Below, piece after piece: positions 1-64,000 of a stretch of DNA of 64,000 bases (the first letter of the stretch is position 1; each line of letters begins with the position of its first letter). The stretch comes from Rhizobium sp. 9140 (GTDB lineage Bacteria; Pseudomonadota; Alphaproteobacteria; Rhizobiales; Rhizobiaceae), in the NCBI RefSeq assembly GCF_900067135.1, contig NZ_FJUR01000002.1, positions 1 through 64,000 of the forward strand, read 5' to 3'. The translations under genes were made by a program, and so were the position numbers. A model generated the notes under the pieces. That model did not search any database. It was not told where the DNA came from and saw only the letters and a program-made list of their open reading frames with translations.

Positions 1-1231
1 GCGAGAGCGGAATGCGCGTCTCTCCGACGAGGATAGGCGCATCCGGTGTATTCCACGCCTTGGTGGAGAAGGTGGTGCGCGAGGTGCCCGGCGCTGCGTC
101 AAGCGGGCTCGCCAGGGTTTCTACCGCCTGACGGAGAGCTTCCGCCGTTGGCCCGGTGACGACGAGGGTGCTCAAGCCGGGCGTCGCGGCAGGCGCAAAC
201 GTCACGGTCGGACCGACAGCAGAGCCTGCCGGCAGCGCCGGGATCAGGCCCTCGATCTCAAGCTGCGTGCCGACCAGCACAGTCAGGGTGCCGGCGACCG
301 GTGCCGTGGGCATGGTCGCATGGAAGACAACCGTCTGGTTCGGCATCTGCACGCGCAGGGCCAGAGCCTGTGCGAGACGCAGCAGCATGTTCGACCGGCT
401 CGGGTTCGTCAGGGCCGGCGCGACGATGTCGATCGTCGTCGCACCCGTGGCGTCGAGGCCGACGGCCGGGATATCGTCGATGCTGGAGAAGCGATTGCCG
501 ACCGGTGCGTTGAAGGTCAGATATGTCCGGCTCGGGTCGATATTGGTCCAGAGATCATAGGTCGACTGGATGCTGCAATCGGTGCGGTGCCGCTGCTGCG
601 TGGCAAGGCGCACGACGTTCGCACCCGCCTGCAGCGCGCCGGCCGGAAGCGGCAGCACGAGATCGCTGACCGCATCGGCCGAGGCGACCGGCACCTGTCC
701 GATGACGCTGCCGTTGAGCTCCACGGAGAAGGTGGAGGCTTCCGGCGCGACGACGATGGAGTTCTGGTAGCCGATGGTGATGGCCGTGGCGGCGCTCGCC
801 TGTTCAGGTGTCACGTAGATCGTCCATGTCCGCCGGTCGGCCTCCCCGGAGAGGCTCAGCTTGCCGAACGGCAGGATGTAGCGGCGGCCTGCGTCCGTTT
901 CGGAAGCTGTCTGGATACGCGGTCTTGCTTCGGCCTGCGGGGGAGCCGTTGGTTTGGCCGGCGCTGGCTGTGTTGGCTGGGGTGCCGGGCGCACGGGCGC
1001 GCCGGGCGAGACCTGGAAGGGCGCCGGCTGCGTTGCTGGTTGCTGTGGGCGTGCCTCGGGTGCCGCTGCTGGCGGCTGTGATTGCGCCTCCGGCTGGCCC
1101 GGAGAGGACGACGGTGCCGGCTGAGCCGGGGTTGCCGGCCGCTCTCGGGACATGTCGAAAGGGGTGGTCTGAGCGAGGAGCTGCGACGGCGCAAGGAGGG
1201 CGAGCGTGCAGGCGATGACGAAGGGCTTCAT
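1..1231 (-). CDS. bcsB: Cellulose synthase subunit BcsB, N-terminal part (runs off left edge)
   Basis: Periplasmic, membrane-anchored partner of BcsA that guides the nascent cellulose chain out of the inner membrane. The reading frame opens at 1231 with a signal peptide (start MKPFVIACTLALLAPSQLLA), followed by a Pro/Ala/Gln-rich linker of roughly 90 residues and then a beta-rich region (RRYILPFGKLSLSGEADRRT onward) typical of the BcsB carbohydrate-binding and ferredoxin-like repeats. The ATG overlaps the bcsA stop as ATGA, so the two are translationally coupled. About 410 codons are visible with no stop; the C-terminal membrane anchor lies outside the window. The low-complexity linker is longer than I expect for enterobacterial BcsB. 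Identification rests on position plus sequence character. Confidence 0.85.
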   Translation of the reverse strand, partial: MKPFVIACTLALLAPSQLLAQTTPFDMSRERPATPAQPAPSSSPGQPEAQSQPPAAAPEARPQQPATQPAPFQVSPGAPVRPAPQPTQPAPAKPTAPPQAEARPRIQTASETDAGRRYILPFGKLSLSGEADRRTWTIYVTPEQASAATAITIGYQNSIVVAPEASTFSVELNGSVIGQVPVASADAVSDLVLPLPAGALQAGANVVRLATQQRHRTDCSIQSTYDLWTNIDPSRTYLTFNAPVGNRFSSIDDIPAVGLDATGATTIDIVAPALTNPSRSNMLLRLAQALALRVQMPNQTVVFHATMPTAPVAGTLTVLVGTQLEIEGLIPALPAGSAVGPTVTFAPAATPGLSTLVVTGPTAEALRQAVETLASPLDAAPGTSRTTFSTKAWNTPDAPILVGETRIPLS

Positions 1232-3422
1232 GGTCTCGCTGCCTCCTTCTTGACGGGGGCCGCTGCTTCCTTCGCGCCACCAAGGCTGCGGAAGAAGTAG
1301 AAGAGGCCGCGATTGGTCTGGTAGAGCGCGATGACGAAGAAGCTGATCGTGCCACGGATAAGGCCGGGATTGCGCCGCCGACCCATCTGGAATTCCGTCC
1401 ACTGTGCGGAGTTCGCAAAGATGATATCAGCAAGCAGCCGCCGTTCCTGCGGTTCGCGCGGCGCGAACGTGCAGCCGACGAGCACGAAGCCCTCGCCCCG
1501 GCCGCTACGCACGATCTTGACCGGCATGGAGGACGGCGCGCCCGGGCTGAACGTCTCGACGCGGATCTCCTCCATAGCCCCCACCGTCAGCGGCTGCATG
1601 GAGCGATCGTAGACGTGGACGAGAAGACCGTTGACCGAGACGTTTTCGATGACGCCTGGGAACCACTGGTCGCCCACGCGGAATTCGCACCGCCGTTTGA
1701 CGTTGACACGCCGGGACGACGACTTTTCGCGCCGTTCCGACACCACGCCCAGCGCGCAGCCGGCGAAGACGAGGTTGAGCAGGTTCCAGCCGGCGACGAC
1801 CAGCGTCACGTCGGATTTGTAAGGCTCGGCATAGATCTTGTAGAACGACATGACGGTGGCGATGAGCAGCACGCCGAAGATGACGAAGAAAGGCCGGCTG
1901 ATCTCCGAAAGCCTGTTGTCGCTGATCGACTCGTCCTTCGCCGTGACCTTGAACGTGGGCTTCGACGGATTGAAAATGACGGAGATGACGGCCGGCAGAA
2001 GGTGGACCGTCTGCACATATTCATAGAGTTCTGAAATCCAGGGCCAGCGGAAGCGGCCGTAGAGATAGTTCTGCATGAGCAGGTTCACGAGCATGTAGGT
2101 GGTCGTATAGGCGAGGAACTCGCCGCCGGACCCGACGAAGATCTCCAGATCGAAAAAGATGTAGAAGAGCGGCGCGAACAGGAAGACCGTGCGGGGAAAC
2201 GGGAAGAGCCAGAAGAGCGTCGAGGACATATAGCAAAGCCGCTGCGGCATGCTCAGACCGCGCTTGAAGAGCGGCATGCGGAACATGAGGATCTGCATCA
2301 TGCCCTGCGCCCAGCGGCTGCGCTGGCCGATGAAACTTGCGAAGGTCGCGGGCTGGAGCCCGGCGATCAGCGGTTTGTCCACATAGACGCTGTTCCAGCC
2401 GCGCGCGTGGAGCGCGAGGGCCGTTTCGCAGTCCTCGGTGATGCTGACGCCGCTGAAGCCGTTGGTGTCTTCCAGTGCGCGCCGGTTTAGCACGGCGGCG
2501 GAACCGCAGAAGAACGCGGCGTTCCACTTGTCGAGACCGCGCTGGATGATGCCGTAGAACATTTCGTTCTCGCTCGGCATCTTGTTGAAGGTTTTCAGGT
2601 TGCGCTCGATCGGGTCGGGATTAAGGAAGAAGTGCGGCGTCTGCACGAGGAAGAGGCGCGGATCCTCTTCGAAATATCCGACCGTTTCGCGCAGGAAGTC
2701 GCGGGCCGGGCATGGTCGGCGTCGAAGACGGTGATCAGATCGCCATGCGACTGGCGCATGCCGTTGTTCAGGTTGCCGGCCTTGGCGTGCTCGTTGCGGT
2801 CACGCGTGAGATAGTTGGCGTCGAGGTTTCGGCAGAGCTCCTGGAGCTCATCGTGTCGGTTCTGGGCGGCCTGCGCATCCGGGATGCTGGCCGCGTTCCG
2901 CTTCTGCAGGGTGCCGCCATCGTCAAGAAGCCAGACCGTCAGCTTCTCGGGCGGATAGTCCATGTTCTTGGCGGCGGCGAGCGTGTTGGCCAGCATATCC
3001 GCGTCTTCGTTATAGGTCGGGATGAAGACGTCGACCGATGGCGCGTAGTCGGCCGAGCCGGGGCGGGGCCGGTTCGGCGGAAGCGGCATGGAAACGATGA
3101 AAAGGCTGAGCGCCAGCATCGACACACTGTACATTTCGGCGAGATACAGCAGGAAGCCCGGAATGAAGTTCTCGAGCTGGTTGACCGGCGGCAGCGTGCT
3201 GGTGGTACGCCAGTAAACATAGCGCAGAACGATGGCCGTGCCGAAACCAAGCCCGATCAGGCGCCAGTTGCCTTCCGCCTTCAGCACCTTCAACACGGCA
3301 AGCAGTGCCATGCAGAGGAAGGCGGCAACCAGATGCGTCTGGAGGCTGACCGGCAGCGTCGTGATCGCCACGATGACGATCGACATGCAGATCCATGCAA
3401 TGACGATGAGCGCCTTGACCAT
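1228..3422 (-). pseudogene. bcsA: Cellulose synthase catalytic subunit BcsA, broken by a one-base frameshift
   Basis: Inner-membrane GT2 glycosyltransferase that polymerises UDP-glucose into beta-1,4-glucan and is activated by c-di-GMP. The frame from 3422 gives N-terminal membrane helices and the first GT2 part (DVFIPTYNED, WLLDDGG, VFDADHA). It then goes out of frame at the GGG at 2708-2710. The second frame continues with VQTPHFF, ITEDCETALAL, QRSRWAQGM, more membrane helices and a PilZ domain (RRVNVKR and NVSVNGL motifs). Adding one G restores a continuous protein of about 731 residues, the usual length. Apart from the lesion every catalytic motif is present. It lies 46 bases after bcsN and overlaps bcsB by ATGA. 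It is either a sequencing error or a true null allele; the latter would abolish cellulose synthesis. Confidence 0.9.
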
Positions 3423-3468
3423 GATCCTAGTTTCCTTGTTCCGAATATCGCTGGATATGGCTCATGGT

Positions 3469-4635
3469 TTACATTTCTCCCGCACAGGAACTGGTGGGCG
3501 AGATCGTGCAGGGAACGGCCGGAATGATAGGCTGGGCCTGCAGCGGGGAAGCGCTCGACAGGCGGGTCAGGCCCTGCTGCTGCAACTGGCTCGTTGGTCT
3601 CGGTGCCTGCGGCGTTTGCGATCCGGTTGCAGGCGACGTCGCGGGTGTCGTGGTCGGATCCGGCAGGCGCGCGGTCCCCGGCAGCGTCTGTGGTTCGATA
3701 TCATCCGCGGTGGGCTGGCCCGTCCTTGCCAGAGGCGAGCGCGTGACCATGTTCGGCGCGGGGATGGCGACGGCGGGAACGATCGGCCTGACGGTTTCGA
3801 TGCGCGACGCCGCGGGTCGCGTGTTCTGGCTCTCGAGGCTCCGAATCGCCGGGCGAACCGGAGCGGCAGGTGTTGCGACCGGTGCCGGCGCTGGTGGCTG
3901 AAGCCGGGCGCCGGCACCTGCGGCATAGATCGGCCGGCCGAGCTGCCCGACCGTGGGGTCGAGAGGCGGAACGTTGCCATAGGGGTTCCAGCCGACGCTG
4001 TCGAAGGCGCCCGTCAGCGTATAATGGTACATCATCGATAGAAGCTCGTCGCGAGACGCACCGGTCTGGCAGAAACGGACGCGGGTCTGGATTCTGCCAA
4101 GATAGTGGAACGTGCGTACGTCATTATCCGGCGCCTTGATTTGTTGCCAACCGTAAAGGCATGCATCGCCGGAGCCCGGATTGGTCCCGTAAGCATAAGC
4201 GAAAGCGCCGTAATTGTTCTGAACGAAGCTCGGGGAAATGCTCATGCGGATGGTCGGGAACTCCGACCGCATCTCGCCCACAGCCTGCGCCGTCGTCATC
4301 AGCCCGGTCGACAGGCGAGACGCGCCGGCGAACGGCGTGGACGCGGGGCCGAAATAGCGCACCTGAATGTAGTTCTGGCCGCGACTGCGGGCATCGGTGC
4401 TCAGGATGATGTCCTGCCGGACGGCGTTGGAGAAGTTGCGCTCGATCACGCTGACGATCGCGGGGCCGCCGGGCGGCGGAAACGCCAGCGCCTTTTCGGC
4501 TGCAACTTCGGTTGGCGCCGAGGTCATTTTCAGGCCCCCCGTCTGCATGCAACCGGAAAGTGCCGAGGCGCCCAAAGCCAGAAACGCGCCCTGCGTGACG
4601 GTTCTTCCTGCAATTGCGAGAGCTGTATGAAACAT
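3469..4635 (-). CDS. bcsN: Cellulose biosynthesis protein BcsN (lipoprotein)
   Basis: Accessory protein of Rhizobiales cellulose operons; its molecular role is not well established. The first 29 residues from 4635 form a signal peptide ending in the lipobox ALSGC, so the mature protein is probably an outer- or inner-membrane lipoprotein. The central part (about residues 60-220) is globular and has several cysteines. The C-terminal 150 residues are rich in Pro, Thr, Ala and Gln and look disordered. An upstream in-frame ATG at 4680 is possible, but the 4635 start gives a more normal signal peptide length and has a GGATG-like ribosome site. It is the first gene of the leftward bcsN-bcsA-bcsB run. 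Confidence 0.8.
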   Translation of the reverse strand: MFHTALAIAGRTVTQGAFLALGASALSGCMQTGGLKMTSAPTEVAAEKALAFPPPGGPAIVSVIERNFSNAVRQDIILSTDARSRGQNYIQVRYFGPASTPFAGASRLSTGLMTTAQAVGEMRSEFPTIRMSISPSFVQNNYGAFAYAYGTNPGSGDACLYGWQQIKAPDNDVRTFHYLGRIQTRVRFCQTGASRDELLSMMYHYTLTGAFDSVGWNPYGNVPPLDPTVGQLGRPIYAAGAGARLQPPAPAPVATPAAPVRPAIRSLESQNTRPAASRIETVRPIVPAVAIPAPNMVTRSPLARTGQPTADDIEPQTLPGTARLPDPTTTPATSPATGSQTPQAPRPTSQLQQQGLTRLSSASPLQAQPIIPAVPCTISPTSSCAGEM

Positions 4636-4955
4636 GGGCGACGTGCATCCAGTGATGGAATCAGGGTTCTTCCACCTCATTTCTCGCTCGCATGGTTAAC
4701 GTACAGTTAATATTCGCTAACACTTTCCTATTTGCGCGCTGCAGGGGACGATTTATGATGTTTACGTGGTTTAGACGAGACGTTTTATGCCGTCTGACGT
4801 CTGCAAAAGCACCTGCGTGATCATCCTCTGCAGCGAATCACTGTCGCGATTTATGGAAGAATGACGACGGTTCACTGGGTCTGCATCATGGGTTACGAAC
4901 ACTGCCTTTTGAGCCGCTCGGCTTGAGAAATGTCGCCCGTGGGACTGACGATGCG
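4636..4955. other. Non-coding leader upstream of the cellulose genes
   Basis: About 320 bases between the bcsN start and the small membrane gene upstream. It is AT-richer than its surroundings, with runs such as GTTAACGTACAGTTAATATT near 4693-4712, and probably holds the promoter of the bcs operon. I cannot name a specific operator and see no convincing ORF. Confidence 0.4.
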
Positions 4956-5132
4956 CTACTGCGCGCCCGTGGTCGGCCCGGGATTGTTCGGTGCCATCGG
5001 GCTCTGTGCGGGTGGCGTTCCGGCTGTCCTTCCCGCCGGGTCGTTCTGCGATGGGCTCATGATCAGCCAGCCGATCGCGATCATGATCACGAGAAGGATG
5101 GCGATGCTCAGGGCCGTTCGGTTCAACGCCAT
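4956..5132 (-). CDS. Small single-pass membrane protein, unknown function
   Basis: A 58-residue protein starting MALNRTALSIAILLVIMIAI: a short positively charged N-terminus, one hydrophobic helix (about residues 7-24), then a Pro/Gly/Gln/Asn-rich tail (APNNPGPTTGAQ at the end). I do not recognise a family. It starts 16 bases after the stop of another tiny membrane-protein gene on the same strand, behind a GAAAGAGG ribosome-binding-like sequence, and is followed by the bcs genes on the same strand. A longer in-frame start at 5228 would put Arg-rich sequence in front of the helix and overlap the upstream gene, so I prefer 5132. A role next to cellulose synthesis is a guess from location only. 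Confidence 0.55.
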   Translation of the reverse strand: MALNRTALSIAILLVIMIAIGWLIMSPSQNDPAGRTAGTPPAQSPMAPNNPGPTTGAQ

Positions 5133-5148
5133 GTTATCTCTGCCTCTT

Positions 5149-5301
5149 TCAGCTTTTGCCGGGTGCCAGCATGCTCGCCTTCGGATCGACCCGGCCCGAC
5201 GCGTCCTCGACACGCGTCGAAGCGGCATAGACGAACAGGATGCAGATGACCGACATGAGGACGACCACGATGACAGATTGGTTTCCAGTGCGAACTCTCA
5301 T
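5149..5301 (-). CDS. Small single-pass membrane protein, unknown function
   Basis: A 50-residue frame beginning MRVRTGNQSVIVVVLMSVIC, with a basic N-terminus, a strongly hydrophobic helix at about residues 9-27 and a short polar tail ending MLAPGKS. Basic N-terminus plus one helix predicts an inner-membrane protein with its tail in the periplasm. It sits directly upstream of a second tiny membrane protein with the same architecture, suggesting a two-gene unit ahead of the cellulose operon. The ribosome site is weak. The evidence is the clean topology and the paired arrangement; no homologue is recognised. Confidence 0.5.
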   Translation of the reverse strand: MRVRTGNQSVIVVVLMSVICILFVYAASTRVEDASGRVDPKASMLAPGKS

Positions 5302-5502
5302 GCCGCGTAAAGCCGTCCGCGAGTCGTAAGTTCCCCTCGACGTCAGCGTTTGGCTAAGAGAGGAGCCTTCGCGCGTTAAGCATGTTGCGCATTTATCGCA
5401 GAACCGACGGCATCGGAGGCCCTCCGGGTGTATCGCCGGTCGATTTCCGCATCCTTATCGTGTAAGAGGCAATCAACCCACAGCAGTGATAGCGTGCCGC
5501 CT

Positions 5503-7160
5503 ATGGCCATGACGTTCCTTACGAACAACACGAAGACCAGTGTCAGCTTCACCGAAGCCGACACCACGCTGGTGCTCGTCAAAGACGTGATCCTTTCGGT
5601 CACCAACAGTGGCATCGTTGCGTCCGGTCTTGCAAAGGCGCGCGCCGTCGTGGTTGATGGTACGATTTCGGCCGGTGTGTCCGGCGTCACGTTCGGCGCG
5701 GCCAATGCCGGCGACCTGAAAGGGTCCGTCGTCGTCTCGGAGACCGGATCGATCGTCGCGGGCGCCTTCGGCATATCGGCGACGGCCGTCGGCATGGATA
5801 TCGTCAATCGCGGTGGTATTTTAGGCAAACAGGCCGGCGTCAGCGTGGTCGGCAGCAAAGCGAATGTCGCCAACGAGGGCACCATTTCGTCGGCAGCCGG
5901 CAGTGCTGTCTCGGTGGTGGGTGCCGCGGCCATGGTCGTCAACAACGGCCGGATGGCTGGACAGACGGATGCCGTGAAGCTTTCCGGCGACCGCATGGCC
6001 ATGACGAACAACAAGGACATCTCGTCTGCCACGGCCGCTGGCATTGTCATTGATGGATTGGGCTCGACCGTGACCAATAACGGGTCGATCGGCGCGCGCG
6101 GCAATGGCATCGTGGCAACCGGCGTCGCGGAGATCATCACCAATAATGGCACGGTCGGCAGCGGTGCCAGTGCGATCGTGGCGAAGGGCAAGAACGCCGT
6201 CATCACGAACTCCGGTGCTCTGCAGGCGAGCGTCGATGGCATCGCGCTTTCCGGCGCGAACGGCACGGTGACGAACAGCAAGATGATTGCGGTCGGTGGC
6301 ACGGCCGTCAGCGTTACCGCCAATGGTGCGATCGTCAACAATCTGGGCACGATAAGCGGTGCCATCGGCATCGCCGTCGTGGGTGACGCCGCGCGAGGCG
6401 CCAACAGCGGCACGATTTCCGCCTCCAAGGGCAGCGCTGTCGATTTCACCAAGGCGGATCACGCCAGCTTCAACAATAGCGGCGTGTTGTCCTCGGCGTC
6501 CGGTCTTGCGTTCAAGGGCGGCGATGGCCAGCAGTCGCTGACGAACGGCGGCACGATCAAAGGCGATGTGCTTCTGGGCGGCGGCAGCGACTATTTCGAT
6601 GGCCGCGGTGGCACCGTCATGGGCAAGGTCGCGGGTGGTGCCGGCCACGACACGTATGTCATCGACAACGCCCGTACGTTGTTGGTCGAAGCCAAGAATG
6701 CCGGAAACGATCTCGTCATCTCCAGCGTCAGCTACGCGCTGGCCGATAATTTCGAGTTCCTGACGCTGGGTGGGACGGCGGCGGTGAACGCGACCGGCAA
6801 TGCGCTGGCGAACCAGATCCACGGCAATGGTGCCGACAACCGGATCGACGGCAAGGTCGGCAACGATATGATCTGGGCCATGGCGGCGCGGATATTCTGA
6901 CGGGCGGTGCCGGCATCGACCAGTTCGTCTTTGCCAGCGGCGACGGGCGCGATGTCATCACCGATTTCGCCGCCAGCGGCAAGGCGCATGACATTCTCGA
7001 CCTGACCGGTGTGAAGGCGATCACCAGCTTCACCGACCTGATGAAAAACCATGCCCGGCAGATGGGTAGCGATGTGATGATCGATGCCACCGGTGGCGAC
7101 AGCATCCTGCTCAAGGGGGTGAAGCTCGCCCATTTCGACAAGGGCGACTTCTTCTTTTGA
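5503..7160 (+). pseudogene. RTX/beta-helix exported protein with type I secretion C-terminus, one-base frameshift
   Basis: Repetitive Gly/Asn/Thr-rich protein built from about 20-residue units with NNG/TNNG turns (VTNNGSIGARGNGIVATG is typical), as in beta-helix surface proteins. Near residue 450 it shifts to RTX-like calcium-binding repeats. The frame breaks at the GGG at 6875-6877. With one extra G it reads NDMIWGHGGADILTGGAGID and continues to 7160 with a characteristic C-terminus (DVITDFAASG, DILDLTGV, final DFFF), about 552 residues in all. There is no N-terminal signal peptide, which fits ABC-type (type I) secretion, but no secretion genes are adjacent. An earlier GTG at 5428 has a good GGAGG eight bases upstream, so a 25-residue longer N-terminus is possible. 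Confidence 0.75.
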
Positions 7161-7180
7161 TCTCGTCGCGCGCGGGCGGC

Positions 7181-8230
7181 TCAGGCCGCCGCGCGCTGGA
7201 GCATGCCGAAGAGGTCGCGTGGGTCGTCGGGATCGGCGATGATGTCGATCTGCTGGAAGAAATCCGTCCCGACCAAGGCGGAACGCACATAGCGAAGTGC
7301 AGAGAAATCCTCCACTGCGAAGCCGACGCTGTCGAACAGCGTGATCTGCCGCGCATCGCGCCGGCCGGGCGCTTCGCCTCGCACGACCTTCCAGAGCTCC
7401 GTCACCGGGTAATCCGGCGCCATCTGCTGAATCTCGCCTTCGACACGGGTCTGCGGCGGATATTCAACGAAAGTGTCGGCACGCAGCAGGATATCCCGGT
7501 GCAGCTCGGTCTTTCCCGGGCAGTCCCCGCCGATCGCGTTGATATGGACTCCGCTGCCGATCATGTTGTCGGTGAGGATCGTCGCATACTGTTTGTCCGC
7601 CGTGCAGGTGGTGATGATGCCGGCACCCTCGATCGCCTGTTCGGCGCTTTCGCACGCGTGCAATGCGAGGCCCGAACCGGTGAGGTTGCGGATGGTCTTC
7701 TCGGTCGCCCTGATATCGATATCGTAAAGCCGGATCTCCGTGATGCCGAGAACGGCCTTCATCGCCAGCGCCTGAAACTCGGCCTGCGCGCCGTTGCCGA
7801 TCATGGCCATCACCCGCGTGCCCTTCGGGGCGAGATGCCGTGCGGCCATGGCGGAGGTTGCGGCCGTGCGCAGCGCTGTCAGCAGCGTCATTTCCGTCAG
7901 CAGGAGGGGATAGCCTGTGGCAACATCGGCCAGCAGCCCGAAGGCGGTCACCGTCTGGAGGCCGGCGGCCATGTTCTTCGGGTGACCGTTCACATATTTG
8001 AAGCCATAGATCTCGCCGTCGGAGGTCGGCATCAGCTCGATCACGCCATCCCGAGAATGCGAGGCGATCCGTGACGTTTTGTCGAAGACCTCCCAGCGCC
8101 GGAAGTCGTCCTCAATCGTGTCGGTCAGTTCGCGTAGGACGCGTTCGATGCCCAGATGATGGACGAGGCGCATCATGTTCTCGACGCTGACGAAGGGGAT
8201 CAGGGCCTTTTCGGAAGGCAGGGCAGACAT
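7181..8230 (-). CDS. ocd: Ornithine cyclodeaminase family protein
   Basis: NAD-dependent enzyme of the ornithine cyclodeaminase/mu-crystallin family, which converts L-ornithine to L-proline and ammonia. The 349-residue length is typical. Visible hallmarks are the N-terminal substrate region (GFKYVNGHPKN, GYPLLLTEMTLLTALRTAA), the Rossmann motif MIGNGAQAEFQALA near residue 143, the TTCTADK segment and the INAIGGDCPGKTEL active-site stretch with the catalytic Asp. It has a GAGGAAAC ribosome site. It lies alone on the minus strand between the RTX gene and an AraC regulator. Close relatives can act on other amino acids (lysine, alanine, ketimines), so the substrate is inferred. Confidence 0.85.
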   Translation of the reverse strand: MSALPSEKALIPFVSVENMMRLVHHLGIERVLRELTDTIEDDFRRWEVFDKTSRIASHSRDGVIELMPTSDGEIYGFKYVNGHPKNMAAGLQTVTAFGLLADVATGYPLLLTEMTLLTALRTAATSAMAARHLAPKGTRVMAMIGNGAQAEFQALAMKAVLGITEIRLYDIDIRATEKTIRNLTGSGLALHACESAEQAIEGAGIITTCTADKQYATILTDNMIGSGVHINAIGGDCPGKTELHRDILLRADTFVEYPPQTRVEGEIQQMAPDYPVTELWKVVRGEAPGRRDARQITLFDSVGFAVEDFSALRYVRSALVGTDFFQQIDIIADPDDPRDLFGMLQRAAA

Positions 8231-8352
8231 GGGTGTTTCCTCGTTTCAGAGGTCGATGGTAGCAACCGCAGATGCTCACTGAAACGGCAGATGATTGTCA
8301 TATTCCTTGCTGAACCAAGCAGAGTGCCAGCCGGATTGTGCAAATTGCTCGA

Positions 8353-9159
8353 TCAGCGCGAGAGGAGATATTGCCGCGGCGGGCTGCCCATCATCCGGCG
8401 GAACATGGTGGTGAAGGCCGCGATGTTCTCATAGCCGGCATCGAGCGCGACGCTGGTGATCGAGTGCCCGGCGGCGAGCCGCGGCAGCGAGGCGAAAAGG
8501 CAGGCCTGCTGGCGCCACGTTACGAAGCTGACGCCGGTCTGGGTGCGAAAGAAGCGCGTAAAACTGCGGCGGCTCATGGCAAGCGTTGCGGCCCAGTCAT
8601 CAATGCTCGCAACCGCGCGCGGCGCCTCCAGAAAGGCCCGGCAGGCAGCGGCAAGCCGCGGGTCGTTCGGAAAGGGCAGGCCGAGCGGGACTTCAGGCAG
8701 TTGCTGCATCTCGTCTAGCAGCAGATCCATGATCAGCTCCCGCCGTCGCGGCTTTGGAAAGGGCGGCGTATCGCGCACCAGTTCGTCCATCAGGTTTGCT
8801 GCGAGTGTGGTGACGTTGACCACCTTCGGCCGCTCGACGAAGGCCAGTTGCGTATCGACGTAGATCGACAGCATTTCGACCGGGCTTATGGTTTCCGATG
8901 CATGCTCTAGGCCGGCGGGAATGATCAGGCCATGGCCGGGCGGGATCATCCAGCGCCGGTCGCTGGTGCCGACCACGACCACACCGCGGCGCGCGTGCCA
9001 GAGCTGCGTCTTGCGGTGCGAGTGCAGGGGGCTGCGCATGCCGGCCTTGTAGTTCCGGCCGATCGCATAGAGCGGCTCCTGCGCCGCATCGATCCGCTTC
9101 AGGCTCTGCCGATGCTCATCGAGATCGACACCGATCGTCGGAAAATCCACAAACCGCAT
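8353..9159 (-). CDS. AraC-family transcriptional regulator (cupin sensor)
   Basis: About 268 residues: an N-terminal cupin-type sensor (HSHRKTQLWHARRGVV, PPGHGLIIPAG) and a C-terminal double helix-turn-helix (DDWAATLAMSRRSFTRFFR, then ITSVALDAGYENIAAFTTMF). The layout resembles NimR-type AraC proteins. It is transcribed away from an MFS exporter with 122 bases between, an arrangement in which the regulator commonly controls the transporter. A GTG at 9168 is an alternative start three codons upstream; ATG 9159 is preferred although its ribosome site is weak. The inducer is unknown. Confidence 0.85.
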   Translation of the reverse strand: MRFVDFPTIGVDLDEHRQSLKRIDAAQEPLYAIGRNYKAGMRSPLHSHRKTQLWHARRGVVVVGTSDRRWMIPPGHGLIIPAGLEHASETISPVEMLSIYVDTQLAFVERPKVVNVTTLAANLMDELVRDTPPFPKPRRRELIMDLLLDEMQQLPEVPLGLPFPNDPRLAAACRAFLEAPRAVASIDDWAATLAMSRRSFTRFFRTQTGVSFVTWRQQACLFASLPRLAAGHSITSVALDAGYENIAAFTTMFRRMMGSPPRQYLLSR

Positions 9160-9281
9160 TTGGCCCACTCACGAAAGAAGTGGACCAGAGCGCAAAGGTA
9201 GGCCAGCGTCAAGGTCTGTAGGAAAAGCGAACGGCGCGTTATGCGCCGAAACGGACGGCCCAAACCGGGAGGAGACCCATC

Positions 9282-10487
9282 ATGGCGAGCGTAACCACAC
9301 CAAGTGGGGTCCGGGCAGACACCATGGCCTTTTCGATCATAGCGGCAGCCAGCTTCTGCCACATGCTCAACGATATCATGCAGTCGCTGCTGACCTCCCT
9401 CTACCCGCTGATCAAGGCGAACTATGCGCTCGATTTCGTCCAGATCGGCCTTCTGACCTTCGCGTTTCAGGTGACGGCATCGCTGTTGCAGCCGTTGGTG
9501 GGCGTGGTGACGGACCGTTGGCCGATGCCGTTCTCCCTGCCGGCGGCGATGCTTGCCACCTGCGCTGGGCTGTTTACGCTGGCCTTCGCCCATAGTTTCG
9601 AGGTGCTGGTCATCGGTGCCTGCCTCATCGGCGTTGGTTCCGCCGTCTTCCACCCGGAAGCCTCGCGCGTGGCTCGCCTCGCCTCGGGTGGGCGGCACGG
9701 TCTTGCGCAATCTTTCTTTCAGGTCGGCGGCAATGCCGGCACGGCCATTGGGCCGCTGCTCGCGGCGTTCGTCGTCATCCCGCGCGGGCAGGAGACGCTT
9801 GGCTGGTTCTCGATCATCGCCGTCGTCGGCTTCATCGTGCTATCCTTCGTCAGCACATGGTATCTACGCCATCGCCGCGCGACGGCTGGCCGTCCAACGC
9901 TCGACCGCGCCCTGCCGCTGCCGCGCAATCAGGTGCTGTGGACCCTGGCCGTCCTCACCGTGCTGACGGCAACGAAGAACGCCTATCTCGCCAGTCTTTC
10001 AAGCTACTTCACATTCTTTGCCATCGAGAAGTTCGGCGTCGGCGTGCAGGATGCGCAGGTCATGTTGTTCCTGTTTCTCGGAGCGTCCGCGGCCGGCGTG
10101 TTCTTCGGCGGACCGATCGGCGACCGGTTTGGCGCCCGCGTCGTCATCTGGTTCTCGATCCTCGGCGTCATCCCCTTCGCGCTGATGCTGCCTTACGCCA
10201 ATCTCTTCTGGACCTCGGCGCTTGTCATCGTCATCGGCTTCATCTTCTCCTCCGCGTTTTCCGCCATCGTGGTCTTCGCGCAAGAACTGGTGCCGGGCCG
10301 TGTAGGGCTGATCGCCGGCATGTTCTTCGGCTTCGCCTTCGGGTTCGGAGGCATCGGCGCAGCCGTCCTCGGCCTGTTTGCCGATCGCTACGGCATCGAG
10401 TTCGTCTACCGGCTCTGCTCCTACCTGCCGCTGCTTGGCCTGCTCACTGTCCTGCTGCCGAAGCTGCCCGGTCGAAAGCGCGCCTGA
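9282..10487 (+). CDS. MFS efflux transporter, fosmidomycin-resistance (Fsr)-like
   Basis: A 401-residue, 12-helix major facilitator protein. The N-terminal stretch SFCHMLNDIMQSLLTSLYP and the following LQPLVGVVTDR loop match the Fsr subgroup of drug exporters; GVGSAVFHPEASRVA is another subgroup signature and GDRFGAR is the mid-protein loop. A strong GGGAGGAG ribosome site precedes ATG 9282. It is divergent from the AraC gene, which is likely its regulator, and its stop is two bases from the convergent AKR-RidA gene. The substrate cannot be told from sequence. Confidence 0.85.
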   Translation: MASVTTPSGVRADTMAFSIIAAASFCHMLNDIMQSLLTSLYPLIKANYALDFVQIGLLTFAFQVTASLLQPLVGVVTDRWPMPFSLPAAMLATCAGLFTLAFAHSFEVLVIGACLIGVGSAVFHPEASRVARLASGGRHGLAQSFFQVGGNAGTAIGPLLAAFVVIPRGQETLGWFSIIAVVGFIVLSFVSTWYLRHRRATAGRPTLDRALPLPRNQVLWTLAVLTVLTATKNAYLASLSSYFTFFAIEKFGVGVQDAQVMLFLFLGASAAGVFFGGPIGDRFGARVVIWFSILGVIPFALMLPYANLFWTSALVIVIGFIFSSAFSAIVVFAQELVPGRVGLIAGMFFGFAFGFGGIGAAVLGLFADRYGIEFVYRLCSYLPLLGLLTVLLPKLPGRKRA

Positions 10488-10489
10488 GG

Positions 10490-11977
10490 CTACAGACTGA
10501 TGCTACCGCCTGCGGCTCCGTCGCAGATGGCTTCCGCCTCAATCTCGACCGCGTAATCGCCGATCAGATTGCCCGCCTCCATCATCGTGTTGGCGGGCAG
10601 GACGGTGCCGAAGACGCGGCCGTGGGCGCGGGAAACCGGCTCCCATTGGCTGGCGTCGCGCAGATAGACGCGGGTCCGCACCACATCTTCCATCGATCCG
10701 CCGAGCGCGGCGATCGATGCGGCGATCTTGTCGAGGATGTAGGTTGCCTGCGCTCCCGCATCCCCCGGCGCGACGCAGCGGTCGGCTGCATGCGTGGCCG
10801 TCGTGCCGGAGACGTGGATGCGGTTGCCCACGCGGACGGCGCGGCTGTAGCCGGCGATCGGCTCCCAGATGCTGCCGGAGGAGACACGGCTGCGTCCCGG
10901 CCGGCCCGGAACCGGCTCGGCGGTGTAGATCGAGGGAATGGCACTCAGATGATGGCTGAGATCGCCGGAGGCGGTAAGGAACGGCGGCTTGCGATATTCA
11001 TCGCCGCAATCGCCGGGGATGGGCTGGGTGGCGGCGAAAGCCTCGTTAAGATCCGCATGGTCCTGCGCGTCGAGCGAGAAGCCGAAAACGTTCAGATTGT
11101 CGCCGCGATGCTCGTTTTCTCCAAGCCGCGCGCCGATGATCGTGGCGGCAACGGCTGGATGTTCTAGAACCCAGCGGCTGGCGACGTTCGACAGAGAGAC
11201 ATGATGTCGCCGGGCGATCCGCGATGCGGCTTCGAGGATGCCCTGAAACGCGGCCCAGCCGCCGGCCGTGTCGATGAAGCGCTTGTATTTCGAGCGGCTC
11301 CAGTCGGGTATCGTTTCCGGTTCCGGCGCACCCAGCCATTTTTCGGAGAGAAAGCCCCCGCAGAGCGAGCCATAGGCCAACAGCTTGACGCCGCGCTTCT
11401 GGCAGAGATCCGACAAGGCGCCTGCGGCACGGCGGTCGACCAGCGAGAACGAGACCTGATTGGTCGTGATCTCGATGCCGTCGGACAGCGCCAGCGCCAG
11501 ATGCCCCGCGTCGAAATTCGTCAGGCCCAGCGCGCCGATGAGGCCTTCTTGCTTCAGCCGCTGCATCTCGTTGAGGGCATCCAGCCAGGCGGGGTGCTGG
11601 AAGGTCCACCAATGAAACTGCAAAAGGTCGATCCGCTCGACCCCGAGCCGGGTCAGACGTTCCTCGACGCCGCGCCGCACGATATCGCGCGTCATCGGGC
11701 CGGGCTCGGGACACCACTTCGTGAAGGCGACCGGTCGCGGTGCATTCGGGTAACGCGACAGGAGACGGCCGGTGATCACCTCGGCCGAACCATAGTGATC
11801 GGCCATATCGAACGTGTCGAAACCGTTTCGAGCATAGGCCTGCAAGGCGTCTGCACCCATGTCCGGATCGATCGTCGTGCCGTTCTTTTCGATGTCGGCG
11901 ACCTGCCAGAGGCCGCAGACGAGGCGGCTGATCTCCAGATCGGGTGTGAGGCGAATGCGGTCAGGGCGCTCGGTCAT
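10490..11977 (-). CDS. Aldo-keto reductase fused to a RidA (YjgF/UK114) domain
   Basis: A 495-residue two-domain protein. Residues 1 to about 345 are an aldo-keto reductase barrel: FDTFDMADHYG (catalytic Asp and Tyr), FTKWCPE (Lys), DLLQFHWWTF with the position usually held by His, and a C-terminal NADPH-binding part (ATIIGARLGENEH). Residues about 370-495 are a RidA domain: HVSGTTATHA, ILDKIAASIAALGGSMEDVV, TRVYLRD, and a final VEIEAEAICDG. RidA proteins deaminate reactive enamines/imines and AKRs reduce carbonyls, so one chain may process a product in two steps; that coupling is inference. GGGAGA lies eight bases before ATG 11977. The 5' end overlaps the livM remnant by 17 bases. Confidence 0.85.
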   Translation of the reverse strand: MTERPDRIRLTPDLEISRLVCGLWQVADIEKNGTTIDPDMGADALQAYARNGFDTFDMADHYGSAEVITGRLLSRYPNAPRPVAFTKWCPEPGPMTRDIVRRGVEERLTRLGVERIDLLQFHWWTFQHPAWLDALNEMQRLKQEGLIGALGLTNFDAGHLALALSDGIEITTNQVSFSLVDRRAAGALSDLCQKRGVKLLAYGSLCGGFLSEKWLGAPEPETIPDWSRSKYKRFIDTAGGWAAFQGILEAASRIARRHHVSLSNVASRWVLEHPAVAATIIGARLGENEHRGDNLNVFGFSLDAQDHADLNEAFAATQPIPGDCGDEYRKPPFLTASGDLSHHLSAIPSIYTAEPVPGRPGRSRVSSGSIWEPIAGYSRAVRVGNRIHVSGTTATHAADRCVAPGDAGAQATYILDKIAASIAALGGSMEDVVRTRVYLRDASQWEPVSRAHGRVFGTVLPANTMMEAGNLIGDYAVEIEAEAICDGAAGGSISL

Positions 11978-12115
11978 CAGGACGTCTCCCGGGCCTGCGC
12001 CCGCGTTTTTCGCGGCGGCCGAGCGCGCTGCGCTCGCCCAGAATGCCGCGGGGCCGAAGAAGAAGGATGGCGCAAAGGCCGACGCCGATTGCGACGATCT
12101 GCAAGGATGCGGCGC
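11961..12115 (-). pseudogene. livM: 3' remnant of branched-chain amino acid ABC permease (LivM-like)
   Basis: In the frame ending at 11961 the sequence reads SLQIVAIGVGLCAILLLRPR followed by GILGE and a basic tail. A last membrane helix followed by RPxGILG is the classic C-terminus of LivH/LivM permeases. Only about 50 codons survive; upstream the sequence jumps straight into the first codons of livF in another frame. The remnant has no start of its own. Its former stop codon overlaps the start of the AKR-RidA gene, consistent with an ancestral operon livG-livF-livH-livM-AKR. Confidence 0.65.
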
Positions 12116-12181
12116 GTATCCAGCGACGAGCGCGTGAATATCGAGTGCCGGACCCATCGGCGGAGCCGAGACGGCGCTCAT
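12116..12181 (-). pseudogene. livF: 5' remnant of branched-chain amino acid ABC ATPase (LivF-like)
   Basis: ATG at 12181 overlaps the livG stop as ATGA, as is usual for livG-livF pairs. About 22 codons remain (MSAVSAPPMGPALDIHALVA, then GY), where a LivF protein would go on to the ATP-binding core. Instead the frame enters the livM tail in the wrong register and stays open by chance into the AKR gene. The junction is near 12115. Walker A, signature and Walker B are all missing. Confidence 0.6.
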
Positions 12182-12978
12182 GCCATGGCTCCGAGATAGG
12201 CCTCGATGACAGCGGGATCGCGCGCGACCTCTGCCGGGCTACCCTCGGCAAGCGGCCTGCCCAGCGCCATGGCGACGACCCGCGAGCAGAGACGGGAGAC
12301 CATGTCCATATTGTGCTCGATCAGGAGGATGGACGTGCCCTCCGCGTTCAGCCGCCGCACGCGCTCGATGATGGTCTCCAGCAGGGCCGGGTTGACGCCG
12401 GCCGCGGGCTCGTCGAGCAGGATAGCGGTCGGATCCGCCATCAGGATGCGCGCCAGTTCCAAGAGCTTGCGCTGTCCGCCGGAGAGAACCCGTGCCGGCT
12501 GGTGTTCGAGATCCGACAGGGTGACGAAGGCGAGAAGCGCGCGTGCCTTCTCGACCGCCGCCTTCTCCTGTCGTCGCACATGGGCGACGCGCAGAAAATT
12601 GGCGAGCAGCCGCTCCCCGTCCTGGCGCTGCGCGCCCGCGAGCACGTTTTCGAGCACGGTCATTTCGAGGAAAGGTCTCGGGATCTGGAACGTCCGCCCG
12701 ATACCGAGGCCGATCCGCTGTTCCGGCCGATCCTGCGATGCGTCGCGCCCGCCGATCCGGATCTCGCCCGATGTCGGTTTCAGCGTGCCCGCAATGAGGT
12801 TGAAGAGTGTCGTCTTGCCAGCCCCGTTCGGCCCGATCAGCCCAACCATCTCGCCGCGCGCCAGCCGCAGCGACATCCTGTCGACCGCCGTCATCCCGTC
12901 GAACCGCTTGACGAGATTGCGGGCATCGATAACGGAACTTTCAGCTGCCGGCGTTTTCGAGGCGATCTGGAATGGCAA
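12178..12978 (-). CDS. livG: Branched-chain amino acid-type ABC transporter ATPase LivG (orphan)
   Basis: A 266-residue cytoplasmic ABC ATPase of the LivG type. Walker A GPNGAGKTT (about residues 53-61), Q-loop in GRTFQIPRPF, signature LSGGQRKLLELARIL, Walker B AILLDEPAAGVNP and the switch His in LLIEHNMD are all present; the GRTFQ and PAAGVNP segments are typical of the LivG subfamily. The only plausible start is TTG at 12978 with no good ribosome site, so the 5' end may also be damaged. No substrate-binding protein or intact permease lies nearby. With livF and livM reduced to fragments, this ATPase is probably non-functional in transport unless it serves permeases encoded elsewhere. Confidence 0.85.
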   Translation of the reverse strand: MPFQIASKTPAAESSVIDARNLVKRFDGMTAVDRMSLRLARGEMVGLIGPNGAGKTTLFNLIAGTLKPTSGEIRIGGRDASQDRPEQRIGLGIGRTFQIPRPFLEMTVLENVLAGAQRQDGERLLANFLRVAHVRRQEKAAVEKARALLAFVTLSDLEHQPARVLSGGQRKLLELARILMADPTAILLDEPAAGVNPALLETIIERVRRLNAEGTSILLIEHNMDMVSRLCSRVVAMALGRPLAEGSPAEVARDPAVIEAYLGAMA

Positions 12979-13228
12979 GCGAGGGATTCCGAGGCTGCAA
13001 TGAATTCAGTGATTTACGCGATGGTAGTCAGTTTTCGAATAGCCGAGACGGACTTTAGAATGGCCGACTATACCAAGATGCTGATAACACTAAAAAAAAG
13101 GCACAGCTAGGCCACCGGGCAACAGCGTTCCGGAAGTTCGGCTTTACGCTGCGGGTGTTGCAGACTTTCGACAGTTGGAGCCGTGTTTCAGCCGGGTGCC
13201 TGGCCATCATCGAACTGTGTTGGCTGAA
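12979..13228. other. Non-coding gap between cheW terminator and livG
   Basis: About 250 bases with no convincing ORF. It contains an A-run (eight A at 13092-13099) and presumably the promoter, if any, of livG. Translations in all frames give low-complexity, poorly supported peptides. Confidence 0.4.
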
Positions 13229-13276
13229 ACCAAAAGATATCGACCGGCCGTGAGATGGTCGGTCGATATTTTGGTG
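13229..13276 (-). terminator. Strong stem-loop after cheW
   Basis: Near-perfect inverted repeat just past the cheW stop. On the minus strand, ACCAAAATATCGACCGACC pairs with GGCCGGTCGATATCTTTTGG across a seven-base loop, with a short T-rich stretch after it. Position and structure fit an intrinsic terminator for the receptor-cheW pair. Confidence 0.6.
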
Positions 13277-13283
13277 AAGCCGC

Positions 13284-13751
13284 TTACGCTGCGAGCAACA
13301 ATTCCGCTTCACTTCTGTTGAACATACGATCGAGGTTCAGGAAGCAGATCATGCCGCTTGGCTGGACGATGATGCCATCGGAGAAGGCCGTCGCACCGGA
13401 CGACGTGATGTCGGGAACCGGCTGAAGCAGGTCCGCGGAGACCATGAGGATATCCGAGACCTGGTCCACGAGAAGCCCCATCACCATGCCGTGCACTTCC
13501 GTAACGACGATGGCACTGCGCTCGGTCGGTTCGGCACCGGACATACCGAGCTTGAGCGCGAGGTTGATCACGGGAATGACCGTGCCACGAAGGTTCATGA
13601 CACCCAGGACTTCCGAGGGAGCCTGGGGAATGGGCGTCACGGGTGCCCATCCGCGAATCTCGCGGATGGTGACGGTCCGGACGCAGAACTCCTGATCGTG
13701 GAGCCGGAAGGCTATGATTTCCAGCATTGCCGAGTTCGCCGCATGTAGCAT
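13284..13751 (-). CDS. cheW: Chemotaxis coupling protein CheW
   Basis: A 155-residue single CheW domain that bridges receptors and the CheA kinase. Family hallmarks: FRLHDQEFCVRTVTIREI, VTPIPQAP, VLGVMNLRGTVIPVINLA, then GLLVDQVSDIL and a final FLNLDRMF. The ATG at 13751 is chosen because GGAGGG lies about eight bases upstream and the receptor stop overlaps it as TGATG, so the two genes are translationally coupled; an upstream ATG at 13766 lies inside the receptor gene. No cheA is adjacent, so this pair must plug into a kinase encoded elsewhere, possibly the operon near 29-32 kb or one outside the window. Confidence 0.92.
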   Translation of the reverse strand: MLHAANSAMLEIIAFRLHDQEFCVRTVTIREIRGWAPVTPIPQAPSEVLGVMNLRGTVIPVINLALKLGMSGAEPTERSAIVVTEVHGMVMGLLVDQVSDILMVSADLLQPVPDITSSGATAFSDGIIVQPSGMICFLNLDRMFNRSEAELLLAA

Positions 13752-15703
13752 CAGAATTCCCTCCATCCATCGTTGACTGCTGTGTTTCCGGCCGATGCCC
13801 CGGCAGCCTTGCGGGGACGCGCAGCCGGCTGTGCGTTGGCGTAGCGCGGCGTGTTTGCCGCCTTCATGGTCGCCGCCGCGTGACGCAGTGCCGACGATTG
13901 TGCGCCGGTGTTACCGAGAACAAACTGCCCGATGAGGTGGCGGAGATTGCTGCTTTCACTTGCCAGGGTGACGCCGGCGGCACTGGTTTCCTCGACCATG
14001 GCAGCGTTCTGCTGCGTCACCTGGTCCATCTGGTTGACGGCGATGTTGACTTCGCTCAGTCCGACGGACTGCTCCCGGGCGGACGTGGCGATCGAGTCCA
14101 TGTGCTGATTGATCGTGATGATGTAGCCTTCGATCGTCTGCAGGGCCAGGCCGGTTTCGCTGACCAGCTGAACGCCGTTCTGGACTTCGACGGATGAATT
14201 GCGAATGAGCTCCTTGATTTCCTTTGCCGCTTTGGCGGAGCGCTGCGCCAATTCCCGCACCTCCTGGGCAACAACGGCAAAGCCCTTGCCCGCATCGCCG
14301 GCACGCGCCGCCTCGACACCGGCGTTGAGCGCCAACAGGTTGGTCTGGAAGGCAATCTCATCGATGACGCCGATGATGTTGGAGACTTCGTTCGAGGACG
14401 CTTCGATCTTGCCCATGGCTTCGACCGCCTGGGCGACCACCTTGCCCGATTGGCTGGCGCTGGAATTGGCCTGCACGGCGACCGCGCGTGCTTCGTCGGC
14501 CCGCTTGGAGGAATTTGAGACGTTGGCCGTGATCTGGTCGAGGGCGGCTGCGGTCTCTTCGAGCGACGCGGCCTGTTGTTCCGTGCGCTTGGACAGGTCG
14601 TCGGCACCGCGGCTGATCTCCTGCGAGCCGCCATCGATCGAACCGGCAGCCTGCGCCACGGAACGAAGCGTCTCACCCAGCTGGCTCACGGCATTGTTAA
14701 GGTCGTGGCGCAGGGCCTCGAAATCGGGCGAAAACGGCTCGTTCAGTTGGAAGGTGAGGTCGCCTGCAGCCAAGCGCTTCAGGCCGCTGGCGAGGCCCGA
14801 CGTGGCCTCGTTCAGACGCTGCTGGGCAGCGGCCTCGGCTTCTGCCGTCAGGCGAATGCGGTCGGCTTCGGCCTGCCGTCGGACGGCTTCGGCGTCCTGC
14901 TCCAGCTGACGGTTGACGATGGCCGCCTGACGGAAAACCTCGACGGCGCCGGACATCTCGCCGACTTCGTCGGCGCGTCCGCTGCCCGGAATCGTGATGT
15001 CGGTTCGTCCCGCCGCAAGATAGCGCATGGCATCGTTCATGCCGCGCACGGGTCGAACGAGACCGACGTTCAGAACGATCAAAGCGAGAACGGAGACCAG
15101 CAGCGTGCCAGCACCGCCGGCGATATTGTTGAAGCGGCCGGACGCGGCTGCAGCCGCGGCCGCCTCGGCGCGAACCTCCAGCAGACCGGTTTCGACCTTG
15201 ATCATCTCGCTAACGGTTGCACGGATGCCATCCATCGCGGCTTTGCCAACGCCACTCGTGACGATGGCCCGGGCCTGGTCGCGTGTTGCGGCGTTCGCCA
15301 TGAGGGCAAGTTCCGGCTTGGAGACTTTCTCATGCCAGTCTGCGACGAAGGCTTCCAGCGTGTCCAGGCGCTTCCGTTGCGCAGGGTTGTCCGATGTCAA
15401 GGTTCGGACGTTTTTTAGAGCCGCGTCATAGGCAGCAACACCGGCCTTCTGTGGCGCCAGGAATGCCTCATCGGCCGACACGAGATATCCGCGTATGCCG
15501 GTCTCCTGATCGACCATGCTCGCGGTGATGCCGTTCAGGGCGTTGATGACCTTATACGTGTGGTCCGTCATTGCCGCCGTCTGCTCAAGCTTGGAGAGGG
15601 ACGCATAGCTGGAGTAGCTGACCCCCATGCTGATCAGGATCAGCATGCCGAGGGTTGCGGCGATCTTTGTAAGAATCTGGAGGTTGTTGAAGAAGGACAT
15701 CAT
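13751..15703 (-). CDS. Methyl-accepting chemotaxis protein with CHASE3-like sensor
   Basis: About 650 residues. An N-terminal helix (LTKIAATLGMLILISMG) leads to a periplasmic CHASE3-like four-helix sensor (VDQETGIRGYLVSADEAFL), then a second membrane helix around residues 190-210, a HAMP pair, and a standard cytoplasmic signalling hairpin with tip [20 protein letters not shown]. The protein ends in GWREF, which fits the x-W-x-x-F pentapeptide that tethers CheR/CheB in receptors such as Tar (NWETF). The frame is open further upstream to 16015, but that stretch is not protein-like, so the double ATG at 15700-15703 is taken. It is coupled to cheW downstream. Ligand unknown. Confidence 0.9.
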   Translation of the reverse strand: MMSFFNNLQILTKIAATLGMLILISMGVSYSSYASLSKLEQTAAMTDHTYKVINALNGITASMVDQETGIRGYLVSADEAFLAPQKAGVAAYDAALKNVRTLTSDNPAQRKRLDTLEAFVADWHEKVSKPELALMANAATRDQARAIVTSGVGKAAMDGIRATVSEMIKVETGLLEVRAEAAAAAAASGRFNNIAGGAGTLLVSVLALIVLNVGLVRPVRGMNDAMRYLAAGRTDITIPGSGRADEVGEMSGAVEVFRQAAIVNRQLEQDAEAVRRQAEADRIRLTAEAEAAAQQRLNEATSGLASGLKRLAAGDLTFQLNEPFSPDFEALRHDLNNAVSQLGETLRSVAQAAGSIDGGSQEISRGADDLSKRTEQQAASLEETAAALDQITANVSNSSKRADEARAVAVQANSSASQSGKVVAQAVEAMGKIEASSNEVSNIIGVIDEIAFQTNLLALNAGVEAARAGDAGKGFAVVAQEVRELAQRSAKAAKEIKELIRNSSVEVQNGVQLVSETGLALQTIEGYIITINQHMDSIATSAREQSVGLSEVNIAVNQMDQVTQQNAAMVEETSAAGVTLASESSNLRHLIGQFVLGNTGAQSSALRHAAATMKAANTPRYANAQPAARPRKAAGASAGNTAVNDGWREF

Positions 15704-16066
15704 GGGCTCGCTGATTTTATGTCTTGCCGAGGACGGTGTGAGACAGACGACTGAGCAACGCACGGGAGAACAACACCAGCCAAAGGGAGAACTGAGCCTG
15801 CCGCTGGCATCGAGTATTCTAAATGACGAAAATAGTATAAGAATGCGTAAATAATACGATAGAAGAAGTAGGGGTTCGACTGGTTGCTTTCTTCGAATGG
15901 AAGCGCTCAACCCGAGAGAGCGTCCCTTTTGGTGCCTGAAGGCGGGAATTGAACGCTCGGAAACCGCGACAAACTCTTTCGCGCAAAAATTGAAGGCCGC
16001 AAGCAGCAGGCACATACCGTTGTCGGGCGGATCGCGCGGCGACCATGAACGCCGGGCAGGTTCCGA
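15704..16066. other. Non-coding region upstream of the chemoreceptor
   Basis: About 360 bases between the 3' end of the beta-barrel gene and the receptor start. AT-rich between about 15820 and 15880 (AGTATAAGAATGCGTAAAT area), probably the receptor promoter. No convincing ORF. Confidence 0.4.
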
Positions 16067-17464
16067 CTAGAACGCAGCCTTCAGTTGCGCGCCGACGTTC
16101 CATTCGGGATCGTCGTACTGGCGGAAGGTGGCAGCGACCGAGGTGTCCAGGCGCCAGACGTCGTCCAGCCGAACGCCGATGCGGCCGCCTGCGGAGGCGA
16201 ACGTCTGGTCGCGGGCGCGGCCCGAGACATCGCCGACCCAATCGACGGAGGCACGAACGGCCTTGTCGTCGGCGAAGATGCGGCCGACGGCACCAGAGAG
16301 CGTATAGTCCAGCCGGCCTTCGGTCTGGTGGCTCCAGGCAAGTTCGGCGCTGACGATGTTCTCGCTCGACGTTCCCCCGTGGACGGTGGCCGCGAAGAGG
16401 TTTCTGTCCGTTGCCGTCTCGCTGTAGCCGTCGAGATCGAGCCATGCCTTGGTGAAGCGTGCCGAAAGTACGATCTCGTTTGCTTGGTCGGGTGCGAATA
16501 CCGCACCGATCCGTCCGTAGGAGCTGAAAAGCGAGCCATCGGTCGTACCGCCAGCGGAAACAATATTGTCGACGTTGAGATAGCTGCGCGACAGATCCGT
16601 CGTGACGTTCGGCGAGCCCCAGAGGCCGACTTCGCCGAAGGCGCGCCAGGTTGCCTGCGGCGTCGTGTAACGGACCGCGCCCGCAAGCAACGCCAGCGTA
16701 TCGACCGAGACGTCGTCGTCGTCGGGATTGACGATCGCTGCGCCGCCGAGAACGGTGATGCCGCTTCCGGCTTCCCAGCGGCCCTTGAAGCCTGCCGCCG
16801 CGCTGGACGATCCGAAGAGGCTGATCGCGCTGCCCGCATCGAAGCGTTCGCCCTCGCCGAGCAGTCCTTGTGCCGTGCCGATGAGTTCTGCAGCAATCGC
16901 CTGTCGCTGGCGCGCCAGCTGGTCCGTCGAGGCCGTGACCGATGACAGCGTGGTAAAGCCGAGGCGCGTGATATCGACCGTGTCGAGAAGCAGGCTGGCA
17001 TCAGGATTGTCGGGATCGATCGGTGCCGTCGTTTCCACGACGACCGTCAGGCCGAGCGTGTCGGAGCCCGACGTGCCGACCTTGCCGCCGGTCGCGACAT
17101 CGTCCTGCAGCGGTTCTGCTACCCGGTACTTCAGAACCTGACGGCCGTCCTGCAGGGTGACGATCTGCGCGGCCTGCCCGTCTTCCGTCGTGACGAAGCC
17201 GCGATAATCGACGCCATAGACGGTGAAGCCATCGGCTCGGGTCACGGGGATATTCAGCTGGCAGGTGCTGGTCGCGCGTGATGTGCCGGCACCGCTGCCG
17301 GCGGTGGCCGAAAAGTCGTCGAAGAGCACACTGGTCGCATTGCCGTCAGGCGAGGTGACGCTGGAGAACGTCCCATCCGCGCATCCGTCTGCGGCATCGG
17401 CCCGGCCGGGCGAAGTGGCCGCAATGCTCATGAGACAGAGGGCGAACGATGTGCTGTGGCGCAT
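16067..17464 (-). CDS. Secreted DUF4360-like domain fused to a C-terminal beta-barrel
   Basis: A 465-residue protein with a signal peptide (about residues 1-25). It continues with a DUF4360-like stretch (SPDGNATSVLFDDFSA, CQLNIPVTRADGFTVYGVDY and RGF) that parallels the neighbouring DUF4360 protein. Residues about 130-220 form a linker. The last 240 residues show alternating beta-strands (FGEVGLWGSP, IVLSARFTKAWLDLDGY, AGGRIGVRLDDVWRLDTSVA) and end in a terminal Phe, as in outer-membrane autotransporter barrels. It may present the small domain at the cell surface. The domain calls come from reading motifs, and the barrel should be tested by structure prediction. It lies 86 bases downstream of the related gene. 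Confidence 0.65.
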   Translation of the reverse strand: MRHSTSFALCLMSIAATSPGRADAADGCADGTFSSVTSPDGNATSVLFDDFSATAGSGAGTSRATSTCQLNIPVTRADGFTVYGVDYRGFVTTEDGQAAQIVTLQDGRQVLKYRVAEPLQDDVATGGKVGTSGSDTLGLTVVVETTAPIDPDNPDASLLLDTVDITRLGFTTLSSVTASTDQLARQRQAIAAELIGTAQGLLGEGERFDAGSAISLFGSSSAAAGFKGRWEAGSGITVLGGAAIVNPDDDDVSVDTLALLAGAVRYTTPQATWRAFGEVGLWGSPNVTTDLSRSYLNVDNIVSAGGTTDGSLFSSYGRIGAVFAPDQANEIVLSARFTKAWLDLDGYSETATDRNLFAATVHGGTSSENIVSAELAWSHQTEGRLDYTLSGAVGRIFADDKAVRASVDWVGDVSGRARDQTFASAGGRIGVRLDDVWRLDTSVAATFRQYDDPEWNVGAQLKAAF

Positions 17465-17550
17465 GGACGGTTCTCACGGGCAGGACGACAGGACAGGCAG
17501 TGAAGCAATCGGCGCGGGCGGCACTTTCATGCAATCCGCGCCGGATCATG

Positions 17551-18141
17551 TTAGCGGCAGGTCTTCCACTGCAGCTGATAGACGATGGCGGCCTTCACGT
17601 CCTGCGTATCGACAGTCGACATGGCTTCCTGCCCACGCGTCGTGTTGACGCGGATGCTCGAGTTGGTCCGCAGGTTGACGTCTTCGCCGCAGGCCGACCA
17701 GATCATGGAATCCGCCACGATCTTGTTGGAGATCAGGTAATCCTGTTCACTTGGGCCGGAGAAAGTCTTGACGAAGGTCGGTCCGCGCGTTCCCGCGAAG
17801 AAGTATTCGACGTTGAACTGAGAGCGGGCGCCACGCGGCAGCTGGTTGAAGCCGCGATAATCGACCGCGAGAACCGACACGCTGCGGCCCTGGGGCACGT
17901 GAACCGGGATGGCCACGTTGCAGGTCTTGCGATCCATGTTCTTGCCCGTATCACCGCCGGCCTGGACGATGTAGTTGTCGAACAGCAGGCTCAGCGCCTT
18001 GCCGTCCGGACTGATCGTGGCGGAGACGCTGTCCGACGGGCACCCGCTACCGCCATAGCCGGGTACGCCGAGGGAAATGTCGTCGGCATAGGCCGCGGAC
18101 GAGATGAACAGCGACGCCAGCAGGAGACCAAATCTCTTCAT
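17551..18141 (-). CDS. DUF4360-family secreted protein
   Basis: A 196-residue protein with a clear signal peptide (MKRFGLLLASLFISSAAYA). The mature part follows the DUF4360 pattern: GCPSDSVSATISPDGKALSL, LLFDNYIVQAGG, CNVAIPVHVPQG, VLAVDYRGF, YFFAGTRGP, WSACG and a terminal LQWKTC. Two cysteine pairs suggest disulfides. The family is found in secreted proteins of fungi and bacteria and has no settled function. GAGGAAG lies upstream of ATG 18141. The next gene on this strand carries a divergent copy of the same domain attached to a barrel, so the two probably work together. Confidence 0.8.
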   Translation of the reverse strand: MKRFGLLLASLFISSAAYADDISLGVPGYGGSGCPSDSVSATISPDGKALSLLFDNYIVQAGGDTGKNMDRKTCNVAIPVHVPQGRSVSVLAVDYRGFNQLPRGARSQFNVEYFFAGTRGPTFVKTFSGPSEQDYLISNKIVADSMIWSACGEDVNLRTNSSIRVNTTRGQEAMSTVDTQDVKAAIVYQLQWKTCR

Positions 18142-18394
18142 TGAACTTCCTCGTTTGGTAGGTGAGCATCAAGCCCTGGCAGGAAAATAGGTGTGCCAAT
18201 ATGAACCGTGGCTGAGCAATCCGTTCGGCTGCAATTCACATCGGAAGGCGCTAGAAGTAGAGCGGCGTGATTAAGAGAGCTTTAATAAAACGCGGTCGAA
18301 ACCGCGCCATTTAATGGCAGCATCGTGGCTGTCGTCGCGCGCCGTGCCGGAAGCACCAGCTTACGGGGGAGACGACGATAAGGAAGGAAATGCA

Positions 18395-18628
18395 ATGAGG
18401 CGACGGTCTCTCGCACCGAAGGCGGTGATCCTCTTGGGGACGGCTACCCTGCTTTGGGGGTGCTCGACACCGCAACCCCCGACCGAAGTTTCGCCACGAC
18501 CGGCAAGCTCGTCGCAGGCTCTGCTGGACCACCAGCGCAAGCAGGCGATCCGTGCCCGGGAAGGCGGCTACGAACGGCTTTATCGCCCTCGAGTCTGCCG
18601 CTCGAACATCGGTGCCTGCGCCCGCTGA
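18395..18628 (+). CDS. Small lipoprotein, unknown function
   Basis: A 77-residue protein starting MRRRSLAPKAVILLGTATLL with lipobox LLWGC at about residues 20-24, then a Pro/Ser-rich spacer and a basic C-terminus (YERLYRPRVCRSNIGACAR) with two further cysteines. AAGGAAGGAAA lies just before ATG 18395, so I reject the longer start at 18314. Basic N-terminus plus lipobox predicts a mature membrane lipoprotein of about 54 residues. It is divergent from the DUF4360 gene. I do not recognise a family. Confidence 0.65.
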   Translation: MRRRSLAPKAVILLGTATLLWGCSTPQPPTEVSPRPASSSQALLDHQRKQAIRAREGGYERLYRPRVCRSNIGACAR

Positions 18629-19566
18629 CGTTCGAGGTTTCTACCGAACGACGGCGAGCGAAGCTCGTCAGTCTCCGCATCCTTTCCGCACGCCTTGCAT
18701 GCCCAGGAGCCAAAGCCCATCACCTCGTCGGCCGTAACGACCGGCGGCATGGACCGACGCGAGGTAATCTCGCAATATCGCACGCGCCGATGTGGTAACC
18801 CCTAAAAGGTGTGCGTTGCACTCGAGCTTGCTGCATTGCACCTTATATGCAGAGAAGCTGACATTTCGAGCATGTTCTCTGGTAGGAAGCGACGCCGTAA
18901 AGTTCTCAACATGATGCGCCACACGCCTAGTCAATGAAGAGATCACCCTTCCGGTGAATGACGGGCCGCCGGCGCGATCAGGAGCGCACAGATCAGCGTT
19001 GTCCGTGGCCCACGCTCCTTTTCGAATGCCGCCGCCCGATACCGCACATAGTGGTTGTCGCCGTCGCCTTGAGCCTCGTCCGCTCTGGCGGGCGAGGCTG
19101 GTGGTCGTTCTTTCGCAATACTCTGCACGAACCAAGGGGGGTCGGTCGATCGGTGGCGACCTCTTTCGGCGGATGATCTCGCGCCTCGTATGCGATACTC
19201 TGCCGTCTAGCAGACCGGGATCGTGTCGCCCGTGCGGGATGAGCGGATAAATCCCTAAATTTGGTATTTTTTTATGAATCATGTCTTCACAATAGGTAAA
19301 CAATATACGATATTCTAATTCTGCAACTGGAGGCATCTCATTCCGGTTATCTCGTTGCCGATACGTTGTCGGAGGGAAGTGACAGATCTGAGGCGCGGCT
19401 CGCCCGAAGAACCGCCGAGCTGGTCTTACGCCCGCGTGACGTACACGTCTGCTCATCTTACGCGACACAACGAGCCCGGTTCGCCGAACAGAACGTCATT
19501 TTGACGACAAGCCGATCATGCGGGAAAAAGCCGAGCGTCAGAAGCATTCGGCGCCAACATTTCGAG
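18629..19566. other. 0.9-kb stretch without a convincing gene
   Basis: Open frames exist on both strands, but none has a ribosome site, a recognisable domain or natural amino-acid composition. The part from about 19240 to 19330 is strongly AT-rich and likely contains the promoter for the downstream AraC gene. The base composition is uneven and could reflect a decayed insertion, but I find no transposase remnant. Confidence 0.4.
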
Positions 19567-20583
19567 ATGGAAGTGTATAGGAACATAGGCATATTCAACG
19601 AACAGGACCATGGCCCAAGTTCGCCCGAAGGAAATTCCCAGAAGCTTCCCTCGCTCACCTTTTCGGGAGGCGCAGTGTCCGTGTCGGGATATCGACTGGA
19701 TATCGATGACATCCTGATAGAAAGTCACAGCCTCCGGGGCCGGCTCGAGATCACGGCCCATCCGCAATCCGAGAGAAAGATATTCCTCTTCTGTTACACC
19801 GACGGCTTCGTGCGGCAGTTGCCGAGTGGCGCGGCGGAGGCCCATAGCATGGTTGCGCTACCGGCAGGGCAGCCGGAGACGCTGTGGCTCGGCGATCATT
19901 GCGAATATGTGTCGGTCAGCATTCCCACCGCCCTCTTTCAGAAGCGCCTCTCCGTCCTGCTGGACAGACCGGTCGAGCGCAGCCTCGAATTCGTAAGCTT
20001 TCCGGACGGGGATCTCGAGAGCCTGGATATTCTGCGAGACCAGTTGCAGGTTCTGCCGGCCCAGCCGATCCTGAGGACGAAAACGCTTCTCGCCTCGCGC
20101 AACGAGAGCCTGAGAAACTTGCTTGTCGATTGTTTTCTCCAGCTTTTTCCCAACAATTACCTGGCCGTGTTGAGCGACGACCTGCCGACGGTCGCGCCGC
20201 GGCACGTCAAGCGGGCGCTGAGCCACATTCATGGAAACCCCCACCGCCATATCGCGCCGCAAGTGCTCGCAGACCTCAGCTCCGTCAGCAAACGCACGCT
20301 CCAATACGCATTCCAGTCCGTCACCGGACAGACCATCACGGACTACCAGCGGCTTCTTCGCCTAGGCCGGGCTCATGAGATGGTCATTTCACAGGTCGAG
20401 ATTCCCCTGAAGGCGGTTGCTGACATCTGGGGTTTCGGATCTTATGCAGCCTTCGGCCAGAGCTTCAAGAAGGCATTCGGCCTTTCTCCTGCCGAGGCGC
20501 GCCGCGCCCGGGAGCATAGCGGGAAGGTTTCTCCCCGCGAACAATCGGCTTCGGGTACGATCCTTCCCGAAGGCAAGCGATAG
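19567..20583 (+). CDS. AraC-family transcriptional regulator
   Basis: About 338 residues from ATG 19567 (MEVYRNIGIFNEQD). The N-terminal 200 residues look like an AraC-binding-type sensor (FCYTDGFVRQLP, MVALPAGQPETLW). The C-terminal 100 residues hold two helix-turn-helix units (IAPQVLADLSSVSKRTLQYA and LKAVADIWGFGSYAAFGQSF, then KKAFGLSPAEARR). The frame is open to 19366, but the upstream part is not protein-like. It stands just before the chemosensory genes on the same strand, with a 275-base gap. Whether it regulates them is unknown. Confidence 0.8.
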   Translation: MEVYRNIGIFNEQDHGPSSPEGNSQKLPSLTFSGGAVSVSGYRLDIDDILIESHSLRGRLEITAHPQSERKIFLFCYTDGFVRQLPSGAAEAHSMVALPAGQPETLWLGDHCEYVSVSIPTALFQKRLSVLLDRPVERSLEFVSFPDGDLESLDILRDQLQVLPAQPILRTKTLLASRNESLRNLLVDCFLQLFPNNYLAVLSDDLPTVAPRHVKRALSHIHGNPHRHIAPQVLADLSSVSKRTLQYAFQSVTGQTITDYQRLLRLGRAHEMVISQVEIPLKAVADIWGFGSYAAFGQSFKKAFGLSPAEARRAREHSGKVSPREQSASGTILPEGKR

Positions 20584-20858
20584 CGCATTCTTCGCTCAAG
20601 GCGGTGCGCCTGTGCCTTGCCGAACCGACGGTTGCGCGCGGGAAGTGCATCCGTCCCTTGCCCATGCGCAACAATACATCGCAAGTGCAGGAAACCATTC
20701 CGCATCCTGCAAATATAAGCAATCATCAATCATTGAAACGCATCACTGACTCCATTCGCCGGCGGTTGTGCCGGTTGGCACGGTGCCGCCTTGCATCTCT
20801 GTACATGCAGCAGAGCCACGGTCCCGTGCTCGAAGACGAGACCGATGAGGAAACGACG
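20584..20858. other. Leader of the CheY-like gene
   Basis: 275 bases between the AraC gene and the CheY-like gene, holding GC-rich inverted sequences around 20757-20793 (CCGGCGGTTGTGCCGG and GGCACGGTGCC). No gene is seen. It is probably the promoter region of the receiver gene. Confidence 0.35.
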
Positions 20859-21227
20859 ATGAAGCCTATTCTGCTTGTGGACGATTCAACCACGATGCTT
20901 GCAAGCCTTTCCAGCATTCTGACAAAGGCAGGCCTTGCCTTTAAAACAGCGGCGCATGGTCAGGAGGCGATCGACAGCGTCACGCGCGGGCTGGCACCTT
21001 CGCTGGTCATCACCGATTACCACATGCCGGGCATGCATGGCGTCGAGCTCATCTCCCGGCTGCGGAAGCTTCCCACGACCCGGTTCACGCCCATGCTCGT
21101 TCTGACGACGGACTCGCAACAGGACAAACGCGCGGCTGCAAAGGCAGCGGGCGCGACCGGCTGGCTTGTGAAACCGGTCGATCCGGCAGCGCTGCTGCAG
21201 GTTGTTCGCCAGGTCATGGTTACCTGA
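20859..21227 (+). CDS. CheY-like single-domain response regulator
   Basis: A 122-residue receiver: acidic pair VDD at residues 7-9, phospho-acceptor Asp53 in LVITDYHMPGMHG, the Thr switch in LVLTTDS, and Lys in LVKPVDP. GAGGAA lies before ATG 20859; the frame is open further upstream but is not protein-like there. No output domain, so it acts by protein contact, either on a motor or as a phosphate sink. Located 51 bases before a receptor-like gene, and about 8 kb upstream of a second cheY within the main operon. Confidence 0.9.
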   Translation: MKPILLVDDSTTMLASLSSILTKAGLAFKTAAHGQEAIDSVTRGLAPSLVITDYHMPGMHGVELISRLRKLPTTRFTPMLVLTTDSQQDKRAAAKAAGATGWLVKPVDPAALLQVVRQVMVT

Positions 21228-21277
21228 GGCAGCACATTGTCCCGTCGCCGCGTCCACGCCAGCCGGAAGTCTCCAGA

Positions 21278-22600
21278 ATGAAGCTTTTACGATCAAAACG
21301 CAGAACGGTGGCTCTCGCAGCGCTTGCAGGGATATTTGCGGCTTGCGGGATGCTGTTTCCGCAGACGCCTCTTCCGCTGCTGGTCTTCACCATCGGAGCC
21401 CTTCTCGTGGCGGCGTTCCGTACAGGGCAGATCGTCGGAGGCCGCACGGCCCGGGCGAACCGGAGCGCCGATGCTGCTTTCGCAATCGATCAGGACAGCA
21501 GCGCCGAAAGCGTGGAGGCGACGATGCGTCTCGCGCTGGAGCAGGACGATCGCGCCGGCAATGTGATCGATTTCCAAACCGTGGTCGCAGAAAGAAGCGG
21601 CATCGCGGAACCGTTGGCGGACGACATGGATCGGATCGTCGCACAACTCGGTGAATATCCTGCTTATGTCGATCTCCTGAAGCGTCAGCTTCATTCCGTC
21701 ACGACCGTGAGTCAGGATGCCGCGGAAAGCCTCCTGAAAAGCCTCCTCGACGTCGATCAGCGCGTCACCACGCTCATGGGTTTCCTGCAGAGTGCTGGTT
21801 CAAGCGATAGTTCGGAGCGCATTCTTGGACGTATCGAGGATCAGCTGTCCGGCTGTCGGCAGCATCTCGTCAACCTGGGAGACGAACAGAAACAGTCCTC
21901 ACTGGATGCCGTCGCTTTCCAGTCCAAGCTGGCGGCAGAAACCGATAGCGTTCTCCAGGTCCTCGACGGCGTGCAGCAGATTGCGCGACAGACGACGATG
22001 TTGTCCCTCAACGTCTCGATCGAGGCTGCGCGTGTCGGCGATCTGGGCAAGGGCTTTGCGGTCATCGCCCATGAAATCCGTTCGCTCGCAGGCGAGGTTC
22101 AGCATCTCGCCGACAACGTCCATGAGCGGGTCTCCGGGCTGATATCGTCCGTCGGTGCAGATCTGAGGGAGCAGTCGCAGAAGCGGCAGGATACCGAGAC
22201 GCTCGCCATGGGCAAGGTCACGGACGCGCTGGGTCTCCTAACCACCAATCTGGTCCTGCTTCTGCAGCATCAGCGCGAAGTCCTTGGCCGTGTGAAGGCC
22301 GAGAACGAGGACATCGCCCAGCCGATCATGGCGATGATGGGCAGCATCCAGTTTCAGGATATCGTGCGCCAGCAGATCGAGCAGATTACGTCGATGGCTC
22401 AGGAGGTCGAGACGCATGTCGGCGAAATGCGTGACGGTCTGGCAACACCGTCCACCATCCAGCAGATCGAGATGCTGACCGAAAGGCTCGACAGGCTTTC
22501 CTCGTCCTATGTCATGCGCGAGCAGCGCGATATCCACAGCGCGGTGCTTGGACATGGCGGGTCAGCCGCTGCCGCCGTCGTCAGCATCGAGCTTTTCTGA
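21278..22600 (+). CDS. Membrane-anchored receptor-like protein with short MCP signalling domain
   Basis: A 440-residue protein with two closely spaced membrane helices (about residues 10-28 and 31-48), so almost no periplasmic sensor. A cytoplasmic helical region follows, with a degenerate MCP hairpin tip (QQIARQTTMLSLNVSIEAAR and GDLGKGFAVIAHEIRSLA). A later segment, MGSIQFQDIVRQQIEQI, is a motif also seen in CheZ-like and truncated-MCP proteins. It probably senses an internal or membrane state, and could act as a scaffold or phosphatase-like partner rather than a ligand receptor. It starts 50 bases after the CheY-like gene, with GGAAG ahead of the ATG. Confidence 0.75.
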   Translation: MKLLRSKRRTVALAALAGIFAACGMLFPQTPLPLLVFTIGALLVAAFRTGQIVGGRTARANRSADAAFAIDQDSSAESVEATMRLALEQDDRAGNVIDFQTVVAERSGIAEPLADDMDRIVAQLGEYPAYVDLLKRQLHSVTTVSQDAAESLLKSLLDVDQRVTTLMGFLQSAGSSDSSERILGRIEDQLSGCRQHLVNLGDEQKQSSLDAVAFQSKLAAETDSVLQVLDGVQQIARQTTMLSLNVSIEAARVGDLGKGFAVIAHEIRSLAGEVQHLADNVHERVSGLISSVGADLREQSQKRQDTETLAMGKVTDALGLLTTNLVLLLQHQREVLGRVKAENEDIAQPIMAMMGSIQFQDIVRQQIEQITSMAQEVETHVGEMRDGLATPSTIQQIEMLTERLDRLSSSYVMREQRDIHSAVLGHGGSAAAAVVSIELF

Positions 22601-22817
22601 TGTCAGAACGCCGTTTTTCTGGGTCGTTCCCGCATCCGTCTAGAGGGCGCACGAGCCTGGGAAAGGGTTGCGCTGTATTGCTCAGGTGAACATCTATTGC
22701 CGGAGCGCAATATAAGAGCCCACTCAATCAGTCAAAGGACAGAAATCCAATCTCGCACAAGCTCTAATGGAAAACCTTCGCCTGCCTTTCATAGGTTTAC
22801 CCCCGGCGGAGACATTG
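22601..22817. promoter_or_regulatory. Probable promoter region of the main chemosensory operon
   Basis: About 217 bases before the soluble receptor. It contains a separated inverted repeat, TTGCGCT near 22666 and AGCGCAA near 22704, in AT-richer sequence, the only sizeable gap before ten tightly packed genes. I cannot assign -35/-10 elements. Confidence 0.4.
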
Positions 22818-24749
22818 ATGACCCTCGTTAAGAAATACCAGAAGCAGATCAGCGACGCGATGGCCGGCCCGGTGCCGACGCGTGCCGGCAGCGCGTCCAC
22901 CTCCCGCGATGCCGACCATCAGCGCAAGCGCGCCCGCACCCTCGCCAAGCAGCAGCAGGCTGCAGAGCGCATCGCAGCGGCCACGGCCGAGATCGCAGCG
23001 GGCATCAATGAAGCCGCGTCGGCTGCAGAAGAACTGAAGCGCGCTTCCGACCAGATCGCAGCGGGCGCCACGGAGGCTTCCAATGCGGCCCAAGAGTCGC
23101 TCATCGCCTGCCGCCAGATGGGTGACTCGATTACCCGCCAGCTGCGCGCCTCCGAAGTCGGCCAGACAAAGATGGAAAGCACGCAGGCGACCGTCCTGCG
23201 GACGAGCAACGAAGTTGGTGCGCTGATCGCGAACGTCGGCGTCGCTGCTTCGCGCCAGAAGGCCTCCGTCGAGCTGATCGCCGAACTTGAAAAGCAGGCG
23301 GCCAACATCGGCGATATTGTCAAGGCCGTCGGCCGCATCGCCGACCAGACCAACCTTCTCGCTCTCAACGCTGCCATCGAGGCCGCCCGTGCCGGCAAGC
23401 ACGGCAAGGGCTTCGCGGTCGTCGCAGACGAAGTTCGCACGCTCGCCGAGACATCCGAGAAGTCGGCCAAACAGATCGCCGATCTCGTCGGCCAGATCCA
23501 GGTCGATGTGAAGAGCATTACCACCGGCATCAACGCTTCCGCAGAGGCGATCAACGACGAAATCGAGAAAAGCAAGCTCGTGACCGAGCAACTGGAGCAG
23601 ATCCGGCTCGACGCGATCCAGGTGGTCACCGGCATCCGCGAGATCGCTTCCGGCGCCGTCCAGTCGAACGCAGCGGCCCTTCAGGCTCTTAAAGGTTCCG
23701 AAGAGATCGCGGCCGCAGCCGAAGAACAGTCGGCCGCCGCCGAGGAGTCGGCAAAGTCCGTGCAGGAACAGTCGCAGGCGCTGGCACAGTGCGAGCAGAC
23801 TGCGCAGATCTTGACCGAACTGGCCGAAGACCTGAAGAACTCGACCGATATCTCCAAAAGCTCCGAGGAAATGGCCTCGTCGTCCGAGGAACTGTCGTCT
23901 GCAATCCAGGAAATCAACCGCTCCTCGAGCCAGGTGCAGACCGCACTCGACGAAATCCGCCGTGGCTCTCAGGCCTCGGCTTCGGCGACCGCCGAGTCAG
24001 CGGCTGCCATGGGCCAGATCGAGCGCGGGCTGGAAATCGCGCAAGGCCGCGCGACCGAAAGCGTCGATCGACTCACGGCTATGAAGAACCTGCTGGAACG
24101 TAACAAGACCTCGGTCGATGCGCTCATCGGCGGCATCCAGAACTCCGCCACCTCGATCCGCATCAGCATCGGTCAGGTGAAGGATCTCGCCGTCGTCTCC
24201 CGCCGCATCGACAAGATCGTCGAAGCGATTGCCACCGTCTCGGTCCAGACGAACATGTTGGCCGTCAACGGCTCGATCGAAGCCGCGCGTGCCGGCGAGT
24301 TCGGCAAGGGCTTTGCCGTCGTTGCCACCGACATCCGTAATCTCGCTCGAGATTCCGCCGAGAATGCCGACCGGATCAAGGACCTCGTCAAGGCGGTGCA
24401 GGATCAGATCCATGCCGTGAGCCGCGATCTGGACGAGATGGTCGAAGCCGCTCTTAGCGAGGTCGAAAAAGCCAAGACCACGACGGCGAACCTCTTGTCC
24501 ATCGAAGTCGAAGTTGCCGACGTCCAGAACGGCGCGAGTGAAATCCTCGCCAGCGCCAACGAGATCGCGGCCGCCATCGCACAGACCAAACTGGGAATCG
24601 ATCAGATTTCGGCAGCGGCCCAGCAGTCTGAACGGGCGGCCGACGAAGCATCGACTGCCGCACGCCAGCAGTCGCAGGGTGCGGAGGAACTCGTTCGGGC
24701 TGTAGAGGAAATCGCCTCGCTCGCCGACGAACTTCAGACCGCAGCCTGA
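22818..24749 (+). CDS. Cytoplasmic chemoreceptor with two MCP signalling domains
   Basis: A 643-residue soluble receptor with no membrane helix or signal peptide. Start at 22818 ([10 protein letters not shown]) because GGCGGAGA precedes it. Two separate MCP hairpin tips are visible: [20 protein letters not shown] at about residues 171-211 and [20 protein letters not shown] at about 471-511, each followed by GKGFAVVA. Long Ala/Ser/Glu/Gln coiled-coil arms surround them. Tandem signalling domains in a soluble receptor may let one protein bridge two hexagonal arrays or layers, as reported for some cytoplasmic arrays. First gene of an operon containing its own kinase, adaptation enzymes and ParA-like ATPase. 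The signal it reads is unknown. Confidence 0.9.
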
Positions 24750-24761
24750 TCGGATCGCACG

Positions 24762-26306
24762 ATGTCATTCGATCAGGTCATTTCGGACATGGAAGACACG
24801 CCCGAGATCGAGACGAACAGCAATCAGTTCGTCACGTTCTCGGTAGAGGGAGAGATTTTCGCAGCGCCCATGGCGCCGGTTCAGGAAATCATCCGCGTGC
24901 CCAACCTGGCGCAGGTCCCCCTTGCGCCTCCCTCACTCCTCGGCCTCGCAAACCTGCGCGGCCGTATCCTCCCGATCGTCAATCTCCGACGGATCTTCGG
25001 GCTGGCGGACATCGAAGACACGGATGCCACACGCGCGCTCGTCATCAATCTCGGGACGCCGCTCGGTTTCGTGGTCGATCGGGTCGCAAGTGTGATCGCT
25101 GTCGATGAGGCCGATATCGAGCCGGCAGCGGCAATCGGCGCGACCGTCGATGCCCGTCTCCTGACCGGTGTCGTCAAGATGCCGAATGGCGAGATCATCA
25201 TGATCCTCGACTTCGCCCAGCTGATCGCCCGGGAATTCGTGGGAACGCCTATGGATGGCCGTATCTCCGACGTCGCTATCGCGGGCGATATTTCGTCTGC
25301 GGCGGGCGACGACGAGGAAGAGATCGATGCTGACGAGATCCAACTCGTCTCCTTCACCGTCGAAGGCCAGGAATATGCGGCGGATATCGCCGCCGTTCAG
25401 GAAATCGTCCAGATGCCGGAACGGGTGGTGGCGATCCCCAACGCGCCTCTGCACGTGCTCGGCCTCATGACCCTGCGGGAAAGGCTTTTGCCGCTTGTGT
25501 CGCTGCGGGTTCTCCTTGGTCTTCCTGAAAAACAGGAGAACGAGGACCAGCGCATCATCGTTCTCGGGCTCGGCGAAGGCCAGGCCGTCGGCGTCGTTGC
25601 CGACAGTGTGGACGAGGTCCTGCGGGTACCGCGCGGTCAGGTCGAAACGCTCCCGGCCATCCTCGCGAGCCGTGGTGGGCTCGAGGAGATATCGGCTGTC
25701 TGCCGTCTGGACGGTGGCAAGCGGCTCGTTTCGATCCTCGATACCGACCGGATGTTCGCCAATGCCGCCATGAAAACCGCGTTGGCCAAGGCAAGCGCGA
25801 TGGAGACGCACATGACCGACGCCGACAGCGACATGGACGATCACGATATCGCGGAGGACGAGGAACAGGTCGTCGTTTTCCGCCTGGGCAGCGAGGAGTT
25901 CGGCGTGCCGATCGCCGCGGTGCACGAGATCGTGCGGATCCCGGAAAGCCTGACGCGGGTTCCCACGGCACCGTCCTTCGTGGAAGGCGTCATCAACCTT
26001 CGCGGCGCCGTTCTCCCGGTCATCGACCAGCGTCGGCGACTGAACCTCGAGGACATCGAGCGGAACGACCGCCAGCGCATCATGGTCTACGCGCTGAACG
26101 GCCGGCGGACCGGCTTCATCGTGGATAGCGTGACGGAGGTTCTGAAAATTCCGCGGAACGCAATCGAACGCTCGCCCCGGCTCTCGTCGGACCAGCACCG
26201 CATCCTCGGACGCGTCGCGAACCTCGAGAAGCAGAAGCGCATGATCATGTTGATGGATCCCGATGCTCTCCTCTCGGAGACGGAACTCGCGGATCTGGAG
26301 GCGTAG
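24762..26306 (+). CDS. cheW: Triple-domain CheW coupling protein
   Basis: A 514-residue chain of three consecutive CheW domains at about residues 22-160, 190-325 and 366-505. Each has the same landmarks: VQEIIRVPNLAQVPLAPPSL with LGLANLRGRILPIVNLR in the first; VQEIVQMPERVVAIPNAP and LRERLLPLVSLR in the second; VHEIVRIPESLTRVPTAPSF and INLRGAVLPVIDQRR in the third. Acidic linkers separate them. Most CheW proteins are single domains, so one molecule could cross-link several receptor trimers and kinases. It starts 12 bases after the tandem receptor, which fits a multivalent scaffold for that receptor. Confidence 0.92.
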   Translation: MSFDQVISDMEDTPEIETNSNQFVTFSVEGEIFAAPMAPVQEIIRVPNLAQVPLAPPSLLGLANLRGRILPIVNLRRIFGLADIEDTDATRALVINLGTPLGFVVDRVASVIAVDEADIEPAAAIGATVDARLLTGVVKMPNGEIIMILDFAQLIAREFVGTPMDGRISDVAIAGDISSAAGDDEEEIDADEIQLVSFTVEGQEYAADIAAVQEIVQMPERVVAIPNAPLHVLGLMTLRERLLPLVSLRVLLGLPEKQENEDQRIIVLGLGEGQAVGVVADSVDEVLRVPRGQVETLPAILASRGGLEEISAVCRLDGGKRLVSILDTDRMFANAAMKTALAKASAMETHMTDADSDMDDHDIAEDEEQVVVFRLGSEEFGVPIAAVHEIVRIPESLTRVPTAPSFVEGVINLRGAVLPVIDQRRRLNLEDIERNDRQRIMVYALNGRRTGFIVDSVTEVLKIPRNAIERSPRLSSDQHRILGRVANLEKQKRMIMLMDPDALLSETELADLEA

Positions 26307-26314
26307 TCGAGCAG

Positions 26315-27442
26315 ATGCCACTGAAGGTTCTTGTCGTGGATGATTCCGCGCTGATGCGAAAGCATCTGACGACTCTGCTGAAAGCGGAAGGTTTCGAGGT
26401 GCAGATCGCCCGCACGGGGCGGGAGGCCTTGACGGAGCTGTCCTTCTTCAAGCCCGATGTCGTGACGCTCGATATCAACATGCCCGAAATGGACGGGCTG
26501 ACGGCGCTGGCGCACATCATGACGGAGCGGCCAACGCCGACCGTCATGGTGTCGTCCCTGACGGAACGGGGAGCCCTGGCAACGCTGGAGGCTCTGGCGC
26601 TCGGGGCCGTGGACTACATCGCCAAACCGGGCGGAACGATCTCGCTGTCAATCGACGCGATCTCCAGCAGTATCGTCCAGAAGGTGAGGGCCGCCTCCGA
26701 GGCACGCATTCGGGGACGTTCCGGGCGCGGCGATCGCTACAGGGCGGCGGCACCGGCCCCGGCGCCGATATCTGCTTCGGCATCGGCGGCGGCTTCCGCG
26801 CGGGCCTCTCTCGTGAAGGACGCGACACCTCGCAAGCGGAGCTATCCGGCCAGCGGCAGCCCGTTCGGCCTTGTGCTGATCGGCGTTTCCACAGGCGGTC
26901 CACGCACGCTCGAGGAGGTTTTGCCTTTCTTGCCGGCCAATCTGCCATGGCCTGTGCTGGTCGCCCAGCACATGCCGCCATCGTTCACCGCGTCGCTGGC
27001 GTCCCGCCTGAACGGGCTCTGTCCGCTGGAGGTCCGCGAAGGGGTCAGCATGGAGGAACTGCGACCTGGGAATATCTACATAGCGCGCGGCGGCACCGAC
27101 ATGGTCGTCGCACAGCGCGGCAGCAAGCTCGTCATCGTCAACCGGCCAGAGTCTCCGGGCCACACCTGGCATCCCTCCGTGGAACTCCTGGTGCAATCGG
27201 CGGCCGAACTGGTTCCGGCTGAAAAGATCATCGCCGTCCAGTTGACGGGAATGGGACACGACGGTGCTCAGGCGATGACGGACCTGAGGAAAGCCGGCGG
27301 ACGGACGATCGCCGAAAGCGACGAGACGGCCGTTATCTTCGGGATGCCGGCGGAACTGATCAAGCGCGGCGGCGCCGAATGCGTGCTTCCCAGCGGGAAG
27401 ATCGCGCAACAGATTCGGCAGTGGATCGGCCGAGCATCATGA
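26315..27442 (+). CDS. cheB: Chemotaxis protein-glutamate methylesterase/deamidase CheB
   Basis: A 375-residue CheB with an N-terminal receiver (VVDDSALMRKHL; phospho-acceptor Asp53 in TLDINMPEMDG), an Ala/Pro-rich linker, and a C-terminal esterase domain. The catalytic triad is visible as the Ser in GVSTGGPRTLEEVLP, His in AQHMPPSFT and Asp in GMGHDGA. It removes methyl groups from receptor glutamates for adaptation. It starts eight bases after the triple-CheW gene. No CheD is present in the operon. Family assignment is secure. Confidence 0.95.
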   Translation: MPLKVLVVDDSALMRKHLTTLLKAEGFEVQIARTGREALTELSFFKPDVVTLDINMPEMDGLTALAHIMTERPTPTVMVSSLTERGALATLEALALGAVDYIAKPGGTISLSIDAISSSIVQKVRAASEARIRGRSGRGDRYRAAAPAPAPISASASAAASARASLVKDATPRKRSYPASGSPFGLVLIGVSTGGPRTLEEVLPFLPANLPWPVLVAQHMPPSFTASLASRLNGLCPLEVREGVSMEELRPGNIYIARGGTDMVVAQRGSKLVIVNRPESPGHTWHPSVELLVQSAAELVPAEKIIAVQLTGMGHDGAQAMTDLRKAGGRTIAESDETAVIFGMPAELIKRGGAECVLPSGKIAQQIRQWIGRAS

Positions 27443-27462
27443 ACCGGAGAGGATAGATCGCC

Positions 27463-28098
27463 ATGCCGATCATGAAACCGAAAACGCGTGGGCCTTCCGA
27501 GGCCGGTGACGTTGCGAACAGGCAGCTATCGTTTGCAGAACTCGTCAAAGGTCTCACGAGCGGGGACCACGCCGTGCGCCTTGGCGCCGTCCGAAGCCTC
27601 GGTATTCAGGGCGGCACACCGGCCATCGACGTTCTCTGCCAGCATCTCGTCATCGACAGCGATCGCTCGACACGGGACGTCATCGCGGTCGAACTCGCCC
27701 GGCTTGGGGGTGAGGCGGTCGTTGAAGGTCTGATGCCGCTTCTTCGGTCCGATGACGCGGCATTGCGCAACATCGCCATCGACATTCTGAAGGAGTTGCC
27801 GACGGATGTCGCTCCGCGGATGGAAGCGCTGCTCGACGACCCCGACCCGGATGTCCGCATCTTCCTTGTCAACGTGCTGGAAGCCCTGCGTCACCCGGCG
27901 GTCGAGGACTGGCTCGTCGCCGTCATCACCATGGACACCAATGTCAACGTGGTCGGCACGGCGCTCGATCTCCTCAACGAGGTCGGGTCCACGGCCTCCG
28001 TCCCCGCCCTCCGCGCAGCCATTGCCCGGTTCCCTGATGAGCCCTTCGTGACCTTCTCCGCTGAAAATGCGCTTCGTCGGATCGGGAGCGCTGCATGA
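27463..28098 (+). CDS. HEAT-repeat protein of the chemosensory operon
   Basis: A 211-residue, all-helical protein with about five HEAT-like repeats: AVRLGAVRSLG, STRDVIAVELARLGGEAVVE, ALRNIAIDILKELP, DVRIFLVNVLEAL and VVGTALDLLNEVG, spaced about 31 residues apart. HEAT repeats make curved scaffolds for protein binding. It sits between cheB and cheR, overlaps cheR by ATGA, and has GGAGAGGAT ahead of its ATG. HEAT proteins recur in some alphaproteobacterial chemosensory operons, but the exact role is not known to me; likely a scaffold or a regulator of the methylation enzymes. Confidence 0.8.
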   Translation: MPIMKPKTRGPSEAGDVANRQLSFAELVKGLTSGDHAVRLGAVRSLGIQGGTPAIDVLCQHLVIDSDRSTRDVIAVELARLGGEAVVEGLMPLLRSDDAALRNIAIDILKELPTDVAPRMEALLDDPDPDVRIFLVNVLEALRHPAVEDWLVAVITMDTNVNVVGTALDLLNEVGSTASVPALRAAIARFPDEPFVTFSAENALRRIGSAA

Positions 28099-28952
28099 GT
28101 GCGGTCAAGGCCATTACCCCGGATGATTTCGCGCGCTTCTCGGAATATTTCTATCGCAAGACCGGCATCCACTTCGACGACAGCAAGCGCTACTTCGTCG
28201 ATCGCCGGCTGACCGACCGGATCTCCGCAACCGACAGCCAGGACTTCAACACTTATTTCCGCCTGCTTCGGCTCAATCCCTCGGGCAGCGAAACGCAGGT
28301 CCTGACCAATCTGATGACGGTCAACGAGACCTACTTCTTCCGGGAAGCCTATCAGTTCGAGTGTCTGACGGACTTCATTCTCGCGGAAGTCGTTCGTTAC
28401 AAGCGGGCAGGCGACCCGATCCGCATCTGGTCCATGCCGTGCTCCTCGGGCGAGGAACCTTATTCCATCGCCATCCATCTGATGGAGAAATGGGCACATA
28501 TCGACCGGTACGACGTCGAGATCTTCGGCTCGGATATCGATACGACCATCCTCGCCAATGCGCAGACGGGCATCTATTCGCCGCGATCCGTGCAGGGCGT
28601 GCCGCCGAACCAGATGAAGAAGTATTTCACCAAGCTCCGGGACGGGAACTGGCAGATCTGCCAGGACCTCAGGAACTCGGTCGAATTCGTGCGGACCAAT
28701 CTGAACGAACCTGCCGATCTCGCGCGGTTCAGCAGGGTCGACGTCATCTTCTGCCGCAACCTCCTCATCTACTTCGATGACATGTCGCGACGCGCGGCGG
28801 CCGAAGCTTTCTATGAAACGATGAGCCCGGGCGCCTTCATCTGCCTCGGTCACTCGGAATCGATGAGCCGAATTTCCAGCCTGTTCAAGGTGCGCCGCTT
28901 CGGCAGCACCATCGTCTACCAAAAGCCGTTGCCGGGAGAAGCCTCCGCATGA
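28095..28952 (+). CDS. cheR: Chemotaxis protein methyltransferase CheR
   Basis: A 285-residue SAM-dependent methyltransferase acting on receptor glutamates. The N-terminal helical domain carries YFVDRRLTDRI and TVNETYFFRE. The SAM site is IWSMPCSSGEEPYSIAI (about residues 112-128), followed by FGSDIDTTILANA, a VEFVRTNL strand and the VDVIFCRNLLIYF motif, all standard for CheR. Both ends overlap neighbours by ATGA (HEAT gene, cheY), showing tight translational coupling. No TPR tail is present. Confidence 0.95.
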   Translation: MSAVKAITPDDFARFSEYFYRKTGIHFDDSKRYFVDRRLTDRISATDSQDFNTYFRLLRLNPSGSETQVLTNLMTVNETYFFREAYQFECLTDFILAEVVRYKRAGDPIRIWSMPCSSGEEPYSIAIHLMEKWAHIDRYDVEIFGSDIDTTILANAQTGIYSPRSVQGVPPNQMKKYFTKLRDGNWQICQDLRNSVEFVRTNLNEPADLARFSRVDVIFCRNLLIYFDDMSRRAAAEAFYETMSPGAFICLGHSESMSRISSLFKVRRFGSTIVYQKPLPGEASA

Positions 28953-29320
28953 AACATGTCCTGATCATCGACGATGCGACGACGGTGCGCATGTACCATC
29001 GCCAGATCCTCTCAGAGGCCGGTTTCGCGGTTGACGAGAGCATCAACGGGGTCGAAGCGCTCGAAAAGGCGCTGACCAAGCGCTACGACCTGTTCGTCGT
29101 GGACGTCAATATGCCGAAGATGGACGGCTACCGGTTTCTGCGCGAACTGCGTTCGAATGCGGACGTCCATCAGGCGCCCGCCGTGATGGTATCGACCGAG
29201 GCCGAGGCCAAGGATCGCGATGCCGCCTGGGCTGCCGGGGCCAACTACTACATGACGAAGCCGACCAAACCGGGTGCGCTGACGCGCGTCGCCCACCTTC
29301 TGACGGGAGAAGCCCAATGA
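28949..29320 (+). CDS. cheY: Chemotaxis response regulator CheY
   Basis: A 123-residue stand-alone receiver. Acidic pocket IIDDA (residues 6-10), phospho-acceptor Asp52 in FVVDVNMPKMDGYRF, Thr in MVSTEAE and Lys in MTKPTKPG. It overlaps cheR upstream and cheA downstream by ATGA. Because the operon's receptor is cytoplasmic and its context includes KaiBC, the output need not be the flagellar motor; that cannot be resolved from sequence. Confidence 0.93.
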   Translation: MKHVLIIDDATTVRMYHRQILSEAGFAVDESINGVEALEKALTKRYDLFVVDVNMPKMDGYRFLRELRSNADVHQAPAVMVSTEAEAKDRDAAWAAGANYYMTKPTKPGALTRVAHLLTGEAQ

Positions 29321-32091
29321 GTCCTCTTCTCGAACAATTCCTGATCGAAGGTCGCGATTTTCTCGAGCAGATCGGCCAGAAGCTCCTCTCTCTCGAGGAA
29401 GATCCCGGCAATGAAGACATCATCGGCGAGATCTTCCGGGCCGTCCACACGCTGAAGGGCAATTCCGGGCTTTTCGACATGCCGAGCCTGACGAGCGTCG
29501 TTCATGCTGCCGAGGATCTTCTGGACCGTGTGCGCGACCGCACGATGGAGATGACTCCGGAGCTGACGGATGCGCTTCTCGAAGCCATGGACTTCGTCAA
29601 TCGCCTTTTCGAGGACGTCGAGAATCATGGCGCGATCCGCCCGGAATATTCCGCACAATCTGCCGATATCGCCATGCGGCTGCGCAACCTCCTGCCGGCC
29701 CGCGAGCCACAGGCCGTCGGCCTGTTCGAGGAGGAACCGTCCTCCGTGGAGCCCCCAGCCGACTGGTCCTGGCTCGGTCGTATCCCGGATACAGAGCGGC
29801 TTGCCGCGTTCGAGGCCCTTTCGACACCAGCCTCCGTCTTCGTCGTTCGCTACAGGCCGGAGCCGGAATGCTTTTTCAAGGGTGAAGATCCGGTTCTTCT
29901 CGTGCGAACGGCACCCGGCATCTTCCTCTTTGACATCACCACGCTGGAGCCATGGCCCGATGCCGCGTCGCTCGACGTTTACCGTTGCAACCTGCAATTC
30001 GATCTTGTCAGTTCCGGGAGCCGCGAGGAGGTCGAGCACCATTTCCGCTATGTGCGGGATCAGACGGCGTTCTATACGGTCCCGGCGGTAGCCCTCGCTC
30101 TTCCGTCCGGCGAAGGTGGGGCAAAGACGGATGGCGCGGCGGAGGTTGGCATGATCGCCCCAATCTATCTGGAACAGGCGCGGGACAGTCTGGAGACCGG
30201 AGATCTGGACGGCCTGCTCGCCGTCACGAGCACCGCGCTCGACATGATCAATCCCGCACTCCATGCCGCGTCCGCGCTTCGCTGGGTGAAACGGCTGGTG
30301 GAGGCAGGCGCAGGCGTTGGCCCCGTCGCATTCTTGATCGACGCACTTTCTCGCAACGCCTTGCCGGACTGGCAGTCCTATGCCCGTCGCGTGGATGGTC
30401 CGCAGGCCCAAGCGACCATCCCATCCCGGCAGGCGCCCGTCGAAGAACAGGTCTCAACGCGGACGCTCGCCGATCCGAGACAGGCACGCGTCGCGGATGA
30501 TCTGGTCAAAACCCAGATCATCATGCTCCAGCAGCCAAGCCGCCCGGTCGAGCTTGCCGGACGTATTCGCTCAGTTCGAAACGTCATGGCCAACCTGCTG
30601 AGTGCCATGGGTGAAACCGGCGTCCCTGTGTCGCTCGACGAAGCCACTCGCATTGCGCTCGACGGTGCCGACGCGGCCCCGCTGATCGCCTTCCTCGACG
30701 GCGTCGCCTTTTCCGGTGAGACGGCCCGTGAATTTATCGAGGCTCCGACCCTTGAGCCGCCGCTGGCGCTCAGGGAGACCGCGCCTCGTGAAACCGTTCT
30801 CGAAGGGGCATCGAATTCGGCTGCCAATGCCCCTTCACAGCCGGCTCCGCGCGCCGCGATGCTCGACGCCGGCGATCCGGCCAGGCGGACGGGCGATGCG
30901 CCTGGCCCCGACCGCGGTGTCCGGGTTCTCAAAGTGCCGCAGGAAAAGGTCGATCGCCTTATGGATCTCATCGGCGAGATGGTCGTCGCCAAGAACGCGC
31001 TGCCCTATCTTGCCGCCCGTGCCGAGGATCATTTCGGCTCCCGGGATCTCAGCCGGGAGATCAAATCGCAATATGCGATCATCAACCGGATCGCCGAGGA
31101 AATGCAGGACGGCATCATGCAGGTGCGCATGCTGCCGGTCGGCGCCGTATTTCAGCGTTTTCCGCGGCTGGTGCGCGACGTTTCGCGCCAGCTCGGCAAG
31201 CTGGTGCGGCTGGTGGTCGAAGGCGAGGAAACCGAAGCCGACAAGAACATCGTGGAATCTCTTGCCGATCCGATGATCCACATCCTTCGCAACAGCCTCG
31301 ATCACGGGCTGGAAACGCCGGAGGTGCGCCAGGCTCAGAACAAGCCGGAAGAGGGGCGTCTGACGGTGCGCGCCAGCCAAGAAGGCGACCGCGTTCTCAT
31401 CGAGATCGAGGACGACGGCAAGGGCATCGATCCCGAGGTCATCAAGCGAAAGGCTTTTGAAAAGGGCCTGATCGATGAACAGCGGCTGGACACGTTGACC
31501 GATGCCGAAGCGGTGCAGCTCGTCTTCGCCGCCGGCTTCTCGACCGCCGACCAGATCTCCAACCTGTCCGGCCGCGGCGTCGGCATGGATGTCGTCAAGT
31601 CAAGCCTCGAAAAGGTTGGCGGCCAAGTGCAGCTGACCAGCATCAAGGGCAAGGGAACGCGCATTCTCCTGTCGCTGCCTTTGTCGATGAGCGTGTCCAA
31701 CGTGATGATGGTACACATCGCCGGCCAGCAATACGGCGTGCCCATGGAAAACGTGATGGAAACGGTGCGCGTCGCCGGCAAGGACATTCACGTCTTCAAG
31801 GAGCAGCGAACTGCCGTCCTGCGCGGCCGGATCGTGCCGCTCTACGATGCCAATAAGCTGCTCTCCCGCGACAGCATTCCCCAGCCGAACGAGGACGGGG
31901 AATATGCCGTTCTCGTCGTACGCGTCGGCGGGCAGACCGTCGGCATCATCGTCGATGGCTTCGCCCAGACGATCGACGTCATCCTCAAGCCGCTCGAGGG
32001 GCCGCTTGCCTGCATCTCCGGCTTCAGCGGCAGTGCCCTGCTCGGCGATGGCAGCGTTCTGCTCGTGCTCAACCTGAAGGAACTCCTCTGA
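29317..32091 (+). CDS. cheA: Chemotaxis histidine kinase CheA with unusually long linker
   Basis: A 924-residue CheA, compared with about 650 in enteric bacteria. The Hpt domain holds phospho-His44 in FRAVHTLKGNSGLF. The dimerisation and kinase core begins near residue 535 (RVLKVPQEKVDRLMDLIGEM) with the N-box HILRNSLDHGLE, G1 IEDDGKGIDPE and G2 GRGVGMDVV. A C-terminal CheW-like domain ends with LVLNLKELL. Between Hpt and core lie some 400 residues. The first half is folded-looking (PEPECFFKGEDPVLLVRTAP, LEPWPDAASLDVY), and a second part is helical. No receiver domain. ATGA overlap with cheY. The linker probably replaces the CheY-binding P2 domain or adds a sensor. Confidence 0.95.
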   Translation: MSPLLEQFLIEGRDFLEQIGQKLLSLEEDPGNEDIIGEIFRAVHTLKGNSGLFDMPSLTSVVHAAEDLLDRVRDRTMEMTPELTDALLEAMDFVNRLFEDVENHGAIRPEYSAQSADIAMRLRNLLPAREPQAVGLFEEEPSSVEPPADWSWLGRIPDTERLAAFEALSTPASVFVVRYRPEPECFFKGEDPVLLVRTAPGIFLFDITTLEPWPDAASLDVYRCNLQFDLVSSGSREEVEHHFRYVRDQTAFYTVPAVALALPSGEGGAKTDGAAEVGMIAPIYLEQARDSLETGDLDGLLAVTSTALDMINPALHAASALRWVKRLVEAGAGVGPVAFLIDALSRNALPDWQSYARRVDGPQAQATIPSRQAPVEEQVSTRTLADPRQARVADDLVKTQIIMLQQPSRPVELAGRIRSVRNVMANLLSAMGETGVPVSLDEATRIALDGADAAPLIAFLDGVAFSGETAREFIEAPTLEPPLALRETAPRETVLEGASNSAANAPSQPAPRAAMLDAGDPARRTGDAPGPDRGVRVLKVPQEKVDRLMDLIGEMVVAKNALPYLAARAEDHFGSRDLSREIKSQYAIINRIAEEMQDGIMQVRMLPVGAVFQRFPRLVRDVSRQLGKLVRLVVEGEETEADKNIVESLADPMIHILRNSLDHGLETPEVRQAQNKPEEGRLTVRASQEGDRVLIEIEDDGKGIDPEVIKRKAFEKGLIDEQRLDTLTDAEAVQLVFAAGFSTADQISNLSGRGVGMDVVKSSLEKVGGQVQLTSIKGKGTRILLSLPLSMSVSNVMMVHIAGQQYGVPMENVMETVRVAGKDIHVFKEQRTAVLRGRIVPLYDANKLLSRDSIPQPNEDGEYAVLVVRVGGQTVGIIVDGFAQTIDVILKPLEGPLACISGFSGSALLGDGSVLLVLNLKELL

Positions 32092-32327
32092 TGACAATCC
32101 GATTTCTGAAGACGAAGGCCGTTCTATCGAGGCATTGCACGGTGGAGGAAGCCGAAGACATCGTGCAATGGCTTATCAACAATCCGAAGGGAGAGTTGAA
32201 TATGCGCGAGGTGACGCATCTGCATACTGCGTCCCTGCAGGCGATCGCGGCAACTGGCAACCGTATTTCGGTACTGCCGGACGATCCATTCTACACGCAG
32301 GCGCTGCAACGTCTCGGGCGTGCCTGA
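32091..32327 (+). CDS. Small STAS-like protein of the chemosensory operon
   Basis: A 78-residue protein overlapping the cheA stop by ATGA. EEAEDIVQWLINNPKGELNM, then REVTHLHTASLQAIAATG, follows the strand-helix pattern of STAS domains, with HTAS near the usual phosphorylatable Ser. It is shorter than a normal STAS (about 100 residues). Small STAS-like proteins of this kind appear in chemosensory operons of alphaproteobacteria. A role as a binding partner of the array or of the ParA next door is inferred. Confidence 0.65.
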   Translation: MTIRFLKTKAVLSRHCTVEEAEDIVQWLINNPKGELNMREVTHLHTASLQAIAATGNRISVLPDDPFYTQALQRLGRA

Positions 32328-32358
32328 TGAAAACCGTCATAAAGTGCGGACGCGGCAG

Positions 32359-33180
32359 ATGAGCGGGCCCATGGACGAGGCTAAGGACGGGAACGAGGAC
32401 GCGGCTTCGCCCTTCGTGATTGCCGTTGCCAACAGGAAGGGCGGCACGGGAAAGACGACGACGGCGGTCAATCTGGCAGCCGGTCTCGTTCGCCGTGGCC
32501 TGCGCACCCTGCTGATCGATTTCGACAGCCAGGGTCATGCCGGGCTGGCGTTCGGCGCCGTTGCAGGGCGAAACGAGCCAACAGCGCACGGGGTTTTCTC
32601 GAACGGTCCGGAGGCGCTGGAACGCGCCATCATCGCGACCGCGGGAAAGACGGGATGGCCGGATCTGGTACTTGCAGACACGAGGTCGCCGCATCCCGGC
32701 GGGGTCGTGACACCGGACCTGCTGGTGCGCGCGCTCGACGTGCCGCGCATCCGCGAGAACTACGACGTGGTGGTGATCGATACGCCGCCCTCGCTCGATG
32801 CGCTGATGGTGACCGCCCTGACGGCGGCCAATGCGGCGATCGTGCCGTTCGTGCCGCACCCGCTGTCCATCGAGGGCGTGCGGCAGTTCAGCCGTGTCTT
32901 CTTCTCCGTGCGGCTGGGTGCAAAGCCGCGTCTCCGGCATGTCGCTCTGCTACCTATCATGGCCAGTCCGCACGTTCTCGTGCACCGGCGGATGATCGAG
33001 TCGCTGCGTCAGGAATTCGGCAACGACCGTATCCTCGACCCCATCCGGTCGGATATCCGGCTGGCCGAAGCCTTCGGAGCCCATCAGCCGATCTTCGACT
33101 ATATGCCATCCGGGCGGGGCGCGCAGGACTATGCGGCGCTGACGGCATCCATCGTCACGCGCTGGAAACTCGCTTCATGA
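32359..33180 (+). CDS. ParA/PpfA-like ATPase for positioning the chemosensory cluster
   Basis: A 273-residue ParA-family ATPase: deviant Walker A KGGTGKT at residues 27-33 (ANRKGGTGKTTTAVNLAAGL), Walker A' LLIDFDSQGHAGL, and Walker B VVVIDTPPSLDALM. A longer start at GTG 32320 overlaps the STAS-like gene. There is no ParB or centromere nearby, and it is the last gene of a chemosensory operon. That matches PpfA of Rhodobacter sphaeroides, which spaces cytoplasmic chemotaxis clusters on the nucleoid through the receptor N-terminus. The soluble receptor here makes the same role likely. The ATPase family is certain; the positioning role is inferred from synteny. Confidence 0.88.
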   Translation: MSGPMDEAKDGNEDAASPFVIAVANRKGGTGKTTTAVNLAAGLVRRGLRTLLIDFDSQGHAGLAFGAVAGRNEPTAHGVFSNGPEALERAIIATAGKTGWPDLVLADTRSPHPGGVVTPDLLVRALDVPRIRENYDVVVIDTPPSLDALMVTALTAANAAIVPFVPHPLSIEGVRQFSRVFFSVRLGAKPRLRHVALLPIMASPHVLVHRRMIESLRQEFGNDRILDPIRSDIRLAEAFGAHQPIFDYMPSGRGAQDYAALTASIVTRWKLAS

Positions 33181-33358
33181 CCTATCCCCAAATCCGGAAA
33201 ATAGGCCTCTTTCGAACTTTAATCTAAATTAGAATACATGAAATATCTTGTCTCGCTGATCTCGGAAACACCCCGCAATTCAGCACATCAGGGCGGCATA
33301 CCTCTTATCGTTCCGGTGGCGTTCACCCCGGCGGCGATCGAACAGAAGCGAGAACGGC

Positions 33359-35086
33359 ATGACCAATGTATTCAACGGCGCCTCCGGCAAGGCGACGACG
33401 GGCATCATAGGCCTCGACGAGGTGATGCAAGGCGGCCTGCCCAAAGGACGGACGACCCTGATCGAGGGGGGGCCGGGCTGCGGGAAGACGGTTCTTGCCT
33501 TGCAGATGCTGGTCAACGGCGCCAATCTGTCCGGAGAGCCCGGCATCTTCGTCGCATTTGAGGAAAGCTCGCAGCGGATCGCCCAGAATGCAGGCACATT
33601 CGGCTGGGACCTCGAAAGCCTGCAACGCGACAACCTGTTCTTCATCGATGCCCAGCCGAGCTACGATCTGCTCCAGTCCGGCCCGTTCGATCTCGGCGGC
33701 ATGCTCGCCGCCCTCGACGTGAAGGTGAAGGAGATGGGGGCCAAGCGCGTCGTCTTCGATGCGATCGACATGGTTCTCGATCTTTTCGATCATCGACAGG
33801 CCGCCCGGAACGAAACCTACCGGCTTCATCAATGGCTGAACGATCGCGGGCTGACGGCGGTGATTACGGCGAAGGCGAGCCCTTTGCGCAATGGCGGTAC
33901 GTCGGAGGCGCTGGAGTTTCTGCAATTCATGGTCGATTGCTCTATCTTCCTGCGCCACGACATGGTGGAAGGGACATCGCAGAGGAATATCCGCGTCGGC
34001 AAGTTCCGGGGCTCGTCCTTCGAGGAAAATGCGACGCCTTTCGGGATCGGGCCGAGAGGCATCGAGGTGGCCTATGGCCGCAACGCCGAAGATTCCAAGC
34101 GCAGGGCGTCTACCGAGCGTCTGTCGAGCGGCGTCAAACGGCTGGATACCATGCTCGACGGCGGCTACTATCGAGGTGCCGGCATCCTGCTGACCGGCTC
34201 GCCCGGCACGGCCAAGACCACCCTTGCCGGTGCCTTTGCGGTCGCGTCCTGTGAGCGCGGCGACAAGACGCTGTTCGTGACGCTGGATTCGCCGGAAGAA
34301 GAGATTTTACGCAATCTCTCGGTGGTCGGCGTCGATCTTGAGCCGCAAGTTGCGTCCGGTATGCTGCTCTTCAAGACGATACGATCGACGACGGCGAGTG
34401 CCGAAATTCACCTGATGCGGATCCGGGATATCGCGCGGTCTCATGGTGCACGGTGCCTGGTCATTGACCCCATCTCTGCCTTGTCGAAGTCCGGCAACCT
34501 CGGCACCGCACGGAACGTCGTCGAGCGGTTGATCGACTGGTCGAAGGCGGAGGAGATCACGCTGCTCTGCACGAGTCTTCTAGAAGGGGACAATCCGCTC
34601 GCCGAGAGCACTGCTGTCCAGATTTCGACGTTGGCCGATACGTGGATCCATCTCAACTACCTCGTCCATGCCGGCGAACGCAACCGCGCGCTGTCGATCA
34701 TCAAATCGCGCGGCAGCAATCATTCCAATCAGGTCCGCGAGCTTATCCTTAGTGGCTCGGGCATCTCGCTTGCCGACGTCTTCACCGCGGGTGGCGAAGT
34801 TCTCATGGGCGCCATGCGCTGGGAGAAGGAGCGTGCCGCACAGCAGGAGGAAGCCGAGCGCGAGACGCAGATGAAGCGTCGGCGGATAGAGCTTTCAGCG
34901 GAGGCCGCCGCCCTTCAGGGCCGCATCGACGCCTTGCAGCAGGAGTTGGCCGACAAGCACGAAGATGTCGATCGGCTGAACTCCGGCATGATGAAAAGCG
35001 GCGCTGCCGCGGTCGATAGTCTGGTCACGTTGCGCCAGTTGCGCCGGGGGGACGTCATCGACACCGTATCGCAAGGCGAACCGTGA
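33359..35086 (+). CDS. kaiC: KaiC-like circadian/timing ATPase
   Basis: A 575-residue double-domain RecA-type ATPase. CI domain: Walker A GGPGCGKT (37-44) and catalytic Glu pair FEES (67-70). CII domain: Walker A SPGTAKTT (281-288) and LDSPEEE (309-315). The QIST at 421-424 aligns with the phosphorylated Ser/Thr pair of cyanobacterial KaiC, so autophosphorylation capacity appears kept. After CII (about residue 485) the chain continues as a charged coiled coil instead of the short KaiA-binding tail. It overlaps kaiB by GTGA. In anoxygenic and non-photosynthetic bacteria such KaiBC sets act as timers or stress regulators without KaiA. Confidence 0.92.
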   Translation: MTNVFNGASGKATTGIIGLDEVMQGGLPKGRTTLIEGGPGCGKTVLALQMLVNGANLSGEPGIFVAFEESSQRIAQNAGTFGWDLESLQRDNLFFIDAQPSYDLLQSGPFDLGGMLAALDVKVKEMGAKRVVFDAIDMVLDLFDHRQAARNETYRLHQWLNDRGLTAVITAKASPLRNGGTSEALEFLQFMVDCSIFLRHDMVEGTSQRNIRVGKFRGSSFEENATPFGIGPRGIEVAYGRNAEDSKRRASTERLSSGVKRLDTMLDGGYYRGAGILLTGSPGTAKTTLAGAFAVASCERGDKTLFVTLDSPEEEILRNLSVVGVDLEPQVASGMLLFKTIRSTTASAEIHLMRIRDIARSHGARCLVIDPISALSKSGNLGTARNVVERLIDWSKAEEITLLCTSLLEGDNPLAESTAVQISTLADTWIHLNYLVHAGERNRALSIIKSRGSNHSNQVRELILSGSGISLADVFTAGGEVLMGAMRWEKERAAQQEEAERETQMKRRRIELSAEAAALQGRIDALQQELADKHEDVDRLNSGMMKSGAAAVDSLVTLRQLRRGDVIDTVSQGEP

Positions 35087-35364
35087 TATCCGCGCCCGTG
35101 CATTTTCGTCTCTATGTGGCAGGCACGGCCCCGCATTCGCAGCGGGCCGCAGCCAACCTGCGCGCGTTCTGCGCAGCGCATCTCGGCGATCGACATGAAA
35201 TCGAGGTCATCGATCTCTTCGGCGATCCCCTCCGCGCCCTGACAGACAAAGTTCTCCTGACGCCGACGCTCGTCGTCGACAACTCGGGTACGATCCGGCG
35301 GATCGTCGGCGATCTCAGCGAAACGTCCATGTTGCTGGACTTCGTCGAAGGTGGAGCGACGTGA
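35083..35364 (+). CDS. kaiB: KaiB-like protein
   Basis: A 93-residue thioredoxin-fold KaiB: FRLYVAGTAPHSQRAAANLR, then EIEVIDLFGDPLRAL, VLLTPTLVVD and a C-terminal VGDLSETSMLLDFVE. The LTPTLV segment is the family's fold-switching region. GTG start at 35083 overlaps the kaiC stop, and its own stop overlaps the kinase gene (GTGA), so kaiC, kaiB and the kinase are made together. KaiB binds phosphorylated KaiC and sequesters output proteins in cyanobacteria; here it may gate the adjacent kinase. Confidence 0.9.
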   Translation: MISAPVHFRLYVAGTAPHSQRAAANLRAFCAAHLGDRHEIEVIDLFGDPLRALTDKVLLTPTLVVDNSGTIRRIVGDLSETSMLLDFVEGGAT

Positions 35365-37079
35365 GCGCGCGACAGGCGCTCACCGAAAGCGGAACGGACG
35401 AACTCACGCTGCTCATCGAACTGTTGCAGGAGACGCAGCAGCGCATCATGACGCTGACGGACGGCCTGGTCGATGCCGTCATGCCTGCCTCCGGGAACCT
35501 GTTGCTTCTGCCGGAAACACAGACCCATTTCCGCGATCAGGCGATGGCGTATCAGGCCTTCGCGGCCGAGCGTACCGCCATTCTCGATGCACTGCCGGCC
35601 CATGTCGCGCTTTTGAGCGCGACGGGTGAGATTCGGACCGTCAATGCCGTGTGGCTGGCGTTCGCCGATCAGCTCTCGCCCGTGCCGGGACTGGCGGTCG
35701 GCACGGTCTACGCCGATTTCTGGAGCACGCCGGAGGCGTTCGGTACCCTTGATGTAGACGCTGTCCGCTCGTCCGTCGCCGCCGTTCTCCGCCGCGAACG
35801 CCGGCTGCTCGACGTCGAATATTGCCTGCATCTTCGTCCCTCCAAGCCCTGGTTCCGTCTTGTCGTCGCGTCGCTGGCCGACGATGCGGAACGCGGCGCC
35901 GTCGTCATGCACATCAATATCACCGAGCAGAAGGCGAACGAGGAGAAGGTCCGGCAGATGCAGCGTCTCGATGCGCTGGGTCAGCTGACCGGGGGCGTGG
36001 CACATGATTTCAACAATCTGCTCATGGTCATTATGGGGAACGGCGAGGCCCTTCTCAGCAGTCTTGCAGAAGACGAGCAGCGGCGCGACTGGGCGGAACT
36101 GATCGTTCTCGCGTCCGAGAAAGGTGCCGCTCTCACCAATCGCCTGCTGGCTTTTGCAAGACGTCAAGCTCTCGTGCCGGAAACCATCGACCTGTCGGCC
36201 CTGCTCGCAGGTGTCGTCCTGCTCCTTCATCGCACGATCGGTGAACATATTACGATCACGGTTCCCGCCTTCAACGGTCCCTGTCACGTCCGCGCCGATC
36301 GCTCCCAGCTCGAAAACGCCGTCATCAACCTCTGCATCAATGCGCGGGACGCCATGCCGCACGGCGGCTCCATCACGCTCAATCTGGCAAGCCGCAGCAT
36401 TCTTGCAGAGGACAAACCGCCTGCCACCGACCTGCCGCCCGGAGACTATGTCGTCCTAACGGTCTCCGATACGGGCAGCGGCATGGCTGCCGCAACGTTG
36501 ATGCGGTCCTGTGAACCGTTCTTCACGACGAAGGCAATGGGGAAGGGGACGGGCCTCGGCCTCAGCGTCGTCTACGGCTTCATCAAGCAGTCGAGTGGCG
36601 CGATCTCTATCGACTCCGTCCTGGGTGCGGGAACCGATGTTCACCTTTGGCTTCCATGCGTTCCGAAACCGGTGGCGAACGTGGAAAGCGGACCCAAGGC
36701 ACGGGACGGCGTCAAGGGCCAGCGAATCCTGCTGGCGGAAGACGATCCGCTGGTCGCCCGCTCCGTTCGTCAGCAACTGATCGGCTTCGGCTATCAGGTC
36801 GTCAGTGTTTCGAATGGTTCCGAGGCGCTAGACTACCTTGCGCAGGATGCGGCGTTCGATCTGGTTTTTACTGACATCGTCATGCCGGGCGGCGTGAGCG
36901 GGCTCGAACTGGTCCGTGACGCCGGGCGTCTCTATCCGCATCTGAAATTCCTGCTGACATCGGGCTATGCCGATGCGCTCGACGATGCCTTGCGGGCGCG
37001 TCTCGCTGGCAGCCTTCTCGCCAAACCCTACAAGCGCTCCGCACTGGCGGAGAAACTCGACATCTTGCTCCGGCCATGA
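35361..37079 (+). CDS. PAS-containing hybrid histidine kinase of the kai operon
   Basis: A 572-residue soluble kinase with an N-terminal helical segment, a PAS-like sensor (about residues 68-190), and a HisKA domain with phospho-His215 in GGVAHDFNNLLMVI. The ATPase domain has N-box NAVINLCINARDAMP, G1 VSDTGSGM and G2 GKGTGLGLSVV. A C-terminal receiver carries Asp505 in LVFTDIVMPGG. No membrane helix. It is co-translated with kaiB. In KaiBC operons of other bacteria an adjacent kinase is the probable output reader, as SasA is in cyanobacteria; the link here is by synteny. The receiver may relay to the response regulator encoded 75 bases downstream. Confidence 0.92.
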   Translation: MSARQALTESGTDELTLLIELLQETQQRIMTLTDGLVDAVMPASGNLLLLPETQTHFRDQAMAYQAFAAERTAILDALPAHVALLSATGEIRTVNAVWLAFADQLSPVPGLAVGTVYADFWSTPEAFGTLDVDAVRSSVAAVLRRERRLLDVEYCLHLRPSKPWFRLVVASLADDAERGAVVMHINITEQKANEEKVRQMQRLDALGQLTGGVAHDFNNLLMVIMGNGEALLSSLAEDEQRRDWAELIVLASEKGAALTNRLLAFARRQALVPETIDLSALLAGVVLLLHRTIGEHITITVPAFNGPCHVRADRSQLENAVINLCINARDAMPHGGSITLNLASRSILAEDKPPATDLPPGDYVVLTVSDTGSGMAAATLMRSCEPFFTTKAMGKGTGLGLSVVYGFIKQSSGAISIDSVLGAGTDVHLWLPCVPKPVANVESGPKARDGVKGQRILLAEDDPLVARSVRQQLIGFGYQVVSVSNGSEALDYLAQDAAFDLVFTDIVMPGGVSGLELVRDAGRLYPHLKFLLTSGYADALDDALRARLAGSLLAKPYKRSALAEKLDILLRP

Positions 37080-37154
37080 CCGGCAGACGCCGAACACTCA
37101 ACGAGCGCCCGATTGCAGGACGATATGCATAGAGAGAAAGCAGCATGAACTGAC

Positions 37155-37856
37155 ATGGATATTCTGATCATCGAAGACGACGTTCTCATTGCGAAGACAA
37201 TGAAAAGCACGTGGCCGGTTGCCGGCGACACGCTGCAGGTCGTCTCGACCTACGCGCAATCCCTCAGCCTGATCACGGGGCCGGAGTTGATGCTGTTCGA
37301 CGCCGTGGTGCTCGACATTCATCTCCCGGACGGCGATGGTCTCGGCATCCTTCGCACGATCCGGGCGCATTCGACGGTGCCGATCGTGATGATTTCGGGG
37401 ACGGGTACGCCCGATACGCGTGCGGGCGTCTTCGATGTCGGTGCGGACGACTACCTGATGAAGCCCTTCTCCGTTCGAGAGTTGCAGGCCCGGGTGGCGC
37501 GACTGGTCACCGTCCGCAAGGCCGCTCAGCCGGAAGGGCTCACGGGCGCCTTCCTGGTCGATCGTGTCGAATGCGATCTCCAGATCCGGCATCTCATTCT
37601 CGGGACGGCCGTCGAATCGCTGACGGACGCCGAAGCCCGTATTCTCGGTTACCTCCACGCCAATGCCGGCAGGACCTGCAGCAAATCGGCCATCTACAAG
37701 CATGCCTTCTTCCGTGCGTTCAATCCTGCGGACAAGACGCTCGATGTCTATGTCGGACGCATCCGACGGAAACTTTCCGCGCTCGATGCTCAGAGCGCCC
37801 TCCATCTTCAGACGGCGCGCGGGGTCGGCTACCGGCTGGAAGCGTCGCAGCGCTGA
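37155..37856 (+). CDS. OmpR-family winged-helix response regulator
   Basis: A 233-residue transcription factor. Receiver: IIEDDVLIAKTM, phospho-acceptor Asp54 in AVVLDIHLPDGDGLG, Lys in LMKPFSVREL. DNA-binding winged helix in the last 100 residues: ESLTDAEARILGYLHANAGR, then YVGRIRRKLSALD and the final LQTARGVGYRLE. It follows the kai-operon kinase by 75 bases on the same strand and is the likely DNA-binding output of that kinase, analogous in position to RpaA of the cyanobacterial clock. The target genes are unknown. Confidence 0.9.
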   Translation: MDILIIEDDVLIAKTMKSTWPVAGDTLQVVSTYAQSLSLITGPELMLFDAVVLDIHLPDGDGLGILRTIRAHSTVPIVMISGTGTPDTRAGVFDVGADDYLMKPFSVRELQARVARLVTVRKAAQPEGLTGAFLVDRVECDLQIRHLILGTAVESLTDAEARILGYLHANAGRTCSKSAIYKHAFFRAFNPADKTLDVYVGRIRRKLSALDAQSALHLQTARGVGYRLEASQR

Positions 37857-37881
37857 CAGGCAGGCTGCGACCGCGGCCCGA

Positions 37882-38045
37882 CTACATCGTTGCGTGTGCG
37901 CGGAAGGTCGAGAACGAGATCATCGACGGATGGAGCCGCGTATCCATGTGGCTGTCGCTGTTCGCCCTGGCGCCTGCCGAACGACGTGTATTGAGGCGCA
38001 GGCCGAGCGCTTCCAGCGCCCTGAGCTGTTCGGTCTGAACCGAAG
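37882..38045 (-). pseudogene. 3' half of an unknown gene split by the IS21 element
   Basis: In the minus frame stopping at 37882 this codes for EQLRALEALGLRLNTRRSAG and a tail ending HATM. If the IS and one target copy (CCGAAG) are removed, this reads in frame after HSEEDLAALSS of the other half at 40552-41056, as expected if one gene was interrupted. The stop lies 25 bases from the convergent response-regulator gene. The last 30 residues are not clearly structured, so the true C-terminus is less sure than the split itself. Confidence 0.65.
38040..38045. repeat. Left target-site duplication of the IS21 element (CCGAAG)
   Basis: CCGAAG immediately precedes the element's TG end and is repeated exactly after its CA end at 40552-40557. 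Six bases fits the range of duplications made by IS21-family elements. Confidence 0.8.
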
Positions 38046-38096
38046 TGTCAACGGCGGAGTAAAATCCTGCCACGCGGCGGCGCAAAAGTCGGCCAC
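38046..38096 (+). repeat. Left terminal repeats of the IS21 element
   Basis: The outer repeat (38046-38074) begins TGTCAACGGCGGAGTAAAAT. The inner repeat (38077-38096) is CGGCGCAAAAGTCGGCCAC-like, matching its right-end partner but for one base. These are the likely IstA binding sites. Confidence 0.75.
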
Positions 38097-38177
38097 TTGT
38101 GGCGCGCGCATGAGACCGCCGGGAGGGCTTAGGCCCGAGCGGGGGTCTCATGCGCGCGTTGCGATTTTCGAAGGGCG

Positions 38178-38936
38178 TCAGCCGGCCTTTCGGGCGCGGC
38201 TTTGGGCGAGACGATAGCTGTCGCCGTTCATCTCGAGGATGCTGACGTGATGGGTGATGCGGTCGAGCAAAGCGCCGGTCAGGCGCTCGGACCCCAAGGT
38301 TTCCGTCCATTCGTCAAAAGGAAGGTTGCTGGTGATCAGGGTCGCGCCTCGCTCGTATCGTTGCGAGATCAGCTCGAACAGCAATTCCGCGCCGGTCTTT
38401 GACAGCGGCACGAAGCCCAGTTCATCGATGATCAACAGCTGGTAGGCGGCCATCTGCTTCTGGAACCGGATGAGACGCCGCTCGTCGCGCGCCTCCATCA
38501 TCTCGCTGACCAGTGCGGCCGCTGTCGTGAACCCAACGGACAGGCCCTTCTGGCAGGCGGCCAGGCCGAGGCCGAGCGCCACATGGGTCTTGCCCGTGCC
38601 GCTGGGGCCGAGAGCGATAACGTTCTCCCTGCGCTCGATCCATTCGCAGCGCGCCAGTTCCAGCACCTGCATCCTGTTCAGCTTTGGGATGGCGGCGAAG
38701 TCGAAACTGTCGAGGCTTTTGACGACCGGGAACCTGGCCGCCTTGATGCGACGCTCGACCTTGCGACGGTCCCGTTCGATCATCTCCCGCTCGGCAAGCC
38801 GGGTGAGGTATCCGACATGATCGACGCCTTCGGTGGCGCACAGCCGGGCCAGCTTCTGGTACTCGCGCTGGAAACTCGGCAGCTTCAGGGTTTTGAGATA
38901 ATGGGTGAGAAGGATCTCGGGTGCTTGGGTGTTCAT
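38178..38936 (-). CDS. istB: IS21 helper ATPase IstB
   Basis: A 252-residue AAA+ protein that assists the IstA transposase in target choice. Walker A GPSGTGKTHVALGLGLAA near residue 109, Walker B LLIIDELGFVPLS, sensor TLITSNLPFDEW and ERLTGALLDRITHH are all standard for the family. ATG 38936 overlaps the istA stop as ATGA; the upstream in-frame start at 39065 lies inside istA and is rejected. Length and motifs are intact, so it should be active. Confidence 0.95.
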   Translation of the reverse strand: MNTQAPEILLTHYLKTLKLPSFQREYQKLARLCATEGVDHVGYLTRLAEREMIERDRRKVERRIKAARFPVVKSLDSFDFAAIPKLNRMQVLELARCEWIERRENVIALGPSGTGKTHVALGLGLAACQKGLSVGFTTAAALVSEMMEARDERRLIRFQKQMAAYQLLIIDELGFVPLSKTGAELLFELISQRYERGATLITSNLPFDEWTETLGSERLTGALLDRITHHVSILEMNGDSYRLAQSRARKAG

Positions 38937-40429
38937 GCGACTTCTCCCGCATCCGACGACAGGAGACGCATATACGCCTTCGCCGATGTCGTCTCGACCG
39001 TCGCCCTCGGCAAATACGGGTAGATGGACAGGTCCAGTCTGGGCGGCCGGCGTTCCACCCGGCACAGGATCAGATGCTTGACGGCGTCAAAGCCAATGGC
39101 GCCAAGCTGGATCGCCTGCTTCACCGCCGCATGCAGATCGGCGAGTTCGAAGCTCTCCAGCAGGCGGAGGACCTGCACGTACTCACGCCGGCCGTGTTTG
39201 GCCATGCGGCCTTCCATCAACCGGCGCAGCGTAGCGAACTCTTGCGGCAAGTCCCAGCCCTGGAGGGGCGCTGCCTGATCCAGCGAATTGATCTTCTGCT
39301 CGATCAGCGGCAGGTAATGGACAGGATCGAAGACGACGTCTTCCCGTTCCCAGCACCGAGGATGGCGGGCGATGATCTCGCCACGGCCACCAATGACCAC
39401 TTCGTTGACATAGCCGCGCACCCACACATCCTGATGGCCATAGGCGACCGGGACGGAATAGTCGTTGGTCTTGTAGCGCACCAGCGACTGCGCCGTCACC
39501 TTGGCACTTGCCTGGTCGCAGGCATCAAATGGCGAGGCTGGCAAGGCGCGCATGGCAGCCAGATCGCGCCGCAAGCGCTCGCCGATCGTCTCGCTCTCGC
39601 CGCGCAGCCTGTCGCGCTGGCGCTTCCGGCACTGCTCCTCCAGAAAGGTGTTGAACGCCTCCCATGTCGCAAACTGCGGGATCGGTACCATGAAGTTGCG
39701 CCGGGCATAGCCGACGAGACCCTCGACGTTCCCCTTGTCGTTGCCCTTGCCGGGACGGCCATAGCGATCCCGGATAAGGTAGTGGGACAGGAAGCCGCTG
39801 AACAACGTCGCGCGCTTGCGGGTGCCGTCAGGCAAAATCTTCGCCACCAGGCAACGGTCGTTGTCGTAGACGATCGATTGCGGCACGGCGCCGAAGAAAG
39901 CGAACGCATGGACATGGCCATCGACCCAGGCCTCGGCCACTGCCGCCGGATAGGCCCGCACGTAGCAGCCGTCGCTGTGCGGAAGGTCGAGCACGAAGAA
40001 ATGCGCCTTCTGCTCGACACCGCCGATGACCACCATCGCCTCACCGAAATCGGCCTGCGCATGGCCGGGCGGATGCGACAGCGGCACGAACACTTCCTGG
40101 CGGCGCTGATCCCGCTCGCGCATGTAATCCTTGATGATCGTATAGCCGCCAGTGAACCCGCATTCGTCTCGAAGCCGGTCAAACACCCGCTTGGCCGTAT
40201 GGCGCTGCTTGCGCGGCACTTGTCTGTCTTCGTCCAGCCAGTGATCGATCGTCGAGACAAACGCATCCAGCTTGGGCCGCCGGATCGGTGATTGTCGCTG
40301 ATAGCCAGGTGGCGTCGAATAGGACAGCATCTTGGAAACGCTGTCGCGCGATATGTTGAAATGCTTTGCAGCCTGACGCCGGCTCATGCCTTCCGAGCAA
40401 GCCAGTCGAACCTTCAGATATAATTCCAC
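38933..40429 (-). CDS. istA: IS21 transposase IstA
   Basis: A 498-residue DDE transposase. An N-terminal helix-turn-helix (MSRRQAAKHFNISRDSVSKM) is followed by the catalytic core: first Asp in HAQADFGEAMV, second in SIVYDNDRCLV, Glu in GNDKGNVEGLVGYARRNF. The C-terminal domain is beta-rich (YSVPVAYGHQDVWVRGYV). It starts at GTG 40429. No stop or frameshift is seen. It overlaps istB by four bases. Confidence 0.95.
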   Translation of the reverse strand: MELYLKVRLACSEGMSRRQAAKHFNISRDSVSKMLSYSTPPGYQRQSPIRRPKLDAFVSTIDHWLDEDRQVPRKQRHTAKRVFDRLRDECGFTGGYTIIKDYMRERDQRRQEVFVPLSHPPGHAQADFGEAMVVIGGVEQKAHFFVLDLPHSDGCYVRAYPAAVAEAWVDGHVHAFAFFGAVPQSIVYDNDRCLVAKILPDGTRKRATLFSGFLSHYLIRDRYGRPGKGNDKGNVEGLVGYARRNFMVPIPQFATWEAFNTFLEEQCRKRQRDRLRGESETIGERLRRDLAAMRALPASPFDACDQASAKVTAQSLVRYKTNDYSVPVAYGHQDVWVRGYVNEVVIGGRGEIIARHPRCWEREDVVFDPVHYLPLIEQKINSLDQAAPLQGWDLPQEFATLRRLMEGRMAKHGRREYVQVLRLLESFELADLHAAVKQAIQLGAIGFDAVKHLILCRVERRPPRLDLSIYPYLPRATVETTSAKAYMRLLSSDAGEVA

Positions 40430-40476
40430 GGTATAGATCCCCAGGCCCTCCTGCGCTCATTGCAGAAGAGAAATAG

Positions 40477-40551
40477 GTGGCCGACTTTTACGCCGCCCGA
40501 AGCGGGACAATCCCGCCGCTACCGTGGTCTAATTTTGCACCGCCGCTCTCA
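40477..40551 (-). repeat. Right terminal repeats of the IS21 element
   Basis: The inner repeat (40477-40497, GTGGCCGACTTTTACGCCGC on the plus strand) is the inverse of the left inner repeat. The outer repeat (40522-40551) ends in GCCGCTCTCA. The pair brackets the transposon end. Confidence 0.75.
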
Positions 40552-40557
40552 CCGAAG
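40552..40557. repeat. Right target-site duplication of the IS21 element (CCGAAG)
   Basis: Exact copy of 38040-38045, directly after the CA end of the element. Confidence 0.8.
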
Positions 40558-41056
40558 ACAGGGCCGCAAGATCTTCTTCCGAATGGGTCACCTGAACGCG
40601 CTTGAAGAGGTCCGGCGTGTGCTGTGCGATGATCCGCAGTTCCCCGCCCAGGGTCGCCAAAGCCGCCGCATCCACAGGAATTTCAAACTGCGCGCGAGAA
40701 TCTTTTGACGGCATGTCGCGCAGCTTTTCCTGAACCAGCGAGAGGTTGCAGAGAAACAGCGTGCGCGCTTGCTCGATGTTCATGGCCGCGAGAAGTTTGT
40801 CCGAGGCAACGGTTCCGAGGCCGCGATGTTGCAGGCTGTTCACCAGTCGAAGCGAGGCTGTGCTTGAGCCGCTGGCACCCTGCGGTGCAAACGAGGTCGA
40901 TAGGGCACCGCTCCAGACAGCATCGAAAATGTCGATCCGCTGCAGTGCGGTGACTGATTCCCGATCCAGCCGGCTGTTGCCTTGCCGTGGCATCTCCGCC
41001 TTCATGTCGAAGCCCTGGAATGAGTTTGTCTTTGGTTCGAAAGCCTGGCCGATCAT
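40552..41056 (-). pseudogene. 5' half of an unknown gene split by the IS21 element
   Basis: Starts at ATG 41056 (MIGQAFEPKTNSF), with GGAG seven bases upstream; ATG 41062 is too close to that site. About 168 residues run to HSEEDLAALSS, where the IS begins; inside the element the frame adds VRAAVQN and stops at 40529. The restored gene would code for about 220 residues, largely helical (MNIEQARTLFLCNLSLVQEK), with no signal peptide and no family I recognise. It is convergent with the kai-linked response regulator. Loss of the last 50 residues may or may not abolish function. Confidence 0.65.
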
Positions 41057-41362
41057 TGTCATGCTCCATTTCTATCTTGGCTGGATCATGCAGCGGGCGA
41101 CTTAACCGACTCTCATGGAATAGTAAAAAACAGTAAACAGCCTTGAAGGTGGACGTCTGCAAGTTTGGCCGGCGTATAACAAATTTGAAAGACGGGTATC
41201 TCTCGCCTTTCGAATATTGGTGGTTGCCGAACGTGCGGGGGAATGCAAGATGCGGCCCGAGACTTCAGGTTGCATATGCGCAAGCCGTTATGCACCCCGG
41301 GAACTTCGTGAGGCGGAGAGGGTTCGGCGGCGTTTATCCGAGCGGACAAAGAGGAGAAAGAG
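41057..41362. other. Promoter region of the molybdopterin oxidoreductase gene
   Basis: About 306 bases between two divergent genes. AT-richer around 41115-41215; no ORF is convincing. It probably carries both promoters. Confidence 0.4.
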
Positions 41363-43663
41363 ATGGCTGACGGACGCAAGGCAGCGCCACAACAACCACC
41401 GGCAGGCGGGTGGGGAGCACTGAATGCGGTCGAGCAGCATCTAAGCAAGCAGCAGATTCTCCTGAAGGGCAATCGTGCGCTTTTATCGATGAACAAGCCC
41501 GGCGGCTTCGATTGCCCCAGTTGCGCATGGCCCGATCCCGAAAAGCCGCATTTTGCCGAATATTGCGAAAACGGTGCCAAGGCCGTCGCCTGGGAGGCGA
41601 CAAAGAAGCGGACAGGGCCGGATTTCTTTTCGGCGAACCGGGTCGAGGACCTGAAGGCCTGGAGCGATCATGAGCTGGAGGCGCATGGCCGCCTGACGCA
41701 TCCAATGCGCTATGACGCTGCAACGGACACCTATCAACCGGTGGACTGGTCGGTCGCACTGGCCGAAATCGGGGGCACGCTGCGCAACCTCGATCCGAAG
41801 CGCGTCGAGTTCTACACATCCGGGCGAGCCTCGAACGAGGCGGCTTTCCTTTGGCAGCTTCACGGACGGCTTCTCGGCACGAACAATTTCCCCGATTGCT
41901 CGGATATGTGCCACGCGACGACGACGGTCGCGCTGCCGGAGAGCATCGGCATCGGCAAGGGCACGGTGACGCTGGAGGACTGGGAGCACTGCGACGCGCT
42001 CTTCATCATCGGCCAGAACCCCGGCACGAACAGCCCGAGGATGATGACCTATCTGCACGACATGGCCAAGCGCGGCGTGCCGATCGTCACCTTCAACCCG
42101 CTAAAGGAGCGGGCGCTTTTGCGGTTCACCGACCCGCAGAGTCCGGTCGAGATGTTGACGGGCAGGGGGCAGACGATCAGCTCGAACTATTTCCAGCTGC
42201 GCACCGGCGGCGACATCATGGCCATGCAGGGCATCTGCAAAGCGGTGATCGCTGCCGACGATGCGGCGCTCGCGTCGGGGGGCAAGCGAATCCTCGATAC
42301 CGCGTTTCTGGAAGAGCATACTGCGGGATTTGCGGCCTTTGCCGACTTCATCCGCAATCTCGGCTGGGACGAGATCGAGCGTTACACGGCGCTGCGTCGC
42401 GAGCAGCTAGAGCAGGCCGCAGACATCTATATGAAAGCCGAGCGGGTCATCGCCTGCTGGGGCATGGGCATCACCCAGCACAGGCACGGCGGCGATGCGT
42501 TGCAGCAGATCCTCAATCTGTTGTTCCTGCGCGGAAATATCGGCCGTCTCGGCGCAGGGGCATGCCCGATCCGTGGACATTCGAACGTCCAGGGCGACCG
42601 CACGGTCGGGATCAACAAGACGCCGACAGAGGAATTTCTCGCGCAACTCGACGCGGCTTTCGGCTTCGTCAGCCCGCGCGAGCATGGTCACGATACGGCC
42701 GAGTGCTGCGAGGCTATTCTGCGAGGGGAGGTCGACGCGTTTCTGGCGCTGGGCGGCAATTTCTTCCGCGCGATCCCGGATATCGAGCGGATTGCGGAGA
42801 AGGTGCCCGAGATCGGGCTAACAGTGCATATCGCGACGAAGCTCAACCGCAGCCACCTCATCCATGGCAAACAGGCCTACATTCTCCCGGCGCTCGGCCG
42901 GACGGAACTCGATCTGCAGCAAGGCGTGGCCCAGACGGTGACGGTCGAGGACAGCTTCTCGATGGTGCATGGCTCTACGGGGCGCCTGATGCCGGCGAGC
43001 GAGCATTGCCGCTCCGAGCCCTGGATCGTCGCGAGCCTTGCCAAGGCCACCGTCGCGGATCGCGCATCCATCGACTGGGACGGGCTCGTTGCCGACTACG
43101 ACCGCATCCGCGACAAGATCGAGCAGGTGCTTCCCGAACAGTTCCGCGACTACAATATCCGCATCGGCAAGCCCGGTGGCTTCCGCCTGCCGAACGGCGC
43201 GAGCGAGCGGCGCTGGGCAACGCCGACGGGCAAGGCGAACTTCCTGTTCAATCCGGACCTCAAGGACCAGAACGAGGATGCGCCGCAAAGGCCGCACCTT
43301 CAGCTGATGACGCTGCGTAGCCACGACCAGTTCAATACAACGATCTATTCCAACAACGACCGGTATCGCGGCATATCCGGAGACCGGATGGTGGTCTTCA
43401 TGAACGAGAAGGACATGGCGGCGCTCGGGGTGTCGGAAGGAACGGTCGTCGATTTCGCAGCCGTCGCGGCCGATGGCATCGAACGACGGGCGGGCGGCTT
43501 CAAGGTCGTGGCCTACGACCTCCCGCAGGGTTGCTGTGCGGCCTATTATCCCGAGACGAACGGACTGTTGTCCCTGTCGCATCGCGATACGCGCAGTAAC
43601 ACGCCGGCTGCCAAATCCGTGCCCGTGGTCATCACCCGGGCGCAGCCTGGGATGGCTGCTTGA
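41363..43663 (+). CDS. FdhF/YdeP-family molybdopterin oxidoreductase
   Basis: A 766-residue DMSO-reductase-superfamily enzyme of the YdeP type. N-terminal CPSCAWPDPEK and AEYCENGAKAVAWE are hallmark segments, with cysteines that could hold an iron-sulfur cluster. The Mo-cofactor region has FYTSGRASNEAAFLWQL, DMCHATTTVALP, IGQNPGTNSPRMM and RGNIGRLGAGACPIRGHSNVQ. The C-terminal cofactor-binding part has LMTLRSHDQFNTTIY and ends near PVVITRAQPG. GGAGAAAGAG gives a strong ribosome site at ATG 41363. No fdhD or electron-transfer partner is adjacent. The substrate of this family is not settled; in enterics YdeP is linked with acid resistance. Confidence 0.88.
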   Translation: MADGRKAAPQQPPAGGWGALNAVEQHLSKQQILLKGNRALLSMNKPGGFDCPSCAWPDPEKPHFAEYCENGAKAVAWEATKKRTGPDFFSANRVEDLKAWSDHELEAHGRLTHPMRYDAATDTYQPVDWSVALAEIGGTLRNLDPKRVEFYTSGRASNEAAFLWQLHGRLLGTNNFPDCSDMCHATTTVALPESIGIGKGTVTLEDWEHCDALFIIGQNPGTNSPRMMTYLHDMAKRGVPIVTFNPLKERALLRFTDPQSPVEMLTGRGQTISSNYFQLRTGGDIMAMQGICKAVIAADDAALASGGKRILDTAFLEEHTAGFAAFADFIRNLGWDEIERYTALRREQLEQAADIYMKAERVIACWGMGITQHRHGGDALQQILNLLFLRGNIGRLGAGACPIRGHSNVQGDRTVGINKTPTEEFLAQLDAAFGFVSPREHGHDTAECCEAILRGEVDAFLALGGNFFRAIPDIERIAEKVPEIGLTVHIATKLNRSHLIHGKQAYILPALGRTELDLQQGVAQTVTVEDSFSMVHGSTGRLMPASEHCRSEPWIVASLAKATVADRASIDWDGLVADYDRIRDKIEQVLPEQFRDYNIRIGKPGGFRLPNGASERRWATPTGKANFLFNPDLKDQNEDAPQRPHLQLMTLRSHDQFNTTIYSNNDRYRGISGDRMVVFMNEKDMAALGVSEGTVVDFAAVAADGIERRAGGFKVVAYDLPQGCCAAYYPETNGLLSLSHRDTRSNTPAAKSVPVVITRAQPGMAA

Positions 43664-43760
43664 AGCTGGCCGGAAGTGTTCGAATTTGTGCCGACCGCTC
43701 ATGCCCCAGCCTGAGTGTCGGATGCCGACGCTCGGACGACGACTTGGAACCTCCTAAGCC

Positions 43761-44048
43761 TCAGTAATCCCGGTCGTTGCCAAGACCAACGAAGATATTG
43801 AGCTTGCGCCGGGCTATGAGCTTGACACTGCGGTCTCCCTGAATCTGGTAGGTCTCCAGATAACGGTCGCCTCGCGGATCGAGGAAGCGGTGCGTGAAGG
43901 TGGAGCCGATGGGCGATTTCGTCAGCTTCGTGCGCGGCTGGCCGTTGTAGATCAGGCTGCCGGGGATCGGCTCCAGCGTGGTCGAGGCCGTTGTGCAGGC
44001 TGCGAGCGACAGGCCAACGGCAAGGATGCCGATAAGGCGGAAGGTCAT
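43761..44048 (-). CDS. Small lipoprotein, unknown function
   Basis: A 95-residue protein with signal peptide and lipobox (MTFRLIGILAVGLSLAAC, Cys18). The mature part is beta-rich (GSLIYNGQPRTKLTKSPIGS, then TFTHRFLDPRGDRYLETYQI) and ends GLGNDRDY. GAGGAG lies eight bases from ATG 44048 but only two from the in-frame ATG at 44054, so I prefer 44048. It is transcribed alone, between the molybdoenzyme and a truncated SDR gene on the opposite strand. Families of such small lipoproteins are common in Rhizobiaceae; I cannot name this one. Confidence 0.7.
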   Translation of the reverse strand: MTFRLIGILAVGLSLAACTTASTTLEPIPGSLIYNGQPRTKLTKSPIGSTFTHRFLDPRGDRYLETYQIQGDRSVKLIARRKLNIFVGLGNDRDY

Positions 44049-44180
44049 ATGCATGTCTCCTCAGGGATGATGATATCGGCCAAACCCTGCGCACTGGCCT
44101 TGGTTCCGCGCGTTCGCAGCGCCAGCTGTGCGTCGTCGCCGTCGGTTACATCGAGACGAGGGCTTAGAAGAAGACGGTAC

Positions 44181-44318
44181 ATGAAGCCTGTCGCTTTTGT
44201 CACGGGAGCCGGATCCGGGATTGGCATGGCTGCGGTCTTTGCGCTCGCGCGGGACGGATATCGGATCGTATGCCGCAAAGCCTCGTGGGCGCCTAGGTAC
44301 CTTCGACATCAGGTGTGA
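44181..44318 (+). pseudogene. Truncated short-chain dehydrogenase (SDR), N-terminal fragment
   Basis: Begins MKPVAFVTGAGSGIGMAAVF, the canonical SDR cofactor-binding start with TGxxxGIG, and continues LARDGYRIV, as in complete SDRs. It then enters unrelated residues and stops at 44318 after 45 codons. The remaining 200 residues, with the Ser-Tyr-Lys active site, are absent from all frames downstream. A deletion or rearrangement has removed the rest. Confidence 0.75.
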
Positions 44319-44575
44319 TGGCGCTTGAGATACCCTTGAACATGGAATGGAACTTTAACGACCACTTAATCTAGCGCCGGTAGTTTCCATCTACGAGGAG
44401 CAATCGCGCCTCTTGTCCGGCCGCATGACGCGTGCCTGCGTTCGCCGGAAACGGCATGTTCCATATTCACCGCGATGCGCTCCCATACCTGTCGGCACGC
44501 CGCAGGTCACGGTGGACGCCCGGCTGGCCGACAACCCTCCCTCGCGATTGCGCCCGACGATCTAGGAAAAATTCC
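44319..44575. other. Promoter region of the dCache chemoreceptor
   Basis: About 257 bases with no gene, between the SDR fragment and the receptor. TAGGAAAAATTCC directly before GTG 44576 supplies the ribosome site. Confidence 0.35.
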
Positions 44576-46672
44576 GTGCCCAAGACATCCAATCTGATGA
44601 CGCGCATTCTGGTGGCCGCTTCGGTCGTCGTTGCCGCCGCCTTTGCCGGCTTCTCCTTCTACATCGACACGCTGCAACGGAGCACGACGACGCATGCCGT
44701 CGAAGAAAATATCGCCTTCTCCGGAAAACAAGCCGCACAAAGTGTGGCGAACTGGCTGAACGGCCGCGTCACCCTGACGGCGATGGTGGCCAATGCCGCC
44801 GCCAATGCCACTGATAAGAACGCTCTTCTCGCCGTCCTAAAAAACGACATTCTCGTCAAGGAGTTCATGAGCACCTATATCGGAGACGAGGCCGGCACCT
44901 TTACCACATGGCCGGTGACGAACCTGCCGGCCGGTTACGATCCGCGCCAGCGTCCCTGGTATCAGGATGCGGTGAAGGCGAAGGGCGACGTTCTCACGGA
45001 TCCTTATTTCGACGCCTCCACCGGCGATCTGATCATCAGCGCGGCCGTGCCCGTGATGAAGAACGGTGCCCTGACCGGCGTTGCCGGCAGCGACTTTTCG
45101 CTGAAGACGCTGGTCTCGATGATCCAGTCGATCGATGCCGGCGTCGGCGGTTTCGCCTTCCTCGTCAACAAGTCGGGCCAGATCCTCGTGCATCCCGATG
45201 CCAAGCTGGTGACGAAGACGCTCGCCGATGCCTTTCCGGCTGCGACACCCACGATCGGCAGCGGCATCATGGAGACGCAAGCAAAAGGCAAGCCGATGCT
45301 CGTGAGCTTCGTGCCTGTCGCCGGCCTTCCCACCGTCGAGTGGTACGTCGGCTTTGCCGTCGATGCCGACCAAGTCTATTCCGCCATCGACCATTTTCGC
45401 ATTGCCGCGACCATCGCGACGCTTCTCGCGGTCAGCGCCATGATCGTCTTCCTGGCGAGCCTTCTTAGCCGCCTCGTCATCCGTCCGGTCACCGAGATGA
45501 CCCGCGCTATGGAAAAACTGGCATCGGGCGATCTGAAGACCGATATTCCGGGGCAGGAGCGCCGCGACCAGATCGGCTCCATGGCCGCAGCCGTCGCCGT
45601 CTTCCGCAGCAATGCCATCGACCGGGTGCGCCTGGAAACCGAAGCCGAAAGCGGGCGTTCGCTGTCGGCGCGCGAGCAGCGCGAGCGTGAGGCGGCCAAG
45701 GCTCAGGAGACGGCGGACATCCAGCATGCCGTGGAGGCGCTTGCCACAGGGCTCGGGCGGCTTGCGGACGGTGACCTCGGTTATCGCATTTCCACGCCCT
45801 TCGTCGTCCATCTCGACCGACTCCGCGCCGACTTCAACCATGCCGTCTTAAAGCTGCACGACGCGATGCGGGCCGTGGGCAGCAATGCGCGCGCCATCGA
45901 TGCCGGTGCGAGCGAGATCCGCCATGCCGCGGACGATCTCGCCCGTCGCACGGAACAGCAGGCCGCCTCCGTCGAGGAAACGGCGGCAGCGTTGGAACAG
46001 ATCACAACCACGGTGCGCGACAGCGCTCGCCGCGCCGAGGAAGTCGGCCAGCTCGTTGCCCACGCCCGTGCGGGCGCTGAGACCTCCGGCGAGATCGTCG
46101 GCAAGGCCGTCAGCGCCATGCAGGGGATCGAGAGATCCTCCAACGAGATCGGCAACATCATCGGCGTGATCGACGACATCGCCTTTCAGACGAACTTGCT
46201 TGCCCTCAACGCAGGCGTCGAGGCGGCGCGTGCCGGCGAGGCGGGCAAGGGCTTTGCGGTGGTGGCGCAGGAAGTGCGCGAACTGGCACAGCGCTCGGCG
46301 AAGGCCGCCAAGGAAATCAAGGCGCTAATCAACACCTCGAGCGGACAGGTGCGCGCAGGCGTGTCGCTGGTCGGCGAAACGGGCCAGTCGCTTCAGGCGA
46401 TCGCCGGTCAGGTGCAGGAGATCAATGCGCATATCGCCGCGATCGTTACGGCAAGCCGCGAGCAATCGACCGGACTTCAGGAGATCAACACCGCCGTCAA
46501 CACCATGGACCAGGGCACACAGCAGAACGCCGCGATGGTCGAGGAGCAGACGGCGGCAAGCCACGGCCTTGCCGGCGAAGCGGCCGCGTTGAACGCGCTT
46601 CTCGCACAGTTTGATCTGGGTGAAGAGAGCAGCGCGGCGCGCTATCAGCCGGCATCACGCCGGGCTGCCTGA
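44576..46672 (+). CDS. Methyl-accepting chemotaxis protein with dCache sensor
   Basis: About 698 residues starting at GTG 44576 (AGGA nine bases upstream). Membrane helix 1 ([20 protein letters not shown]), a large periplasmic dCache_1 domain (ARP-type motif [17 protein letters not shown], then [19 protein letters not shown]), membrane helix 2 near residue 290, a HAMP domain with a second linker, and a classical signalling hairpin tip ([20 protein letters not shown]). dCache domains with WYxxA/YFD motifs commonly bind amino acids or amines. It ends ASRRAA, so it lacks a CheR-tether pentapeptide. No other che gene is adjacent. Confidence 0.92.
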
Positions 46673-46735
46673 TAAACATCGCAACGCGTGGCCGGAAGGG
46701 GTGCGCGTTGCGATGATCCGTTCGGCTTTGGCAGC

Positions 46736-47377
46736 CTAACGCCTGACGATGACACTTTCCGGGTCGCAGCGTTGCTCCCAGCCCGCGCGCTCCAGCGCGG
46801 GCCTGTCGTCCTCGGCCGTGGGATAGCCGAGACAGAAGTAGCCGATGAAATGCCAGCTCTTGGGCACGTCGAGCACGGCTACGACGTCGGCCGGATCGAG
46901 GATCGACAGCCAGCCGAGCCCGAGCCCTTCGGCGCGGGCGGCAAGCCATAGCGTATGGACCGCGAGCACCACCGAGTAATCCAGCGTTTCCGGCATGGTG
47001 CTGCGCCCCAGCCCATGGCCTTGCAATACGGACGGGTCGCAGAATACCGCGAACTGGCTTGGTGCAGCGTCGAGGCCCGCGAGCTTCAGCCGAGCATAGC
47101 GTTCGGCCTTTTCACCGGAGTAGCCTGCGAGTGCTGCGGCGTTGCAGGTCTCGAACACATCGCGCACGGTCGCCCGCCGACGGGCGTCGTTCACGAAGAC
47201 GAAACGCCAGGGCTGGCTGAGGCCGACGGAGGGTGCGAGACTGGCCGCTTGAACAAGGCGCTCGACCGTTCCCGCCGGAAGCGGATCGGTGCGGAACTGT
47301 CGCACATCGCGGCGCCAGGTCAGGAGTTGCGTCAGCTCCGCGCGGAAACCGGCATCGAATGTCTTTCCCTTCGGCAT
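46736..47377 (-). CDS. bluB: 5,6-dimethylbenzimidazole synthase BluB
   Basis: A 213-residue flavin destructase that converts reduced FMN to the lower ligand of cobalamin. Hallmarks: RRDVRQFRTDPLP (FMN phosphate binding), APSVGLSQPWRFVFV, YARLKLAGLDAAPSQFAVFC, LDYSVVLAVHTLWLAARAEG, then LGLGWLSI and a C-terminal GYFCLGYP. AAGGA lies eight bases before ATG 47377; the longer start at 47434 is rejected. It follows the metal-complex ABC transporter genes on the same strand at 119 bases, so may be co-transcribed, which hints that the transporter handles a corrinoid or an iron complex. Confidence 0.9.
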   Translation of the reverse strand: MPKGKTFDAGFRAELTQLLTWRRDVRQFRTDPLPAGTVERLVQAASLAPSVGLSQPWRFVFVNDARRRATVRDVFETCNAAALAGYSGEKAERYARLKLAGLDAAPSQFAVFCDPSVLQGHGLGRSTMPETLDYSVVLAVHTLWLAARAEGLGLGWLSILDPADVVAVLDVPKSWHFIGYFCLGYPTAEDDRPALERAGWEQRCDPESVIVRR

Positions 47378-47496
47378 CGGCCACATCCTTCGGCATAGCG
47401 CGCGCGTGGGCACGCGACGGATCGCCGGCTGCATAGCAGGTGATGATCAGCAAGCGCCAGATGACATCCGTGTCTATGAGGAAAAACTCATTGGCG

Positions 47497-48297
47497 TTAT
47501 TCTGCTGTCGGCCGCATCCGCGGTGTTCGCGAAACCGGATACAGCGCGGTGAACCGTGTTCCCGGCACGGGCAGGGGATGACAATCGACGCCATAGACGT
47601 TCGAGATCGTCGACGGGTTCATGACCGCCTCCGTCGTACCCGATGTGTGTACACGGCCGTTCTTCAGCAGGATAACCTTATCGGCATAGCGTGTTGCCAG
47701 GTTCAGATCGTGCAGCACGGCAAGCGTGACAACCTCATGTCGCCGCGTATGCTCGGCGACCGCATCGAGGATCTGCAACTGATTGGAGAGATCGAGTGCG
47801 GAGGTCGGCTCATCGAGAAGCAGCAGGCGCGGCCGGCGCACCAGCGCAAGTGCGAGGCCGATCATCTGCCGCTCCCCGCCCGAGAGTTGGCCGGGACGGC
47901 AGCGGGCAAACCGCGACAGGCCGAGCGTCTCCAGCGTCTCTTCCGCACGGCGAAACGCCTCCGGCGGGGCTCGCCACGAGCGTCGTCCCCCGCTCTGGGC
48001 GAGAAGCAGCAACTCGAACACATCCAGGGCGACATCAAGCTGGGCCAGATCCTGCGCGACATAGCCAACCTGTCGCGCCCGGTCGAGCGGGCGCATGGCG
48101 AGGAGGTCGGCATGATCGAGCCGAACGCTGCCTTCGCCGCGCCGCATGCTGCAGAAGCCTTTCAGCAACGTCGATTTGCCGGCGCCGTTCGGACCGAGAA
48201 CGGCCAGCATCCGACCGGGCTTGGCGTCGAAGGACACGCCTTGCACGACGCGGCGGGCGCCGATGGTGACGCTGTAGTTTTCGACGGAGAAACTCAT
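47497..48297 (-). CDS. Iron-siderophore/cobalamin-type ABC transporter ATPase
   Basis: A 266-residue FecE/BtuD-type ATPase. Walker A GPNGAGKSTLLKGF, Q-loop region VGYVAQDLAQLD, signature LSGGERQMIGLALAL, Walker B LLLLDEPTSALDLSNQLQIL, switch His in LAVLHDLNLATRYAD. It overlaps the permease stop by ATGA (48294-48297). With the permease and binding protein it forms a complete periplasmic importer. The ligand (ferric siderophore, haem or B12) cannot be told from the ATPase. Confidence 0.92.
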   Translation of the reverse strand: MSFSVENYSVTIGARRVVQGVSFDAKPGRMLAVLGPNGAGKSTLLKGFCSMRRGEGSVRLDHADLLAMRPLDRARQVGYVAQDLAQLDVALDVFELLLLAQSGGRRSWRAPPEAFRRAEETLETLGLSRFARCRPGQLSGGERQMIGLALALVRRPRLLLLDEPTSALDLSNQLQILDAVAEHTRRHEVVTLAVLHDLNLATRYADKVILLKNGRVHTSGTTEAVMNPSTISNVYGVDCHPLPVPGTRFTALYPVSRTPRMRPTAE

Positions 48298-49403
48298 GCG
48301 TTCGGGCTCCGCGACTGACGCAGAACGAGGAAGATGAAGAAGGGCAGGCCGGTCAGCGACGTCACCATGCTGAGCGGCAGCACCGCGCCCGGCACGATCA
48401 CCTTGGTTGCAAGCGAGGCGAGAACGGCAAAGACGCCGCCGACCGCCACTGTCGCGGCGATTGTGAAGCGATGATCCTCACCCACCAGCAATCTGGCGAC
48501 ATGCGGGCCGACAAGACCGATGAATCCGATGATGCCGACGACGGCGGTCACCGCGCCGGCCAGCAGCGCCGAGATGGTCAGCATGAGGATCCGCAGCGCC
48601 CTGACGCGCACGCCGAAGACGATGGCCTCTTCACCAAAGGAGCGGATGGTCGTCAGCGCCCAGGCATTGAGAAGAACGATGGGCAGCGCGATGGCACAGA
48701 GCCCGCCCGCGATCGACACCTTCAGCCAGGTTGCGCGCTGCAGGGAGCCCATCAGCCAGAAGACGATGCTCTGCAGCTGATCGACGCTCGCCATGTACTG
48801 GACGAGCGACAGGAGCGAGGAAAAGACGAAGTGGAGGGCAATGCCGAGAAGCGTGATCGCCTGGACGCTCGTGCCGCCACGTGTGAGCGCAAGAACGAGG
48901 CCAGTTGCCAGAAGCCCGAACAGGAAGGCGTTTGCCGCCGTCAGTAGTTCAGGCGGCATCCATGGCATGGCGGATGTGAGCGAAACGGAGAAGCCGAGCG
49001 ACAGCGCCGCACCGAAACCCGCGGCGGAGGACACGCCGAGCGTGAAGGGTTCGGCCAGCGGATTGTCGAGGATCGTCTGCATGAGAAGGCCGGAGAGCGA
49101 CAGCGAGATCCCCGTCACCAGCGCCATCAGGGTCATCGGCATGCGAAGTTCCCAAACGACGAACCGACTGCTGGCATCCGCTGTCGAGGGTGACAACAGC
49201 ACGTTCGCAACGTCGGCGAGCGAGAGCGTTCCCGAGCCGATGGCGATATCTGCGATGAAGGCGCAGGCGAGCACGAGCAGAAGCGCGGCGATGATCAGCA
49301 CACGTCGCGTCACCGAAGCGCCGTAATGGGCCTCGGCGCTCTCCGGCGCTGCGGTTTCCGTCAGGGGTAATGCCAAATCGTTCTCTGCCACGTTTCGATT
49401 CAT
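48294..49403 (-). CDS. FecCD-family ABC transporter permease
   Basis: A 369-residue membrane protein with about ten helices. FecCD signatures: RMPMTLMALVTGISLSLSG, LLMQTILDNPLAEPFTLGVS and SAAGFGAAL, LLGIALHFVF, and a late VGIIGFIGLVGPHVARLLVG that contacts the ATPase. A hydrophilic N-terminal extension of about 30 residues precedes helix 1. It overlaps the ATPase gene by four bases and starts 81 bases after the binding-protein gene. Confidence 0.92.
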   Translation of the reverse strand: MNRNVAENDLALPLTETAAPESAEAHYGASVTRRVLIIAALLLVLACAFIADIAIGSGTLSLADVANVLLSPSTADASSRFVVWELRMPMTLMALVTGISLSLSGLLMQTILDNPLAEPFTLGVSSAAGFGAALSLGFSVSLTSAMPWMPPELLTAANAFLFGLLATGLVLALTRGGTSVQAITLLGIALHFVFSSLLSLVQYMASVDQLQSIVFWLMGSLQRATWLKVSIAGGLCAIALPIVLLNAWALTTIRSFGEEAIVFGVRVRALRILMLTISALLAGAVTAVVGIIGFIGLVGPHVARLLVGEDHRFTIAATVAVGGVFAVLASLATKVIVPGAVLPLSMVTSLTGLPFFIFLVLRQSRSPNA

Positions 49404-49484
49404 GCGTCTATCGACGCAGGGATCGTCTATGTGAAAGACGGGCCGCTTGGCGGCCGGTCGGCAATGTTGGTCTTCCGCAGCCGC

Positions 49485-50639
49485 TTACTTGGCCGGCGCG
49501 GCTTTCGCCCCATAGACCGTCGTCAGGCCTTTAGGAAGACCCGTGAAGCGTCCGATGATCGTTGCAAGGTCGGCATCCGGGTCGAGATCGGCAAAGCGTT
49601 CGGGATAGAAGGCCTTGGCGAGATACTCGACAGCGTAGATGTTCCAGGCGCTGGCATAAAGCTGGTGATAGAGGCCGACGATGCGGTTCTCTTCGACGGC
49701 CTTGATGTAGGAGAAGCCCTTGCGCTCGGACAGTGTGCGAAGCGATGTCTCGATGGCCGCCTTGTCGGCATTCAGGCCGAAAGCGGGCGATACCGAACCC
49801 TCGTTTGAGAACGGCGAGCCGGTCATCAAGAAGACATCGGGCTTCTCGGCGATCAGCGTTTCGGTCGTCACGTCTCCGGTGCGGCCCTTGACCAGTTGTG
49901 TACCGATGTTGATGCCGCCGGCATCTGCGACAATCTTGCCCCAGTAGACGTCGCCATGCGTGAAGCAGCAGGAGTCGAGGCCCTTCTGCCCGGCCTTGGC
50001 TTCCACGAAGACCTTCGGCTTTTCGGCGCCCGCAAAGCCGGCCTGCACCTTCGCAAGGCGCTCGGCGTAGAAATCGGTAAATTCCTTGGCTTCCGACTCG
50101 CGGTTCAGCACCTTGCCGAGAAGATCGACGGTCTTCGGGCCGTTGACGGTCGGTTCCAGTTCAGTATCGATCAGGATGATCGGAATGCCGAGCTTGGCCA
50201 GTCGGTTGAAGAGATCCGCATCGTCGAGCGCCTGCCGCACCCGCGTCTGAAACACAAGCAAATCAGGCCTTGTCGCGGCGACCTGCTCAAGATTGACCTG
50301 ACCCTCGTCGCCGAATTTCATGTCGATCAGCTTTGCCGAGCTTTCCGGCCATTGCTTCTGGAAGACTGCCCAGGATGCCGGGTCGGAGCGGGCGAGGATA
50401 TTGTTCCAGGCGACGACGCGCGCGAATGGGTCGGCCCGATCGAGCAGCGCCAGCGCGAAGAGATCGCGGCCGTCCTGCACGACGATACGCTTCGGCTCGG
50501 ACGGAATCGTGATTTCGCGGCCGGAAAGATCTTTGACGACAAGGGGATAATCGGTGGCGCCGGCCGTGCCGACGGAAAGGACCGTCCAGGCGGATGCGAC
50601 AAAGGCCGCAGTCAATACGGCTGATCTGAGGAGGCGCAT
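49485..50639 (-). CDS. Periplasmic iron-complex/cobalamin-type binding protein
   Basis: A 384-residue class III solute-binding protein with a signal peptide (LRSAVLTAAFVASAWTVLSV region). Mature hallmarks: VVKDLSGREITIPSEPKRIV, RPDLLVFQTR, GIPIILIDTE, then ADAGGINIG and EKPDVFLMTG. FecB/BtuF-type proteins present ferric siderophores, haem or B12 to their permease. ATG 50639 is chosen because it gives a proper signal peptide; an upstream start at 50690 adds a charged stretch. It contains a Cys pair, CCFTHGDVYWG, that may shape the ligand pocket. First gene of the leftward transporter operon. Confidence 0.9.
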   Translation of the reverse strand: MRLLRSAVLTAAFVASAWTVLSVGTAGATDYPLVVKDLSGREITIPSEPKRIVVQDGRDLFALALLDRADPFARVVAWNNILARSDPASWAVFQKQWPESSAKLIDMKFGDEGQVNLEQVAATRPDLLVFQTRVRQALDDADLFNRLAKLGIPIILIDTELEPTVNGPKTVDLLGKVLNRESEAKEFTDFYAERLAKVQAGFAGAEKPKVFVEAKAGQKGLDSCCFTHGDVYWGKIVADAGGINIGTQLVKGRTGDVTTETLIAEKPDVFLMTGSPFSNEGSVSPAFGLNADKAAIETSLRTLSERKGFSYIKAVEENRIVGLYHQLYASAWNIYAVEYLAKAFYPERFADLDPDADLATIIGRFTGLPKGLTTVYGAKAAPAK

Positions 50640-50804
50640 GGCTATGGATTCCTTCGAAAAACGGTTGCTCGAGCCGTCTTCCTCCCGCATGCACTCCCTG
50701 CCACGCCCCGACCCATTGGCTGTTTATGGTCGATGCGACGTTGCTAAAGGATAAAGATGAGTAAGTCAATCAAGTATGGCGAGGTATCGTCGTACCCTTT
50801 CCGA

Positions 50805-51566
50805 TCAGGTTTTCGAAACAGCGAGCGCCCTGGTTTCCCCCGTCCACAACGGGATGTTCAGGTCGCGCGACACCTGCGGATCGGCAGTAAAGAGCGGCCG
50901 TCCTTGCGCGAGCAGCTGCTCGATGATGGTCTTGTCCATCTGCACATGCGCGCGGGCAAGACCGGTCTGGTTATAGGAGTGCCCGGTGGAATTCGGGTTG
51001 ATGCCGGTGATGATGACCTGCGGCGCGCCGTGGTAAAGGGCGAAAAGAACGGCGTTGAGTCCGTTCGAGCATTTGTCCTCAGTCCGCACCTCGGTGTTCT
51101 TGCGCCCGGTCATGCGCTCGAGCAGCGCCATGCGCTCATAGCGATCGACGATGACGAGGTCGTCGTAGCCGTAGTTGAAAGCCTTCAGGCCGTTTACCAG
51201 CCGCTGCCGCGCGTTCTTGCGCCAGAGGAGGACGTAGAGGCTGCGGGTTCGCTGCCCGGACAGCACGCGGCGAACCTCCACGGCATTGGTGTTGGTGCCC
51301 TCGACCTGATTGAACATCATGAAGGTGACATCGGGCACATCGACCCCCCAAGGGCGAATGGCGGATTGTGACCCGTTGATCGTGATGACACTGAAATCCC
51401 CGTTCCACCCATCCGGCTTGTGGATGACCGGCGCGGACCCGACGACGACGACGGGACCCTTGAAGACATGGGTGCAGGCCGGCGGCAGAGGGCGGCTCAG
51501 CCGGTACTTCAGCGACCTGTGCAGGCGCTGACGCGTCTGGGTGAGCCACTTGCTTACGTTCGTCAT
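50805..51566 (-). CDS. Putative sugar transferase, sialyltransferase-like fold (paralogue 1)
   Basis: A 253-residue soluble protein. The N-terminal part carries VVVVGSAPVIHKPDGWNGDF and VITINGSQSAI, and the C-terminal part SNGLNAVLFALYHGAPQVII followed by TGINPNSTGHSYN. This pattern (a GS-P nucleotide loop, an (S/T)(S/N)G helix and a hydrophobic strand ending (G)-x-GHSY) recurs in two further genes of this cluster (51604 and 56469) and resembles GT42-type sialyltransferase or DUF115-like proteins. The assignment is by motif, not certain. It is 37 bases downstream of paralogue 2 on the same strand. Confidence 0.5.
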   Translation of the reverse strand: MTNVSKWLTQTRQRLHRSLKYRLSRPLPPACTHVFKGPVVVVGSAPVIHKPDGWNGDFSVITINGSQSAIRPWGVDVPDVTFMMFNQVEGTNTNAVEVRRVLSGQRTRSLYVLLWRKNARQRLVNGLKAFNYGYDDLVIVDRYERMALLERMTGRKNTEVRTEDKCSNGLNAVLFALYHGAPQVIITGINPNSTGHSYNQTGLARAHVQMDKTIIEQLLAQGRPLFTADPQVSRDLNIPLWTGETRALAVSKT

Positions 51567-51603
51567 CGAAGCGCTTTCATGCTGCTTTCCATGGGCAGGT
51601 GCC

Positions 51604-52449
51604 CTACCGCTTCTTCAGGAACTTGGGGCGGAGATTACGCAGGAAAAGGTCGGCCGACTTCAAAATGCCGGTCAGGGAGATGAGCTTGTCCACCTGCGCA
51701 TCGGTATTTCCGAGGCGTTGCGAGAGAACATCGGCAACCGTGAAGGAAATATCGCCTGGCGGGATTTCCGGAAAACGCGCGGCGAGCTTCGCATAGGAAT
51801 TGTTGAGGTTTGCCTCATGAAGCGAGAGCTTGCCGGCCTGCGCGAAGACCTTCAGGCACACCTGCTCGAACGTCCAGTCGTGCACCGCCACGACGCGCCA
51901 TGCCTCGCTTCTTTTGGCGGAGAAGCCCGCAAGCACGACCTTGACCGGCACGCGCTGTTCCAGAAGCCAATAGGCCAGCGCGAAGCCGGAGGTCGGGAGC
52001 TTGTCGGAGGGATAGATCTCCCGGCAAAGTTCCGTCAGATCCAGATGACCGGTCGCAGCCCCACCGTAATCGGCTTGCGTGTTCGGCGTCTCGGTATCGG
52101 CGAGGCGAATATTGGCGATGCCGCAGAACGTCGAAGGCGCAAAGAGCCCGAGAACCTGCTCGACCTCTCCGCGGTAAACGATGTTCGCGCCACGCGGCTG
52201 TGCGCGTGACACGAGCATGCAAGGGCCGGCGAACGGTTGCCGGAGAACTTTGTAGGCCTTGTTGAAGAAAACGAAGAGGGAGTCTGCCGGATAGGCTTTC
52301 TGGAGCGCGGCGACATCGACCTGTTCGCTGTTGGCGACAAGGATGACGTGCGGAAACCGGGAGAAGAACGCTTGCCACGCCTGTTCGGATGTCAGGCCCG
52401 ATGTCGTTGCGGCCGCCGGCGGTATTTCGTTATCCCCGGGAAAATCCAT
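51604..52449 (-). CDS. Putative sugar transferase, sialyltransferase-like fold (paralogue 2)
   Basis: About 281 residues from ATG 52449; a GTG at 52461 is an alternative. It is divergent but has the same order of landmarks: HVILVANSEQVD near the N-terminus, a central strand region, and TSGFALAYWLLEQRVPVKVV, then LAGFSAK and HDWTFEQ. The (P)TSGF helix followed by VVLAGF and His-Asp-Trp matches family members in other bacterial surface-glycan clusters. Divergent from the GT92-like gene, with a 136-base shared promoter region. A role in surface polysaccharide decoration is inferred from the neighbours. Confidence 0.5.
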   Translation of the reverse strand: MDFPGDNEIPPAAATTSGLTSEQAWQAFFSRFPHVILVANSEQVDVAALQKAYPADSLFVFFNKAYKVLRQPFAGPCMLVSRAQPRGANIVYRGEVEQVLGLFAPSTFCGIANIRLADTETPNTQADYGGAATGHLDLTELCREIYPSDKLPTSGFALAYWLLEQRVPVKVVLAGFSAKRSEAWRVVAVHDWTFEQVCLKVFAQAGKLSLHEANLNNSYAKLAARFPEIPPGDISFTVADVLSQRLGNTDAQVDKLISLTGILKSADLFLRNLRPKFLKKR

Positions 52450-52585
52450 AAGATAGGCCACTTTCAGATGATATCCGGTGAAACCGTGTTCATCGGAACG
52501 GACGCTGTTGAATCACGGCCCAGGATGATAGTAAGGCCCTGTGAACGGGCTCGGCCCGGTCCTGTTGTTATCGGGTTCTTACAAT

Positions 52586-53539
52586 ATGTTCGGATGGAAG
52601 AGCAAACGGAGTTTCACGCGCGAACTCGTCATCGTGCCGCCGGTGTCACAAGCCGATCGGCACGGCATCGCCATCATGGCCTGCGTCAAGAATGAAGCAC
52701 CGTATATCGAGGAGTGGGTCCGCTTTCACAGGGCGATCGGCGTTCGGCACTTTCATATCTACGACGATGGCTCGACGGACGGGACGATGGACATCCTGCG
52801 CTCGCTGTTGTCTGCGAAGGTCCTGACGATCGTTCCCTGGATCATGCGCATGCGCGACGAGGGTACGTCGGTGGTACTGAACGGTCAGGCCATTGCCTTC
52901 GCACATGCCTTGCTCAACTTCGGCGGGCGCTACGACTGGATGGCCTTCATCGATGTCGATGAATTCCTTCTTCCGCGGCGGGATAGCACGCTGGAAGACG
53001 CACTGCGGCATGCCAAGGGATTTCCGAATATTTCCCTGCCTTGGCACATGTTCGGGCATGGCGGGCATCGGGCTCGGCCGAAGGGGCCGGTCTGCCTCAG
53101 CTATACCGCACGGGTGGCCCACCCGGAGCGGCAGGATGCGAATGCCAGCAATTTCAAGTGTATCGTAGATCCCACGCGCGTAACCGGCGTCAGCGTGCAT
53201 CGCTTCCGGACGAAGGAGTTCGGCGACCGGACATCCAACGATGCCGGTATGGTCTCCTCCGTGCGGGACCGAAAGGCGGAGGCGTTCTACTCGGCCGAGT
53301 ACCTGCAGCTCAACCACTACTACCTGAAGTCGGAAGAGGAGCTTTCCGAGAAGGTGGCGCGGGGCTGGTCGTTCGACGACACAACGGAGAAGTACATCCG
53401 CAAGGTCGCGGAGACGGCGCACTATATCGAGCATAACGTGGTCGAGGACCGCAGCATGGTTGCCTTCATCGAACAGAACAAGATCGATCTCGGGTCGTCC
53501 GCGATCCGGTCGGAGCGGACGCATGACCAAGCATCGTGA
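52586..53539 (+). CDS. GT92/GT2-like glycosyltransferase
   Basis: About 317 residues. IAIMACVKNEAPYIEEWVRF, then HRAIGVRHFHIYDDGSTDGT, is the signature opening of Glyco_tranf_2_4/GT92 enzymes, and WMAFIDVDEFLLP supplies the metal-binding DxD. A basic HPERQDANASNFKCIV segment and late LQLNHYYLKSEEE follow. No membrane helix. A GTG at 52541 would add 15 residues. Its stop overlaps the next gene by 17 bases, so the two are co-transcribed. It is likely an inverting transferase for a cell-surface glycan; donor and acceptor are unknown. Confidence 0.85.
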   Translation: MFGWKSKRSFTRELVIVPPVSQADRHGIAIMACVKNEAPYIEEWVRFHRAIGVRHFHIYDDGSTDGTMDILRSLLSAKVLTIVPWIMRMRDEGTSVVLNGQAIAFAHALLNFGGRYDWMAFIDVDEFLLPRRDSTLEDALRHAKGFPNISLPWHMFGHGGHRARPKGPVCLSYTARVAHPERQDANASNFKCIVDPTRVTGVSVHRFRTKEFGDRTSNDAGMVSSVRDRKAEAFYSAEYLQLNHYYLKSEEELSEKVARGWSFDDTTEKYIRKVAETAHYIEHNVVEDRSMVAFIEQNKIDLGSSAIRSERTHDQAS

Positions 53540-54539
53540 GAGCCCCCCAAGCTCGCACTCCGTGCTGAAGGCTTGGGCCGTCACGGAGGAGAAGGCGGGC
53601 ACGCTGACGCAGTGTCTCGGCATCGCCAAAGAAATCGATCCCGATCCCGTCGTCAAAATCGTGACGCGGCCGCGAGGCTGGCGCAAATGGTTTCGTACGC
53701 CCCTCTTCTCGGTGCGCGAGAGCGAGCCTGCCTTCATGGTGTCCTGTGGCTTCCGGGCGGAAGAGCCTGTGCTCGCCATCAAGAGCGCCTTTGGCCACCG
53801 GCCTTTCGCTGTGCACCTTCAGCGCCCGCGCGTCGATGGCTATGATCTCGTCTTCGTCTCGCGGCACGACTGGGTGCCGGAGCTTGATGGCATCGCCCAT
53901 GTGCACAAAATGGTCGGTGTTCCGCATCAGATCACACCCGAAAGACTGGCGGCACATGTCGGCAGCAGGGCGAAGTATGCGGCGCCCGGAGACCGGGTGG
54001 CCGCCGTCTTTCTTGGCGGCTCCAACGGCGCCTATCTCTATGACGACCGTTGCCATCTGGTCATCAAAGAGGCCGTGCGCGGTCTGGAAGCTGCGGGATG
54101 GAAGATCGTGATTTCCGTCTCCCGGAGATCGAGCGATGAGACGCTGCAGGCGGCTTTGACGCTACGGTCTGCCAACGTCACCGTCTGGGACCGGACGGGC
54201 GAGAATCCTTACCTCGCGTTCATGGCCGCTGCGGATGCGTTTCTGATCGGGAAAGATTCGATTACCATGCCCTGCGAGGCGCTGGTGACGGGAAAGCCCG
54301 TCTATACGCTCGATCTCACGCCTGTTCCCGGCGAGCGGCTCTCGAAATTCGAGACCTATCATCGCGACCTGCGCGAGACCTTGAAGCTGACCAAGGCCTT
54401 CGCGGGAGAGCTGGCACCCTACGCCTATGAGTCGCTGAATGAGACGAAGCGCATCGGGGCGATCGTCGCCCAGGCTCTATCAGACCGGCAGAAACCAGGT
54501 TCGCGCCGCCCTGTCGTCAGCGTGAAGCGGCAGATCTGA
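53523..54539 (+). CDS. ELM1-family (DUF1022) protein, nucleotide-sugar-transferase-like
   Basis: About 338 residues. The family landmarks are LKAWAVTEEKAGTLTQCLGI, FVSRHDWVPELDGIAHVHKM, VAAVFLGGSNGAYLYDD, ISVSRRSSDETL, and FLIGKDSITMPCEALVTGKP (nucleotide-binding part). Bacterial members share fold features with GT-B glycosyltransferases; the name comes from plant mitochondrial fission protein ELM1. It starts within the end of the GT92-like gene. In this cluster a role in glycan transfer or polysaccharide export is the best guess. Confidence 0.8.
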   Translation: MTKHRESPPSSHSVLKAWAVTEEKAGTLTQCLGIAKEIDPDPVVKIVTRPRGWRKWFRTPLFSVRESEPAFMVSCGFRAEEPVLAIKSAFGHRPFAVHLQRPRVDGYDLVFVSRHDWVPELDGIAHVHKMVGVPHQITPERLAAHVGSRAKYAAPGDRVAAVFLGGSNGAYLYDDRCHLVIKEAVRGLEAAGWKIVISVSRRSSDETLQAALTLRSANVTVWDRTGENPYLAFMAAADAFLIGKDSITMPCEALVTGKPVYTLDLTPVPGERLSKFETYHRDLRETLKLTKAFAGELAPYAYESLNETKRIGAIVAQALSDRQKPGSRRPVVSVKRQI

Positions 54540-54563
54540 GCAATCAAGCGGTCGAGGGATTGC

Positions 54564-55403
54564 CTATTCCCGCCAATGGTCGCCGACCCAGACGGCGGGC
54601 TTGATGTAGTGCCGCAGGTCACTGAAGAGCGTGTGCCGGCGTATCTTGCCCGTTACGACAGCTTTGAAATAGGCCGCCGGCTTCATCACCGGTTGCTTCT
54701 CCCCATACTTGCCTTCGAAGGCGTGCTGGGGAAGAAGGCCGCGCGGAAAGATGACAACACGGGCCGACTTCGGCAGTTTCGGAGGCAGGGCGTAATTCAG
54801 CGGGAACGGTCGCCGGCAGTCCTGGCGAAAATGTAGGACCCACCGTCTCGGGAAGAATTTGACGCCGCCCGGCGCGTTCTTGGTGACGAAACGCTGCTCG
54901 TAGCGATATTCATCGGCCACCTCCTGCGGATTGGCGCGGAACTTCTCCTGAATCGGCAACAACTTGCCGACAGGATAGCGAAACAGCGAAGTTTGTCCCA
55001 GCCGCTCGAATGGCGTGGTCTGGTTCTTGGCCATGACGATATCGTCGGGTCCCCCGACCGTGAAGAAATCGTCGAGAGACGACACGATGACCAGATCGAG
55101 ATCGAGGAACAGCACGGCGCCCTTGAGCTTTCCGAGCGTCTTGCTCCAAAGCCGCGCCTTCGGCCAGATTCCACGCGAGTTGACTGGCATTACGACGTCG
55201 AGTTCGGGAAGATCCTCGCAGGTAACCTCGGGGCGGATGCCTTCACGGTTGTCGGTAAAACAGGTAAAGGTGAAGGGCGGCGTGATGTTGCGCTCCACCA
55301 TGGCATAAAGCCTGTTGATGAAGGGCGGGCCATACTTCGTGCCCCAATTGATGCAGATGATCTGCTTCACGCCACCGCTGGCTTCCAAAACTTTCGACGT
55401 CAT
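54564..55403 (-). CDS. GT8-like glycosyltransferase
   Basis: A 279-residue soluble protein. IICINWGTKYGPPFINRLYA near the N-terminus, RLWSKTLGKLKGAVLFLDLD with the DLD motif that binds the metal and sugar nucleotide at about residues 97-99, IVMAKNQTTPFERLGQTSLF, and a C-terminal RRPFPLNYALPPKLPKSARV. This is the layout of GT-A-type glycosyltransferases acting on surface polysaccharides. GGGGTCGAAAG precedes the ATG. It is convergent with the ELM1-family gene, 24 bases apart. Confidence 0.75.
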   Translation of the reverse strand: MTSKVLEASGGVKQIICINWGTKYGPPFINRLYAMVERNITPPFTFTCFTDNREGIRPEVTCEDLPELDVVMPVNSRGIWPKARLWSKTLGKLKGAVLFLDLDLVIVSSLDDFFTVGGPDDIVMAKNQTTPFERLGQTSLFRYPVGKLLPIQEKFRANPQEVADEYRYEQRFVTKNAPGGVKFFPRRWVLHFRQDCRRPFPLNYALPPKLPKSARVVIFPRGLLPQHAFEGKYGEKQPVMKPAAYFKAVVTGKIRRHTLFSDLRHYIKPAVWVGDHWRE

Positions 55404-55586
55404 CTTTCGACCCCTTGCGGACCCTGCAGCGCCACGACCTTGCGTCCGTCGAGCGGTTCATGCGCCACTCCCTACAGCAATCGCGGTGCATCTTTAAGTG
55501 GGGTGCTGAAATCACATGCATTGCGGCAGGTGGCCGCTGCATCGATACGGCAGGCCGCGGAGGGCTGCCTGCCGTATGGGGCAAGA

Positions 55587-56270
55587 TCAACGCTGCTGAA
55601 CGTGGAGCATGCGCTCGCGCGTGGCGAACCACTCTTCCGAGTAGTCGTCGTTCTTGTATTCCTCGAAGTAGGGGCCGCCATCGGTGAAGTGGACCAGAGA
55701 GGCATCTTCGCTGTGCTCGTACTCGTTGACCAGCCAGTTCCAGGCCGGCGGCAGTTCGCCGATCAGCTCCTCGGATTCCAGCCACTTGAACTGGTGAAGC
55801 TCGAGGCCCGTCGCCGTATTGACGTAGTCGAGATCCAGTTTGCGGCACTTGGCGTTGTTGAACAGGATGACGCTCGACCAGTTCTTCTTCTCGTATTTCG
55901 TCTGCACCTGACCAAGGAACTTTGTTTCCACCTTCGGCACATAGTTGTGCTTGACGCACATAGCTGCGTAACGGTCATCCTTCAGTTCCCAAAGCTTGGC
56001 AATGTCGGTGCGCATCAGCATGTCGCAATCGGCAAAGAGCGACCAGCCTTCGAAGTTGCTGAGGTAAGGCACGAGAAAACGCGAGAACGAGAACTCGGTC
56101 GATTGCAGCGCATTGCGCTCGCGGGTGAAGATGTTGCTGACATTGCTCAGCACGATCGGCGTGAACGCGACAGGTATGGAGCTCTTTTCCAGAATGCTCT
56201 GGCAAAGAACGTGATATGCGGCAACTTCCTTGGTATCGAAACCGATGAAGACATTGGCAATTTCGGTCAT
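55587..56270 (-). CDS. GT8-like glycosyltransferase
   Basis: About 227 residues from ATG 56270. VFIGFDTKEVAAYHVLCQSI at the N-terminus, RERNALQSTEFSFSRFLVPY, and LFADCDMLMRTDIAKLWE, whose DCD acts as the DxD metal site. The Trp-rich later part (LPPAWNWLVNEYEH, LVHFTDGGPYFEEY) is typical of a GT8-like subgroup that uses HFTDGGP as a donor-phosphate motif. The in-frame start at 56375 adds a non-protein-like stretch and is rejected. Probably a retaining hexosyltransferase of the local glycan cluster. Confidence 0.8.
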   Translation of the reverse strand: MTEIANVFIGFDTKEVAAYHVLCQSILEKSSIPVAFTPIVLSNVSNIFTRERNALQSTEFSFSRFLVPYLSNFEGWSLFADCDMLMRTDIAKLWELKDDRYAAMCVKHNYVPKVETKFLGQVQTKYEKKNWSSVILFNNAKCRKLDLDYVNTATGLELHQFKWLESEELIGELPPAWNWLVNEYEHSEDASLVHFTDGGPYFEEYKNDDYSEEWFATRERMLHVQQR

Positions 56271-56468
56271 ATCTCTCTCATTCCTCAGGTGCGTTTCCAT
56301 CATGCTGCAGGACGTGTCGTCCGGCCGATGCCGGCGATCCTGCGGCGTATTCCCATGCATGCCGTCGGTCCCCATTTAGGATGTTACCGGGCGGCATGGT
56401 TAGTCTCGGCTGTTTGGATTGGATATCAGCGGCTTGCATAAGCCGCAACCCTACGGCACTTTCCGACA

Positions 56469-57188
56469 TCAACGCTTTCCAATCAGCGAATGCGAACGGT
56501 CAGCACTTGGTATTCCGAGGATGTCCTGAAAGTCGCAGACGTGCCGGATGCCGATGGAGTTCGACAGGCCCTGTTCCGTCGTGAAGACATCGGGGCGGTT
56601 CCGAAGTTTCGACAGCACATAGGTGTCTTCGGCGATCTGCCGCCGGGTACTGCCCTTCTCGTTATAGGAGTGGCCCATGACCGTGAGCGAGAATCCGGCC
56701 AGCGTTACCGAGGGAACGCCCACGAAGAGCGCGTAACAGAGCGCGGCGACGCCGTTCGTGACATGGCCGGTTTCGCCGATATCACCAGGCAGGCCGCCGC
56801 ACATGTGCTCAACGATCGCCTCGCGCTCCTCCTTCGTCGCCCGCATCAGGCTTTGATAGCGAACGCTAGGTTTCATCAGCAGTTTCAGTCGCATGACCCA
56901 GAGCGGGCGCGTGTGCAGCCACAAAAGTCCGCGCGTGCGGACGTCGGGATGTTCTTCCCAGGACTTCTTGCGCTTGCGAAAGGTGACATCTGCCGCAGGG
57001 AGCCCGAGCATGTTGGCGGTTTTGCCGGCATTGTTTACGTCCATGCGGGCGCAATGTGCGACGATATCAGGAGGCAGCGTCGGATGGGGCGCGGATCCCA
57101 GAACCAGCCAGGGTTTGTCGAGGATCTCGAGCTTTGTAAGCCAGCGGCGATGGGTTTCTCTCAGTGCCTTCAGCTCTTCCGTATCCAT
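56469..57188 (-). CDS. Putative sugar transferase, sialyltransferase-like fold (paralogue 3)
   Basis: A 239-residue protein. PWLVLGSAPHPTLPPDI near the N-terminus, VTNGVAALCYALFVGVPSVT, then LAGFSLTVMGHSYNEKG: the same order of a GSAP loop, (S/T)NG helix and GHSYN as paralogue 1 at 50805. GAGG lies five bases before ATG 57188, so I reject the start at 57302. The shared GHSYN implies the same chemistry; whether it is CMP-sialic acid, CMP-Kdo or another donor cannot be told. Divergent from the O-acetylase gene. Confidence 0.55.
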   Translation of the reverse strand: MDTEELKALRETHRRWLTKLEILDKPWLVLGSAPHPTLPPDIVAHCARMDVNNAGKTANMLGLPAADVTFRKRKKSWEEHPDVRTRGLLWLHTRPLWVMRLKLLMKPSVRYQSLMRATKEEREAIVEHMCGGLPGDIGETGHVTNGVAALCYALFVGVPSVTLAGFSLTVMGHSYNEKGSTRRQIAEDTYVLSKLRNRPDVFTTEQGLSNSIGIRHVCDFQDILGIPSADRSHSLIGKR

Positions 57189-57513
57189 CTTCGCCTCACA
57201 CATGAAGTCGCGGGCCGTTCCAGGGCACCACGATAAAGTCTCATTTTGCCGCTCTTCCCTCTGCAGGAATGTCCATCGGCATCCGTCATGCTCGCACAAC
57301 ATAGGACACGGATGCGCCTCGGACAGATCAGGATGTCATGCTGTTTTTTGTAAGCAGGGATCGACAGCAAAGCGCGCGGGCGGCTATGGGGCGGCTCCAA
57401 ATGACGATGGGCTCGTTCAGAGCCGGTTTGTTTTCGTCGCTCTGTGCAGGAAGCGCGCGGGCGCCGGGACGGATGATAAGACCATGACCACGGCGGTCGG
57501 ATCGGAACGTGCA
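57189..57513. other. Divergent promoter region
   Basis: About 325 bases between the paralogue-3 transferase and the acyltransferase. Open frames here are not protein-like. It likely has promoters for both genes; no specific sites were assigned. Confidence 0.4.
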
Positions 57514-59544
57514 ATGAGTGGCAGGCATCTCGACTATCGCCCCGACCTCGACGGGCTGCGGGCGCTCGCTATCCTGCCCGTACTTTTCTTCCACGCCGAT
57601 GTTTCGCTCTTTCGCGGCGGTTTCGTCGGGGTGGATGTATTCTTCGTCCTCTCCGGCTACTTCATGGCAAGGATCATCCTGTCCGATCTCGTCGCGGGCA
57701 CATTCTCTTTCTCCGGCTTCTATATCCGTCGGATCCGGCGGATCATTCCTGCCCTGTTCACAATGATGGCCGTCATGGCTATCATTGCCTGGTTCCGGCT
57801 GATGCCGGAGGAGTTCCGCTACTTCGGCGACAGCGTGCGCGCGGCCGCGCTCTTCACGGCCAATATTCTCTTCCGGCAGGAAAGCGGCTATTTCGATATT
57901 TCCGCCGAGATGAAGCCGCTGCTGCACACATGGTCTCTGTCCATGGAGGAGCAGTTCTACATTCTGTTCCCGATCTCGCTGTTTCTCGCTTTCACCTTCA
58001 CCCGCAAGTTCATCCTGCACATCACGGGTGGCTTCATCCTGGTCTCGTTCGTCGCCTGCCTGTGGGCGACCACCCATTCGCCAGAGAAAGCCTTCTTCCT
58101 CCTGCATTTCCGCGTTTGGGAACTGCTGATCGGCGCGTTCGCCGCCTTTGCTCCCCGCCCGGACTACGGCGCGCGGGTGGCGGCCGGGCTCGGCATGGCC
58201 GGACTTGCCGCCATTCTGGCCGCGATCTTTCTCTATTCCGACTCCACGCCGTTTCCCGGACCCTCCGCGGCCATTCCTGTCCTCGGTGCGGCTCTCGTCA
58301 TCCATGCGGGATCGCAAAGCTGGTTCCCCGCCCGTCTTCTGACCAATGGCGTCTCCGTCTTCATCGGCCGCATCTCCTACTCGCTGTATCTCTGGCACTG
58401 GCCGGTCATCGTCTTCTACCGGTATGAGACCGGGCATGGTCTGACGCTGACCGATACCCTCATCGTCGTCGCTCTGTCCTTCGTCTGCGCCATCCTATCC
58501 TGGCGCTTCGTCGAGCAGCCCGCCCGCTACGCCGCCGCTCTCACGTCGCGCGGGTTGGTCCTGTCTTTGATGGGGGGCAGCATGGCTGCGGCGGCAGCGT
58601 TCGGTTTCGTCGTCACCCGATATGACGGGCTACCTCAGCGCCTACCCGCAGATGTCTATGCGGTTTATTCGGCAACATACGACCAAAGCCCGTTCTTCGC
58701 GCCGAAGTGCTTCGCAAACAGCAATGGGGACGGCCTGCATCCGCAGTCCATTCGGGATGGGGACCTCTGCCCGCTCGGCTCGCCGTTCGCCAGCCCGCCG
58801 ACGTTTCTCGTCTGGGGCGATTCGCATGCCGCAGCCATCGCGCCGGCCATCGATGAAGCCGCACGAAAGGCTGATATCTCGGGTCTCTTTGTCGGGCGGG
58901 CCTCGTGCCCCCCCATTCCGGGGGCTGTCTTTGGGCCGGATCATATCGTCGCGCGATGTGTGGAAACCAATGCGGCAATCATGAGCCTGATCGAAAAACA
59001 GCGGTTTCCTTACGTGTTCATGGTCGGCTACTGGCCAAAATATGTCCACCGCACCGAACTGCCGGAAGAGGGAGTGTTCTTCAACGCCTCTGAAGCGCTC
59101 GTTCTTCCTGACTGGTCGGCACCAGTCCGCGACAGCCTCAAGGCGACAATCGCGACGTTTACGAAACAGGGAACGCGCGTCATCCTCGTGCAGGACGTTC
59201 CGGAAATGGGCGTGAAGGTACCAGAGGCGTTGGCGCGGGCAAAAATGACGGGCGAAAACGGGGATCCGAGCTTGCCGCTCAGCTACACGCTTCAGCGGCA
59301 GAAGCTCGCTCGCGACATGCTTTCCGCGGTTGCTCGGGAAACGGGATCCTCGACCGTTGATCCGTTCGTGTCGCTCTGCGACAAGACACGATGCCATCCC
59401 ATCGCCGAGGGCGGCATCCTCTACCGCGACGGCGATCATCTTTCTCTGACAGGGGCGAAATATCTGGCGCCGCTTTTTAGCGGAACAATGGCCATGATCG
59501 CCGGATCTGCACGCGAAACATCGCAGCCTTCGGTTGAGCGATAG
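57514..59544 (+). CDS. Acyltransferase-3/SGNH polysaccharide O-acetylase (OafA/OatA type)
   Basis: About 676 residues. The N-terminal half is an acyltransferase-3 domain with about ten membrane helices: DYRPDLDGLRALAILPVLFF and HADV (active-site His), GGFVGVDVFFVLSGYF, RRIRRIIPAL, WSLSMEEQFYILFP, SYSLYLWHWPVIVF. The C-terminal third is a periplasmic SGNH esterase-like domain with VWGDSHAAAI (Ser block) and DGDHLSLTGAKYL (Asp-x-x-His). Such proteins move acetyl groups across the inner membrane onto LPS O-antigen or other glycans. ATG 57514 is chosen with 57484 as an alternative. It lies in the glycan cluster. Confidence 0.92.
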   Translation: MSGRHLDYRPDLDGLRALAILPVLFFHADVSLFRGGFVGVDVFFVLSGYFMARIILSDLVAGTFSFSGFYIRRIRRIIPALFTMMAVMAIIAWFRLMPEEFRYFGDSVRAAALFTANILFRQESGYFDISAEMKPLLHTWSLSMEEQFYILFPISLFLAFTFTRKFILHITGGFILVSFVACLWATTHSPEKAFFLLHFRVWELLIGAFAAFAPRPDYGARVAAGLGMAGLAAILAAIFLYSDSTPFPGPSAAIPVLGAALVIHAGSQSWFPARLLTNGVSVFIGRISYSLYLWHWPVIVFYRYETGHGLTLTDTLIVVALSFVCAILSWRFVEQPARYAAALTSRGLVLSLMGGSMAAAAAFGFVVTRYDGLPQRLPADVYAVYSATYDQSPFFAPKCFANSNGDGLHPQSIRDGDLCPLGSPFASPPTFLVWGDSHAAAIAPAIDEAARKADISGLFVGRASCPPIPGAVFGPDHIVARCVETNAAIMSLIEKQRFPYVFMVGYWPKYVHRTELPEEGVFFNASEALVLPDWSAPVRDSLKATIATFTKQGTRVILVQDVPEMGVKVPEALARAKMTGENGDPSLPLSYTLQRQKLARDMLSAVARETGSSTVDPFVSLCDKTRCHPIAEGGILYRDGDHLSLTGAKYLAPLFSGTMAMIAGSARETSQPSVER

Positions 59545-59593
59545 ACGTTAGCATTGGCGGATCGTCATCGTCACTGTGGGAGTGCCGGGTCGA

Positions 59594-60982
59594 TCAGGCA
59601 ACCTTGTTTAGCTTTTCCGTCTCCGGCTGGCTCTGCGCCGTCTCCTGCACGGTCCCGGTATCGCCATGCGCCGCATTCAGGCAGCGGGCGACAAGATCGT
59701 GATGGATCCAGCGCACCGGACCGGACGGAGCCGATGTCGCGGCGAAGATGAGCCGACCGGTCGCCTCAACCACGAGCGTGCTCAGGAGATCACTGATCAA
59801 AGCCTTACCGTCGTGGTGCATCGCTGTGATGTCGTTGGATGTGCCGATGGTGAGATCTGCCTGAGCTTGGCTGTTGGGCATCGGCCAGGCGTTGAAGTCG
59901 TAGAACGGCACCATGACGGCGCTTGCCTGAAGCTCGGTGATCCGGCGCAGGACATCCGTGACCGTCCGACCATCCGCAAGCAATGCCTCGCACGCGTTCC
60001 ACTGTTCGTCGGCCCAACGCCCGCCGTTCTCCTTCTTGAGAGCGAGCAGCAGAGGGATCAGGGGAAGCTCGATGCCGGTGAACACATCGGAGGAATTCGT
60101 GCGAATTTCCGGGCAGTTATAAACGGTCGCCTTCACACCTGCGTCCCAGGCTTCGGACGCGATGGCCTCAAGGCGCATCTTGGCGTAGCCCTGCGTGTAA
60201 TTCGTATAGGTCTGCCAGCGGTATTCGTCGCCGATGAGAATTCCTGTACCGTGATAGCCGTAGGCCGTGTAGCGCACGGCGCCGCCGGATGCCTCGATTC
60301 GCGCGCGGATGGCCGTGCTGGCGTCGATGAGATGGCGGAATGTGTTGGCCGAGACTTCGTCGAAATTCTGCAGAATCAGCTTGCCCATGTCGCTGTCAAG
60401 CAGTGTCTGCGACGACATGTGACGGGCGCCGGTGCCCTTGTAGATCCTGTTGGCGACGACGAGCAGAACCTTTGCCTTTGGAATCCCGCCGGCCATGGTA
60501 TGCGCGAAGAACACGTTGCGACCATCGGGGATCATGCCGTCGAGCGTTGCCATGACCTGCGCCAGCGCCGCTTTGAACCGGTCCGTCGCAATGGTCTTGC
60601 AGGTTTCGATGTGGTCCCAGTCGATCTTGGCATCCTGCCACGTCTGGAGCGTCATCTCGGCCAGAAGATCCGTTGGCGTCGGGCCGCCGTCCGGGCCATC
60701 GAGATCGAAGCCCGCCATTAGCGGCACATTGATGATCTTGCCGCCCAGACGTTCCTCCGCTGCCGCAAGCTCTTCCTGCGTCAGAGGCCGCAGCGCGTTG
60801 TTCTCGTCCCGCCGGCCGACCGTGATGCCCACGATCTGCATGCCGGCTTTGCGCACCTGATCGAGAAGCCCGGTCGCGTAGCCGCGCCCAAACAGCTCCC
60901 CGAAGAGAACGAAGATATCGCCCTTCCGAAACAGCGTGTTTTCGGCGATGCTTTCCAGTGCGATCGGCTTTTTCATGGTCAT
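59594..60982 (-). CDS. FabMG-like putative enoyl reductase (function uncertain)
   Basis: About 462 residues from ATG 60982. N-terminal ENTLFRKGDIFVLFGELFGR and GYATGLLDQVRKAGMQIVG suggest a Rossmann-like Gly-rich start followed by a helix. A central NVFFAHTMAGGIPKAKVLLV, RYTAYGYHGTGILIGDEYRW and a YTNYTQGYAKMRLEA region with spaced Tyr/Lys follow. I recall this pattern from proteins named enoyl-ACP reductase FabMG, but cannot confirm it. No signal peptide or membrane helix. It is convergent with the O-acetylase gene, 49 bases away. Treat the name as tentative; the gene itself is convincing. Confidence 0.5.
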   Translation of the reverse strand: MTMKKPIALESIAENTLFRKGDIFVLFGELFGRGYATGLLDQVRKAGMQIVGITVGRRDENNALRPLTQEELAAAEERLGGKIINVPLMAGFDLDGPDGGPTPTDLLAEMTLQTWQDAKIDWDHIETCKTIATDRFKAALAQVMATLDGMIPDGRNVFFAHTMAGGIPKAKVLLVVANRIYKGTGARHMSSQTLLDSDMGKLILQNFDEVSANTFRHLIDASTAIRARIEASGGAVRYTAYGYHGTGILIGDEYRWQTYTNYTQGYAKMRLEAIASEAWDAGVKATVYNCPEIRTNSSDVFTGIELPLIPLLLALKKENGGRWADEQWNACEALLADGRTVTDVLRRITELQASAVMVPFYDFNAWPMPNSQAQADLTIGTSNDITAMHHDGKALISDLLSTLVVEATGRLIFAATSAPSGPVRWIHHDLVARCLNAAHGDTGTVQETAQSQPETEKLNKVA

Positions 60983-61554
60983 GTCTTCAGGTCGTGGGTC
61001 GTTGCGCGCAGTTCGCAACAGTCGTTGATGATCCCATGAACCGAGTTGGCCGCAATGGAAAGTCATTTAACGTGACGGTTTATATCGAAACGTGAACCGG
61101 ACGTGCCATTGACGACGGACGCTGAAGGTCAGTCAGGTGGTGCGAATGGACAGTAGCCGGGCTTCCGACCTGTTGCCGTCTTGGGATCGTCTTTGGTTGG
61201 CGTCTGATCTTATCCGCCGAGCCGTTGCGCCCATCAGGCGTATCACACTTTGAATGTGTGCCTGTGTGGCCTGTGAGTCTTGAAGCAGACGACCGCATCT
61301 CGCGGGTGCTACGTTGGATTGTACAGGCGAAGAGCGCTTTAAAGTATTCACCCCTAGAAATTGGGTTTTAAAGCTCATTAAATTTGGAATATATGAATAT
61401 TAATATTTTCGAATAGATATAAGAGCTCATGACATATCGCTTCGTGGAATATTGATTTTCAAATCTGCGCAATATGTCCCTGACTAGACTTCCTATAACT
61501 TGAATTCCTGCGGCGGAGGCCAATCTCCTTCTTCTCATGACGACGGAGGTCGAT
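60983..61554. other. Non-coding, AT-rich interval
   Basis: About 570 bases without a credible gene. The part from about 61330 to 61470 is very AT-rich compared with the rest of the window (for example AATATATGAATATTAATAT near 61388) and likely contains promoters for the rightward genes. GGAGGT at 61545-61550 is the ribosome site of the next gene. Confidence 0.45.
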
Positions 61555-61791
61555 ATGGATGATATAATGAAGAAGCGGCGCACGCGCGGAGCTGGTGCTT
61601 TGGGTGATCTTACAGCGACGAAGCAAGCGGTGATGGAAATGCAGCGCCGACAGGATGAGGAGCGGCGACAGAAGACAGAGCGGCTGCGCGCGCAGCGGCT
61701 GGGAACCGTCGTGGGCGGAGCTGATGCGCCATTGCCTCTTCCCGTGCAACTCGATGCTGTCATCGAACGTTTCGACATTGATGGATCATGA
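61555..61791 (+). CDS. Small charged helical protein, unknown function
   Basis: A 78-residue protein starting MDDIMKKRRTRGAGALGDLT, with a highly charged helix (MEMQRRQDEERRQKTERLRA) likely to form a coiled coil, and a C-terminal QLDAVIERFDIDGS. A perfect GGAGGT lies four bases before ATG 61555, so I choose it over ATG 61537. It ends 70 bases before the start chosen for the diguanylate cyclase, and overlaps a possible earlier start of that gene at 61781, suggesting co-transcription. No family recognised. Confidence 0.65.
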   Translation: MDDIMKKRRTRGAGALGDLTATKQAVMEMQRRQDEERRQKTERLRAQRLGTVVGGADAPLPLPVQLDAVIERFDIDGS

Positions 61792-61861
61792 TCAGCACTC
61801 CGTTCCGCGCCCGGTATCGTTTCTGCGAAGGTTTTCCGCACGAGCCGAGAAGCGAAAAGCC

Positions 61862-63190
61862 ATGATGGGAGCGCTGGAGGAAAATGCGGAATCCCGTCTT
61901 GCCTTGTTCGACTTCGCCTTTCGCCATGCACCCATCGGTATGGCCCTTGTGGATACGCAGGGTCGTATCGTGCGGGGGAACAAGGCGTTCTCCCGGATGA
62001 TCGGCATCTCGCCCGAGAATCTCAGCGGCGTCGCGTTCGCAGATTTCACCCATCCCGACGATCTTGAAGCCGACGTGCGCCTTTTCAACGAGGTCCTGGC
62101 CCGGCGGCGCGACGGTTACACCATAGAAAAGCGTTACATCCGCCCGGATAAGGCGCCGCTCGATGTCCGGATCCACTTCGCCGCCATGCGGGATGGCGAA
62201 GGAGAGGTCGTTCGGTTTATCACGCAGGTGGAAGACATCACCCAGGCGAAGGATGCGGAGCGTCAGCTTGCCGAACGTGCGGCACAGCTGGAACTGGCAC
62301 TGGAATCCGTCAGAGGCGGGTTCTGGCAGCTCGATATTCCCGCCCGGACCTTCGAAACATCCGATCGTCTTGCGCAGTATATCGACGGCCCGGAGGCCGC
62401 GCGACTCGACCTCGAGGCCTATCTCGGCAAGATCAGTCGGCTGGACATGGCCGCTGCCGATCTCACGCCCCTCATCGAGGGCTCGATCAACCAGAACGTT
62501 GCCGAATACCGGTTGAACACCATTGTCGGAGAGCGGTGGATGCGCTGCGACCGTCGCCTGCTGCGGGACGCGGATGGCCGGCCGCTGAAGATCGTGGGTA
62601 TGGCGATTGATTTCACCGAGGAACATCACCAGATCGAGCGCCTGAAGCGCAATTCGCAGACGGACAGCCTGACCGGGCTTTTGAACCGGCGTGGCCTTGA
62701 GGCGCGCTTCCCGCAGATGAGCTCTTCATCCGGCTATGCCGTTCTGGCCATCGACCTCGATGGCTTCAAGCAGGTGAACGACAGCTACGGCCATGCGGCC
62801 GGCGACACCGTCCTTCAAGAAGCTGCCAACCGGTTGATGTCATGCGTCCGCGGCGATGATCTCGTAAGCCGGGTGGGCGGGGACGAGTTCGTCGTTGTCA
62901 TCGCCGGCGATAGGGAAACGGGCGTCGCCGTTGCCAACCGCATGGTCGGTACGATGCGCACACCGTTCTCGCTCGGCGACTCCGGCGCAGATGCGGATGT
63001 CCTGGTAGACGTGCGCGCAAGCATCGGCGGTGTATGGGCTGTGGTCAACAGTGAACTCGACGGCATGATCGCGCATGCGGATACGTTCCTGTACCGCGTG
63101 AAAGCTTCGGGGAAAGATGGGGTCGGCTTCGACCGGCAAGCCTTCCCGTTACGGACCATCCACGACGAGAGTGCCGGGCATCACGATTGA
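61862..63190 (+). CDS. PAS-PAS diguanylate cyclase (GGDEF)
   Basis: About 442 residues from the ATG pair at 61862. First PAS domain with PAC (FRHAPIGMALVDTQGRIVRG, then VRFITQVEDITQAKDAERQL), a second PAS-like segment (LALESVRGGFWQLDIPARTF to KIVGMAIDFTEEHHQ), and a GGDEF domain: DSLTGLLNRRGLEARFP, AIDLDGFKQVNDSYGHAAGD, then SRVGGDEFVVV with the intact GGDEF signature. No RxxD product-inhibition site is obvious. No membrane helix. It makes c-di-GMP, the activator of the PilZ domain in BcsA, giving a possible functional link to the cellulose genes at the other end. An earlier start at 61781 is possible. Confidence 0.9.
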   Translation: MMGALEENAESRLALFDFAFRHAPIGMALVDTQGRIVRGNKAFSRMIGISPENLSGVAFADFTHPDDLEADVRLFNEVLARRRDGYTIEKRYIRPDKAPLDVRIHFAAMRDGEGEVVRFITQVEDITQAKDAERQLAERAAQLELALESVRGGFWQLDIPARTFETSDRLAQYIDGPEAARLDLEAYLGKISRLDMAAADLTPLIEGSINQNVAEYRLNTIVGERWMRCDRRLLRDADGRPLKIVGMAIDFTEEHHQIERLKRNSQTDSLTGLLNRRGLEARFPQMSSSSGYAVLAIDLDGFKQVNDSYGHAAGDTVLQEAANRLMSCVRGDDLVSRVGGDEFVVVIAGDRETGVAVANRMVGTMRTPFSLGDSGADADVLVDVRASIGGVWAVVNSELDGMIAHADTFLYRVKASGKDGVGFDRQAFPLRTIHDESAGHHD

Positions 63191-63245
63191 CGCGGCGCTC
63201 TCCTAGACAGCCACGATCGATCGGTGACCTCGATCACGACCGGGA

Positions 63246-64000
63246 TCAAGCCAGAACGGGCAGTGTTCCCACGATGCGAAGCGCCAGGCCCTCATAGGGT
63301 TCGAGGTTGATTGTCAGCGCTCCGTTTTCCTGAAGGTCGCCTTCGATCGTTTCACCAATCATGTCGACCACCGGGCCGGGCGTGACGTTTGGCAGCACGA
63401 TCACCTCTTCCAGCGCCGTATCGCCGAAGTTCAGCGCGGTCACCTGCGTGCCGCGCCCGTCGGGCAGCTCGTGCACCATCACGAGAAGTCCTGGCGCCGT
63501 CGTGTCGGGGATCATCATCTGCCGGCTGGCGGCAAAGCCATAGGCTTCCCGGACGGCAAGGAGCCGCTTCAGCTGGCTGGCGAAGGAGTCCGGTTGCGTC
63601 AGCTGCTCCGTCACCGGGCCGTAGAGCGCGCGGGCGCGCGGAACGCCCTCGGCCGATTGTCCCGCATCCGACTGACCCGTGAGGTCATACGCGCCGCGCT
63701 CGATCCACCGGGTATCGCCATCTCCCATCAGATGCTGCACGTCGTCGGGGCTCACCGGCAGGGCGCCGACCAGATCCCAGCCGGACAGAGCGAAGATGCC
63801 GGGCTGGAACGCGTTGTACATGACGAGCAGCAGATGGATCTTGCGGATGAGCTTCACCGTGTCCTCGTCGATCGTGTCGAGATCGGCGATGTTGAGGGCA
63901 GCCGTGATGACGCTGGCAGTAGTGCAGGCGATACCGTTCGTGACGAAGGGCAGGTTGTAGGGGGCATTCGCGCCGGACAACCGCTCGCGGATCACGTCAC
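63246..64000 (-). CDS. GH13-type alpha-amylase/trehalose synthase-like enzyme, C-terminal part (cut by right edge)
   Basis: The frame is open to the window edge, and 250 residues are visible. RERLSGANAPYNLPFVTNGI, then MYNAFQPGIFALSGWDLVGA and RGAYDL, look like the last part of a glycoside hydrolase 13 catalytic barrel. The final 90 residues (VTALNFGDTALEEVIVLPNV, then NLEPYEGLALRI) form the all-beta C-terminal domain of that family. The catalytic residues lie outside the window. Trehalose synthase/maltose glucosyltransferase or another amylase-like enzyme is most likely. A GTG at 63995 is an internal codon rather than the start, because the frame continues past it. Confidence 0.5.
   Translation of the reverse strand, partial: DVIRERLSGANAPYNLPFVTNGIACTTASVITAALNIADLDTIDEDTVKLIRKIHLLLVMYNAFQPGIFALSGWDLVGALPVSPDDVQHLMGDGDTRWIERGAYDLTGQSDAGQSAEGVPRARALYGPVTEQLTQPDSFASQLKRLLAVREAYGFAASRQMMIPDTTAPGLLVMVHELPDGRGTQVTALNFGDTALEEVIVLPNVTPGPVVDMIGETIEGDLQENGALTINLEPYEGLALRIVGTLPVLA

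Follow-up and report, generated by a model that had tools for sequence, protein, structure and literature searches.

In Rhizobium sp. 9140, the genes at 22818-33180 are predicted to form a complete gene set for a cytoplasmic chemosensory array of the F9 class, and a KaiC-KaiB-kinase-regulator operon adjoins them. What the sequences show directly is the gene content, signature residues that are intact, conservation of the neighbourhood in several genomes, and purifying selection. Our tentative reading (probability about 0.42) is that they are evolutionarily coupled and meet at transcription, via the kinase-regulator pair. The window analyzed here is the whole stretch of 64,000 nt, positions 1-64,000 of contig NZ_FJUR01000002.1 (assembly GCF_900067135.1). 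The relevant features are as follows.

20859..21227, + strand, CheY1, single-domain response regulator (PF00072, 4.1e-24; start codon present)
21278..22600, + strand, MCP1, membrane receptor, hydrophobic stretch near the N-terminus, single MCP signalling domain (PF00015, 1.7e-18)
22818..24749, + strand, MCP2, DosM-type receptor, soluble, with a tandem pair of signalling domains (PF00015, two stretches)
24762..26306, + strand, CheW3, three concatenated CheW domains (PF01584, three stretches, 3.6e-102)
26315..27442, + strand, CheB methylesterase with receiver (PF01339, PF00072)
27463..28098, + strand, HEAT-repeat protein (PF13646, three stretches)
28095..28952, + strand, CheR methyltransferase (PF01739, PF03705)
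28949..29320, + strand, CheY2 (PF00072, 2.1e-26)
29317..32091, + strand, CheA with Hpt, long linker, dimerisation, ATPase, and CheW domains (Pfam)
32091..32327, + strand, putative STAS-fold protein, 78 aa (AlphaFold model, Foldseek, sub-threshold STAS_2 in relatives)
32359..33180, + strand, ParA-family ATPase (PF13614, 2e-31; KGGTGKTT)
33181..33358, + strand, ParA-KaiC gap, 178 bp (part near kaiC conserved with NFR03)
33359..35086, + strand, KaiC, two RecA-like domains and a C-terminal extension (PF06745, two stretches, 9e-93)
35083..35364, + strand, KaiB (PF07689, 1e-13)
35361..37079, + strand, hybrid histidine kinase with a weak PAS_4 match and a receiver at the C-terminus (HisKA, HATPase_c, Response_reg)
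37155..37856, + strand, OmpR-type response regulator (PF00072, PF00486)

All genes named in the earlier note are present on a single strand with intact domains, and they lie, as it had described, with hardly any gaps. Intergenic distances are -4 to +31 bp from MCP2 to ParA and -4 bp at the KaiC-KaiB-kinase junctions; the larger spaces are the ParA-KaiC gap and the 75 bp between kinase and regulator. CheY1 and MCP1 are 50 bp apart, and 166 bp separate MCP1 from 22767, where the MCP2 ORF opens. For MCP2, the start at 22818 given in the earlier note (the ATG of MTLVKK) matches relatives better. The ParA ORF is open upstream from a GTG at 32320. Beyond the regulator, at about 38046-40552, there is an IS21 insertion that the collinear sequence of Rhizobium NFR03 does not have. 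No Rfam match is found within the window at the gathering threshold.

The earlier note had called the first block a cytoplasmic array operon with ParA, which gene content supports; the F9 class was assigned from gene and domain content, namely the tandem-signalling receptor, CheW3, and a cytoplasmic main receptor. MCP2 has two MCPsignal stretches and two IEAAR tips as in DosM, and is predicted to be cytoplasmic from hydropathy alone (19-residue windows peak at only 1.07), while MCP1 has a maximum of 1.99 from residue 10. The three CheW domains of CheW3 are concatenated according to Pfam. CheY1 and MCP1 (20859-22600), overlooked earlier, also belong to the array set by sequence comparison. Homologues (bits >= 60) are found in 74 of 80 sampled F9 loci for CheY1, mostly following the STAS gene, and in 76 of 80 for MCP1. 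The CheY2 protein is identical in NFR03. CheA has HTLKG at residue 44 and no P2 domain detected by Pfam. The STAS-like protein gives no match in a Pfam STAS search, and three of its relatives give sub-threshold STAS_2 matches. Its assignment is backed by an AlphaFold (AF2) model (pLDDT 91.5), for which the best PDB match by Foldseek is an anti-sigma-factor antagonist (E 9.3e-4, TM 0.57). ParA lies in the receptor operon with an intact Walker motif (KGGTGKTT), as expected of a PpfA-type positioning ATPase. The basic VKK-type receptor N-terminus, a candidate for acting on ParA, occurs in F9 loci both with and without a ParA match in the available flanks. As to a possible role for CheY at the flagellar motor, a FliM model search gave no match, FliM of rhizobia being divergent; FlhA is found, as are two CheA genes besides that of the array.

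Cluster I of V. cholerae (VC1403 DosM, VC1402 triple CheW, VC1397 CheA), as described in PMC7534058, shares the soluble tandem-signalling receptor, CheW3, and CheA, and like the window includes a membrane receptor. By description, the window differs in having ParA in the operon and kaiC-kaiB-kinase-regulator adjoining. CheOp3 of R. sphaeroides, in the account of PMC3964821, likewise combines in one operon a soluble receptor and a ParA-like ATPase for positioning, PpfA. It has TlpT and the split CheA3/CheA4, whereas the window has a DosM-type receptor, CheW3, and one CheA.

The same array-kai gene order and strand are found in Rhizobium NFR03 and G21, ruling out chance neighbours in one strain, the case that the earlier note had named as refuting its proposal. 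The arrangement, in which homologues of the cyanobacterial clock proteins adjoin the array genes, occurs in few bacteria; since more than one lineage keeps it, the array and kai products may work together. Sequence comparison indicates that the array-kai genes are under purifying selection: dN/dS against NFR03 is 0.041 for KaiC, 0.076 for KaiB, 0.127 for the kinase, and 0.051 for the regulator, and dS to G21 is >1 in 12 of the 15 genes (alignments are partial for some). Relatives of the triple CheW, KaiC, and the regulator match contigs of 24118, 36305, and 388814 bp, the equal contig sizes indicating indirectly that three further contigs hold all three. A KaiC at least 78% identical is found in 3 of 394 Rhizobiaceae genomes (the window's, NFR03, and G21), in each case adjoining F9 (placed by coordinates in NFR03 and G21). 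In the KaiC tree, a single clade of eight (support 0.998) takes in the sequences whose che adjacency is known or inferred, together with two lacking context information. The trees of CheW3, KaiC, and the regulator are weakly resolved, and they conflict in how they order the two most distant contigs.

The neighbourhood is, however, not general. KaiC is found in the available flanks of only 3 of the 80 F9 loci (full 10-kb flanks exist in only 47), and one of the three carries a different KaiC; a general che-kai unit across genera is thus ruled out. KaiC occurs in 11 of 50 F9 genomes and beside F9 in only three of the 11, which counts against coupling. At E<=1e-50, no KaiC is found in the close F9 relatives Xaviernesmea, Gellertiella, Rhizobium CG5, and RU36D. 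Fifteen other kai loci were read over 12-20 kb (14 of the 17 other Rhizobiaceae genomes, three with short contigs being omitted, and one further genome), with no match to CheW3, HEAT, CheR, STAS, or ParA. One of them (L135) has one MCP-domain match, another (L136) two CheY matches; weak matches to CheB, CheY, or kinase domains occur in L140 and L143. In a second lineage, represented by an uncultured proteobacterium (L047), KaiBC of the Glu-Glu type lies upstream of an F9 cluster, and the kinase-regulator pair of the window type is absent between them; this single case is too weak as independent proof of an array-kai link.

The gap between ParA and KaiC is 178 bp in the window and 196 bp in NFR03. 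Its last 118 bp are 85% identical between the two, and its first 60 bp 58%. This conserved kaiC-proximal block suggests a separate control region, possibly kaiC's own promoter. As to a terminator or promoter dividing the blocks, which the earlier note had weighed, a consensus scan of 32900-33500 gave no promoter- or terminator-like sites (0.3 of each expected by chance, so this says little).

It is a real possibility, though one we doubt, that the array and kai operons are two independent accessory modules on a secondary replicon, co-inherited without functional coupling. The window's contig is 1.17 Mb beside another of 3.67 Mb, F9 clusters are reported in PMC9321776 to be sporadic with many transfers, and this reading would also fit the conserved block before kaiC and the loci and genomes examined, in which kai and F9 are mostly apart. 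It does not readily explain why adjacency, order, and strand are kept past dS 1, or why the close KaiC subclade is only beside F9 among the Rhizobiaceae sampled.

The kinase-regulator pair is also found away from KaiBC. An orthologue of the regulator (E<=1e-40) is present in 3 of the 50 F9 genomes (NFR03, G21, and Methylosinus Sm6), always beside F9. In Methylosinus Sm6 the pair lies beside F9 and KaiBC is absent there; the same holds in M. trichosporium OB3b. A search with the regulator gives 50 relatives at E<=1e-50 out of 4944 candidates that share words with it. In the regulator tree, the nodes deciding whether Methylosinus nests inside the che-kai regulators have low support, 35 and 53. 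The pair may be a mobile cassette, since the same kind of pair is found on R. gallicum and Sinorhizobium plasmids with no F9 or kai matches nearby. The Methylosinus arrangement makes transcriptional output the likely hinge, rather than KaiC acting on array methylation as the earlier note had supposed.

The kaiC-kaiB-PAS kinase operon proposed earlier is supported, and is of a kind known from Rhodopseudomonas palustris and Rhodobacter (Cereibacter) sphaeroides, where the order KaiC, KaiB, histidine kinase is described as in the window (PMC4794148; C. sphaeroides record). The window differs from these in the Asp-Ser pair of CII, the hybrid kinase with an OmpR regulator, and the F9 array alongside. 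The nearest solved relatives are 8dba/8fwi for KaiC, with the alignment to 8dba reaching into the C-terminal extension, and 8fwj_M for KaiB. The hybrid kinase has HDFNN at residue 215 and a PAS_4 match of 22.8 bits, just below the cut-off of 23.1. KaiC has two domains, with Glu-Glu in CI, and CII keeps the Ser-Thr phosphosites (QISTLADTW motif). The CII catalytic pair (E318/E319 in S. elongatus) reads Asp-Ser instead of Glu-Glu. With rows ranked by similarity to the window KaiC, the pair is DS in 116 and DT in 5 of 121 KaiCs (the window and its 120 best matches); 28 other rows give EE in 20, DE in 3, and 5 unreadable. The window KaiC belongs to a subclade with Asp-Ser in this place, making the standard phosphorylation cycle assumed in the earlier note doubtful. 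In S. elongatus, E318D is reported to be arrhythmic and E318A to lack phosphotransfer (PMC2777353). Kinase activity was present in every KaiC examined in the tests covered by PMC5520375, which speaks against this doubt.

Direct coupling, in which the output or methylation of the array would be set by KaiC or KaiB binding to the receptor, CheA, or the kinase, is suggested by the adjacency. DosM homologues without sensory domains make up 98% in the survey of PMC9321776, so the array input is unknown as far as that survey goes. This reading is quite improbable given the Methylosinus pair without KaiBC, the lack of KaiC near most F9 loci, and the altered CII pair. It is very improbable that KaiC works with ParA to position the array or to time segregation. 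A single continuous open frame (P0123, 820 aa) spans ParA and KaiC in Rhizobium G21, but the two genes are separate in the window and NFR03. Because the G21 ParA gene shifts reading frame near its start and the completeness of that genome is rated at 86%, the fusion may stem from misassembly; with these frame problems it was set aside as proof of joint action.

In the preferred reading, coupling through transcription, DosM-type receptors with CheW3 and CheA would assemble an intracellular array that ParA would position on the nucleoid. The KaiC ring would serve as a slow ATPase and KaiB-binding switch tracking the energy state of the cell, not as a standard clock driven by autophosphorylation. 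The PAS hybrid kinase would sense KaiC and then drive the OmpR-type regulator, whose targets could include genes of the array or of its outputs. The two modules would thereby join at transcription without KaiC touching the receptors; KaiBC most likely acts via the kinase-regulator pair on array-linked transcription. An unlikely but bolder form is a ParA-positioned F9 array with a built-in timer, in which a non-autokinase KaiC ring would supply or gate the sensory input that the array lacks and the kinase and OmpR-type regulator would be a shared readout, so that array signalling would be joined in one circuit with time or energy state.

To our knowledge, what KaiBC systems do in cells other than cyanobacteria is still largely open. 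For F9 cytoplasmic arrays, PMC7534058 describes both function and input as unknown. Archaeal KaiC-family ATPases have been proposed as signalling hubs with ties to signalling domains, including inactivated iKaiC domains (PMC5847659); by description those are fusions, whereas in the window a bacterial KaiBC operon adjoins chemosensory array genes. The array and kai components are each of known kinds, and no report of the two together turned up in the literature searches made. The retained genetic link makes the functions of F9 arrays and KaiBC testable at one locus, and Methylosinus offers a natural version with kinase and regulator beside F9 and no KaiBC there. The Asp-Ser subclade raises the question of whether KaiC rings can be switches without the usual autokinase.

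The che-kai neighbourhood is real, is kept in one lineage and is absent from most of the relatives examined. It lies on a 1.17-Mb contig of a 5.43-Mb genome in seven contigs, and a gene and domain search of the window found every gene that the earlier note had named, each intact. The array operon, previously placed from 22818 onward, starts at 20859, with a CheY (CheY1) and a membrane receptor (MCP1) upstream of the soluble receptor (MCP2). CheY1 and MCP1 homologues are found at 74 and 76, respectively, of 80 loci of the chemosensory class F9, mostly downstream of the STAS gene. From MCP2 through ParA the intergenic distances are -4 to +31 bp, and the small protein downstream of CheA has a predicted STAS fold (model and fold search). 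Two features are reported as unique to F9, a receptor whose signalling domain is doubled and a run of three joined CheW domains, CheW3 (PMC9321776, excerpt); both are found in the window array, whose class is read from these features. According to the same excerpt, 64 of 2781 species have the full F9 set, and transfer was frequent. Cluster I of V. cholerae also combines such a receptor with CheW3; the array that it forms in the cytoplasm is double-layered and of unknown function (PMC7534058, excerpt). By analogy, the window ParA would fit the role demonstrated for R. sphaeroides PpfA (PMC3964821, excerpt).

The N-terminus of MCP2 (22818 onward) carries a short basic stretch (VKK-type, then QRKRART) common to DosM-type receptors. 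This stretch occurs both with and without a ParA match nearby, and is possibly a ParA partner peptide. Two more chemoreceptors, with CHASE3 and dCache sensor domains, exist in the window at 13751-16015 (minus strand) and 44432-46672 (plus strand).

The earlier note set the array beside a KaiC-KaiB-kinase timer. When gene order around kaiC is compared, this adjacency recurs in Rhizobium NFR03 and G21 but is missing from most relatives examined. Among 259 CheW3 relatives, the best 80 were taken as F9 loci (10-kb flanks complete for 47), and KaiC is found within the available flanks of three: NFR03, G21 and an uncultured proteobacterium. The last (L047) has a Glu-Glu type KaiC-KaiB pair at 4925-6963, upstream of its F9 cluster; its KaiC is unlike that of the window, and it is possibly a second, independent che-kai neighbourhood. 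In 394 Rhizobiaceae sampled, CheW3 (E<=1e-90) is found in 8 genomes, KaiC (E<=1e-60) in 20 and both in four. CheW3 and KaiC adjoin in three of the four, which add no new cases: one is the window's genome, and coordinates identify the other two as NFR03 and G21. The fourth (G082) has them on separate contigs. Only those three of the 394 have KaiC at least 78% identical to the window's, other listed matches being at most 40%. No further close KaiC is found in 385 Alphaproteobacteria (E<=1e-110; two matches at 43%) or 299 Pseudomonadota (E<=1e-140) sampled. Fifty of the 80 F9 genomes were tested: KaiC (E<=1e-50) is present in 11, beside F9 in three. At 15 other kai loci (12-20 kb each), CheW3, HEAT, CheR, STAS and ParA have no match; isolated MCP, CheB, CheY or kinase-domain matches occur at four.

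The contig sizes 24118, 36305 and 388814 bp are each listed with a CheW3, a KaiC and a regulator relative, and for these we infer che-kai adjacency; the G21 contig is listed likewise. CheW3 and regulator relatives occur together under 32910, 104117 and 592698 bp; KaiC for these sizes is not among the 120 best matches, which says little because NFR03's own KaiC is also not listed separately. The che-adjacent members, known or inferred, fall in a KaiC clade of eight (support 0.998) that also holds two of unknown context. The window pairs with NFR03 in each of three small trees, built for CheW3, KaiC and the regulator (supports 99-100); their inner nodes are weak, and the order of the 36305- and 388814-bp contigs differs between trees. 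Against NFR03, dN/dS is 0.00-0.18 across 15 genes. Against G21, dS exceeds 1 in 12 of 15 genes (CheB 0.98, CheY2 0.87; STAS not computable; CheA, ParA, KaiC and kinase aligned in part only).

ParA and KaiC are 178 bp apart. Compared with NFR03, the 118 bp next to kaiC are 85% identical and the first 60 bp 58%, beside a kaiC dS of 0.56; judged by sequence, the kaiC-proximal stretch resembles a regulatory or leader segment that has been conserved, which would speak for separate control of the kai genes. A consensus scan of the ParA-KaiC region gave no promoter or terminator (chance expectation 0.3 each). In G21 (L013, about 17620-20100) one continuous open frame spans ParA and KaiC, and the same ParA shifts frame near its start; the single frame is either a fusion or an assembly error. 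An IS21-type istB/istA pair (38178-40429, minus strand) lies directly downstream of the regulator, where about 2.5 kb is missing from the collinear NFR03 sequence.

The KaiC-KaiB-kinase genes overlap by 4 bp. Operons of this KaiC-KaiB-PAS/HK kind have been described for R. palustris and R. sphaeroides (PMC4794148, excerpt), and an annotated C. sphaeroides record also gives one. The closest solved structure is R. sphaeroides KaiC, and the alignment reaches its C-terminal extension, a coiled coil linking two hexamers (PMC10076222, excerpt). While S. elongatus KaiC has E318/E319 in CII, the window KaiC has Asp-Ser at the matching pair; Glu-Glu is intact in CI and the Ser-Thr phosphosites are present. 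The CII pair of the window KaiC and its 120 best matches, a set biased toward likeness to the query, is Asp-Ser in 116 and Asp-Thr in 5; 28 other KaiC rows give Glu-Glu (20), Asp-Glu (3) and misread frames (5). This Asp-Ser/Asp-Thr subclade makes up all 120 best matches (P0121-P0240), of which two carry the label Chthoniobacteraceae or Chthoniobacterales. The S. elongatus mutant E318D is arrhythmic, and phosphotransfer is lost in E318A (PMC2777353, excerpt). A survey reports kinase activity in every KaiC assayed there, proteins that may or may not include Asp-Ser forms (PMC5520375, excerpt). The earlier note proposed a link from a KaiC phosphorylation cycle to array output or methylation; a standard cycle appears doubtful because of the CII Asp-Ser and the E318 mutants, a doubt tempered by the survey's kinase activity.

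Relatives of the regulator are few (50 proteins at E<=1e-50 among the matches listed). It is found (E<=1e-40) in three of 50 F9 genomes, each time beside F9. In one of these, Methylosinus sp. Sm6, MCP1, regulator and kinase adjoin F9, and KaiC is on a different contig; in M. trichosporium OB3b the kinase-regulator pair is beside F9, with KaiC and KaiB not found within 27.5 kb. PAS kinases also accompany more distant regulators (51-53%) on three plasmids, one from R. gallicum and two from Sinorhizobium, with an EAL regulator at two of the three loci and no F9 or kai match in 18.7 kb around each. A cassette of OmpR-type regulator, EAL regulator and PAS kinase is seen on the R. gallicum and S. 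numidicum plasmids (L161, L162). By eye and alignment, the kinase N-terminus is similar to that of a PAS-GGDEF-like protein downstream of KaiC-KaiB in Methylotuvimicrobium buryatense. In strain 5G of that species (L154, 7323-11837), a KaiC relative lacking much of CII is followed by KaiB and a PAS-GAF-GGDEF-like protein (domains by eye).

The freely available literature searched holds no paper on KaiC, KaiB, CheA, chemotaxis and alphaproteobacteria together. Among the papers listed, two archaeal ones treat both KaiC and chemotaxis operons (PMC5847659, PMC5852551, excerpts), one of them covering archaeal KaiC-family signalling hubs and inactivated KaiC domains; in neither excerpt is a KaiBC operon placed next to a chemosensory operon. 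The parts are known, and their combination was not found in print within that literature. Functional linkage of array and kai has moderate support, and direct coupling is unproven. The kinase-regulator pair is likely the hinge between them. It stands beside F9 also without KaiBC in Methylosinus, and therefore coupling of kai to the array through transcription is favoured.
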